A stretch of 64,000 bases of DNA, taken from NCBI RefSeq assembly GCF_037975245.1, contig NC_092569.1, positions 19,399,501 through 19,463,500 on the forward strand, read 5' to 3'. Position numbers and translations under genes: made by a program. Shown here in pieces: positions 1 to 64,000 of this stretch. The DNA is from Apostichopus japonicus (taxonomy: Eukaryota > Echinodermata > Holothuroidea > Aspidochirotida > Stichopodidae). Within the stretch, counting starts at the first letter, position 1, and the number at the start of each line of letters is the position of its first letter. The notes beneath the pieces are model-generated. The model did no database searches and was not told where the DNA came from. It saw only the letters and a program-made list of their open reading frames with translations.

Positions 1-1560
1 GTCAGTCCTGAGTAGATGTTGAATAAACCAGCCTATATCGTCACGAGGCATCTCTCACACATAATGTAACACAAAATTAGCTTACTGAAAAAATGGTAAG
101 TGCAAGTTAATTTGATTTAATGCCAGGATTTTGATCAAATATTAAAATTCTGAAATAACTGTCATTAAGATATCAGACAGGCTGTATGCCTTGAATTACT
201 TTAGCTCTCACAAACGCATCTCAGATACGTAAAAGATTGACTCCTATCGGTTGGTTAACGGTTGGAAATGGAATAGCTAAAATGACCTAATTTGTGCTTT
301 GTTATCATAATCATTGTCAGGTATCATCATTGCTTTTTCTGCCTTAATGTGAAAGCACAATTTAAAACAGATGGTTGTGAAAATAAGTAGGATTGAAGGT
401 GATATAAACTTTTTTAGAAAGTATTTAGTTCTATGTTGATATTACTCCTTGTGAGATGCCTCTGTTTACATACAAATAGATGGCAGTATTTACATTTACA
501 GTACTATCAGAATACATGTTCATACGTTTCGTTTCTGTTGATGTTTGTTGTGATTATAATCAAAGACATTACAGAGAAATCAGCTATCATGTATGGTTGG
601 TAGGATATGTTAGTTTAAAACTTCTATCTATGTTTTGAGGCCTTGAAAGTGACTAGTTTAGTGTGTTATTCAATGGAACGATTAATTGATGTACACCATC
701 TATATCTGTCTGTCGGTCTACTGCGTATCTATATAAACCGTTTATAGTGTAATAGTTTGTGGACCTTCCTATATCTAACTATTGATCAAAGTCCCTGGTT
801 TATGGAGGAAGTACACAAGAACTGTTGCGACTATCGTTTCAGAAGTCGTATCAGATAAAGTATGCAATCATTGTAGTGTACGCATGTACTATGTACATCT
901 GAGATGTATCAAGCAACCCGATCGTCTTTCCGGTAAAAAATACTACACGTAATTATATCACTTTTTGTTGAGTATTTCAGTTATGGAACATAACCTGAAG
1001 CAACACATGATTAAAAAAAAATACACTTAATCTGAAACTATAAATGTTTGGAAATCAAGTTTAATATATATACTTGAACTTATCAGGCACAAGATATAGT
1101 TAGCTCATTTTAAAGAAAGCTTGTGCCATGGTTAGTTCTTTACATAACCTGAAGATAAAATGATCGAAAAATGTTTATTCTACTATCTTGACATTTATCA
1201 GACTGTAGATACGGTTTGTTGTTGTTGTTGTTGTTGTTGTTGTGGTAAAGAATGAACCAGCCATGATTTCTTCTTTTCGATTTTAAGTCATTAACATATG
1301 GTTCATTTTTGGTATATATATCCCCCTGTAAGTTTTGCAAAGCCCTGATGTGAAATTTTGATCATTATTGTAAATCGTTGCTTAATGATTTTCAGTATTT
1401 ATGTTGCATACCCTTTCTGTTGTTACTAAATGTAGCACAGTATGACACTTGCCCTTTACCTTTTAGAATTTAGAGTAAACAGACAAGTCTACTTTTGATA
1501 TACTCTTTGAATTCAGTAAAATTTAAATGAATTATATATAATAATGTTTTAACTATTACC
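1..1560. other. Upstream flank, no gene seen
   Basis: AT-rich sequence with no open frame that looks coding, no splice-site-bounded exon and no repeat shared with the rest of the window that I could recognise. The only structure is a short (TTG)n microsatellite at about 1216-1243, which is the sole reason for the poly-Asn stretch in a minus-strand reading frame there. Confidence 0.6.
1216..1243. repeat. (TTG)n microsatellite
   Basis: About nine consecutive TTG triplets. It encodes Asn repeats on the minus strand only by chance and has no coding context. Confidence 0.9.
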
Positions 1561-1800
1561 ATATATGGATCCCATTCTCCAGGGACGTATTATGCTGGAC
1601 TTTAAAGGTGAAGGGGGGGGGGGGCAAAATTCCGACTGATTTATAAATCTGAACTTTTATGGAAAGTCCAAAGGCGAACAAATAATTTCATAAAGGAGGA
1701 GGACTGCCCTGGGGTCATTGAAAATGACTCCTACGTAGAGGGGGGGGGGTCTGGAGGTCCTCCCCACTTTCTGTTTTTAGGTATAGACGTCAAAAGGCAC

Positions 1801-3240
1801 ATTTCAACCTGACATGAAAGCGTTTCATCTAATACATCGTAACGTTTACTCACGAAAAAGATATTTGAATAGGAACATGTCGACAAATATGTTCAGTTTC
1901 ATCTTTCAAAAATTACCTGGGAATATTTTTACTTTCTAACTTCGACGTAACAGTTCAATCTGACGTGCAATTGGCAGAAAACGTGACGCATGTACAGAAA
2001 CATCAAGAAGCATCATATTATAATTGTAGTTATTCGTTATAAAATCCAGGTAAATTAGAAGTAGCACTGTAAACGAAAGGTTGTGCTGATAAAAAGTAAT
2101 AATGAACTCAAATGACCCCCCCTCCACTGATAGAGGTAGTCACCTGAATCTAGGGGGAGGGGGCACGTAGTGGTGTCTTGCTCCTTCAAACCCTAGAAGA
2201 ATTCTAAAAAATGGTTCATTCTGAGGCATAACTACATTTATATAGGTCTATATAATGTAGGTCTATGACGAAGCTCTAAAAAAAACATTGTGCTAATAAA
2301 ATGTAATGATTTACAATTTATTTGACTGATTTTTTACTGATTTAGGTAGGAGCCTCCACCGTCACCAGACGTACCAATGTGTTTGTGATGGAGGGAGTAA
2401 CTACAAGTCATTGAAACCGTTTTATATCAATTTAGGGGATATGGGGTCATAGAACCCAGATTTATTTTAAATTTAGATGTGAAATTGTCTGAGGCATATA
2501 CCATAAATGTGGTCCAAATAGGTATCCCAAAACGCATTTTTATTGATACTCTGTATGAGATTGTTATAAAATTAAAAAAAAAAAACATTCTTCCCCGGCT
2601 GACGATCTGAGATGGTCCCCAGCTCAATTTTTCACACCATTGCCCTCCATTGCCCCTCCATTGCCCCTGTATTGAGAGAAGCTTAGGATTTATACTTCAG
2701 AGAAGACTTTATGATATCGGAGACACCGCCTTCCGCCCCTCCTATCAGACATACAAACTGGGCTCATGTGAAACACCGAAGGGGAGATGCTACGTTTAAA
2801 TACTAGTGACGTACACAAGTGGGTGAGGGAGGGGGACATAGTTCAGTCGGAGATTTCTAGATTCAGTGTGCACAGAATTTGACCACCCGTGTCCCCTCCC
2901 TATTTCACCCCCCCACACAAAACCATGTCGTCTTAATACATGTTAGTGTTTGCTCACGACAAGATATTTGAAGAGGGACATGCTGACTAAAATAACCGTT
3001 CAGTCGGAGTTTTCTAAAAACAGTGGGGGAAGAATCCGACCATGTCATCGTCACGAAACAGTTCAATATGACGTGCAATTGATAGAGAGCGTGACGCATG
3101 TACAGGCACATCAAAAATCATTATTATTATTGTTATTATATTTGTAGTTACTCGTTATAAGATCCGGGTAATATTTTCCTCGTGTTTATACAATGGAATT
3201 GAACAAACCATTATACTGTAGCTTTCTGTAACCATCTTTA
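1801..3240 (+). repeat. Locally duplicated block upstream of gene A
   Basis: Two diverged copies of one stretch lie in direct orientation, at about 1850-2080 and about 2950-3180. Both share an AAGATATTTGAA-like start, a middle block reading CAGTTCAAT(C/A)TGACGTGCAATTG, then GTGACGCATGTACAG and a GTAGTTA(T/C)TCGTTATAA(A/G)ATCC end. A third copy sits at about 63140-63370, upstream of gene D, so the block belongs to the 5' flank of A-type genes and was copied again locally before A. G-runs at about 1612-1625 and 1740-1750 border related sequence. No coding potential was seen. Confidence 0.7.
2400..2650 (+). repeat. Interspersed repeat, copy 1 (GTCATTGAAACCGTTTTATA family)
   Basis: About 250 bp marked by GTCATTGAAACCGTTTTATA, TCAATTTAGGGG, a GTCTGAGGCATA block, AACGCATTTT and a C-rich end reading GGTCC. 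The same series of blocks recurs at about 21835-22080, 44970-45200 and 62590-62800, and a fragment occurs near 1695-1740 (CTGCCCTGGGGTCATTGAAA). In A and D it lies upstream of exon 1; in B and C it lies inside intron 1. No terminal repeats or ORF were recognised, so it is a non-autonomous repeat of unknown class. Confidence 0.65.
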
Positions 3241-3426
3241 ATTACATGCAAATGACCCTAAATGAAGGTCACAAGATGACAAATTCCATTCTTGCCGGTG
3301 ACATATGCTCTCTTGCTCCTCCGTACTTTTCTTTATTCCCGCTAAACTGCTGCCAAGTGTGCTTAACATCGATTTACTTTGATTCAGTGTTTCATAAAGA
3401 ATCAGCCAGAAACCATTATTTTCAAA

Positions 3427-6400
3427 ATGTGGATCCCAAGAAAGCTACGATTTCTTATACAATTTTGTTTCTTTGTCCTGTCAAGAAATATAATCTGTTT
3501 CCACGGAGAGGTGAGTACATTTTTCCATTCTAATATTTCAGACTTTGTGGAATTTATTTTATTATAAAATTGTGATTATTGTATAAATAATTTAACGGTA
3601 ATTTTTACCTATTTCAATAAATAAAATGTTAAATATCATTTTACATACAATGTATAAAATAGTACTCACACTTTTCTTCGGTGAGGTAAATTTTAAATCC
3701 TGTAAGATTTTCTGCCTTTAGTTGGATTTAAACTTTAACAAATTTCATTAACTATTCTTAACAGGCTTGCTAAAAAAAACAGACAAAAAACAAATGGGTT
3801 CCTAAAATGTAAATGTATTAGTTTTCATCCCCAACTATAGGTAATTTATTTTATTTTTTCATTATATATTTTATACATATTTTTTCCATTGATTTCCAGA
3901 CATGAAAGCTATAATTAAAAAAAAAACTACTTGTTATTTAAAGTCAAGTGAAAAGTGTAAAGTATTTACTGTTGGCAGTTTTTAGATAGTTGTCATCTCT
4001 CAATATAGGCCATGCACGAGAAATCAAAGACACTTCTACTTTTTTTTATGGAATTCCAGAAGTAAAAGCTAGACGTTACAAATACATGGCATTTAAATGT
4101 TGCCCACTTTTAACTAACATTTGTAAGGACTATTGTTCAGAAAACTTTCTTGATTATTCTAAAAAATAATCTGTATAATAAAAGAGACTGTAAAATTCCA
4201 CTCGCGTCACAGACCGTCATTTCAAACAATATACAGACCGTAGTTAGATTTATTCTCTCAATAAGTTTGTGTGTGTTGTTCCTATTCTGATGTCATATCC
4301 CAATAAAGGTCCACACTGGTAACATATGATTCAATTTGTAGATCTATTTCAATTGATTTCCAAAAATCTAAGTACTACTAAAACATTGTATGTAAAACTA
4401 GCTCTCGTTGAACAAGCAGTTGTACAATCTATCTCCAATAAAACAGCAAAAAAAAACCCAGCAAACTCAGTGCTGTTTGATATTCTCGAAAAATGAATTT
4501 CTATTCTTTTAAATCAACCGACTGTTCATAAGGATTTTAAAAGCTATATTATATATCTTTATCTTCATTAGAGTTCTGTTAAATACAAGTTAAAGTATAT
4601 TATTTAGCGTTGATTGTTGGATTTTGAAGTCAATTTAAAGATCTTTAATGATTTATCAAATCTGATTGCGATTGATCAAACAAAGACATCTGTCTAGAGC
4701 CTGCTGCTATTTTACATTAAGAGTAAATAAAATCTCATCTCGTCCATTCTGAGAACTTTAAGTGCCTGTCATGATACTAATTTTAAGATTTACTTCTAAC
4801 CAAACTCAGACGAAACTTAATTTAGTGCATCAACTTCAAACGACTTTGACTTCAGTATTATCGTAGTTTGGAATTAAAAAAAAAATTGTACTCAAAATGT
4901 TGCATTACTTTATCATTAGCGGGCATGCATTCCTTCTGAACCAGTTACGATCAGCTTAACAAAATCTCAAATTAAATGTTCCTAAACCTATGCTGTATAT
5001 TATATATATTATAGACAACTATTAAAAATGAAGAAGAAGAAGAAGGAATTCAGAGGAATGTAAAATGATGCAAATTCTGATAGTATATGTACATTAAAAC
5101 AGTCGTGACTATATTTCTCAAACAAATCAATCTAGATTACAATTATTTTATACAAATTAAATCATATAAAACAACTTAAATACCTTTTTTTAAGATCTAA
5201 ATTTTTCAACTTCAAGATTGGGACAACTTTATCTAAACATTTACGCTGTAAACTTTTTCTGTCAAGTGCACAGTTTTGATCTACTCAATATTTTTACTTG
5301 CATTTGCGTCACCTGAAATTTCTCATACTACTCCTGCATACAACTATAACTATAAGCATACTTTACAGTGTCAAATCATTCTTCATTGTAACGATAATGT
5401 ATCCTACAAAATAAATAAATATAATATTAATCCCCTCCCTCCTTAAATAAAACAAGAACAATAAGCCAGAGAGGCGGTAGCCTAAAAGCGAAATCGTAGA
5501 GAAAACGGTCTTTAGTACAGTATCAAGATCGCTGATTCGATTCGTTGTAGAAGCTATTTTCACATTTGTGATATTATCTTTTCCTTCACACGCTCTTTAC
5601 CTTATTCACAAATCCAACCGAAAAAAAGAAACAAAGGCTTAATGTTGATATGTAGCTACAAATTCTAAGGTAAAGAAATATCTATTATTTTGGATAGTTG
5701 TCAATCAACTAACAGCGTTAAAAGAGTTTCTGTGTTAAGACTGTCAGAGTGTATCTTACGATATCTGATGCTTAATTCCCCACCAATGAACTAGACTTCG
5801 GCTAAATTCATAGCTTCAAAACAAAAAACTGAACATTTAAAGAGAAATCTGCATAGTGGTTGTGTTTGCATTTGGTTAATGTATAAGGTAAACGGATCTT
5901 TAAAATCGGCAAATTTAAATAAGACAATGTAGAAACACTGTAATTCATATCTAGGTCTATTTTTTAAAGTTCGAGATTTTTGTGTGTGTAGTAACGGCGT
6001 TCTTTAGATTGACAAGTCAAACTTCAGGTGAATGTAAATTAACGATTTGAAGAAACGTTTCCAATGGGAGATCAAAGGATATTCAAATCTCAGTTGAAAA
6101 CGAATCGGCCTCAAATTTGTTATTACTGAAATTTAGATAATTATCTACAGTTATTAAATCCTGAGAGCAATATAAGAACTTAATGAAAACTGTTAAACAA
6201 TGATCAGCATAAAGGAAATTGTATGTCTGAAGAACAGAAACTTTTGATCAAATTATCTTTTTTCACGCTTATTCTCGTGTACTTAGTTCAATGAACACTT
6301 AAAGCATTTTCAACCCGTTCACTGTAAAATAAATCAATTTTTGGCAATACTAATAAAATAAACTCTCTCTGACTGCCCCTCAACATTTTTTCGGAATATA

Positions 6401-9400
6401 CACAAATCAACACAAACCACACATTGTACTATTTTCTGCAAACAAAAGTTAACAGATTTTTTTTAAATTGGTTTAATGATCTCAACGCATTTCAACATGC
6501 AACATTTTATGACTTTTAGAACATTTATGACTGAACTCGATTCCAACTCCTATACACTAGCTTTACCTCAATCCTTGCTGTTATTAATCAAGTTAAGTAT
6601 AGGGAGGTATTTGCCATTTGCAGGAAACAGGCACAGCCGACTCAATCTCGTACACATGCCCTCATAGTTCACGACTGAAAATAAACTGTAAATAAGTAAA
6701 GGACATTCAAGTAAAATTGAAAATGTAGGGCAAAATATGTTAACTATATTTATCGCTAATAACATATGCATGATGCTTTTGATTCTCTTTTACTCAGAGT
6801 AATCAACAACTCTTTGTAGGAGCGACTGAAGGAAAAGGTCACAGTGAGTGTTTATTCATTTTCTATTAATTAACGTTTTTCTTATTTTTTCTATCTCCTG
6901 TTAATCGTACAATTTTTCATTGAATGATATTTTGTTACCTCATAATCCATGCCAAACATTTGTCACGGCAACATCTGTTAATATTATTATGATCACTCAC
7001 TCTCGTGTAATATGAGAAGAGAAATATTTCTTCTACTTATTACTTCCTTCAGTCAGAAGCAAGTAAATACACTTCGACAAAAAATAACGATAGTTTGAAA
7101 ACAATCTTCAACACTATAGATTTGAAATGTTTTCACAAATTGCATAATGAAGCCGTTCCTTATTTGTCAACACATGGTACGGTACGTTGTGAAATAGTAT
7201 GCTTGGTGGTCTTACATATCAGTCGGTAATAACGCTCATTTTTTAAATCAGTATTTATATCACTTTATATAAAAACCTTTTTAAAAGTTTATTTACATTT
7301 GACTGCTAAACTGGTAGATTATCTAAGCGACCTTTTAAAATTATCATTCAAGTTCTTTATTGCGTAAATAAGTTGCAATTTGTGTACCAAATACTTAAGC
7401 TTACATACATTTACGTCACATAAGTTCCAAGATTATATTTTGTACAAAAGCGAGAAACCTGAAATAAACTTTTCTTGGAAAGGAAGTGATGTCTGAATTA
7501 AGTTTAACGTTCAAAAGCAAATTAGTAATAGATTATGTTTTTATGTTTTTCAGAATATCATTTCATTTTGTTATTGTGTTTTTTTTGTTATAGTTTATCC
7601 GATACTAAAAACTGTTATTTTTATATCTTTCACTAAGCTTTAATTTTACCGTTTAGTTGAAATTTGACCATTTATATTTTGTATAACGTTACTGCAACTA
7701 TTTAGAGAAGTGTCGTCGTGACAAAATTTTCAATAGGTTATTGTTTTATAAAATATCACTGAATATTCAAGATATGTCAAGGCATACCAGGCTATCTTTC
7801 ATCATATCAATTGTAATATTATTTTACAAAACAACCGGTAGATTTGGTAAAATTGATCAATAAACTAAAAAGGCAAAACGTTCATCTGAGTTATTAAATA
7901 AATAAGCTTCTATATCGCGTCTAATGACGGGTTAAAGTCATATTTTCTGTTCAAACTCATCTTGTACTGTTGCAACTCATGTCTTACTATTGCAGCCTTG
8001 CTCTTGATATATTAATCTAACATTAAGTCTAGATGTAACATATTATTGTCTAATTAACTCATTTTGTGTTAACAATCTGGATGATTCACGGATGAACTTC
8101 TATATTTACATGATAACCTAATGATAATTCTTGAAGACAACTGAGTTCTCATGATATCAGAATCACCACTTGTTCTCCTCTACAGACTATTTTTTCCTTT
8201 ATCAACGTCCTGAATATCCAAGAGATTGCCAAGAAGTGTTGCATCGTTGTTCATCTACAAGTTCCAGTGGTGTTTATCTCATTAAACCAGACGGCTATGC
8301 CGAACCTTTCGAAGTCTACTGTGATAACACCGTAGATGATGGCGGATGGACGGTACGTAGTTCAAATTAAATTATGAACGTTGATGCCAGACATCAGCCG
8401 GATATTCAGCTTATTTTACCTAATTGAGCAATGTTTTATAATGTTAGCTCTCATGTTCCCCTAATTCTGAATTTTTTGATGATCATATGTACTTGTTTAT
8501 ACTTTTTCATAGAAATCATTTTAAGTTGATCACAATATACGTTTTATACTAAACTATAAAGAAAATTTTACTATTAACTATGCTAGAACTCGTTTCATTT
8601 GTCATCATTTCCATAATGTATCATAATATGTATATGAAATACTTCGTCACCCCGATGGTCAACTTCTAAAGATCTTAAAATGGGATCGCTCTGTATAGTG
8701 GTTAACAATCGGCCTTGTCACAAAATACAGAAAAAGGATTGTTGGAAACGTATATGAATGGTTGGCCTTACTAATAATTTTAATTTAACTTAATATCTAA
8801 TATGAATTATGTTCAAATTACTTGTTCTGTTATGCAGATCATACAACGTCGGTTTGACGGAACGATAAATTTTAATCGCAGCTGGGAAGATTATCAGCTA
8901 GGATTTGGGTTTCTTTCGAGTGAATTGTGGATCGGTAATAAGAGGCTTTCATACTTAACCAATCAAAAGAGATATCAACTCCGTATTGACTTGACGACAA
9001 CAGATGGTTCGTCTTTTTATGTGACGTATGACACATTCCGAATAAGCGATGACTTCAGCAACTACAAGCTCGTCAAAGCAGAAATAACCAACAGAACAGT
9101 AGGTAAATATATATTAAAAAAAAAACAACTTTCAGATATTACGTTTATTCATGTCCCAAATAAGTCTTATCTGGTCGATAAAATATTCGATATATATATG
9201 AGGAAATAAGAATGCAGGATGTGAAAGGATATGACGAATTTCAAGCTGACTAAAATGTTCACTATTAAATAGTGTGATGATACCTTTATCAATATTCAAG
9301 CTTTTATTTTTTCATTATAAGATTACTACCCTTCACCTTACTTCCTGTTTCTACTACAATGTTTTTGTTGGTATTATGTGCAGAACTTACTGATTAACTC

Positions 9401-12400
9401 CCATAGTTACACCCTTCTGTACAGCCATTCTCTGCAGCTATGTCATCTCCTATGCCTGATATTCATCCTATCATTTCAGTCTATTTTTGCTTCATTCATT
9501 GTTTTTTGGCTAATTAACCCAACTGTCTGTCCAAATGTCTTGTTTAAAAATGTCCTTAATTTGTCTTTGTTTCATTTTGTCTCAGAAGAAGATCCACCTA
9601 GGATTGATAAGCCAAACCCTTAACCTATTCAATTTACGAAATTGTATTTGATCATAATCTAGACTAAACTCAAGTATCATTTCAAAGTATTTTGGCAAAA
9701 ACTAGAACCATCTTGAAATGTCCCAGTTCCTTCTTGCGTATTAATACTTTTTTGCAAAGTGGTTCCGTTGTGGAGTAGAAAACTCAGACTCGGAACGTAT
9801 TTCGTAATTTATAGAAATTGTCAACCAAACACCAAACCACTGCTTGAAGTTATAACCCTTTATTAAGCCAAATTCGTTATGTTTCGTTACAGAGTTCATA
9901 ATAAGAATAGCTAATTTTTAAGTATTTTTTTCTTCATCTGTTAGGCTATGTAAATAACTACATTGAATGGTGTCCAACAAATAAAATCTACAATGAGTGT
10001 CAACTTTGCGAGGCTACTTGTGCAGATCCTGAAAGTTGTGTCAATGCTTCCTGCAAAGGATCTCATTCGTGTGTCTGTCCTGAAGGATTTTTGATGAACG
10101 GTGATAACTGCATCATAATAGAGGACTGCGGGTGTTACATCGAAAGTGAAACAGATGGAGTGAGAGGTGTGGTGTTAAAAGTAAGTATTTCCTTTCATAT
10201 AATTATATCTATTACCAACAGTGCAACAATTTAATTGATGCTTTCAAAAACTGGGGTTAGTGGATCGATTTGCATTTGCCTAAAACCTCTTCCAACCCGC
10301 ACCCTCTTCAATTTGGATATACACAATTTTGCCAGTAAAGTTTGGAAAACTGATATATCTTGTGCGTGTTTGCAGTATTTCATCTTATCACTACTTTAAG
10401 AAACCTTTTCAAATCCCTCAAGTTACTATGATACGTGTAACGTTTTTCTACTTTCCAGGAAGGAGGAATTTACGTCTCTCCAAACTGTGACAAGAAATGT
10501 TCTTGTACGGATAATCATCTTTCGTGTGACGATAGTTATCAATGCGATCCTAACGCAGATTGTGAAGAAAGGAGCGGTCTGTTACAATGTTACTGTCCGC
10601 CAGGATATAGCGGAGACGGCACACAGTGTAAGCCTACAGGCGGCACAGTCCCCTCTGACTGTAAAGAACTGTACAACAATGGCGAGAGAACAAGTGGCGT
10701 CTATGAAATTAAACCCACAATTTGGCCTGACTCTCCGTTTGAAGTTTACTGTAACATGTCTGACGGGGGAGGCTGGACGGTAAGTGTGACAGTTTTTCCT
10801 AAACCAGTGATCCGCAACTTTTACCCGAAGACACACAAGTCATCCGTGAGGACAAAACCAAGACCCACCAACGCCCCATCCCGTAGAACGGACGTTCAAA
10901 ATACATGAAAGCTAGCTTGGATTGTGAATATGATGTTCGATTTGCCCCCGTAAGCTAGTTTAAACAACGTTGCCGTAGGTAGAACACGGGAATAGGCTAC
11001 CCATCAGACGGAGAAAAATAAATGCCTAATTTATTGCCACTGTGAGCGCATTCCCTAAGAAGAATCATTCTCTAATGGTTGTTCCTTTGGATGAGGGTTG
11101 AGGGTTAATGTTTTATTTTTTATTTATTTTTATATTTTTAACCTGCAATAGGTATGACATCAAAATGTTAGTGATGAGAACCACTTCCAAATGACTATAC
11201 TTATGTAATACATACATGTTTCTTAAGAACCGACTCTTTACGTTGATTGTTTTAGGTATTCCAGCGTCGCGTTGATGATTCACAAGACTTTTACCTTTAT
11301 TGGGATGACTACAAGAATGGCTTTGGTAATCGAAGTCGGAACTTCTGGCTCGGAAATGAAAAGATATATAGCTTGACGAACCAAAGACAATATGAGCTCC
11401 AGATCGACTTTGTTAACCGTTACGGCGCTCCTTACTACGCCAAATACGAGTTCTTTCGTATCAGTGACGAGAACGATAACTTCAGGCTAGATATTGGAAA
11501 TTATTCTAACGGAGATGCAGGTAGGTTAATATCTCCCGAATTATCAACCATATCCTGTGATTTACTTCAGTTTGGCATTTTATATCATGTTTACTTAATA
11601 ACTAAGTGTTTATTCAGAAGTACAATATGTGTGATATAATTCACTAGCCAAACACTTACTAAAGTTTACGCAAGCTGGTTTACCTCTGTTGAAAATAAAC
11701 TTTTTAACTTGATGGCAGATCTTAGTGATTCATTTTGTAATAGTTTGTTGATCCAAGTAAAAAGCTATTGCATCTATTAGGAAGAAATCAAGGGACCAAA
11801 TGGACCTTCCAACACTCAAAATATAGACCTTTAGTTAGTAACATTTAAACCCGCCATATTATACAGTATCTAAATATTTCTACACTTCTTTGCATAAGGC
11901 TCACACATAGTGAAAAAAAAAATCTTCTATTCGACAAGATAGACCCGCCATATTATACAGTATCTAAATATTTCTACACTTCTTTGCATAAGGCTCACAC
12001 ATAGTGAAAAAAAAAATCTTCTATTCGACAAGATAGACCGAATACCTGCAGTTATTGTTAATGTAATCAGACATGTAATGTAGCGACCAAATATTTTTAC
12101 AAATCCATTACTCAAAAGGAAAATATGGAAATACCACAGGCTAAGATGATTATGAACCTTACGCAAAGCTTCACCCACACGTACAGACACACACGCGTGC
12201 CCCAAACATAAACTTAAATATGCATATAGTATCATTGTACGGTGCTGGACTCCCGAGTAGCTCGTGTTAGAGGGTACGATAAGATATCTGCCCTTGGAGT
12301 TGGTTTAAGTGGTAGGCTAAACATTCTAGAAATGAACGACTCGTTCAAGTTGAACTCAATTGATTGATTTACTCCTTCTTCGAATACAAAACAGCTGCAG

Positions 12401-13390
12401 TCGACATGCGTGGTCGCCTAGAGAAGCTACGTCATAAAATATCATTGTTGGTCATGTACAAAAAAAGGGGAGCTTCAAGGAGCTGACAGCATCAATTAAA
12501 TATATTCCTAACTATTACACGGTAGCTGCTCTTGTAGAGGAAAGCCGAATCTCCTTTAATACTACACTGAAACAGAACTGTTCTGTATGACAATTGTCCT
12601 CTATTTCCAGTTTTTAAAAGGTTATAGATAAAAAATAAAACCAGATAAATAGATGACAAAACAAACTTATTAAAAATGAGGACACATGAATAAACTTCCT
12701 TTAATTTACAAACGGCCAGAACTCTTGCGGTAGTTAGGAATATTACGATGAAAGGAGCGCATACCTCGACCATGTAGGAATGAATTTTATCATTGATGTC
12801 ATCATATAAAAAAAATCGTTACAACCCCCACCTCAAAAAAAAAATTATATATAAACACTTCCACAATATTAACAAAAGTTCAACAAAAGAATAAGCCTAA
12901 CATAATAGTTGATGACCCCTTTCCCTTCCCCCTTCCATTTCTACATATTTTCGTGTTAATAAGCATAGATAATACACGACGTTTAGTTTAACATACGTTA
13001 ATCAAAATCAAAATCACATGTAATTTCTAATTATTGGAATAACATTTCGCTTAGTATATTGAATCGAATTAATGAACTAATTTTTGAATTTCTTTCTGTT
13101 TCTCATTCTTTTGTTTTTATTCAACAGGTGATTCACTGACCTACCATAATGACCAACCGTTCACTACACGAGACAACGATAACGATGATTATGACTCTAG
13201 TGATTACAGCTCTGAGAATAACAACTTAGCCCGTAATTATGATGGTGCATGGTGGTACCGTGATTATTATCATTCATCTCTAAACAGTCCCTATGGGAGT
13301 TATTACTTTTATTGGTATACCCTTCCAGGTGATTATTATTACATTAAATTTACAGAGATGAAAGTTCGCGCAATCGATGAAGAACCATAG
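3427..13390 (+). CDS. FREP gene A: fibrinogen-related secreted protein, 8 exons
   Basis: Exons 3427-3510, 6798-6843, 8186-8352, 8838-9102, 9945-10180, 10459-10779, 11256-11520 and 13128-13390 join in one frame (1647 nt, 548 aa, stop TAG) with GT/AG at every junction. Residues 1-28 form a hydrophobic signal peptide (MWIPRKLRF...), and exon 2 is a 15-residue linker. Residues about 50-187 are the N-terminal half of a fibrinogen domain (EVYCDN, DGGWT, FRISD). Residues about 192-250 form a Cys-rich TIL-like module starting CPTNKIYNECQLC, and 267-335 a VWC/EGF-like module (CYCPPGYSGDGTQC). Residues about 335-548 form a full-length fibrinogen domain (SDCKELYNNG, VFQRRVDD, FFRISDENDN, DGAWWY, FTEMKVR). 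The second domain keeps Asp-rich DNDNDD, where the family binds calcium, but lacks the late Cys pair. Family members are secreted lectins or coagulation-like proteins; a carbohydrate-binding or immune role is inference. Exon 1 begins at the only ATG that gives a signal peptide and a donor in phase. Confidence 0.87.
11849..12036 (+). repeat. Perfect 94-bp tandem duplication in intron 7 of gene A
   Basis: Positions 11849-11942 and 11943-12036 read the same, from ACCCGCCATATTATACAG to ATTCGACAAGATAG, including a run of ten A in each copy. Genes B and C have only one diverged version of this stretch in the corresponding intron, so the duplication is private to A and very recent, or an assembly error. 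Confidence 0.9.
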
Positions 13391-16300
13391 ACCCACAACG
13401 GATTGAATGGAACTATAGCACAAGAACAGTTAACAACAATTAAAATATATTAATGTATTGGTTCTATGTGTTGTGTATCGTCATGACAACGCTTTTATCA
13501 TAAATTATGTTACAAAACATGCTGACATTTTTTCTTTTCTTTTAAGTTGAGTGTAAAGTGAGACAGAATTTTCATCCCATGCAAATGATTGATAACTATT
13601 CACAATGTTTTCACCCCCCCCCCCTCCCAAGGTTCTAAATGTTTAAACTTTGAGTTATGTTAATTTTCCAATCGCAGACATAAAAAAGAGAGACATTTGT
13701 TAGTTTACATAATAAACGAAAAACCATTATATAAGCAAACATGTGAGACCTTTCAGAGCTTGTGATTTGCAGAATTCTATCTAAATTATACCATTTTGTC
13801 TTCTGTACACCTTCCTGTTTAGTGTATTTATATAACATCCATCGAATCGTCACACGTCCATATTAGTTTATAGATATGCCTAACTTTAACACGTTTATAG
13901 TCGTTTTTTTATACACGCCTAACCTTAACATGTTTATATAGGGAGGGGTTTTAACAATTTCCCGTTTGTTTTATTTTCTATGTTATTCTTTCACCATTAT
14001 TAAGTCTCAAACGAAGTCAATAGAGCGCCCCCTTTGAATATTCTTAATTACTCAAACCCGTATCACCGGTGTATAAGTGTTATTTAGTGAAGTTCCGAAC
14101 GCTCCAATCTCCAGAACAAGCGGCTGGTTTGAAGATAAGTGGTGAGGTAGGTCTCCTGCCCTCAGCAAAACAAAAGATCGACTAAAATATAAATATTACA
14201 ACCATTTTCTAATAAATTTTCCAGGTTGTAAATATGTTAATATAACTTAAAGATGTGATTTTAAACACATTTTTTGCAACTAAAATAGTACGTACCAACA
14301 TTCATCATGACTGTAATAATTCCCCTGTCATAGTATGGCAACAACACATTAATTATTTACGAACGAAAATATAGCACTTTATAAGTTCTTAACTCTTGGT
14401 TACCGTATTCCTTCATCAACGATGACATTACACTTCAAAATGTCTTCATGACTCATCTCTTATATACGTTTCTTTATACGTAAAATGTTTAATGATGGCT
14501 TTACTTTTTCTTTTCTTTTAACCAAAATTGCAGTTCGGATCATTCCATGCCCTTTGGTATGAATATTGAATATAATTCACAACAAAATATACTAATTGTA
14601 TACTCTGGCAAATTGATCCCAGCCATCTAGAGAAATAGCATTAAAATGTTCTTACATGGAAATGACACTTAATTACTTTCACGACAGCATCCAGAGCTTT
14701 CTCTCCTGACACGTGTCTCTCAACAAGATGCGACGACGATAGACCTAAACATCCAGACAGTGGAAACAAAAAAGTACGTTCACAATTTATCTACTGCCAC
14801 ACACACTAATTAATATTTGCCTTCATACAAACAGCCCACCCACTAGATTACTATCTCTTGGTGATTTCTGGTGAATGAAGTTACAATAATCAGGGGCTTC
14901 TTCATTTTTTTTTTTTTTTAAGATTACCTCCTCTGTATGGAAACTAATTTCGGAGTGTCTTCCAGAATATCCCTAACTTCGCCTTCCGAAAATAAGAAAT
15001 GACATTTTAATTAACAAAGCCAAACCCGCTTAAGCTGCTTATTTACGTGACCAATTCCGGTCATCAGGACATTTTGAGAAGCTGGTGTATAAAAAAAAAG
15101 GTTTTTATACAAATACTCTACATATTAAATAAATCCAAACAAAGCATAACCTGGCGCTTAAATCCAGTCTTTCGTGAATTTTCTTTAGGGAATACTGGGT
15201 TAACCAAATACTTGAACATCTCTAGCCGCGGTAAGGCTATCAATATATCCAAATATTATTTTTAAACGCATGAATTACAGCCTCTAAGATTAACCGTGAC
15301 GCTGTTTATGTATGATTTTAAAAACGCATAACTCTAACATTTGTATAGTCGTTATAAAATACGCCTTACCCTAACAACTTTTGTCAAATGGCCTTACCCG
15401 ATCATGTGTTAAGCATGAAAAAATAAACTTGTTTATAGGTACGTAATATATATATATATATATATATACATATAAATCGTATATTGAATTAATTTAACTA
15501 ATGAGACATCCCTGTCGGTGAGAATCTACAATGACATCCTTTCAGCATAAAAATCAATTCCAAATCATATTACTGTATCGCGTACTCAAACTCAGTTTCA
15601 AACGACGTACATATGATTTCAAAGGAGGCGCTGTGTGATTCTAATTTCTCTCGACTCGGGGCAGTTTTGAAGATTTTGGGACTGGCGTCCTGAGCCCCGG
15701 TGAGGTGGTCTCATATTTAGTGAATGCAATGGAAATAATGCCCACACCGAGATTTACACATCCACTTCGACCGGGGTTCTAGTAGCCAATGTTGTTATTA
15801 GTTTTGTTTTACATTTGACCATGTGACGTCATCACTGACGAAGGTACTACAAGACAACGCCAGATACACATCCTACAAGTTCATCGGCTTTAGGTTAAGG
15901 AGAAGCAGACTGCCTGGTACACATTTTGTTCATACACAGACACATAAAATCTCACACACTTATCTCCATGATATATAAATTTTAGACCTCTATGTCCCAA
16001 ATGGTAAATCTACCCCATTTGATTTTATCACACTAAGGAATCCTTCCTCCAATGTCCACCAGTTTCAGTTACAAGTTCTGCTACAACTTTTATTTAGCCA
16101 CCTTCCAAAATCCCTTTTCCAACAAAATGAGATAAATGCATTGCTCTTAATATAGATAGTCTAAAATCCTGATCTCCCTCTTTCCTTCCCATCGCACCCC
16201 TTTCCCTTCCCTTCTGTCCCTCTCGCTCTTCCCTCTCCCCTCTTTCAGTACCCACTCTTCTCCCACTTCCCCTCCCTTCCTCACGGTAGCCTTTGTAAGT

Positions 16301-16600
16301 CGCTGAAGAATCACAAACTGTCTGTATTTCTACACATAGTCAACCAGGGCAATATTTGCTGATTCTACGACTGGAAGTCAATAAACGTGCTGTAGGCTGT
16401 ACTGTATATTATCGCTTGGCGATTGCTGTGCAGCGCCCCTATTCAATCAGCCAACGCTCGACATACAAAAACAGTTACATTTGTACAGCTGCATATGTTA
16501 TGGAGATTTGCTTACCATAGTATCCTAACCCAATCACACTTCACGTACAGTAAAGATATGACAGAAACCGTTAACAGTAATTAAACTAATAATAACAGTT
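13391..16600. other. Intergenic downstream of gene A
   Basis: No gene seen. The first part matches the 3' flanks of B and C by eye. At 13439 an ATTAAA could serve as a variant poly(A) signal, but B and C do not keep it. CCTAAC-type degenerate repeats occur at about 13870-13945 and 15315-15420. They are separated by about 1.4 kb (13985-15410) that has no counterpart behind B and contains nothing I recognise, while its flanks match contiguous sequence near 33725-33800. An (AT)n tract lies at about 15447-15472. A block at about 15500-15710 (GACGTACATATGATTTCAAA) and a pyrimidine-rich tract at 16170-16275 recur behind C, and the block also recurs behind B in part. Confidence 0.6.
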
Positions 16601-16614
16601 AAATTGGGATCGGA

Positions 16615-16899
16615 ATGGCCGTTCTAACCAAACCGTGGGAGAAAATGGGTCAGACAATCAGAGAGTGTTGTCAACAAGGTGGAAGCAGCATGTAAGTGCC
16701 TAACCTCGAAGTCCTTGGCTTACGTTAGCCTAAAAAAAAACTTAGACAGGCCCAATACAAATATACTGTATCATTTGGTATGTCTAACATAGGCTTATAC
16801 TAAGTATATTGTCCTAGGATTTAACTTTCAGTGATGCGTTACTTAGTCATACTTCATCCATAAGAATGACTGATGGTAATTATTGTAGAGCGCATGCGC
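16615..16899 (+). other. Possible relic first exon with NRF-1-like site
   Basis: ATG at 16615 opens a 26-codon frame (MAVLTKPWEKMG...) that ends exactly at a consensus donor (ATGTAAGT, which is also the TAA stop at 16693). A palindromic GCGCATGCGC lies at 16890-16899 and resembles the NRF-1 binding consensus found at many housekeeping promoters. The paralogous positions in the next unit are 34636-34716 and 34898-34907, both kept open and intact. However, all five base differences between the two frames change the amino acid, so I see no purifying selection. It may be a stray duplicated promoter and first exon of another gene, or chance. Confidence 0.2.
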
Positions 16900-17581
16900 G
16901 CCACAATATTAGATGCAAGCTGAACATGCACTCTTCATAGCAATCACAAATTCACAGGTTGGCTACACCAGGAAAAAAATCCATGTATGGCATACATTAC
17001 TTGTTTAGGATGATGATAAACCAGGGTCAGTAAATGGACCAAGCAGTTTTTAATAGACCGGAGGGTGTTACATTTGCAATGATAGACCAAAGGTCTAAAG
17101 GTATTCGTTAGATTAATCGTCCATTAGGCATTCGGTGCAAAGCACCGTATGTTCGTAAAATTTCGTTAACTAGGCGAGGTTACAGTAACATTACAGACAT
17201 TACAGAGCTTGTAATTGCATGGTGGCCTTGTACTTTCTAGTTGGTATTATAGAAAAACAGTCTTGAAAAGGAACAGCCGTAATATACTTAAAACTGGCCC
17301 AAAGTTAGTAGGACTATATAGGCCTAGCTGTAGTATCTGCAGTATTCTACTACAGTGCACTGTACTGTAGGCTAGGTATAGTAACGGATAGTTACGTTAA
17401 TTTTATGCTACCGTGTTACGTAAGCACAGTGCAAACGCAAGTGCTCATGATAAGTTAGGCCTCATGTGCCCACTGATGCAAATGTTATCAAAATTAGCTA
17501 CATGACAGAAATGTCAGTTGCAGTTCGCCAATATAAATTTCATACTAAAATACAAAGAAAGTTGTACTATTTACCCTGCTA

Positions 17582-20560
17582 ACCTTCAAAGTCGTCTGTG
17601 ATAATGGCGTATAAAATGGTGGGTGGACGGTACGTAGTTTGAATTAAAATATTGATGCCAAACATCAGCCGAAAATTCAGCTTTCACACCTAAATGAGCA
17701 AAGTTTTGTACTGTGATCTCTCATGTTCCCCTAATCCTTTACACTATTTTATGATCATGTTTACTTTTTTTCTTCTTTTTTTTCATCTTTTTAAAAAAAA
17801 AAATTTGATCACAATGTACATTCCAAGCTAAAATACAAAGAAAGTTTTCCTATTTACTCTGCTAGAACTCGCTTCATTTGTTATTTTTTTCCAGAATGTA
17901 TCTTAATATGCATATCAAATATTACTTGCATTCACTTCCATTGACAAACTCCGAAACCTATAGTAGATTTTCAGACGTCATCAAAAATCCCGCGGACACA
18001 CCCAAAATTTCTTACGAACCACATTGGAGTTGACCACGAAGACTAGTTTAAAAATTGATTTGTTACGCAAACCATCAACAACAAAAAAGATATCCCTGTT
18101 GCCGTATGTAACATATGTAGGTACCAAATAGTCGACAAAACTTTGAGATTTTAAGATTGGCTTGATTTTTTGCTATTGTGAGGGCTTTCCCTAAGAGGAA
18201 ACATTATATTAGCATATACATTTTTTGACGGGGGAGGGGGGGGGGGTTGGATATCAACAGACAAATATGAATGAACTCAAAATATTGGTGGTGGTAAACA
18301 CTTTCAAATTACTAAATGTCTGTATGTTCCTTCAGAACTGAATCTTTACGTCGATTGTTAGAGGTATTCCAGCGTCGCGTTGATGATTCAGAGTACAATT
18401 ATCTTTATTGGGATGACTACAAAATTGCCTTTGCTGATCGAATTCAGAATTTCTGGCTCGGAAATGAAAAGATATATATCGTGACGACCCAAAGACAATA
18501 TGAACTCTGGATCGACTTTGTTAACCTTTAAGGTGATTCTTACTACGCCAAATACGATTTCTTTCGTATCTTGGATATTCTGCAATTCTAATTTATTGAT
18601 GGAGAAGCACATTTCACACATTTGCAGATCTGGTTTTTGCCACCTTCGGAATACTAGTCGTCAGCTCAAAAACTGGTCATTGCTTTAGTTTCGTCGAGAA
18701 TTTATTGGTGTGATTCACTGATCGCTGGACTTCCTATCTGTAAGTTGGAACCTTAAATTGGCGTTCAGAATACTGCCGCCAAAATTGTAGTTGAAGCTCG
18801 TGGTACGACCATATCACAGACATTTTTATCAGATTTCATTGGTTACCTTTTTGTTCAAAGAGTTTCAAATTATTGTTGTTAGTTGAAAAAAGCCCCTCAT
18901 GGCCTAGCCCAGCTTTATTTATGTGAATTGGCTCAGTGGTTAGTTCCTGTTCGAAGTCTTCGCTAAGGTTCTATATATATATATATATATAGCGAAAAAG
19001 AAGTCTGTCACAGAGTCTAAGAGTAATGGAACATTTTTATGAGATTTTATATAAATATCATGCTTTTGATAATTTAGGTCCACGACGTTTCAACGCTTCT
19101 CCTCCATATGTCCGTTCTAGTCAAACTCATAACGTCTTTAAAAGTCGCATCAAAACACATTTATGCAAAATTCCTTTAATCTCTAATTTTTGTACTTTCT
19201 GTCATTTAAAAAGTTTATTGAGTTTCAAACATTAAAAATAATTTTAATATTGTTATTATTCCTACAAGTGACGGGAACGACACCGACAGGCTAGATGTCG
19301 GAATGACGGAAATGTAGCTAGGTATTTAGTTCCTGAATTATCAGTCCTACCGTCAATGGTGCATCATATATTATGTTTATTGAAAAACTCACTGATAGCA
19401 ATATATATTCTGTTTTGTCTCTGTTGAAAATAAACTGATTAAGAAATCGATTGTAGATTCTGGTAATTTGTAATTTGGTATTATTTTTTTGGATCCAGAT
19501 AAGGAGTTACCTGTTGTGCAAGAAGACTAATTTTTACCTGTTACAAAGATCTCTCCGGCCAAATAGCTAGTAGACCAGTGCACCTATAAAAAATTCAGGC
19601 TTTCAAAGTTAAGGCACTTCAGTTAGTAACATATAAACCCGTCATATTATTCATAACCAAATTATTTATTTTATTATTGGAAAAATGCACAAACAAAGAG
19701 AAAAGATTAGTAACCACACGCATTCGAAAGAAAGATGGATATTCATAGTTAGTTTGAATGTAATCAGACATGTAATTTAAGAACCAATCATTTTACAAAT
19801 ATATTACCCAAAAGGAAGATACGAAAGTATCAAAGTGCAGAATGATATGTACCCTACGCAAATCATCACACACACGCATACGCATACGCACACCCAAAAC
19901 CATGCGTGCAAGCAACTACTTACATGCTTGACTAGAAAAACGTCGTCTTAAAATATCATTGTATTGGAAGGATTAAACTTTTGTCATGTAAGAAAAGAGG
20001 GCTTAAAGGTGTCCACATCGTAAATGAAATATATTACAGACTATAACATTACAATGGGCATAGGCAAATATACCGTATCTGGTCTTGTATAGGAAAACCA
20101 AAAGGCTTGTAACTTTTAAGTGGAAAATTTTCTTTATTCCCCGTTTATTTTTTAAACGTATGAATAAAATAAATAAAGGCTATATCAAAAACAATATAGA
20201 TCACAAACTAAACTATTGGAAATGAGCACACATGAATGCACTTCCTTTAATTTACGACAGACCAGATCAAGGGTCTCTAACGTTACTTATGAATATTATG
20301 TTGTAAATAGCGTATACCTCGATCATGTAGGTAATTAACTTGAGAATTAAACAATATTAGCAATAGTTCAGTAGCATAACAAAATATATATATGTCTACA
20401 TACATACAGGAGTTGATAATCCCTTCCAATTTCTTGTATTTCCGTTTAGTACTGATAAAATAAATAACACTGACATTATTCTAACACATGTCAATAAACA
20501 TTTGTAATAAAACTATTTTTTCATTGCAATGGTGCATGGTAGTGCATTAACCATTTTTGT
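17582..20560 (+). pseudogene. FREP pseudogene 1 (exons 3-end and 7, intron 7)
   Basis: Positions 17582-17629 match the last part of exon 3 (GTGATAATGGC...GGTGGACG then GTACGTAG), and intron-3-like sequence follows. Without exons 4-6, this passes into intron-6-like sequence and exon 7 at 18363 (VFQRRVDD, YLYWDDYK, FWLGNEKIY). A TAA stop at 18529-18531 interrupts the exon. The exon is then cut after FFRI at about 18570 by retroelement sequence and resumes at about 19266 (GTGACGGGAACGACACCGACAG) before an intron-7-like stretch at about 19600-20350 that matches 11830-12780. A GGTGCATGGTAGT at about 20530 may be what is left of the exon 8 AWWY codons. It cannot encode a full protein. Exon 3 directly followed by exon 7 would spell one ordinary FBG domain, so it may descend from, or have reverted to, a single-FBG gene. 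Confidence 0.75.
18575..19255 (+). mobile_element. Degenerate non-LTR retrotransposon 3' end inside pseudo-exon 7
   Basis: In broken frames the plus strand reads like the C-terminal tail of CR1/L2-type reverse transcriptase ORFs: an LPPKL, GYLF, HGLAQLYLCELAQW, VPVRSLR, KKSVTES series and finally VRSSQTHNVFKSRIKTHL at about 19108-19170. An (AT)n tract at 18971-18990 interrupts it. It splits the FREP exon, whose two halves lie on either side. No target duplication could be defined. The same fragment, 5'-shortened, is at 35893-36310. Confidence 0.7.
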
Positions 20561-21423
20561 TGTTCAGTGACGATAAGTAGTGTAATAGGTAGAAAAGTTA
20601 ATCGATTTCCTATTCCTAATGAAAGTGTGCAGAAACGTCACGGATGGATTGTAAAAAAAACCGGAGCTCTATGTTTGTTTTACAAACTCGTACGTCGGGT
20701 ACACTGTCATATTTAGTGATATGATTGAGGAAACACGTGAAAACAGGATTGAGCTGTTTAAACCTTCCGTATGTATCTATCATCACCAATGAAACGAAGT
20801 ACGACATGATAGGCAGTAGCATTGAATGTCAGATCGGAGCCCTGCAGGGGAAACATGCCAACGAATGCCATGTGTTCCATATGTACCACACCAATCATTA
20901 TCCAAGGACCTCGATATTGTAACCCAATGGTCAAGCATTCCCTCTCCTTCCCATGCACCCAGTAATACCTGACCATAACAGTATGTAGTTACTCGAAGCA
21001 TCTTTAATGGTTTCCTAAGATATCCGTAAACGGAAATAGACAGAACAATAGGATACATGTATACTTTAGGTAGCACGTATTCGTTAAAGTCTTTCCTCAA
21101 ACGTGTGGATGTTTTCAGAATCTATTTATTTCCGGAAACACGGTTACCTGGCATTTAATATATATACTAGCAAGACGGAAACTTCCTTATTGATTATCAC
21201 AATATTTCGCCAATCGACCTTTTAACCTTCATGTATCCTGTTGGACACAGTCTTCAGCTTCTAAATCTCCTGGATACCTTTGTTCAATATCTACTGACCA
21301 AGAAAAGGAAGTGAATTGATGACAAAAGCACCACAGGTGATTTTGCTGTAAGTCAGCAATGCTCTCAAATAAAATACATTTCATTCGTGTTGTCATTCAT
21401 ATTATAACCAACCATTCATAATA
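20560..21423. other. 5' flank of gene B
   Basis: Closely similar to 43610-44510, the 5' flank of gene C. A TATATATA at about 21159-21166, about 260 bp before the ATG, is kept in C at about 44239 and could belong to a core promoter. Overlapping 60-100-codon frames on both strands here are shared with C only because the DNA is; their differences are mostly amino-acid-changing and the plus frame starts with TTG. Confidence 0.5.
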
Positions 21424-24400
21424 ATGGACTGTTTTCTTGTCCGAGCAGTGCTTGTATCTTTCCTATGTACAGTGACGATCGGTCTCACTTTGGCAGACGG
21501 AACGGTGAGTTCAACATGTTTTGCTACTTGTTTTTATCGAAGAATTCTTAGTTTGTAAGATTTTACTTTCCATCTGTGTGGATATGAATACCTTATTTAA
21601 ACATTTGAAAAGCTTAGTTTTGTTTCTTTTATAAATATGAAGAACATGTTATCATACAACTATAGTTGCTATGTAGTAGGCCTACAAAATGTTGTGATAC
21701 GTAACACATAGTTGCTACAGGCATATAAGTGGAAAGGGCAAAGATTGAATTTCATTGTATTTAAATATATAAATTTAAGATTCCTTATGGCTTCTATCAT
21801 TTTATCAAGTCATTTTGAAGACGATAACAATGGAGGGAAGAGCTGCCCTGGGGTCATTGAAACCGTTTTATATCAATTTAGGGGGTATGTGGTCATCGGC
21901 CCCAATTTGTTTTAATTTAGACGTCAAGCGGTCTGAGGCATATGCTATAAATGCAGTCTATATAAGAAGCTTATAACGCATTTTACTTATGAATACTTTT
22001 GCGAGGCTGTTTATTAACCCCGACCAATTATTTATCCTCCGTTAACGATCGGAAGTGGTCCTTCCATCAGTCTTGCAAAATGATATATAATGATAGGTAA
22101 TATATTTCAAAACGGAAATCATTTTTCATATGATTTCCAGAAATGTAAGCTATATGTATGAAAAACAATTTTTATTTAAAGTGATGTGAAAAGTGTTATG
22201 TATTTTGTAATGGCGGTTTGTATATAGCTGTCATCTTTCAGTAAAGGCCATGCAGAAGAAATCAAAATCATTTCTATTTTTTGAATGAAATTCCAGAAGT
22301 TAAGCTATGCGTTACAAATACGTGGCATTTAAATTTCGTCCTCTTTGAATATACATTTGTAGGAAATATTGCTCAGAAAACTTGATTACCTGATTAATAA
22401 CCTGATTAAAAAAATTCTGTGTAATAAAAGAGACTGTAAAATTTTATTCGCGTCACAGGCCGTCATTTAATAAAATACACAGACCGTAGGTAAATGTTTT
22501 TCTCTCAATAAGTTAGTGTGTGTTGTTTCTTTATTGTAGCCATCTCCAAATAAAGGTCCAAACTGGTCAAAAAATAGTTCAATTTGTAGATCTATTTCAA
22601 TTGATATCCAATTATCAATTTAAGTACAAACGAAACATGGTATGTAAACCTCGCTCTCGTTAGACAAGTATTTGTACAATTTCTTTTTCAGAAAACAGCA
22701 AACTCACTGCTTTTGGATTTTCTTGAAAGTGAATTTATATTTTGTTTGTTTGAACAGACTGTTCACTTGGTCGGATTACAGGGTCCCGCAATAGCATATA
22801 CATTGAGCTTCTTTAGAGTTCTGTAACATACAAGTAAATATATAGTATTTAGCGTCTATCGTTAGATTTGAAGTGTTTTTAAAGATATTTCAATTATTTA
22901 TCAAGTTTGATTGCGATTTTATCAAACATAGACATCTGTCTAGAGCTGCTAGTTTAAATTGAGACTTTGATTTAAGTTTTAACATATTTTGAAGAATTTT
23001 ATTGTTGTAATCAAAACATTGCATTTATATATACATAATACGCGCGCATGTGTTCTTTCTGAAAAACCTCAACATTAAAGGTTCCTGATCATATCTTGTA
23101 TATACAATCCAAACTGACGTGATTTTTTTCTGCAATTGACTACATCCTACAATTTGGTCTATTACGACCACAAATGGACAAAGACCGTACTATTAAGAAT
23201 TTATAGGAAAGACAAAAGAGATAAAAAGGAATCGAAAATGAGGAATAACGACAATTTTACGTTTATGGTGATAGCTTTGTTTTCATAGTAAACACCCCGT
23301 ATAATGAGAATCTTTCTCATCGATTTGGTCAAATCTCATTTCAGATGATGGAGCAAACAATTATGTTTTCGAAACTTCTTTCATTTCTAAGTTGCTGTTT
23401 TACACGAGACTGAATTTTACACGACAAAGTTGTCTTGAAAACGAAAGTTAGAGAATCAAATTTAATTCTTAATAGTACTCGTTCATTTATGCAATACTCC
23501 ATTGCAAAATATATAACTATTTCCACTTCAAGTTTGAGTCAACTTTATCTAATTATTTATTTCGTAAAATTATTTTGGTTGAGTTCGCAGTGACATATTG
23601 TTGGTCGACTAATAATTTTACTCGAATTGCCGTTACTTGATATTCCTCTATTTCATACAACTGTAAATTTAAGTATAACTTAACTTGTTAAATCATTCTT
23701 CATTGCAACGATAATGCAATCTGCAAAATATGTAAACGTAAATTTATCACAAAAAAAAAAACTAAATTAAAGAGAGGAGGTAACTTTTTACCGGTTTACT
23801 TGCTTAAAGTGATATCGTAGATAGATTGGTATTCAGTACAGTAACAAATCGCTGATTCAATCTATTGGAGACACTATTTTCACATTGGTAATAATATTTT
23901 TTATCTGCAGAAGATCTTTACCATTTCCCAAAATCCAACCGAAAAAATCAATAGCTAATGGTACTATTTAGCTACATATTCCAGGGTAAAACAATATATA
24001 TTAGTTAGATATTTGTGAATCAATTAACAGCGTTCAAGTAGTTTCTGTGTTTATATTTCAATAGTGTATCTTACGATAATTAATGCTTAATTCCCCATCA
24101 AGGCAGTAGACCTCGGCTTTATTCATAACTTCAAAAAACAAAACTGAAAATGTGAAGAGAAAGACGTTCTAACGGTTGCGTTTGGTTTATGTATAAGGTA
24201 CACGGATATTTATAATTTGCAAATTTAAAAGACAATATAGAACATTGCAAGTCATATATATATATATATTTTCGTTTGTTCGTTAGATTTAAAAGAAAAC
24301 CTTCGAGTGAATGTCAATGTATTGCATTGAAGTAACGTGTCCAGTGTGTAATCAAAGGATATTCAAACATTAGTTGAAAACGAATCCCCACGTTTAGATT

Positions 24401-27400
24401 GTCATAATTCGAAGTTGGATAATTCTCTTCAGTTCTTATTTGTTCAGAGCAATACAAAAAAATTATTAAACATTGATCAGCATAAAGAAAATCAGATGTC
24501 TGAAGAACAGAAACTTCGGTAAATTGATAAAATTATATTGTTCTAAATATTTTTGGTATACTTACTTCAATGAAACTTAAAAGCAAATTTTAACACAGTA
24601 CGCTGTCAAACATAATATTTTGTAAAAGGAGAGAAGTAAAGTAACTCTCCCTGATTGGCCTTTCTAAATGTTCAGAATATACACAAAATAACAAAAAACA
24701 TTTATTGTACTATTTTCTGAGAAGAAAACTGAACAAAGTGTTTTTAAGTATATTTAATGATCCCAACGCATTTCAACATGCAACAATTTAAGAATTTTAG
24801 ACAATTTAGGACTGAACTCGATTCAAACTCCTACACAATAAGCTTAACTCAAACCTAGCTGTTATTACCCAAGTAAAGTATAGGAAGTATTCGCCATTTG
24901 CAGGAAACACAGCAGATTCAATCTAGAACAAATATGACCTCATAGTTCACGACTGAATATAACATGTAAATAAGTAAAGCACGAGTGAAATTGAAAAATT
25001 AGGGGAATAATATGTTTACTATATTTATCGCTGATAACATATGCATAATGCTTTTGATTCTCTTTTACTCAGAGTAATCAGCAACTCTTTGTAGGAGCGA
25101 CTGAAAGAAAAGTTAAGAGTGAGTGTTTATTCATTTTCTATTAATTAACCCTTTTCTTATATTTTCTATTTCCTGTTAATCATACAATTTCCCATCCTTT
25201 TCCAGTCAGACCTGCAGCGTGGTGGTCTACAATATGCAACCTCATATGTTCCAGATGATGTTCTCCCAACACTGGCAGAGGTTGAGAAAGCCATCAAGGT
25301 CCTCAAGAACAACAAAGCTGCTGGCCCAGACGACGTTCTGGCTGATTGCATCAAGACTGCTGCAACTGATACCACCATTCTCAGCACCATCCACAAGGCT
25401 GTGCAGTGTATCTGGTCTACAGGCATCTGGCCTTCAACGATGACATCTTCCACTTACATTGCCCTCCATAAGAAGAACGACAGAGGGGTTTGTGAAGACT
25501 ATCGCACATTGGCTCTCATAAGTCATGCCAACAAAGTGGTGCTCAACATCATGCAGTCACGTCTTCAGACTAATCTCGACGATGTAAGTGAGGTGCAGTT
25601 CGGCTTCCGCTCCGGGAAGTCAACCACAGATGCTATCTTCGCTCTTAAGACTATCACATCTGCCTACTACAGAGCCCACACCCCACTCCATCTCATTTTC
25701 GTGGATTGCAAGAACGCTTTTAACAGTGTGAATCATGCCCTCCTAATGGAGAAGCTGGAACAGATGGGGGTGGACAGAGATGTCATTAGACTCACAGAGA
25801 GACTTTATCACGATGCTGGAGGCGTCTTACAATGGAAAAATGAGACAACAGATGCTTGCAACACGCCTGTCGGTTGTAGACAGGGCTGCCCACTTTCTCC
25901 AATCCTCTTCTCTCTCTACACGGAATGCCTTATGAGGGAATGGCATGCAAGGACTGCTGGTTTGCCTGGTGCTACCATAGGAGACCGCACAGTGAAGGAA
26001 CTGAGATACGCCGATGATCTTGTCCTGTTTGCGCTCTCCGTTGTGGAAGCAGAAACGGCTCTCAACATCTTAGCGGACGTTTCCAAGCCCTATCAGCTTG
26101 TGATACACCCGGGAAAAAAACGGCTCACCTTGTCATAAAGACGGACCCGAACTCTACCGATACCATCCACCAGGGGACCTCCATTATCCCCAACGTTAAC
26201 TCATTCATGTACCTCGGCTCCACCATCACCCACAACACTGATGATACTCCAGAAATCAGCAAGCGGATCGGCATAGCCAAGACTACACTCCGCGAGTGCA
26301 AGTACCTCCGAAGCCCACACCTCTCCGTTGCGACTAAGCTTCTGGTCATCAGAGCCCTAATAATGTCTAGGTTGACCTATGGCTCTACTGCATGGTCGAT
26401 TAAGAATTCGGATGCAGCCAAACTGGATGCTTTTGGTCGTACCGTCTGGAGATGGCTGCTAGGTGTCAATTGGAGCGACCACGTTACCAACGAGTCACTT
26501 ATGCGAATGATAGCCGGTAGATGGCTATTCACCTATGACACTATTGTGCAGAGAAAAATGGACTGGTTCAGCCACATCGCCCGTCAACAGGGTCTCCAGT
26601 GGGACCTCTTGTCAGGTGCCGTTCTGGGCACAGTGAGTAGTCGTGGGCGGCCTCGGATGACCTGGTATGATAACATCAGAGCCTCAACCGGTCTCACCAT
26701 GGAGGAAGCAAAACAGCAGGCTCTTTCCCGGATTCATCTGCGGATACGTGGTCACCAACCAGCTCCACTTCGCCGGTCAACTCGCATCGCTTTGAGACAG
26801 CGTCCACGGACTCTTCAAAGTCTTTGACGATTTTCTACTACTATACAATTTCTCATTGATTGATATTGTCATATCTCATTAATCCATGACAAACATTTGT
26901 CACGGCAACATCTGTTACAATTATTATGATCACTAACTCTCTTGTCATATGAGAAGAGATATATTTCTTCTACTTATTACGTCCTTCAGTTACAAGGAAG
27001 TAAATACATTTCGACAAAAGAAATAGTGTTTTACAAATCTTCGACACTATATATTTTAACTTTGTACACATATTGCATGATAAAGCCCTAAATTATTTGT
27101 CAACATATTGTACGGTTCACGTTGTAAATTAGTAAAGGATGTGTTAAATATTTGTCGATGAATGCGCCCATTTTTTATAGGAATATTTTTATCACTTTAT
27201 ATAAAAACTATTTAAAAGTTTATTTACATTTCACTGCTAAACTTGCAGATTATCTAACCTTTAAACCGCCGATTACTAAAATAATAAGCATGGGTTGCTG
27301 GAAGCAACAATCAACTGCTTCAGCGCCTCGAATATTATCTGTACCAGTGACCAGTCGAGGATGTCTATACACTTGGTCGATGAGGTAGATACAAGTGAGA

Positions 27401-30400
27401 AAGTGCTTACAGTTTTAAGCAACCTTGTGAAATTATCATTCAAGTTTTTTTTATCGGGTATATAAGTTGCAATTTGTGTACCAAATGTTAGCTTTCATAC
27501 ATTTCTGTCACATATGTTCCAAGACTATATTCTTTACAAAAGTAAGAAACCTGAGGTAAACTTTTCTTGGAAAGGAAGTGATGTCTGAATTGAGTTTAAC
27601 TTTCAAAAGCAAATTAGTAATATAATATGTTGTAATGTTTTTTTCAGGATATCCTTTCATTTTGTTATTGTTTTTTTTTATAGTATATCCGATAGTAAAA
27701 TCTCTATTTTCATATCTTTCACTAAGCTTGAATTTTACGATTAGTTTAAATTTGACCATTTATTATTGGTATAACGTTACTGCAACTATCTAGAGAAGTG
27801 TCTTTGTGACGGAATTTTCAGTAATTTGTGTTTCATTTATAACATATCACTGAATATTCAAAATTAGAGAAGTAATACCAGGCTATCTTGAATTATATCA
27901 ATTGTATTATTATTTTGGCATTTCTAGCATTAAGTCGAGATGAAATATTGATTGTTTAATTAAACTCCTTTTTGTTTTAATAATCTGGCTGATTTACGGA
28001 TAAACTTCTATCTTTACATTATAACCTAATAATACATCTAGACGGCAACTGAGTTCTCATGATATCAGAATCACAACTTTTTCTCCTTTGACAGACTATT
28101 TTTTCCTTTACCAACGTCATGCATACCCAAGAGATTGTCACGAAGTGTTGCATCGTTGTTCATCTACAAGTTCCAGTGGTGTTTATCTCATTAAACCAGA
28201 CGGTTACGCCGAACCTTTCGAAGTCTACTGTGATAACACCGTAGATGATGGCGGATGGATGGTACGTATTTCAAAATGAATTATGAACGTCGATGCCAAA
28301 CATCAGCCGGATATTCAGCTTCTTTCACCTAATCAAGCACAGCTTTATAGTTTTAGCCCTCATGTTCTTAAGCCTTTAAATTCTTTTATGATCATGTTTA
28401 CTTTTTTATATATATATATATTTTTTCATTTCAGGTTGATTACAATATACATTTCATACTAAACTATAAAGAAAATTGTACAATTAACCATGATAGAACT
28501 CGTTTCATCTGTCATCCTTTGCATAATGTATCATAATTTGTATATGAAATACTTCTTTACCCCGATGGTCAACTTCTTAAGATCTTCAAATGGGATTACT
28601 TCAGTTGTGCTTAACAATCAACCATGGGTTTAAACTTTATGTCACAAAATAAAGAAAAAAATGATTGTTGGAACGTAAATGAATGGTTGGTTTTAATAAT
28701 AATCTAAGTTAACTTAATATCTCGTATGAATTATGTTCGAATTACTTGTTCTGTTATGCAGATCATACAACGTTGGTTTGACGGAACGATTAATTTTAAT
28801 CGCAGCTGGGAAGATTATCAGCTAGGATTTGGTTTTCTTTCGAGTGAATTATGGATCGGTAATAAGAGGCTTTCATACTTAACCAATCAAAAGAGATATC
28901 AACTCCGTATTGATTTAACGACAACATATGGTTCGTCTTTTTATGTGACGTATGACAAATTCCGGATAAGCGATGTCGTCAGCAACTACAAGCTCGTCAA
29001 AGCAGAAATAATCAACAGAACCGTAGGTAAATATTTAAAAAAACAACTTTCAAATATTACATTTATTCATGTCCCAAATAAGTCTTATCTGGTCGATAAA
29101 AGATTCAATATATATGAGGAAATAAGGATGCAGGATTTTGACGGATATGACCAATTTCAAGCTGACTAAAATGTTCACGATTAAATAGTGTGATGATACC
29201 ATTATCAATATTTATTAAGCCAAATTCGTTATGTTTAGTTACAGAGTTCATAATAAAAATAGCTAATTTTTAAGTATTTTTTTCTTATTCTCATAGGCTA
29301 TGTAAATAACTACATTGAATGGTGTCCAACAAATAAAACCTACAATGAGTGTCAACTTTGCGAGGCTACCTGTGCTGATCCTGAAAGTTGTGTCAATACT
29401 TCCTGCAAAGGATCTCATTCGTGCGTCTGTCCTGAAGGATGTTTGATGAACGGTGATAACTGCATGAGAATAGAGGACTGTGGATGTTACATCGAAAGTG
29501 AAACAGATGGAGAGAAAGGTGTATTGTTAAAAGTAAGTATTTTCTTTCAGATTGTGATATCTATTACCAACAGTGTAACAATTTAAATGATGCTTTCAAA
29601 AACTGGGGTTAGTGGATCGATTTGCATTTGCATTTGCCTCTGGCCTCTTCCAACCCGCACCCTCGTCAACTTTGGATAAACACACTTTTGGCAGTAAAGT
29701 TAGGAAAACTGATATATCTTGTGTACGTTTGCAGTATTTCATCTTATCACTACTTAAAGAAACCTTTTCAAATCCCTAAAGTTACTTATGATACGTGTAA
29801 CGATTTTCTACTTTCCAGGAAGGAGGAATTTACGTCTCTCCAAACTGTGACAAGAAATGTTCTTGTACGAATAATCATCTTTCGTGTGACGATAGTTATC
29901 AATGCGATCCTAACGCAGATTGTGAAGAAAGGAACGGTATTTTACAATGTTACTGTCCGCCTGGGTATAGCGGAGACGGCACACAGTGTAGGCCTACAGG
30001 CGGCACAGTTCCTTCTGATTGTAAAGAACTGTACAAAAATGGCGAGAGAACAAGTGGCGTCTATGAAATCAAACCCACAATTTGGCCTGACTCTCCGTTT
30101 GAAGTTTACTGTAACATGTCTGACGGGGGAGGTTGGACGGTGAGTGTGACAGTTTTTTTCTTAAAGCAGTGATCCGCAAGCTTTTAGGCCGACGACACAC
30201 AAGTCATCCACGAGGACCAAACCACGACCCTCCAACGCCCCATCCCTTAGAACGGACGCTCAAAATACATGAAAGCTAGCTTGGATTGTGAATATGATGC
30301 TCGATTTGCCCCCCCCCCCGTAAGCTAGTTTAAACAACGTTGCCGTAGGTAGAACACGGGAACAGGCTACCCATTAGACGGAGAAAAATAAATGCCTAAT

Positions 30401-32656
30401 TTATTGCCACTGTGAGCGCATTCCCAAGGAAGAACCATTCTCTATGTTGTGTTTTATTCATTTTATTTATTTTTAGAAACTTCAAAAAACTTTACCTGTT
30501 GGTTGTTCCTTTGAATGAGGGTTGAGGGTTAATGTTTTATTTTTTTTTGGTATATTTTTAACGTGCAATAGTTATGACATCAAAATATTAGTAATGAGAA
30601 CCACTTCCAAATGACTATACTTATGTAATACATACATGTTTCTTAAGAAGCGATTCTTTACGTTGATTGTTTTAGGTATTCCAGCGTCGCGTTGATGCTT
30701 CACAAGACTTTTATCTTTATTGGGATGACTACAAGATTGGCTTTGGTAATCGAAGTCGGAACTTCTGGCTCGGAAATGAAAAGATATATAGCTTGACGAA
30801 CCAAAGACAATATGAACTCCGGATCGACTTTGTTAACCGTTACGGCGCTCCTTACTACGCCAAATACGAGTTCTTTCGTATCAGTGACGAGAACGATAAT
30901 TTCAGGCTAGATGTTGGAGATTATTCTGACGGAGATGCAGGTAGGTTAATATCTCCCGAATTATCAAACCTATTCTGTGATTTTCTTCAGTTGGCATTTT
31001 ATATAAAGTTTATTTAATAACTAAGAACTAAGTGTTTATAAAGAAGTGCAACATGTATGATATTATTCACTAGCCAAACACGTACTATAGTTTACACAAG
31101 CTGGTTTGCCCCTGTTGAAATAAACTGATTAACTTGAAGGCAGATCCTGGTGATTTACGTTTGTAATAGTTTGTTGATCCAAGTAAGAAGCTATTGCAAC
31201 TATTAGGAAGAAATCCAGGGGCCAAATAGATGGACCCTTGGACCTACCTACACTCAAAACTTTTTGCATATGGAACACACATAGTGAAAATATTAGTTAC
31301 TTATATTTGACAAGATAGGCCGAGTACTATCAGTACTTGTTAATGCAATCAGACATGTAATGTAGCGACCAAATATTTTTTACAAATCCATTACTCAAAA
31401 GAACATTATGGAAATATCACAGGGTAAGATGATTATGGACCCTATGCAAATCTTCACGCATACGTACAAACCCACGCGCGTGCCCCCAAACCCAAACTTA
31501 AATACGCATATAGTATTATTGCACGGGGCTGGACTCCCGGGTACCTCGTGTTAGATGGTACGATAACAGAACTTGCCCTTGGAGTAGTTTAAGTGGTAGG
31601 CTAACAATTCTAGAAATGAACGACTCGTTCAAGTTGATCTCAATTGATTGATTTATTTACTCCTTCTTCTGTCTAATTCATGTTAGCAATAAGTGATGTA
31701 AGCAAAGATATCACATTTATTCATACCGCCAGCATGCTAGATAAAAGTCACGATGATGAGATTATTCTCGTTCGAATACAAAACAGCTGCAGTCGACATG
31801 CGTGGTCTCCTAGAACAGCTACGTCATCATCAAATATCACTGTTGCTCATGTACAAAAAAAAAGGAGCTTCAAGGAGCTCAGAGCTTTAATAAAATATAT
31901 TCTTAACTATTACATAACAACAAATAAACCAAATACACCGTAGCTGTTCTTGTAAAGGAAAGCCGGATCTCTTGTAATGTTACACTGAAACAGAACTGTT
32001 GTGCATGACAATTGTCCTCTATTCCAGTCTTGAAAACTTATATATAAAAATAAAATCAGATAAAAAGATGACAAAACAAACTTATTAAAAATGAGGACAC
32101 ATGAATGAACTTCCTTTAATTTACAATCGGCCAGATCGGAAAGTCTTGCGGTATTTTTGAATATTACGATGAAAGTAGTGCATACTTCGACCATGTAAGA
32201 ATGATTTTTTTTTATTTAAATAATCAGAGATAATACACGACATTTAGTTTAACACACGTTAATCAAAAACAAAATCAAATGTAATATGAAATATCTAATT
32301 ATTGGAATAACATTTTGCTAAGTATACTGAATCGATGCAATGAACTAATTTTTGAATTTCATTCTGTTATCTTCTTTTGTTCTTATTCAACAGGTGATTC
32401 GCTGACCTACCATGATGACCAACCGTTCACTACACGAGACAACGATAACGATGACGTCGATGCTAGTTATTTTAGCTCTGAAAATAACAACTTAGCCCGT
32501 AATTATGATAGTGCATGGTGGTACGGTTATTCTCATTATTCATCTCTTAACAGTCCATATGGGAGTTATAAATTTTATTGGGATACCCTTCCAGATTATG
32601 AAAGTAACATTCAATTTACAGAGATGAAAATTCGCGCAATCGACGAAGAACCATAA
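21424..32656 (+). CDS. FREP gene B: fibrinogen-related secreted protein, 8 exons
   Basis: Exons 21424-21504, 25073-25118, 28095-28261, 28762-29026, 29297-29532, 29819-30139, 30676-30940 and 32394-32656 (1644 nt, 547 aa, stop TAA) keep every length and phase of gene A except a 27-codon exon 1. Exon 1 encodes an unrelated signal peptide (MDCFLVRAVLVSFLCTVTIG). The order is the same: half FBG, TIL-like, VWC/EGF-like, full FBG. Differences from A and C include WM instead of WT at the end of exon 3, IIQRW instead of IIQRR, and PEGC instead of PEGF, which adds an odd cysteine to the TIL-like module. The last exon reads DSAWWYGYSHYSSLN and again has no late Cys pair. Intron 2 holds an RTE-like insertion, and intron 4 is only 270 bp against 842 bp in A. 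No stop or splice defect was seen, so it is probably functional. Confidence 0.87.
21810..22090 (+). repeat. Interspersed repeat, copy 2 (in intron 1 of gene B)
   Basis: Carries the blocks GAGCTGCCCTGGGGTCATTG, AACCGTTTTATATCAATTTA, GTCTGAGGCATATGCTATAA, AACGCATTTTACTTATGAAT and a GTGGTCC end. It lies just before the point (about 22120) where intron 1 of B becomes alignable to intron 1 of A (about 3885). Confidence 0.65.
25192..26842 (+). mobile_element. 5'-truncated RTE-like non-LTR retrotransposon in intron 2 of gene B
   Basis: The 1651-bp insert is flanked by the direct repeat ATACAATTTC (25182-25191 and 26843-26852). Gene C has the empty site, with the sequence once, near 48008. The element lacks its 5' end and endonuclease, and starts in the region just before the reverse transcriptase. 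It ends in CTACTACT, in keeping with RTE elements, which often end in short tandem repeats rather than poly(A). Same orientation as the host gene. Confidence 0.9.
25206..26827 (+). pseudogene. RTE-like reverse transcriptase, frameshifted
   Basis: Open from about 25206 to 26138 and then, shifted by one base, to the TGA at 26825-26827. RT signatures in order: NNKAAGPDDVLADC, FGFRSGKSTTDAIF, FVDCKNAFNSVNH (catalytic Asp), VGCRQGCPLSPILF, RYADDLVLF (YADD box). After the break come YLGSTIT, SRLTYGSTAWS, WRWLLGVNWSDHVTNESL and GRPRMTWYDNI, a tail arrangement typical of RTE-type elements. The break coincides with a run of seven A at 26114-26120, so it is a homopolymer frameshift, real or from sequencing. 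Otherwise undamaged, which suggests a young insertion. The clade is called from motif memory only. Confidence 0.85.
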
Positions 32657-35600
32657 GGACCCACAACGGACTGTACTAAACTATATCACAAGAACAGTTA
32701 ACAACAGTTGAACTATATTGATGTATTGGTTCTATGTTTGTGTATCGTCATGACAATGCTTTTATCATAAATTATGTTACAAAGCATATTAACTCCTTCT
32801 CTTTTCTTTGTTGTTTAGTGTAAAGTGAGACAGAATTCCCATCCAATGCAAATGATTGACAACTATTCACTATGGTTTCACTGTGGTTCCCCCCACCCCC
32901 CCCCAAGTTTCTCAATGTTTCAACTTTCGAGTTCTGTTAATTTTCAAAACGCAGAAGTGAAAAAGAGACTGTTGTTAGTTTACATAATAAAGGTAAAGCC
33001 AAGATACAAGCAAACATGGCGAGACCTTTCAGAGCTTGTGATTTGCAGAATTCTATCTAAATTATACCATTATGTCTTCTGTATACCTATCTGTCCATTG
33101 TATTTGTTCAGCATCCCAAATCGTCACAAATGTATAGTAGTTTATAAATACGCCTAACTCTAACAGGTTTATAGTCGATTTTTTTTTTACAAATAAGCTT
33201 AACCCTAACATGTTTATATGTTTTTAATACGCCTACTCCTTACTTATTTATAGTAGTTATAAATTACACCTTACGCTAACATGTTTTTAAATACGCCTAA
33301 CTCTAACATGCCTATATATGTTTTTAAATACGCCTACTTCCAAAGTTATTTATAAAAGTTATGATTTGCACCTAAACTTAGCATTTTCTAAAATACACCT
33401 TAACCTGACATGTTCTTAAATACAGCTTACCCTTACATATTTTAAAATACGCCTCACTCTAATATGTTTATATTTGTTTTTAAATGTACCTACTCCCAAA
33501 CGGATTTATAGTAGATATGAAATGCTCCTTACCCTTACATCCTTTTTTTAAGTACACCTTAACCTAACATGTTCTTAACTAGGCATACCATGCACTAAAT
33601 TATTACTTTAATACTTTCAACTGAAACTTTGTAATCGGTGATATCTTGTTTAAGGTAAAAAATGATGTCCCGCTTGCTTCATACGAAAAACATTAACTTA
33701 ATTGGTACGGATTATATCCATAAGGAGGGAATTCACAATTTCCCGATTTTTTGTAAAGAAATACAACTTGTTTCCGTGATTTGTTAATCATGTTTATACT
33801 AACGTAATGTATATAAATCGTATATCGCATTCATTTAACTAATGAGATAGCTATACATTCCTGTTGGTCAGAATCTACAATGACATCCGTTCAGCATAAA
33901 AATGAATCCTAAATCATAGTACTGTACCACGTACTCAAACTCAGTTTAAATCAACGACGTACATATTATTGTGATTCTAATTTCTCTCGACTCGGGGAAT
34001 TCTTTTTTTTTAGATTTTGCGACGGGCGTCCTGAGCCCCGGTGAATTTGTCTCATTTTACTCGACTAAATGCATCGGAAATAATGCTGACACTGAGATTT
34101 ACAGCATCCACTTCGACCAGGGGCCTACTAGTCAATGAAATGGGGTGGACATGGAGGCGCACACACCTGCTTACGATCGAAGCTGAATGTTACAATATAT
34201 ATTTTCAGTAACATTAATGGGATTTTCATATGCCGAGTGTAAAACATTGAAGCTCTTATAACTTACTGATGAACATTTGTATGGCTTTAATTATCTTTGA
34301 CTTAATGAACCTATAACGTCTTCAGCTATAGCAGGCTCAACCTACTTTTTGTACAGGCAATACACCCCACTCGATAATTTTACGTCCATCAGCATTACTG
34401 TTTAGTAGCAAGTCAGTTTGATTGTATCACACTAAGGAATCCCTCCCCTAATGTCTACCAGTTTCAGTAACAAGTTCTGCTACAATTTTATTTAGGCACC
34501 CTCCAAAATCCCTTCTCTGACAAAATGGGACAAACGCTCTGCCTGTATGGCTCATAACAAATCACTTCACGGACAGTGAAGATATGACAGAAACCGTTTA
34601 CAGTAATAAAAATAATAGTATGAGTTCTTATCGAAATGGCCGCTCTAACCAAACCGTGGGAGAAAATGGGTCAGAAAAACAGAGAGTGTTGTCAACAAGC
34701 TGGAAGCAACATGTAAGTGCATAACCTCGAAGTCCTTAGACTACGCTAGCCTAAAAAACAACTTAGACAGGCCTAATGCAAATATTCGGTATCATTGTGT
34801 AGGTCTAGAATAGGTTTAAACTATACATTTTCCTAGGATTAAACTTTAAGTGATGCGTGACTTAGTCATAAGACTGACTGATGGTAATTATTATAGTGCG
34901 CATGCGCGCTACAATGTTGGGATTACTAGCCCATCTACATGGCTGGCTGCTGAATGCCAGCTGAACATACACTCTTAGTAGTAATTTCAAATTTACAGGG
35001 TGGCTACGCAGGAAAATATCCAGACTCAGAGTTGTGAACAGTTAATCCTGCACATGTAAATAAGCAAGATCTCCTTGAGTAGCATACTTCTTCAAAACAA
35101 TACTTCTAATTCTCTACTTTGGATCCTATTCTCGAATTGAACAAGACAGGTAATATTTAATTGCATTTGAGTTTACAACATCATGCAATAAATGTAAACC
35201 GTATTTATCCGCAATGAATCGGCGTTATCTGTAATAATTTAGCTCTTGCAACATAGACACTTGTAACGTTCGTATTGTGGTATGACATTAAAATGGTCGT
35301 GTATTGCATATATTACTTGTTTTGGATGATGATAATCCAGGGCCAGGAAATCGATTGATAAGTTTTAAATATACCGGAGGTTGTTACATTTGCAATGATA
35401 GACTTAAGGCCTACAGGTGTTTGTTAGATTAATGGTCCATTAGGCCTTCAGTGCAAAGCACCATATGTTCGTAACATTTTCGCTGAAATAGGTGAAGTTA
35501 CAGTAACATTAACATTGCCTATTTTCAGTTTCCAGGACTCTGTGCATTCTCTGTCGCGTCCGAAACAGGCGTGATTCGTGATCGACAGCCTAAGGTTGTA

Positions 35601-35890
35601 ATGGTTTTAGTCATAATTTCTTCGTTTATATTGCAGACGCATTCTGGCTAGAGTACTGTTTATAGATATTAAACAATATACCCTATCTTTGGTCTACGTT
35701 TAATGACCCAACGCCAGTTGTTCTAGTAGTGCTTGTAATTGGTGGCTTTTTACTTTTTTTTTGGTCTAATAGAAAAAAGTGTGGGCACGGAACAGCCGTA
35801 CTATACTCAAAACTTGCCCAGAGTTAGTAGGCCTAGACCTATAGTTGTAGTATCTGCAGTATTCTAATTACAGTACACTGTACAGTAAGC
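32657..35890. other. Intergenic downstream of gene B
   Basis: No gene seen. It parallels the region behind A: CCTAAC-type repeats (33140-33590), the block at 33840-34060, a block near 34424, the MAVLTKPWEKMG-like frame variant at 34636-34716, and the GCGCATGCGC site at 34898-34907. Segments at about 34915-35280 and 35505-35725 have no counterpart behind A and hold nothing I recognise. Confidence 0.55.
33140..33590 (+). repeat. Degenerate tandem repeat with CCTAAC/ACATGTTT units
   Basis: Irregular units of roughly 35-45 bp built from AAATACGCCTAAC(C/T)CTAACATG and TTTATAGTAGTTATAA. The same units occur at about 13870-13945 and 15315-15420 behind A, and 55140-55420 behind C. Confidence 0.75.
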
Positions 35891-35892
35891 TA

Positions 35893-36310
35893 GACATAGC
35901 AGACGTCATTGGTTACGTTTTTGTTCAAATAGCTTCAAATTATTGTTGTTAGTTGATAAAGCCCTTCATGGCCTAGCCCCGCCCTCTTTATGTGAACTGG
36001 TTCAGTGGTAAGTTCCTGTTAGAAACCTTCGATCAGGTTCTATATATACTATCGAAGTAGAAGTCTGTCACAGAGTCTAAGAGTGATGGAAAATTTGTAT
36101 AGATTTTATATAAATATCATGCTCTTGAACATTTAGGTCCAAGACGTTTCAACGCTCATCCTTCAAATGTTCGTTCCAGTCAATCTCTTAACGTCTTTAA
36201 AAGTCGCATCAAACACATTTATTCAAAACTGCTTTTAAACTCGAATTTTTGTAATTCTGTATGTTAAAAGTTTTATAAGTTTCAAAGATTCAACATTATT
36301 TTATTGTTTG
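35893..36310 (+). mobile_element. Degenerate non-LTR retrotransposon tail, second copy
   Basis: Matches 18835-19250 (CATTGGTTACGTTTTTGTTC, CATGGCCTAGCCC, AGTCTGTCACAGAGTCTAAG, AACGTCTTTAAAAGTCGCAT) and ends at the same FREP exon 7 remnant. It is therefore a copy made by block duplication, not a second insertion. Its 5' part, together with the pseudo-exon that preceded it, is missing. Confidence 0.7.
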
Positions 36311-36451
36311 TAACATTCGTAGCAGTGACGAGAACGACAACGACAGGCTAGATGTTGGAATGACGGAAATGGTATTTACTTCCCGAATTATCAGTCCTTA
36401 CCGTCAATATAGCATCATATATTATGTTTATTGAAAAACGCAAAGATAACA

Positions 36452-36455
<4 letters not shown>

Positions 36456-36503
<48 letters not shown>

Positions 36504-36512
36504 GTATGTATA

Positions 36513-36560
<48 letters not shown>
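36456..36560. repeat. (AT)n microsatellite, about 105 bp
   Basis: Almost pure TA dinucleotides with a short TATGTATG interruption, placed in the pseudogene intron. The paralogous place near 19400 has only a few ATs. Prone to slippage and assembly error. Confidence 0.95.
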
Positions 36561-36944
36561 TGGTTTGTCTCTGTGGAATATGAACTTATTAAGAAAATGA
36601 TTGAAGATTCTGGTAATTTGTACTTTTATAATATTTTGTGGATCCAGATAAGGATATACCTGTTGTGCATGCAAGAAGAGTCATGTATACCTGCAAGAAG
36701 ATCTCTCCAGTCAAATAGCTAGAAGACCATTGCACCTATCACAAATTCAGGCTTTCAAAGTTAAGGCACTTCAGTTAGTAAAATATGAACTCGCCATATT
36801 ATTCATAACCAAATTATTTATTTTATTCCTGGCAAAATGCACAAACAAAGTGAAAAGATTAGTAACCACACGCATTCGAAAGAAAGATGGAATATTCATA
36901 GTTATTTTGAATGCAATCAGACATGTAGGCCGTGGGCCGAAGTA

Positions 36945-39640
36945 GGAAAAGTGATCTAAAAATTAACTTTCGTTGCAAAGTCAAGGGGTATACATGAAAC
37001 CCATTACATTTTATTAGCAATATGTATTACGTTCCAAAATCAGTTGTTCCCAAGTGTCAATGTTGCACATTAATGTTTTTTAGGCCAAAATGGCGGCAAT
37101 TTCCCCATATATATCCTGCACAAAATAGAATAGACCACAAATACCATAAAATTGATCAGAAGGAGAATCTACCTTCATGTTGAGGTCCCGCCGGCTGTTT
37201 TGAACATATGTGGAATGATAATTTGTTTAGTGGGGGAGGGGGGGTCTACTAAAAGGTCACAAAGCACTAAAAACAGAAGTAGAGGGCGCTGTCCATTTCA
37301 GTATATCGGAGCATTGCATACTGCTATGCGCAAAATTATAATTAAAATTACTTCGCGATGCTTTTCATTGTAACTACATGGAAAATCTGTCTTAGTTTGA
37401 TCATGTGCCAAACATCATTCTCCCTAGCCTCATTCTATGCACTGCAATTCCCATACCTATGATTGGTAGCTGGACATGGATATATTAAATGGTGCTTAAA
37501 ATCCTACCCCTCTCCAAAATTTCAGAGATTGAAGCCCCTCTTGAATTTAAAATATTGAGGCAAAGTTAAGGGATTGGGAAGGTATGGGAAAGGGTGAGGT
37601 GGTGTAAGGAGGGGATATGTATAAATCTAGTTTATAAATGAGGAAAGCATATGGGAGTGAAGCTCCAATGTAAACCATAAAGTGTTATGTAAAGAAGGCG
37701 AGAAAGGTGTGTTAGTTTCAGTTCTGAATTATATTATTATTGCAAAAGATATTTTTCATAATTTTTTTTTGAAGCATTTCTTTTTTACAGTTACTTTATA
37801 AAGGGCCAACACATTATGAATAAAGAAGTGTAACTAAAAACAAGCATTTAGCATATTAGGTCAACGGCATATATGAACAGTGACAGTACGCTAGTTATTG
37901 TTACACTTTTTGAACAAGACATTCAACATGCACTGAGTGAGGACATTATGTGGTACAATGATAATTACATTAATATTACCATTCAGAGAGTCAACTGAGT
38001 TGGAGATTCCTTGGAAAACAAGATTTTCAAAGCTTACACCACTTTTGACCAAAAGAGATGTAGTTGGTGTGCCTACATGCAAGTTTGAAAATGTACTTAA
38101 AATATTATGTGTACAATCCAAGACATCACAGGCACACACCATCACCAGTGCATAAATTCCTTTTTACAAATATTTTTAAGCTGAAGTAACAATTGAAAAC
38201 ATTTACTATGTCTAATAGCTACAGTATGTATACATTTTCATAGAACAGGACCTGTAACTGTAGCCGTCAAAAATTAGGACCGAGTCTTCCACGGGAGGCT
38301 GCTCTTTATTTATTCATCTGGTTTTCTTTGTTTACTTTCGTGAAAACTACAAATAAAAATAATAATTTTACAAACAACTACAATATGCACATTCTATCGA
38401 ATACATATATAATAACGAGTGAATATATCATCTATGGTAGTAAGGCTAGTCCATTCAGTGATATAGTCCCATCAAAAGTTCTTACGAAAAGAATATTTAC
38501 TATCTCTGTAATTGATGGTTATACATATTACAATTGGACAGGAAGAAGCCTTTAGGTCCGGGGTAAACTTACATCTAAACCATAACATAAAATAACGTAC
38601 CTCTTTGGACTCTTTACAAATGTCGGCTCAGTTAAGCACTCTGATAGGTGTGGCACAGATAAATTGTGTCTTAACAACATGCATGGTCGGCCTATCAGTA
38701 CAAGGCTGTGCACCCTTTCTCGAAAAATGCCGAGTGAGAGACATCTCGGCCTCGTACACAAAACAATTGAAAGTAACCATTGTGCGGTACTGTAATGAGG
38801 AGAATTCCACATCTGGGAATATTTGCCATGCAGGACAGCACGGGATTGCTGCCGAGCTCACAAATTATGAATACGAACATGTTTAAATAACAATGAATAG
38901 ATTTTATGTAAAGAAATTGTGAATCAACTGTTACAGGACCTGAAGTACATTGTACATTTTCATGAAAATTTGCAGGAATTTAGACATGGCAACTTTCCAT
39001 CATGTCGTCTCTCATGCAGAATTGCAAATTTGAAGGTCTTGAATAATATAACTACTGGAGACAGAATGTGGCCACTGTGAATTGTGTGGACTGATCTCAG
39101 CAGCTTTGGGGCAGGTCCTTGATCCATTGATTCTGTTAAAAGAGCAGATGAAGATAGTTAATATGTATTTGTGATACACAAATGGGCTTCTTTACTTCAC
39201 CTCAACTAATTTAAAGTTGCTTTCAATCACTTCAATGTTGCATAGCTGATAGATAGTTTGAAAAGAGATATGCAACATTGCAATAACTGTCCACATTAAT
39301 AAAAACGGTGACCGATAAAGCTCAAACAAAATATGCTTATTAACTTATGCTGCATATAATGAGTTTTGCAAAATTGATTATTCTACATTAATTTTTTTAC
39401 TTTACAATTCAATTATTTCATCCCTCCTCCTCCCTCCCTTATTTACTTTTAAACAGAACATGGACCTGAATTTCCATTGAAATACATTTAATAAACAAGA
39501 CAGTATGCATGTCTGTTTACTTACCGAACCATGTTGTCGTTTTTTTCAATGATATGTTCACACATGGAACGGGACTACAAGCAGTTATGTATGTTAAAAG
39601 AGCAATGTTTTGCATCATTACGGTATCATAAGTATTTGTA
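36945..39640. other. Left interior of the TIR element
   Basis: No gene could be established. Frames of 60-90 codons overlap on both strands near 37900-38150 and 38550-38890. A good minus-strand donor (AAAGAG then GTACGT) at about 38602 and a TTTTAACAG acceptor near 39140, followed by about 55 open codons, are candidate exon borders for the minus-strand gene at 41662-42428. Their phases did not join cleanly, so I leave them uncalled. Confidence 0.35.
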
Positions 39641-39642
39641 TA

Positions 39643-41603
39643 GGCCCAGGCGCGTATCCAGGATTTTGTAACCCGGGGGGGCGCGAATTACAATCTAAGC
39701 GGAGCGCCACCATCGGTTGGCGCGGAGCGTACAAGAAAATTTCTGGTTTTGATACCCCCCAGATCACCGGAAATGGCACTTCTCGGGCTTGAAAATGACC
39801 AACCAGATGTGCACTTTTGCCTGAGAATCAAGTATTTCCCAAAAGTTTTTTTTCCATCCATAACCTTTTTGAAGATTGTCACCAGTCACACATCATGTTC
39901 GAGCTCATTGCATGTCCTATGGATCATTGCTTTTGTAGGTAATTCTACGTCACGGCCCACAATATCCGAAAGCCCCACTTTTCAAGGTTTTAAGCCCATT
40001 ATTTGTTGAGAATTTGAAAATTGACATTTCTCGTGAATAAAATCACTTTTAAACATACCCATAATGTTGCACAAAATTGAATCTATGGACAACCAATATA
40101 GAAAAACCTCCTGGAACCCCTAACAGATAGGTCAAAATTGCACGAGTAGAGGAAAGTATGATGAAGAATGTTGGTGAGGAAATTTTCTAAAATTCAGTCA
40201 CAGTTAATTTATTGGTGTAGAAATATTGCAACCTCTTATATTGGCTATTATAAAACTTGGTTGAAGGGAATGAAAAATAGCAGATATTTCCGATATCAGG
40301 TATATCGAACCGAACACTACACACATAGGCGTAGGTCACGTAGGAGGCGGGGCTGCAGCCCCCCCCCCCCGCAACCCAATTTTTTCCCATTTTTTCGGAC
40401 ACCTACTGAAAGAAAAATAAATAGCAATGAATAGCTTAAAAATGATCTCCTTGGTAATTAAAATAAAGTTGTAAGCTTGGCCGACATTACTACTGTAAAA
40501 GAGAGTTTTGACATAATGGATCTGTATGCTTTTTCTCCATCTACATAAGACATTTGGTTGTTTACATTAGCATCCGGCGGTATACTGTGCAACTTTGACG
40601 GACCGTTAGGTAAACGATGCCATGCAATGTAATGACCCATGCTTGCTTATATGATATTGGCATCGAAATGTTGAACGCGCGCTTAGCGCGCGAAAAATTT
40701 TGGCTTTTTTCGGGCAAGTCATTACAGCCCCCAAATCCAATTGGGCTCCTACGCCTTTGACTACACACAAAGACAGTTTTTGAGGCTGTTCATCGTGGAA
40801 CATGCATTCAATGCTCACTGATATGATGTTATATCTGCTCTTTGCTTTACAAATTCGAACAGGCCTGTAGCGAGTAATTGCCAAGAGAGGGGCGAAGCCT
40901 GTAGGCAAACTATCTAAGCGAAGCGCCACCATGTGTTGGCGCGAAGCGCTCACTAAAAATTTTGGCCGAAAATGCCTCCCAGATCGCTGGAAATGACACT
41001 TCCCAGGCCTTGTAAGTTGCATCTAAGCATTGTCTATTTTGAAATTACTAGCGATGTCATAAAGAAAATTTGCTCGGGGGGGGGGGGGGGCGGTCGCACC
41101 CTTCCCGAAATGCGTCATGTTCCCCGACGACTCGGTCGAGTTCAAGACCAGCCACAGTTGGTTCCATATAGCACAATTGTACAATTGTTTAAGGCGTCCA
41201 TACACACACACGCGTTATGATAGACCATATATAGTATTTATATAGATACATTAGTGAGAGAGGAAAAATGGAAACTTCAAAAATGGAGTTGTCGGTGTAA
41301 GGGGTTGGGTGAGGCGCAAACCCCCTCCGTAATCCTCGATCTGTCACCGGCTACCATGTGTATATAATAGCGATTAGCGCTTTAACTATGACTGTTCCTC
41401 TTTCTCTTCCCGAGGTCTTGGCGATCTTCTACTCCCTCCTTTTCTCCTTTTTCTCTCTTTTTTCTTTTTCTTTTCCCTTCCTTCCTCTCCTTCTTTTCTT
41501 TCTTCCCCCTCCTTTCCCTTTTTTTCCCTCTTTTTTCTCTCCTCTTTTTCTTACCCGGGGGGCACGCGCCCCCAACGCCCCCCCTGGATACGCACCTGAG
41601 GCC
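39643..41603. mobile_element. MITE-like element nested in the 5.9-kb element
   Basis: The left end GGCCCAGGCGCGTATCCAGG pairs with the reverse complement of the right end, GGCCTCAGGTGCGTATCCAGG, and both abut TATA (39639-39642 and 41604-41607). The interior has two diverged direct copies of a roughly 100-bp block (about 39695-39795 and 40913-41010) with CTAAGCG(G/A)AGCGCCACCAT, a TTGGCGCG hairpin partner, and CCAGATC(A/G)C(C/T)GGAAATG. A pyrimidine tract at 41395-41555 and runs of C and G complete it. No transposase. Non-autonomous by content. Confidence 0.75.
40326..40759. mobile_element. 434-bp MITE-like element nested inside the 2-kb element
   Basis: Flanked by the 10-bp direct repeat ACTACACACA (40316-40325 and 40760-40769). 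The ends share AGGCGTAGG as an inverted repeat. Inside is a perfect hairpin CGCGCGC-TTA-GCGCGCG at 40676-40692. A 9-10-bp duplication would suit a Mutator-like mover, but that assignment is inference. Confidence 0.75.
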
Positions 41604-41661
41604 TATATTCCAACACGTACATATTTGCACTCTATTTGAAGGCAACAGACGGAAATCTTAC

Positions 41662-42428
41662 CTGATTGATCATTGTGTGTGAAGTCTCCAAAATCTGTGC
41701 GGTATCAGTTTTAGCTGTTAAATCCTCCTCTGCAAGACAGAAAATAAAGAAAGAGATTTCAACAACAGTTTTGTTGAATTGAGCCTAGGATGACGATCAT
41801 ATATTTACTTTGTGATTATGATTTACTTCAAGGCCTGTATTTAAGAGACGAGTTGTAACTGTTCAGTTGGTTTAACTCGCATAAGTTCAAAAAATATATA
41901 AACAAGGCATCTTCAACAAGACATACAGCATATTTGAAAGACCATACCAAGGGGAAAACAACTTTGAAATCAGCACCCTCTTCGTTCCCGTGACAAATTG
42001 TACACAGAACGTACATCCAGCCAACCTTCTGTTTCAGCATAGCCTGGTCTATTGAATAACACTGGTTTAGTCAAGGTTAGAACTTAGCGAGGGCTGTGTA
42101 CATTTTTTACCGCGTAGGCCTAGGCTAGTTGAGAACGACTGTGGTTACTGTAACTGTACGAACTCGAATGACACTGTTTCCAGTCGAATAGAACATTCAT
42201 TTTCAATGTAATATTTCAAGAATACTTAAATACAACTCACCAACTGATTGTGTAAGTTTAGATATAGCCCTGGAGATTTTGGAAACGTTGGTAAACTTCA
42301 TATAACATTGCCGGTGATACCCCCACGTTGTTGTGTCCAACGTCAAGTTGAGTTCTGCATTGTCAGACAAAAAATTATTGGCAATATCCCCTAATTCTCC
42401 ACCTAAAGCCTTCCATTCCTTAGCACAT
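41662..42428 (-). CDS. Fragment of unknown spliced gene within the TIR element (two exons)
   Basis: Minus-strand exon 42428-42241 is open over 62 codons (CAKEWKALGGELGD, WGYHRQCYMKFTNVSKISRA) and ends with a GTGAG donor after one base of a codon. Exon 41729-41662 follows a TTGCAG acceptor, supplies the missing two bases, runs for 22 codons (EDLTAKTDTAQILE...MINQ) and ends with GTAAG. The join is EED across the junction. Phase agreement and canonical sites argue for a genuine gene. The spaced C-x3-W and YHRxCYxxF pattern resembles a zinc-binding N-terminal region I associate with uncharacterised invertebrate proteins, but I cannot name the family. The start and the later exons were not found. 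It may be the element's own gene or a captured host gene. Confidence 0.55.
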
Positions 42429-43609
42429 CTGATTACTTAAGCTTTGGAGACATTGGTAAATGAAACATGGATAATGCACTATAATCTCATTTTCGTTCGG
42501 CCGGCCGCCTTATCACTAGTTGACGCCATGTTCAAATGTTGCCAGATGTTAAAAAGTATTGCGCAAGCATATATACGCGATTGTGATTGGTTACTCGTGA
42601 CATCATACGCTGTGTTTTCGCCTTATAAACTCTCTCCAAATTTGATTAAAATGGTAACGGTTATTACTAACAACTGCAAAAATGTGCACGTTAGGCAACT
42701 GGGAACAATCGATAATGGTGATTTCATATTATTTTCATAATTATAATGGCATTTGTTGGTAGTCCTCTCTGTGTTGCAACGAACTTAAACGATTTTGGAC
42801 TTCGGCCCACGGTCTAATGTAATTAAAGAACCAATTATTTTAAAAATCTATTACCCAAAAGGAAGATACTGAAGAATCACAGTGTAGAATGAAATGTACC
42901 ATACTCAAATCATCACAAACACGCATACGCATGCGCACACCCACGGGCATGCGCGCACACACCTACTTACATGCTTGACTAGAAAAACGTCGTCTTAAAA
43001 TATCTTAAATATCATTTAATCATGGAAGGATTAAACTTTTGTCATGTAAGAAAAGAGGGCTTAAAGGTGTCTTCATCGTAAATTAAATATATTACAGACT
43101 ATAAAATTACAATGGGCATAGGCAAATATACCGTATCTGGTCTTGTATAGGTAAACCGAAAGGCTTTTAACTTTTAAGTGGAAAATTTTATTTTATTCCC
43201 CGTTTTTTTTTTAAACGTATGAATAAAATAAATAAAGGCTATATTAAGAACAATATAGATCACAAACTAACCTATTAAAAATGAGCCCACATGAATGCAC
43301 TTCCTTTAATTTACAACAGACCAGATCAGGGGTCTCTAACGTTACTTATGAATATTATGTTGTAAATAGCGAATACCTCGATCATGTAGGTAATTAACTT
43401 AAGAATTAAACAATATTAGCAATAGTTCAGTAGCATAACAAAATATACATATGTCTACATACATACAGGAGTTGATAATCCCATCCCATTTCTGGTATTT
43501 CCGTTTAGTAACGATAAAAATAGATAACACTCGACGTTATTCTCACACTTCTCAATCAACATTTGTAATAAAAAAAAAACATTTTTGCCAAAGTGCATGG
43601 TAGTGCATT

Positions 43610-44510
43610 GACATTTTGTTGTTGTTCAGTGACTTTAAGTAGTGTAATAGTTAGAAAGGAAAATCGATTTCCTATTCCTTATGAAAGTGCGCAGAAACGT
43701 CACGGCTGGATTGTAAAATAAACCGGAGCTCTATGTTTGTTTTAGAAACTCGTACGTCAGGTGCACTTTCATATTTAGCGATATGATTGAGGAAACACTT
43801 GCGAACAAGATTGAGCTGTTTAAACCTTCCGTATGTATATATCATCACCAATGAAACGGAGTACGACATGATAGGCAGTGGCATTGAGAGCCAGATCGGA
43901 GCCCTACAGGGGAAACATGCCAACGCATGCCATGTGTTCCATATGTACCATACCAATCATTATCCAAGGACCTCAATATTGTAACCCAATGGTCAAGCAA
44001 TCCCTCTCCTCCCCGTGCACCCAGTAATACCTGACCATAACAATCTGCAATGTTTGACCTATACTAAATTCTCAAAGCATCTTAATTGGTTTCCTAAGAT
44101 ATCCGTAAACTGAAACAGACAGAACAATAGGATACATGTACACATTGAGGTAGCACGTATTTGTTAAAGTATTTCCTCAAACGTGTGGATGTTTTCAGAA
44201 TATATTTATTTTCGGAAATACGGTTACCTGGCATTTCATATATATACTAGCAAGACGGAAACTTCCTTATTGATTATCACAATATTTCGCCAATCGACCC
44301 TTCAACCTACATGTATCCTGTTGGTTACAGTCTTCAGCTTCTAAATATCCTGGTATACTGATACCTTTGTTCAATATCTACTGACCAAGTAGAGGAAGTA
44401 CATTGATGACAAAAGCACCACAGGTGATTTTGCTGTAATTCAGCAATGCTCTTAATTAAAATACATTCCATTCGTGTTGTCAATCATATTATAACCAACC
44501 ATTTATGATA
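43610..44510. other. 5' flank of gene C
   Basis: Parallels the flank of gene B nearly throughout, with the TATATATA at about 44239. No gene seen. Confidence 0.5.
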
Positions 44511-47115
44511 ATGGACTGCCTCCTTGTCCGAGCAGTGCTTGTATCTTTCCTATGTACAGTGACGATCGGTTTCACTTTGGCAGACGGAATGGTGAGTTCA
44601 ACATGTTATGATCCTTGTTTTTGTTGTATCGAAGAATTCTTAGTTTGTAAGATTTTACTTTCCATCTGTGTGGAAATGAATACCTTATTTAAACATTTGA
44701 AAAGCTTAGTTTTCTATAAGTTTAAATATCTTCGGATTTTATAGCTGAAAAAAAGTTGTTTTTTTTATAAATATGAAGAAAATGTTATCATACAAATATA
44801 GTTGCCATGAAGTAGGCCTACAAAATGCTGTGATACGTAACACACATTTGCTACAGGCATATAAGTGGAAAAGGTAAAGATTGAATTTCATTGTATTTAA
44901 AACTATAAATTCAAGATTCCTTATGGCTTCTAACAATTTATCAAGTCATTTTGAAGACGATAACAATGGAGGGAATAGCTGCCCTGGGGTCATTGAAACT
45001 GTTTTATATCAATGTAAGGGTATATGGTCATCGGCCCCAATTTCTTTTAATTTAGACGTCAAATGGTCTGAGGCATATGCTATAAATGCAGTCTATATAA
45101 GAAGCTAATAACGCATTTTACTTATGAATACTTTTGCAAGGCTGTTTATTAACCCTGACCAATTATTTATCCCCCGCTGATGATCCGAGGTGGTCCTCCC
45201 ATGAGACATGCAAATAGGTAATACAGGTATATATATTGATAGGTAATATATTTCAAAACGGAAATCAGTTTTCATTGTTTACAGAAATGAAAGCTATTTG
45301 TATGAAAAACACTTGTTATTTAAAGTGATGTAAAAAGTGTTAATTACTTTGTGTTGGTAGTTTTGTATGTAATCTCTCAGTATAGGCCATGCACGAGAAA
45401 TGAAAATCATTTTCTAATATAAAGATGGCATTTAAATTTGGTCCTCTTTGAGTAAACATTTCTAGGAACAATTGCTCAGAAAGCTTTCCGGATTATTCTC
45501 AACAAAATTCTGTATAATAAAAGAGACTGTAAAATTTCTCTCGTTGGACACGCAGTTGTACAATTTCTCTCTCAGAAAACGGCAAACTCACTGCTTTTGG
45601 ATATTCTTGAAAAGTGAATTTATATTTTTTCGTTTGAAGAGACTGTTCACTCGGTCGGATTACAATCTTGCGCAATAGCATGTATATTTAGCTTCATTAG
45701 AGTTCTGTAACATACAAGTTAGTATATAGTATTTAGTTTGATTACGATTTGATCAACATAGACATCTGTCTAGAGCTGCTACTTTAAATTAAGTCTCTGT
45801 TTTAAGTTTTATCATAATTTGAAGAAATTTTTGTTGTTGTAATCAAAACATTGCATTTATATACACCTAATACGCGCGCATGTGTTCTTTCTGGAGAATC
45901 TCTGAAAATCCTTCACATTAAAGGTTCCTGACCCTATCTTGCATAAATAATCCAAAACTGACGTGATTTTTCTGCAGCTGACTTCATCCTACAATTTGGT
46001 CTGAGACGACCGCAAATGGACAAACACCGTACAATTAGGAATTTCTAGGAACCAAAAGAGATAACAGGGAATCGAGAGGGATGGATAGCGACAATTTTAC
46101 GTTTATGGTGATAGCTCTGTTCTCATAGAAGACACCCCGTTTAATGAGATTCTTTCTCATCAATTTAGTCAAGTCTCATTACAGATGATGGAGCAAAAAA
46201 TTATGTTTTCGAAACTTCTTTCATTTCTAATTTGCTTTTTTACACGTGACTGAATTTAACACGACAAAGTTGTCTTGAAAACGAAAGTTAGAGAATCAAA
46301 TTAAATTCTTAATAAGTTAATAGTACTCACTCGTTCATTTATGTAATACTCCTTTGCGAGATACATAACTATTTCCACTTCAAGTTTGAGTCAACTTTAC
46401 CAAATTATTTATGTCGTAAAATTATTTTGGTTGAGTTCGCAGTGACATATTGTTGGTCGACTAATAATTTTACTCGAATTGCCGTTACTTGATATTCCTC
46501 TATTTCATACAACTGTAAATTTAATTATAACTTACATTGTTAAATCATTCTTCATTGCAACGATAATGCAATCTGCCAATTATGCAAACGCAAATGTATT
46601 ACAAAAAACTAAATTAAAGAGAGGAGGTTACTTATTACCGGTTTACTTGCATAAAGTGATATCGTAGATAGATCGGTATTCAGTACAGTAACAAATCGCT
46701 GATTCAATCTATTGGAGACACTATTTTCACATTGGTAATAATATTTTTATCTGCAGACGATTTTTACTTTTTCCCAAAATCCAACCGAAAAGAAACAATA
46801 GCTTAATGGTACTATTTAGCTACATATTCCAAGGTAAAACAATATATATTAGTTAGATATTTGTGAATCAATTAACAGCGTTCAAGTAGTTTCTGTGTTT
46901 ATATTTTCATAGTGTATCTTACGATAATTAATGCTTAACTCCCCCATCAAGGCAGTAGACCTCGGCTTTATTCATAACTTCAAAAAACAAAACTGAAAAT
47001 GTGAAGAGAAAGACGTTCTAGCGGTTGCGTTTGGTTTATGTATAACGTACACGGATATTTATAAGACAAAATTTTAATTTAATTTAATTTAAAAGACAAC
47101 ATAGAACACTGCAAG

Positions 47116-47153
<38 letters not shown>

Positions 47154-50100
47154 ATTTTCGTTCGTTAGATTTAAAAGTAAACCTTCGAGTGAATGTCAAT
47201 GTATTGCATTGAAGTAACGTTTCCAATGTGTAATCAAAGGATATTCAAACATTAGTTGAAAACGAATCCCCACGTTTAGATTGTCATAATTCAAAGTTGG
47301 ATAATTCTCTTCAGTTCTTATTTGTTCAGAGCAATACAAGAACTTACTAAAAATTATTAAACATTGATCAGCATAAAAAAAAATCAGAAGTGTGAAGAAC
47401 AGAAACTTCGGTAAATTGATAAAATTATATTTTTCTGGTTCAATTTGGGTATACTTACTTCAATGAAACTTAAAAGCAAATTTTTACACAGTTCGCTGTC
47501 AAACATAATATTTTGTAAAAGGAGAGAAGTAAAGAAACTCTCTCTGATCGGCCCTCCTAAATGTTCAGAATATACACAAAATAACAAAAAAACATTTATT
47601 GTACTATTTTCTGAGAAGAAAACTGAACAAAGTATTTTTTAAGTATATTTAATGATCCCAACGCATTTCAACATGCAACAATTTAAGCTGTTATTACCCA
47701 AGTAAAGTATAAGAAAGTATTCGCCATTTGCAGGAAACAGGCACAGCAGGTTCAATCTAGTACACATATGACCTCATAGTTCACGATTGAATATAACATG
47801 TAAATAAGTAAAGCAAGAGTGAAATTGAACATTGAGGGGAAAATATGTTTACTATATTTATCGCTGATAACATATGCTTTTGATTCTCTTTTACTCAGAG
47901 TAATCAGCAACTCTTTGTAGGAGCGACTGAAGGAAAAGTTAACAGTGAGTATTTATTCATTTTCTATTAATTAACCCTTTTCTTATATTTTCTATTTCCT
48001 GTTAATCATACAATTTCTCATTGATTGATATTTTCATATCTCATAATCCATGACAAACATTTGTCACGGCAACATATGTTACAATTGTTATGATTACTAA
48101 CTCTCGTGTAATATGAGAAGAGATATATATTTTTATTTTACTTATTAATTCCTTCAGTCACAAGCAAGTCAATACATTTCGACCGTAGGAATTAACGACA
48201 GTTTGAACAAATCTTCGGCATTATATATTTGAAATTTATACACAAATTGCATGAGAAGGCTATATATCAACATATGGTACGTTACACGTTGTAAAATAAT
48301 AAAGGATGCTCGGTGGTCTTAAATATTTGTCAATTCATGGTTTCATGTTTTTTCTCAGTATTTTAATATATATAAAAAGTATATAAAAGAATTAAAGTTT
48401 ATTTGTATGTTGCATATGTTGCATATGTTATTCATATACTTTGCAATTTGTGTACCAAACATTAAGCTTGTGTACATATACATCACACATGTTCCATGAT
48501 TTTTTTTCCGTACAAAGTAATAAACCTGAAATAAACTTTTCTTGAAAAAGAGTTGTAATGTCTGAATTGAGTTTTACGTTCAAAAGCAAATTAGTAATAG
48601 TTTATGTTGTCATGTAATTCAGAATGTACTCTTTTTTATTGTTTATTGTAGTATATCCCATACTCAACCTTCATTTTCATAGCTTCCACTTAACTTGAAT
48701 TTTTCCGTTCAGTTCAAAATTGACCATCTATTATTTGTTTAACGTTACAACAGCTATTCGGAGAAGTGTCTTTGTGAAGAAGTTTTCAGTAATGTATTCA
48801 TTTATAAAATATCACTAAATTTTCAAGACTAGTGAATGAATACCAGGCTAACTTTTATCATATCAATTGTAATAGTATTTTGAAAAACAAAAGTTAGATT
48901 TATTAAAACTTATCAATCAACTAAAAAGCAAAACGTTCCTCTAAGTTATATAAGAATGCGCTTCTCTATCGCGTCTAATGAAGGTTCAAAGTAATTTTGT
49001 AATACTATTTTGAAAAAAAAAACAACCTCATGTCTTACTATTGCAGTCTTGCTCTTGTCTGCTGCAGTCATGTCTGCTGCAATCATTTTTGCTGCAGTCT
49101 TGTCTGCTGCAGTCTTGTCTGCTGCAGTCTTTTCTGCTGCTGCTCTTGTCTGATGCAGTCTTGTCTGTTGCAGTCTTGTCTGTTGCAGTATTGTCTGCTG
49201 CAGTCTTGTCTGCTGCTGCTCTTGTCTGATGCAGTCTTGTCTGTTGCAGTCTTGTCTGCTGCTGCTGCAGTCTTGTCTGCTGCAGTCTTGTCTGCTGCAG
49301 TCTTGTCTGCTGCAGTCTTGTCTGCTGCTGCTGCAGTCTTGTCTGCTGCAGTCTTGTCTGCTGCAGTCTTGTCTGCTACAGTCTTGTCTGCTGCTGCTCT
49401 TGTCTGTTGCAGTCTTGTCTGCTGCAGTCTTGTCTGCTGCAGTCTTGCTGCAGTCTTGCTGCAGTCATGTCTGCTGCAGTCTTGCAGTCTTGCTATTGAT
49501 GTGTTAATCTAGCATTAAGCCGAGACGAAATATATGATTATTTAATTAAACTCATTTTGGGTTTACAAATCTGAAATATTCATGGATAAACTTCTGTCGT
49601 TACATGATAACATAATGACAAATCTTGAAGACAACTTTGTTCTCATGATATCTGAATCGCCACTTGTTCTCCTTTTACAGACAATGTTTTACTTTATCAG
49701 CGTCCTGAATATCCAAGAGATTGTCACGAGGTGTTGCATCGTTGTTCACCAACAAGTTCCAGTGGTGTTTATCTCATTAAACCAGACGGTTATGCCGAAC
49801 CTTTCGAAGTCTACTGTGATAACACCGCAGATGATGGTGGATGGACGGTAAGTAGTTCAAATTGAAATATGAATGTTTATGCCAAACATTAGCCTAATAT
49901 TCAGCTTCTTTCAAATCAATGAGCAAAGTTTTAAAATATTAGGTAGTATATTTCCCTCATCCTTGACGTTCTTTTTAAACCAAACGATTAGCAGAAAATG
50001 CTTCAATAATATTGTTTTAACATTGTTTGTTTACGTTTTTCATAAAATTAATATTAAGTTGATCCCAATGTATATTTCATACTTAAATACGAAGAAATAG

Positions 50101-53100
50101 TAGTATCTCATGACTTATGTTCAAATTACTTGTGCTGTTATGCAGATCATACAACGTCGGTTTGACGGATCGATAAATTTTAATCGCAGCTGGGAAGATT
50201 ATCAGCTAGGATTTGGATTTCTTTCGAGTGAATTATGGATCGGTAATAAGAGGCTTTCATACTTAACCAATCAAAAGAGATATCAACTCCGTATTGACTT
50301 GACGACAACAGATGGTTCGTCTTTCTATGTGACGTATGACACATTCCGAATAAGCGATGACTCCAACAGCTACAAGATCGTCAAAGCAGAAATTACTAAC
50401 AGAACAGTAGGTAAATATATAGAACTACTTTGTAGTACGTTTATTCATTTCTAAATAAGTCTTGTCTTGTCGAAAGAAGTTTCGATATATGTGAGTAAAT
50501 AAAACTATTAAAGAGAGTGATGATACCTTTATCAATATTCAAGCCCAAACGGGTTCTTAAGTTTACTTCTCTCTGCCTTATTTCCTGTTTCTACTACACT
50601 GTGTTTGTTGTGTATAATGTGAAAACAACCAGCATACTGAACTGAACTGAACTTACTAATAATTCCCTATTTTGTAACATCTTTCTGTACAGTCTATCTG
50701 TTTAATTATATCATCTCCTAAGTCTGATCTTCATCTCATTAAGTTTTGCTTTATTCATTGTTGTTTATCTAATTTAGTGAACTTTAGCGATAACATCTTG
50801 ATGGGATCGTAATATAGTTTTGGTGATAATATCTTTATGGGAACGTAATATAGTTTTTATCAGTTACATTCACATATGGAGTAATTCTGTCAAACTTGTC
50901 AACCAAACACAAAACCACTGCTTGAAGTTCTCACTCTTTACTTGCAATTAGCAATACTGGTTATGTTTACTTGCGAAGTTCACTAAATCAATGGCTAATG
51001 TTTTTTATATTTTTTTATTCTGCTAGTCTTTGTAGATAACTACATCGAGTGGTGTCCAACAAATAAAACCTACAATGAGTGTCAACTTTGCGAGGCTACC
51101 TGTGCAGATCCTGATAGTTGTATCAATACTTCCTGCAAAGGATCTCATTCGTGTGTCTGTCCTGACGGATTTTTGATGAACGGTGATAACTGCATTAGAA
51201 TAGAGGACTGCGGATGTTTCATGGAAAATGAAACAGATGGAGAGAGGGGTGTATTGCTAAAAGTACGTGTTTTCTTTCAGATCGTGATATCTATTACCAA
51301 TAGTGAATATAATTTAACAGTTGCTTTCAAACTGCAGTTAATGGATCGATTTGCATTTGCCTCCGACCCCTTGCAACCCGCATCCTCTTCAACTTTGGAT
51401 ATACGCAGTTTTGCCAGTAAAGTTAGGAAAACTGATATATCTTGTATATGTTTGCAGTTTTTCATCTTATCACTACTTAAAGAAACTTTTTCAGATCCCT
51501 AAAGTTACTTATGATGCCTGTAACGATTTTCTACTTTCCAGGAAGGAGGAATTTACGTCTCTCCAAACTGTGACGAGAAATGTTCTTGTACGGATAATCA
51601 TCTTTCGTGTGACGATACTTATCAATGCGATCCTAACGCAGATTGTGAAGACAGAAACGGTCTGTTGCAATGTTACTGTCCGCCAGGATATAGCGGAGAC
51701 GGCACACAGTGTAGGCCTACAGGCGGCACAGTCCCTTCTGACTGTAAAGAACTGTACAACAATGGCGAGAGAACAAGTGGCGTCTATGAAATCCAACCCA
51801 CAAATTGGCCTGACTCTCCATTCGAAGTGTACTGTAATATGTCTGACGGGGGAGGCTGGACGGTAAGTGTGACAGTTTTTTCTTAAACCAGTGATCCGCA
51901 GCTTTTAGGCCGACGACACACAAGTCATCCATGAGGACCAAACTACCACCCACCATAGCCCCATCCCTCAGAACGGACGTTCAAAATAAATTAGCTTGGA
52001 TTGTAAATATTATGTCAAACAATGACTTGAAGATAATCAATCTCCATATACATATATCTGAAAACTCCACCAACATATATTTAAGACCCACGTTCGATTT
52101 TACACCCGTAAGCAAGTTTAAACAACGTTGCCGTATGTAGAACACAGGATTAGGCTACCCATTAGACAGAAAAAGTTGAATGACTAATTTATTGCCACTG
52201 TGGTATTACTATCAGGGATTTATTTTTAGAAACTTCATAAAACTTTACCTATTGGTTGTTCCCTTGAATGAGAATTGATGTTTTATTTTTTTTATTTTGT
52301 TACGTGCAATAGTTATGACATCACAATATTGGTGCTGGAAAACACTTCCGAATAACTATAACTAATATGTATGTATTTTTCTTAAGAACTAAATCTTTAC
52401 ATTGATCATTTTAGGTATTCCAGCGTCGCGTTGATGCTTCACAAGACTTTTATCTTTTTTGGGATGACTACAAGATTGGCTTTGGTAATCGAAGTCGGAA
52501 CTTCTGGCTCGGAAATGAAAAGATATATGGCTTGACGAACCAAAGACCATATGAGCTCCGGATCGACTTTGTTGACAAAAATGGCGATCCTTACTACGCC
52601 AAATACGATTTCTTTCGTATCAGTGACGAGAACGATAACTTCAGGCTAGATGTTGGAAATTATTCTGACGGAGATGCAGGTCGGTTAATATCTCCCGATT
52701 AATCAATCCCATCATGTTATTTTCGTCAGATTGACATCATATATCAAGTTTATTTTATAACGAAGTGTTTATAAAGAAGTATGTAATACTATTTGTATGA
52801 AGTCCACTAGCCAATAACTTACTAGTTTATACAAGCTGTTTTGCCTCTGTTGATGGTAGAATCTGGTTACTTACTTTGGTGATAATTTGCTGATCTAAGT
52901 AAGGAGCATATATCTATAAGGAAGAATTCTCTGGCCAAATAGCTGGACCTAACGACCTTTGGACCTACGAAAAATGAAACTCAAGACACTTCAGTTAGTA
53001 ATATATAAACCCGCCATGTTATACAGTACCTAATTAATTCTATACTTCTTTGCATAAGGCGCACACATAGTGAAAAGATTAGTTATTTATATTCGACAAG

Positions 53101-54659
53101 ACAGACCGAATACAAGCAGTAATTTTTAATGTTATCAGACATGTAATGTAACGACTAGACGTTTTTACAAATCCATTACTCAAAAGGAAAGTATGGAAAT
53201 AACACAGGATAAGATGATTATGAACCATACGCAAATTTTCACTCATACGAATACACCCACGGGCGTGGGCACAAACAAAAACTTAAATATTGAATATATT
53301 ATCATTTCACTGGGCTGGAAACACGCGTAGCTCGTGTTAGAGGTTACGATAACAGATCTTACCCTCGGGAGTTGTTTTAAGGTGTAGTCTAAAAGTTCTA
53401 TAAATTAAAGATACGTTCAAGTTGATCTTTATTGATTTATGTATTAACAACTTCTATCAAACTTTTGTTAACTTAAAGTGATGTAAAACATAATATCACA
53501 TTTATGTACACCGCCAGCATGCTAGATAAAATTAACAGTGATGAGATTATTATCGTTCGATTACAAACCAGTTCCAAAGAATCAATCACAAATTGAGCCT
53601 TTAAATTCCCGACTAATCCAACCTACATGGATTCATGTTTGCTGGCCTGGGACAGCTACGTCATAAAATATCATTGTATTGGAAGGATTACATGTAGGCT
53701 AAGGGAGCTCACAGCATAAAATAAATATATTCCGAACTATTACATGACAACAGTAAACCAAATACACGGTAGCTGTTCTTGTAAAGGAAAGATGAATCAC
53801 TAGTTTAACGCTGACACAGAGCTGATCTGTATGACAATTGTCCTCTTTTTCCAGTTTTTAACAACTTATAGATCAAGATAAAAACAGATTAAAAGATATT
53901 GATAACAAAAAAAAACATATCAAAAATGAGCACACATGAATTAACGTCCTTTAGTTTTCAAAATACCAGATCGGGGAGCGCTTGCGGTACTTATACAAAT
54001 ATTGTGATGAAAATTAGCCTTACATATACCTCGACCATGTAGGTAGGATATTATGGTGATGTAATCATCAAAGAAAATTCGTTACATATAGAAAATCATC
54101 ATAATCTAAACGCTTACACAATGTTAACAATGGTTCAACAGCATAACAAGCCATAAAAAGAAGTTGATAGCCTCTTTACCATCCCCTTTCCCTTTCTACA
54201 TATTTCGTTTTTAATAATCATAGATAATACACGAATTTTAGTTTAACACACGTTAATCAAAACCACATGTTATATGAAATATCGTAATTACTGGAATAAC
54301 ATTTTGCTAAGTATACTGAATCGATACAATGATTAAATTTTGATTTTCTTTTCTGTTTCTTCTTCTTTTGTATTTATTCAACAGGTGATTCGCTGACCGA
54401 CCATGATGACCAACCGTTCACTACACGAGACAACGATAACGATGATTATGACTTTAGTGATTACAGCTCTGAAAAGAACAACTTAGCCCGTATTTATGAT
54501 GGTGCATGGTGGTACATGAATTATGACTATAATAATGATTATATTTCATCTCTCAACGGTCCCTATGCGAGTTATTCCTTTTATTGGAATACCCTTCCAG
54601 GTTCTTTTAATTACATTAAATTCACAGAGATGAAAGTTCGCGCAATCGATGAAGAATGA
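44511..54659 (+). CDS. FREP gene C: fibrinogen-related secreted protein, 8 exons
   Basis: Exons 44511-44591, 47899-47944, 49681-49847, 50146-50410, 51027-51262, 51542-51862, 52415-52679 and 54385-54659 (1656 nt, 551 aa, stop TGA). Exon 1 is of the B type (MDCLLVRAVLVSFLCTVTIG). An in-frame ATG two codons upstream at 44505 could add Met-Ile. The order of modules is as in A and B. Exon 5 begins VFVDNYIEW rather than GYVNNYIEW. The last exon is four codons longer, with AWWYMNYDYNNDYISSLNGP after the conserved AWWY, and ends IDEE without the final proline. As in the other copies, the FBG1 C-terminal half and the late Cys pair of FBG2 are absent. Intron 2 holds a private 15-bp minisatellite. All splice sites look intact. 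Confidence 0.87.
44940..45220 (+). repeat. Interspersed repeat, copy 3 (in intron 1 of gene C)
   Basis: The same block series as at 21810-22090, at the same distance after exon 1, so it was inherited with the B/C-type first exon. Confidence 0.65.
47119..47152. repeat. (AT)n microsatellite in intron 1 of gene C
   Basis: Pure AT dinucleotides; gene B has a shorter tract at about 24258-24271 in the same place. Confidence 0.9.
49041..49497 (+). repeat. 15-bp minisatellite CTGCTGCAGTCTTGT in intron 2 of gene C
   Basis: About thirty head-to-tail units, most of them 15 bp, with some units lengthened by an extra CTG or interrupted by CTCTTGTCTGATG. Because 15 is divisible by three, all frames stay open and give spurious repeats of SCLLQ and VLSAA. 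In gene A the same spot (about 7980-8010) holds a single unit-like TTGCAGCCTTGCTCTTG, which is the likely seed. No splice sites frame it. Confidence 0.95.
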
Positions 54660-57600
54660 TAAAGACCCACAACGGACTGTATGAAACTATAGCACAAGAA
54701 CAGTTAACAACATGCAGCTAAAATATATTGATGTATTGGTTCTATGTTTGTGTATCGTCATGACAACGCTTTTATCATAAGTTATGTTACAAAACATGCT
54801 GACTCCTTTTCTTTTCTTTTTAGTTTAGTGAAAAATTAGACTGATTGACTGAAATGATTGATAATTATTCACTATGGTTTGTAAAATGCTTAAAAAAATT
54901 GCCCCCCCCCCCAAAGGTTCTCAATGTTTCAATTGTTGAGTTCTGTGAATTTTCGAAACACAGAAATGAAAAAGAGAGACAGTTGTAACTTAACGTAATA
55001 AACGAAGAATAAGTAAATAAGCAACCATGGCGAGACCTTTCAGAGGTTGTGGTTTGCAGACTTTTACTTAATTTATACCATTTTGTCTTCTGCACATCTT
55101 TCTGTTCATTATATCTGTAAAGCCTCCCTCAAATCGTCACACGTTTATAGAAGTTTATAAATACACCTAACCCTTACTTATTTATAGTAGTTATTAAATA
55201 CGACTTACCTTATAATTATAACATGTTTTAAATACCTTAACTCTAACATGTTTATAGTAGTTATAAAATACGCCTTACTCTAACATGTTTTAAAATACAA
55301 ATAACACTTACTTATTTATAGCAGTTATAAAATACGCCTTACCCTAACATATTTTTAAATACGCCTTAACCTAACATATTTTTTAAATACGCCTAACATT
55401 AACATGTTTTCAACGAATGTGTTTCAGGATCTATAAATACAACTTGTTTCTTCGATTTTTTAAAACATGCTTTTACGTATGTAATGTACATTATTCGGAT
55501 ATCGCTTTTCATTTAACTGATGAGATGGATATACACCCCTGTTGGTGAGAATCTAGAAGAACATCCATTTAACATAGAAATGAATAAAAAATCATAATTC
55601 TGTACGGTGTACATAAACCCAGTTAAAATCAACGACGTACATATGATTTCAAAGGAGGCGCTGTATGATTCTAAGTTCTCCCGACAGGGCATGATATTTC
55701 GGGACGGGCATCCTTGGCCCGGTGAGGTGGTCTCATTTTACTCGATTGAATGCAGGGACAAAAATCACCGACTGAGAGTTATACCATCCACCTCGACCAG
55801 GGTTCTACTAGCCAATGAGATTGGGTGGACATGGCGGCACACCCATCACAAAATTCCGACTTGTATTTTGTATCTGTAAGTCCCTTTAACCATACAAATG
55901 ATTGTAGAGGGAAAATGGGACTAAACGGATATTATCCAACATATCTAACACCTCCCCTAACAAATCCGAACTGTAGCTACAGACCTGCTCCCGATTGACG
56001 CTGAAGGTGGGAACATGACACCTTACCCACCCCAACCCACCAACACAAATTCGCAACTCCCCTTGCGCCAATGATTTTCATGTGGTACGTTTGGACTCAG
56101 TCATTATTTAATCTCAGAAATGCCAAGCAATTACACGTGAACATGCTAGTATTTGGCCAACATGCATATTACAAATCACAAACTCAACATCGTAGAAAAA
56201 GATAAAAGTGATAAATTGCACGAAATCCTATCAAGAACAGGTGGACACTAAGAAACTTAGAGAGCAATTTCACCCAGTATAACTGTTCCACACTCCATAT
56301 AATGTATGAACTTCCTTTAGTTTAGTAACCACACTCTATAACTAACATATACAAAACATATGTTTATGCAGACAGATTACACTGACACATGAAAACCACA
56401 TCTGTTATAATGTTATCCCTCATTAAAGAGTAATATTTTCAACTAAGGATTGGTAAACTAAGGTATAACGTTAAAGTTGAGGACGCACAGTGTTATCATA
56501 TCATATAACAGTGAATATCTCCAAATTGCGAATAGTCGAACATAATTGCTATAAGTAGATAGAAAGCAATCTTCAAACCAGTGTGCAAATCGACGAGGCT
56601 TGGTGAGAATGATGACAGCTTTAAATATGGACAAATACCAAAGCATCATGATTAGTCTACATGATAGAAATATCTTATTCTCGTTTGGGAGATCTCACAG
56701 ATTTAGGGTTTCCCTAGCAACAAAGATGGTGCATTGATGCCCTCTAACTATGACATTTGCGTGCATCAGTTATTCATGTGTTTTCTTTGTTTATTACAAT
56801 ATTTATTTGATGAAACAATTGTACAGCCTCAATGATCTTTGACTTTATGACCTTATAACGTCATCAGCTACATCTAGCTCAACATACTTATGCACAGGCA
56901 ATACAGCCCACTCGATGATTTTACTTCCATCGGCCTAACGGTTTAGTGGCAAGTTTTGTTGGCATTCTTTTGACCTCCATCGATTTTATGACCATTGTGT
57001 CATTTTACATAAATAAGTAAAAGTTAAACCTTTTAAGTTTGGTATATCAAACATTGGTTTGAAAGTTTGTGCCTGGTTTTACAGAATTCCACAAAATGCT
57101 GTTATTATTGACAATTTTACCTTTGATGTCATCACTGACGAAGATACTACAAGATATACCCAGATGACCTTCCACTAAATTTTAAATTCATCGGCTTCAG
57201 TTTAAGAAGAAGCAGACTAGGTGGTACACAAACAAATTAAACTCTATTACGCCTCACAATGGCACATCACTTCTCGACCTCTACCCCCAAAATGGAAAAT
57301 TCACTTCATTTGATTGTGTCACACTGAGGTGTCCCTTTTTTAATACCGACCAAGTTTCAGCTACAAGTCTGCTACAATAGTGTTTCGGCACCCTTCAAAA
57401 TCCCCCTTTACCTACGAAATTGGACAAAAAGCTCTGCCGTGGCTCACAATAAAGCCAGTACACCCTCCTAAACTTCCTCTTTTCCTTCCCCTCGTGCTCT
57501 TCGTACTCCCTCCCCTCGTACCCTTCCTGCTCTCTTTTCCCCTCTTACCCTTACCATCCCCCTCTTCTCCCTGTCCCCTCCCCTCCTGTAACCCAAACAA

Positions 57601-57735
57601 GTTGCTAAAAAATCAGAAACTGTCCATATAGTCAACCAGGTAAACATTGGCTGACTCTACGACTGGAAGTGAGAACACGTGTTGTGGGCTGCGACAATAA
57701 CGTGTCGCTTGCTGATTGCTGCACAGCGCCCCTAT
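54660..57735. other. Intergenic downstream of gene C
   Basis: No gene seen. Shared blocks appear in the same order as behind A: repeats at 55140-55420, the block at 55520-55740, the stretch near 57310, and a pyrimidine tract at about 57470-57590, up to CAGCGCCCCTATT, where the CR1-like element is inserted. The stretch 55860-56820 has no counterpart I could follow and no recognisable content. Confidence 0.55.
55140..55420 (+). repeat. Degenerate tandem repeat with CCTAAC/ACATGTTT units, behind gene C
   Basis: Units such as TTATAAAATACGCCTTACTC and CTAACATGTTTTAAAATAC, as behind A and B but of different length. Confidence 0.75.
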
Positions 57736-57838
57736 TTAGTTTAGTTTAGTTTAGTAGAAAAAAGGATCAGGAGGGACACTTAAGTCCCCATCAAGGACCC
57801 TATAGAGAGAGAGAGAAAAAAACTGAAGACACAGACAC

Positions 57839-60765
57839 TCAGACCCGATTACACTGCTTAAAGTGCTTGTCCAAAGCATTCTTAAACCCATTGACACTAC
57901 TTGCAAGTACAACTTTGTCAGGCAAACCATTCCACTCATTCACAACCCTTTTAGAAAAAAAGTTATGCCGAATATTAATCCTACTATGCGACTTTTGTAG
58001 TTTAAGACAATGACCTCTAGTGCAACTACTGTTAGCAAACAAGAAAAAGTCGGTAAAGGATAAATTGTCGAAACCATACACAATCTTGAAAACCTGGATC
58101 AAGTCCCCACGTAACCTCCTAAGCTCCAGTGTGGTGAGATTCAACAGTTGTAACCGCCTATAATAAGGAACCCTCGTTTATGAACTAATCATCCCAGTAG
58201 CCCTCCTCTGGACCTTTTCAAGTACTTCCTTATCCTTAGCAAAGTAAGGGTTCCAAGCCTGCACAGCACACTCCAGATGAGGCCTAACCAACTGCTTATG
58301 AAGCCTAACTACGATGTCCTCTTTCAGAAAACTGAAGTTCCTCTTGATCATACCTAAAACCCTATTACCTCTTTTAGCAGCTTCAAGACAATGTCTAGAA
58401 GGTTGCATAGATGAGTCAATGTAGATACCTAGGTCTCTCTCAACAGAGACCTCCTGTAACTCCACACCATTAAGATTGCATGTAAACTTTTGGTTACTAC
58501 TACCAATGTGCATTACCTTACATTTATCAATATTAAAAAGCATTTGCCACCCCTGAGACCAGGAAAAAATCTTATCCAAATCCGCTTGAAATTTCTTAGA
58601 ATCGCTTTTGGAAGAGACCTCAGAATACAATTTGGTGTCATCAGCAAACTTCTTAGCTTTACACAAAATATCTCCGTCGATATCATTTATATAGGCAACA
58701 AACAACAAGAGACCTAATACAGACCCTTGTGGAACCCCACTAGTAACGTTCTGCTAAGAAGAAGCACAGCCTTTAATTACCACCCTCTGTTTCCTATTAC
58801 CAAGCCAATTCCCGATCCAAGACAGTAAATTCCCTATGACACCCATGCTCTTCAGCCTAAGTAAAAGACGCTGGTGGGGAACTTTATAAAAGGCCTTCTG
58901 GAAATCCAGGAACACAACATCTACAGACCTCTGCCTATTTAGTGAACTTGTTACATTTTCCATAAACTCAAGGATATTAGTGAGACAAGACCTTTTTTGA
59001 CAAAAGCCACGTTGAGACTCTCTGATCAAAGACTGACTGCTGAAGTGACAGACCATAGACCTTTTAACAATAGACTCTATGACCTTGCAAACTACACTAG
59101 TGAGACTAACGGGCCTATAATTACAGGGCTTAGACTTATCACCCTTCTTGAAAATTGGGGTAATATTAGCACATCTCCAGTCCCTAGAACATAACCTTCA
59201 TCCATAAATTTACTAAAAACCAACGAGAGTGGAACGCAGAAATGGTGTGCAAAAGTCTTCAACAAATACGGATGGATTGTATCCGGTCCAGAAGCTTTAG
59301 AAACATTTAGCTGAAGCAGCTCCTTTAAGACAACCTCATCCGAAAATAAGACCGTATCCAGTTTAGGCCTATCACTGCCCCCCCCCTGAAAATCTGGAAT
59401 ACTACTCGTATCTTCCCTTGTGAAACCGACACAAAATAGTTGTTCAAAAGATTTCCAAGATCCTGACTATCAGTAACTATATTATCAGCCTGTGGTGCCC
59501 TAAGGGAAACAATTGCATCTTTTACTTTCTGCTTTGACCTGACATAAGAAAAGAAGGCCTTTGGGTTATCCTTAATTTTTAGTGCAATGCTTTTTTAGAA
59601 ATTCAATTTTGCATCAGAGACTAAGCATTCTACCTTCAGCTGATGAATTTTAAACTTGGCCAAAAGAGATTCAGATTTAGTCCTCATAGACAACTTCCAC
59701 ATTCTACGTTTTTGCCTAATTGCACATTTCTTATTATTAACTTTCTTATTCATCCAGTGAGGCATACTGCGATTCTTCCACGGAACATGATTTTCCATAA
59801 TGACCTTTAATTTATCAGCAAAACAAATCCAAAACTGAGAAGCACTCATATCTCTAAACAAATTAATCCAATCTGTACCCTTTAGTAAAGTTTCAATCTC
59901 CTCTGTATCTGATCTCGAAAAATCAGGGACTTTTTCATTGCTAACAGAATTTACGACTTTGCAAACAACATCAAAAGCTAGTATATCATGATCACTAGTT
60001 CCTAGTTTTCCTAGACCCGTCAAATCAACAACATTGCTTGTATTAGAACTCAAAACAAGATCCAGGATGTTATCCCCCCTAGTAGGGAAAGTAACATGTT
60101 GATGTAAAAAGGAATCTTGCACAACATCTAGAAAATTACTACCCTTCCTACTACTAGAACCATCTATCCAATTAATGTCAGGAAAATGAAAGTCGCCCAT
60201 TATAACAACATCACCGTTAGCTGCCTTTCTAATTGAATCAAACAGCACGACATCATTATCATCGCTGCTGCTAGGAGAGCGGTAAACAACACCCACAGTG
60301 ATAACGTCACTGAACCTCTTGGAGTTGTTTGTGGAAAACTCGCACCAGACAGAATTAACAAAAGCCCCTTGCAACTGAGATTTCTCAACACTTACAATGT
60401 CATCCCTAACATACAGTAAAACTCCCCCACCAACCCCATTATGAGTATCCCTTCTGTCCTGACGATACACAACATACCCCGGGTGAGAAACCTCAGCACT
60501 ATCAATGTCCTAGCTCCCTTAACCAAGATTCGGTGATACCAAACACATCCGGTTTCAGATCCTCAAGAAGCACAGGAAATTCAGCAAAATTTTTACGAAT
60601 ACTTCTAGCATTGGTAAAGACAATCTTCAGCTTATCCCTGAAACTATGTACCTTAGAATGCCTCCTAAAGTTAGAACTATGACTATCACTTTTCTTGCTT
60701 TCAAAACGCCTATAATCGCCTCCACTAGGAACATAATCTTTATCCAAAATTATTCCTAACCTCAT
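57839..60765 (-). pseudogene. CR1-like ORF2 (endonuclease + reverse transcriptase), inactivated
   Basis: Reads from 60765 downwards. Endonuclease: IVFTNARSIRKN, DVFGITESWL, GVGGGVLLYVRDD, VVYRSPSS, VIMGDFHFPDINW, LGTSDHDILAF. Reverse transcriptase: FLDFQKAFYKVPH (catalytic Asp), TSGVPQGSVLG, FADDTKLY. C-terminal tail: TTLELRRLRGDLIQVFKI and FSKRVVNEWNGLP. Damage: a one-base frameshift after ESWLREL near 60500, a TAA after AKLNF at about 59595, a TAG just before QNVTSGVPQG at about 58754, and a stop after GMISS at about 58178. It cannot encode an intact enzyme. Confidence 0.88.
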
Positions 60766-60776
60766 CGCCCCTCAAT

Positions 60777-61707
60777 TTAGTTTAAACATAGCTGTTCAAC
60801 AGAGTAATTCACCATCCTACCAAACAACGAGGCCCCAGTATTAGCTAAGTGCAAACCATCCCTGGCGAACAAATCCCTTCTACCCTGGAAAGAAGACCAC
60901 ATGTCAACAAATGTGAAGCCGAAGTCGGCACACAGACTATACAATAAACCATTCAAAGTTACAATCTTATCTGACAGAACCTTGTTGTCAAATCTTGGCA
61001 ACAAACTACATATGACAACTTTAGCCCGAGTTGATGCTAGTTGACACATCAAGTCGTGGTACCTAGACTGGATAATGTTTTGTGACTCCTTCTGCACATT
61101 ATTGGTGCCTACGTGGACCGCAACCACCTCCTCATCTGACACGATTTTGTTAACCCTTTTACTGACATCCTGGATTTTAGCACCTGGCAAACATACCCTG
61201 ACCCTTTTAGCTTTATCCGCCCTGCAGAACTCTCGGTCTACATACCGTACTAGTGAATCCCCACACAATACCATTCTTCCTTTCGACTTCTCCTGTTCCC
61301 ACTGACCGCTGTTTACAACCACACTACCATCTTCTATCACATCACAATCATCACGCACTTCGTCCACTACTAGCCACTCACTATTTTCCTCCTGGGAGAC
61401 TTCATTCCCATCATCAACATCACGCAACTCCTCCACAGGTAACACTTCAAATCCAAGTTGGAACAACCTCGCAACACTCCCTATCAGCAACTGCACTACT
61501 CACAGCCCTACTACTCCCAACTTCCGTCCATACACAACTACAGCTATTCAATAGCTCCTCTAATTCCTTAAGTTTCACACACTTATCGCAAACAAACACA
61601 ATAGCTTCACTAGACGCTGATTTAAAATCACATTCCAAGCCAGATATCTCAAACTCGACCCACATATTACACGCATCACAGCAGACTAAACGATCAGGCA
61701 CAGCCAT
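60777..61707 (-). pseudogene. CR1-like ORF1 with PHD-like and SGNH-esterase-like parts, frameshifted
   Basis: 61707-61447 starts at MAVPDRLVCCDACNMWVEFE and continues to FVCDKCVKL, a paired-cysteine, PHD-like pattern. 61496-60777, in another frame, carries an SGNH hydrolase series: VLCGDSLVRYVD (GDS block), VAVHVGTNNV (GTN block) and RDGLHLANTGASLFG (DxxH block). The two frames overlap at about 61447-61496, where a frameshift has separated them. A role in binding the RNP or membranes has been proposed for such esterase domains, but is not shown here. Confidence 0.8.
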
Positions 61708-61736
61708 AACGAAAATACTAAGTCAAAGAAAAACCA

Positions 61737-62120
61737 GCGAACACAGAAAATCGATACTCACGATGAACAGTTTAGGCTAAACAGAGACTATACACTGAAC
61801 GATAGGATACACTGACGCTACAGACCTAAAACCACGGATAGAACTGAAACAAGACAAAAACAGCTCAGATTGAACACAAAACATGCAGAATGAAAGTTAC
61901 AGACAATAAATAACGAATACACTGAGGCACAGAATACCCGCGAACACAGAAAATCGATACTCACGATTAGCAGCTTAGGCTAAACAGAGACTATATACTG
62001 AACGATAGGGTACACTGACGTTACAGACCTAAAACAACGGACAGCACTGAAAGAAGACGAAAAACAGCACAGATTGAACACAAAAACATGCAGAATGACA
62101 GGAACGGACAAAAAATAACT
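61737..62120 (-). repeat. Two 203-bp tandem repeats in the 5' region of the CR1-like element
   Basis: GCGAACACAGAAAATCGATA begins at 61737 and again at 61940. Both copies continue through GGCTAAACAGAGACTATA, CACTGACG(C/T)TACAGACC and ACATGCAGAATGA. Placed upstream of ORF1, they may be promoter monomers, by analogy with L1 and other non-LTR elements; that role is inference. Confidence 0.9.
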
Positions 62121-62273
62121 CCAAATAAACAACTAAACGAATCACTAGGTGTTTTGATGAAAAAAAAAAACGATCCCAGACCCCCAAAAATGAACGAATT
62201 GCAAGAGCTCCGAAAAAGTACGTGTGTACGCTTCAACGACCAAAGTCAAGTATTCAAAAAAAATTCAAAAATT

Positions 62274-63612
62274 TCATCAGCCAACCCTCGACATACAAAT
62301 AGTATTGAACCTGTTACGAAACAGCCCGATTTTCTGATGCCATAGTACAGTTACATACGTGACATGTAGCCTCTGTACAGCTGCATAGGTTAGAAGATTT
62401 GTTAACCATAGTACCCTTCACAAACATTAAAGATATGAAAGAAAGATTGTGCTGATAAAAATTAATACGTTATAATTTATTTTCTAACTGATTGAGGTAA
62501 AGGCCTCAACCTTCACCAGACGTAAACCTTTGTTTTTATAATAGGGTGGGGGGGGGGGGGTGGAGCGTAGCTGCAGTGTGATCTAACCGTTTCATATCAA
62601 TTTAGGGGTAATGGGATCATCGGACCCATATTTTGTTTTTGTATTTAATCTTGAAAACTGTTGAGGCATATACTATAAATGCGGTCCACATCAGTAGCCC
62701 AATCAAATTTGCATAATGATACTTTGTGTGAGACGGTTAGAAAAAACCCAACCAAACCAGTTTTACCGACTGAAGATCGAAGGTGGTCCCCGCCCCCTTT
62801 GCGCACGCCACTGTCCTTCATTGCCCCTACTTGGTGGTGAGCCTCCCCGTTCAGTATACATTCGGAGGAAGCTCATGGTTTATACTTTAAAGAAGACTTT
62901 ATGATATTTGAGACGCCGCCGTCTGCTCCTCCCATCATACATGCAAACTAGGCTCGTTTGAAACACCGAAGGGGGATGCTACGTATAAAGACTAGTGACG
63001 TTCACAAGTACCTGAAAAGGGGGACATGGCTCAGTCAGGGACTTATAAAATCAGTGGGGAAAGATTCCGACCATTTCTTCATGTGCACCCCCCCCTCCCC
63101 TGCATAACGACCTCAAACAAATTCCATTACTTCTCATTACATGGTATTGTTTACTCAAGACAAGATATTTTAATTGGAACATATTTAAAAATCAGTTTTT
63201 ATGTTTAAAATATGAACTGGCAACTTCTTTACTTTAAAACTTCGAAGAAACAGTTCAATCTGACATACAATTGGCAGAAAACGTGAAACATCGAAAACCA
63301 TATTACGGTAATTGTTATTATTATAATTATAGTTATTCGCTATAAGATCCGGCTAATATTTTCCTCGTGTCTATACAATAGAATGGAACAAACCATTATA
63401 CTGTAGCTTTCAGTAACCATCATTAATTACATGCAAATTACCCTAAATGAAGGTCACAAGATGACAAATTCCATCCTTGCCGGTGACAAATGCTCTCTTG
63501 CTCCCCCGTACTTTTCTTCATTCCCACTAAAATGTTGCCAAAGTGTCCTTCACATCGATTTAGTTTGATTCAGTGTTTCATGGAGAATCAGCAAGAAACG
63601 ATTATTTTCAAA
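62274..63612. other. 5' flank of gene D
   Basis: To about 62440 the sequence follows the region behind gene A (matching about 16445-16565). From about 62445 (GATTGTGCTGATAAAA) it follows the 5' flank of gene A from about 2287. The junction is thus the block boundary that brings an A-type promoter next to gene C. A G-run lies at about 62547-62560. No gene seen apart from the repeats noted. Confidence 0.6.
62580..62810 (+). repeat. Interspersed repeat, copy 4 (upstream of gene D)
   Basis: TTTCATATCAATTTAGGGGT, TGAGGCATATACTATAAATG and GAAGGTGGTCC blocks in the same order and at the same position relative to exon 1 as upstream of gene A. Confidence 0.65.
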
Positions 63613-63696
63613 ATGTGGATTCCAAGAAAGCTACGATTTTTTATACAATTTTGTTTCTTCGTCCTGTCAAGAAATATTGTCTGTTTCCACGGAGAG
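63613..63696 (+). CDS. FREP gene D, exon 1 only (gene continues beyond the window)
   Basis: A 28-codon signal exon beginning MWIPRKLRFFIQFCFFVLSR, followed by GTGAGT. It differs from exon 1 of gene A at few sites and has the same phase 0. The following 300 bases match intron 1 of gene A closely. The later exons lie outside the window, so whether D is intact is unknown. Confidence 0.8.
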
Positions 63697-64000
63697 GTGA
63701 GTACTTTTTCAATTCTAATATTTCAGACTTTGTGGAATTTATTTTATTATAAATTGTGATTATTGTATAAATAATTTAACAGTAAGTTTTACCTATTTCA
63801 ATAAATTAAATGTTAAATATCATTTTACATACAATGTATAAAATAGTACTAACAATTTTCTTCGGTGAGGTAGATTTTAAATCCTGTTAGTTTTTCTGCC
63901 TTTAGTTGGATTTAAACTTTAACAAATTTCATTAACTATTCTTAACAGGCTTGCTAAAAAAAACAGACAAAAAACAAATGGGTTCCTAAAATTTAAATGT

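Follow-up and report, generated by a model that had tools for sequence, protein, structure and literature searches.

The 5.9-kb element spanning positions 36926 to 42816 of the window (the whole stretch of 64,000 nucleotides of Apostichopus japonicus DNA that was analysed) is a real insertion. It is an ordinary, non-autonomous copy from a family with many members in this genome: it has terminal inverted repeats (TIRs), a 3-bp target site duplication (TSD), empty sites and genome-wide copies, it has lost its coding core, and it shares stops with other copies. With a probability of about 0.85, we regard it as a deletion derivative, no longer autonomous, from a family of cut-and-paste DNA transposons that most likely belongs to Academ (AcademX type); it would have inserted after the local fibrinogen-domain array had duplicated. 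The insertion is delimited as follows:

36926..36943, plus strand: left TIR, TAGGCCGTGGGCCGAAGT
42799..42816, minus strand: right TIR, TAGACCGTGGGCCGAAGT, at the 5' end of the element's gene
36923..36925, unstranded: left copy of the TSD, ATG; single ATG in 4/4 paralogous empty sites
42817..42819, unstranded: right copy of the TSD, ATG; single ATG in 4/4 paralogous empty sites
19768..19777, plus strand: paralogous empty site, ACATGTAATT

The terminal repeat is 18 bp long at both ends, TAG[G/A]CCGTGGGCCGAAGT, and with this length the limits given in the earlier note are exact. The near-perfect inverted repeats that it had described were confirmed, since GGCCGTGGGCCGAAGT matches exactly at 36928-36943 (plus strand) and with one mismatch at 42799-42814 (minus strand); no other match was found in the window at up to three mismatches, and in a shuffle control the mean was 0.07 matches, two matches being reached in 0 of 100 shuffles. 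The one-base difference between the TIRs is a family feature, with TAGGC at one end and TAGAC at the other in 17/17 distinct copies. As to the empty site proposed at 19768, the surrounding region is indeed a paralogue of the element's flanks (87-90% identical), and three further paralogous empty sites were found near 12.1k, 31.4k and 53.14k. All lie within the tandem fibrinogen-domain array of the window, and all four hold a single ATG, compared with an ATG on each side of the element at the filled site.

Further copies of the ends, for which a search of the genome had been suggested, were found. Scanning with the 18-mer end at up to two mismatches returned 63 sites, compared with 2 for the reversed control, and the exact 16-mer end occurred at 20 sites, compared with 0. 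Genome-wide, 21 inward-facing TIR pairs lie within 11 kb of each other, where about 0.016 would be expected; this number still includes C9:19577539, which was rejected as an independent insertion and is considered a segmental duplicate of the window insertion because 1.5 kb of its left flank, as well as the nested insert, can be aligned to the window with 96.5-98% identity. With 40 of 113 candidates scored, the left 2.7 kb of the element has at least 51 matches in the genome, and at least 10 other copies cover essentially the whole of it with 92-96% identity. Of the 17 distinct copies for which both ends were available, 15 are surrounded by a perfect 3-bp TSD (ATG, CAT, TCA, ATT, TAG, TAT, TGT, TAA, CAA, CGT or CAG), a result with a chance probability of 1e-25; the other two (L018 and L033) have no matching 3-bp flanks. 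A TA-only target duplication of the mariner or ISL2EU style is therefore ruled out, as both the four empty sites and these 15 copies give 3 bp.

Two relatives, L041 (7,776 bp) and L042 (6,818 bp), have both ends in common with the window copy and retain about 4 kb of coding core, which the window copy lacks. The loss maps to a single place:

39050..39053, unstranded: junction of the internal deletion; at this point L041 contains about 4,343 bases

L041 frames of 598 and 762 aa sit where the window copy is deleted, and a 177-aa frame is also present. L041 carries one stop and one frame break, and the C16 cores contain stops, so that only broken cores, and no intact transposase source of the window family, were seen among the copies. 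The lack of a transposase signature in the window copy is explained by this internal deletion of about 4.3 kb, which took out the coding core, and also by the fact that Pfam, NCBIfam and PDB barely recognise the core even where it is present. The sister family L043/L044 resembles the window family in its TAGAC..GTCTA ends, its 3-bp TSDs (ACA and GTA, bounding the elements together with the TIRs), and its arrangement of a short N-terminal exon and a long core. It differs in that L043 harbours a stop-to-stop frame of about 1,570 aa and that its copies are 99.99% identical over 8.4 kb, whereas the cores of the window family are broken in the copies seen; for these two reasons, the sister family appears more recently active. 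The L043 and L041 proteins share 47% identity over 468 C-terminal columns.

What remains of the gene in the window copy consists of three pieces:

42241..42529, minus strand: remnant of transposase exon 1, putative N-terminal zinc-finger-like region, with two in-frame stops common to the subfamily
41662..41729, minus strand: remnant of exon 2, joined in phase to exon 1 through GT/AG sites; predicted splicing
39053..39133, minus strand: truncated third coding piece, in the same frame as in L041, ending at the internal deletion junction

By sequence comparison, the two exons come from the transposase gene of the element itself, of which they form the N-terminal, zinc-finger-like start, and are not a captured host gene. 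The part of the exon 1 protein after the second stop shares 88% identity with L041, 82% with L042 and 36% with L043. The earlier note had offered capture of a host gene as an alternative. That reading, a Pack-type element with two host exons, we consider very improbable: the good splice signals and the lack of a Pfam match would fit any unknown gene, but the same first exon, free of stops, starts the gene of L041 and L042 at the same place ahead of the long coding core, and a homologous exon precedes the frame of about 1,570 aa in L043. Cargo exons of a Pack-type element would derive from a host gene and be absent from autonomous relatives, whereas these exons begin the gene of the longer relatives. 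A Pfam search with the two-exon peptide and all six frames of the element gave nothing convincing (best E 1).

The in-phase join described for the two exons stood in part. They do join across good GT/AG sites, which are kept across 13 aligned copies (first donor in 13/13, second-exon acceptor and donor in 12/13), but exon 1, when translated from its in-frame ATG (42529), contains two stops, and exon 2 differs in length by 2 nt from that of the longer copies, so that the two-exon peptide departs from their frame in its second half; in addition, the acceptor of the window copy carries a 3-nt addition of its own. Comparison of 13 of the 17 copies located the same two exon 1 stops in 11/11 deletion derivatives and in 0/2 longer copies, and for this reason the gene fragment looks dead. 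A truncated gene could in principle still yield a short N-terminal DNA-binding protein repressing transposition, by analogy with the KP form of the P element. The deletion does keep the zinc-finger-like exons and their splice sites, and the deletion form accounts for 11 of the 13 copies compared, but such a repressor is hardly to be expected given the two early stops common to all 11, four of which have a further stop or frame break.

Nested elements are also present in the window copy:

38255..38933, unstranded: nested repeat of about 680 bp, with a duplication of 8-9 bp, CAGGACCT/G, on either side (38246-38254, 38934-38942)
39647..41598, unstranded: nested hAT-like non-autonomous element, 1,952 bp, with ends CAGG[C/T]GCGTATCCAGG
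40326..40759, unstranded: third-level nested element, 434 bp, inside the hAT-like insert, with a 10-bp duplication, ACTACACACA

The 680-bp repeat is common to the subfamily, is absent from L041 and stands alone at four other places. The hAT-like insert is flanked by the duplication AGGCC (39642-39646 and 41599-41603) and is missing from copies L010 and L029.

With regard to the superfamily, the earlier note had called the element unclassified and had named a little-known DNA transposon family as one of two options. It is indeed mobile, as indicated by its TIRs, TSDs, empty sites and multiple copies, and "little-known" is a fair description, but it most likely belongs to a named superfamily, Academ (AcademX), to which it was matched by description of features. 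The superfamily is defined by a Cys8 region plus an XPG nuclease. The long protein of the relatives may follow this scheme: the residues D..D..EEAD..SPDTD..GCD, invariant between L041 and L043, have an order that we take to be the FEN/XPG acidic pattern, with no Pfam or PDB match, and the Cys-rich C-terminus may correspond to the 8-Cys zinc-binding Cys8 region. The Pfam TCR model matches this C-terminus at 3.3e-07 in L041, and only at 0.19 and 0.052 in L043. The window copy differs from Academ in that the coding core, and with it the acidic motifs, is missing. No XPG nuclease or DDE transposase was recognised in the core by Pfam, NCBIfam and PDB searches, and a PDB profile search with a two-sequence alignment of the C-terminal part of L041 and L043 gave no match. 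According to PMC10045372, AcademX makes TSDs of 3-4 bp, a range that includes the 3 bp seen here, and its lineages carry a helicase or nuclease. The longer copies, at 6.8-8.4 kb, compare with an average of 5,565 bp for the curated bivalve Academ elements in PMC10294476. For Academ and its AcademX lineage, PMC10045372 and PMC4455052 cite Kapitonov and Jurka (2010) and Kojima (2020).

Other superfamilies share some of these features, and we consider it unlikely that the element belongs to Zator, IS3EU or PIF/Harbinger-ISL2EU. PIF/Harbinger and ISL2EU elements make TWA or TA target duplications. In the window family, the TSDs vary (ATG, CAT, CGT, etc.) and are mostly neither, and the TIR starts with TAG given a 3-bp TSD. 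According to PMC4482050, PIF/Harbinger TIRs usually start with A or G, and with GG in ISL2EU, as do the TIRs here after their first two bases. IS3EU/GingerRoot elements have TA..TA termini, also present here, but their TSDs are usually 6 bp and not 3 bp, and Zator likewise makes 3-bp duplications (both according to PMC10045372). The likeness to Zator is by description, and no Pfam DDE or other transposase model matches the L041 frames (598, 177 and 762 aa) or the L043 frame, although a missing match is weak evidence. It is equally doubtful that the transposase family of about 1,500 residues in the longer relatives forms a lineage apart from Academ, in other words a superfamily little charted so far, whose ends are TAG..CTA and whose TSDs are 3 bp long. 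In the predicted layout of this transposase, HxxCYxxFT motifs mark the N-terminus and the C-terminus is of TCR type, in addition to an unannotated core and a FEN/XPG-like nuclease. If this were so, the superfamily would be recently active here, and the window element would be one of its dead-coding passengers. Rfam found nothing in the window at gathering thresholds, and no relative was found in viral contigs scanned with the TIR, peptide and degenerate motif, or in genome contigs scanned with the peptide and motif.

Having lost the coding core, copies of this kind would retain only the ends and a broken gene start. A transposase from an intact relative would bind the TIRs of such a copy, excise it and insert it into a target cleaved with a 3-bp stagger. 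Such elements presumably move in trans, which we can only infer because no intact source was seen in the window family. Pfam, NCBIfam and PDB hardly register the transposase, and in animal genomes such proteins are therefore readily taken for unknown host genes. The "gene" in the window is the broken beginning of a transposase and should be masked, not annotated as a host gene. The family is a clear example of a subfamily with an internal deletion that spread though its gene start was already broken, and that coexists with sister families having long open frames and near-identical copies.

The element at 36926-42816, 5,891 bp in length, is bounded exactly by an 18-bp terminal repeat, TAG[G/A]CCGTGGGCCGAAGT, and the coordinates and ends proposed in the earlier note were thus accurate. 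The 16-mer end sequence, which lacks the outermost 2 bases of the repeat, occurs twice in the window, at 36928 and, inverted, at 42814, a number reached in none of 100 shuffles.

The genome assembly comprises 35 contigs and 671,581,487 bases. In it, the 16-mer has 20 exact occurrences, versus 0 for its reversed control, and the 18-mer, when up to 2 mismatches are allowed, has 63, versus 2 for the control. Random placement would yield 0.016 inward pairs within 11 kb; these 63 sites form 21, with 21 sites left unpaired. Counted among the pairs is that of L022 (C9:19577539-19582569), which was ruled out as a separate insertion: it lies ~141 kb away and shares the window insertion's left flank at 96.5-98%, 1.5 kb of it within a 98% alignment, and is thus a segmental duplicate. 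At least 51 genomic matches were obtained for the element's left 2.7 kb, which is covered essentially whole by at least 10 other copies at 92-96%, both counts being lower bounds from 40 of 113 candidates scored; for the right 1.2 kb, 48 matches were obtained. A perfect 3-bp target duplication is present in 15 of the 17 distinct copies with both ends available (the exceptions being L018 and L033), for which the chance of at least 15 is 1e-25. Nine copies of ~4 kb differ by 0.6-2.7% from their majority sequence, the most divergent being the window copy, counted without its nested insert.

The 5.9-kb size, compared with ~4.0 kb for most close kin, is due to insertion rather than cargo. The following nested sequences were delimited.

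Sequences inserted in the element
39647-41598, hAT-like element of 1,952 bp, duplication AGGCC
40326-40759, 434-bp element inside the hAT-like insert, 10-bp duplication
38255-38933, repeat of ~680 bp, 8-9 bp duplication CAGGACCT/G

The 1,952-bp insert, which we take to be hAT-like from its CAGG ends, is absent from two other copies (L010 and L029), and L010 shows its target uninterrupted. The ~680-bp repeat is common to the subfamily of copies lacking the coding core, absent from the longer relative L041, and stands alone at four other places.

The window itself is a tandem array from about 3100 to 64000, whose segments, mostly 73-93% alike and repeating at about 18-23 kb, encode fibrinogen C-terminal domains together with EGF, TIL and TILa domains. 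The empty site announced near 19768 was confirmed: it is paralogous to the sequences flanking the element, with 87-90% identity, and lacks the insertion. Three further paralogous empty sites were aligned near 12.1k, 31.4k and 53.14k. All four carry a single ATG, and the filled site has an ATG on each side. In three array units, the insertion site falls between two fibrinogen-domain exons.

Fibrinogen-domain exons around the insertion site in three array units
11256, 30676 and 52415, exons before the site
13118, 32369 and 54375, last exons

The exon copy of the 19.7k unit (18364-18576) contains an in-frame stop. Just upstream of 36.9k, no corresponding fibrinogen-domain exon copy was found, and the element therefore looks to reside in a decayed gene copy.

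One array unit carries a non-LTR retrotransposon fragment (25196-26842; RVT_1, 2.2e-32) that is missing from the paralogue near 48010; the flanks of the fragment suggest a ~10-bp duplication, ATACAATTTC. A LINE-type element on the minus strand (57839-61499) has frames for both reverse transcriptase and endonuclease; a further frame, located upstream (60777-61499), matches GDSL-lipase and OSK domains. In the 15-bp tandem minisatellite at 49044-49494, both strands carry long, repetitive open frames.

Relative to L041 (7,776 bp), which shares its ends, the window copy lacks ~4.3 kb at 39050-39053. At this point the core is also present in L042 (6,818 bp), another longer relative; that of L041 comprises frames of 598 and 762 aa, with one stop and one frame change, and that of L042 is more broken.

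Coding pieces of the window copy
42529-42241, minus strand, exon 1, start of the longer relatives' gene
41729-41662, minus strand, exon 2, start of the longer relatives' gene
39133-39053, third coding piece, cut by the deletion

After its second stop, exon 1 shares protein identity of 88% with L041, 82% with L042 and 36% with L043, a member of a sister family, and 18 columns are invariant in all four peptides. The first donor site is retained in 13 of 13 aligned copies, and the exon 2 acceptor and donor in 12, the exon being missing in L033. The window acceptor has 3 additional bases, and exon 2 of the deletion subfamily is shifted by 2 nt relative to L041 and L042. The phasing of the two exons had been correctly described; the alternative that the element captured a host gene is unsupported, the exons being the beginning of the longer relatives' gene. 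When exon 1 is translated from the in-frame ATG, two stops are encountered, and the same two are found in 11 of 11 deletion derivatives and in neither of the 2 longer copies compared; these 13 come from the set of 17, the short or rearranged L008, L024, L025 and L036 being left out. The subfamily therefore spread after its gene start had broken.

The 762-aa frame of L041 retrieved at least 74 matches (59 of 530 candidates scored), at least six of them with 44-49% identity and open frames of 1,551-1,572 aa; three matches had essentially the same score. L043 and L044, which are among those six, have termini TAGAC..GTCTA and 3-bp duplications ACA and GTA; they match at 99.99% across 8,392 bases (302-8693 in both) and diverge beyond. 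L043 has a 1,572-aa stop-to-stop frame, 47% identical to L041 in its C-terminal part, and an N-terminal exon, separate from it, in which the HxxCYxxFT motif recurs. Both proteins share WIVDGM, FVTD, HEEADTR, KSPDTD, GCDS and SFYGKGK, in an order which is presumably the one in which FEN/XPG nucleases carry their catalytic acids. Pfam returned the Cys-rich C-terminal TCR domain (3.3e-07 in L041; 0.19 and 0.052 in L043), a weak DUF6589 match in L043 (0.049, under the cut-off) and nothing further for these frames, and the long protein had no significant match in NCBIfam or PDB.

Judged by its duplications of 3 bp, the XPG-like motif pattern and a C-terminus rich in Cys, the family is best assigned to Academ (AcademX), to which we give a probability of about 80%. 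The first reading proposed earlier, that of a little-known DNA transposon family, was right in outline. According to PMC10045372, AcademX duplications measure 3 or 4 bp, and the two Academ lineages encode a helicase or a nuclease.

The family's own cores are broken in the copies seen (L041 and those on contig C16). The 99.99% identity over 8.4 kb and the open frame of ~1,570 aa suggest that the L043/L044 elements transposed very recently in this genome. From what is established for cut-and-paste transposons, a transposase supplied by an intact relative would bind the 18-bp ends, cut the element out and join it to target strands cleaved 3 bp apart, and the ends alone would suffice for deletion derivatives to move.
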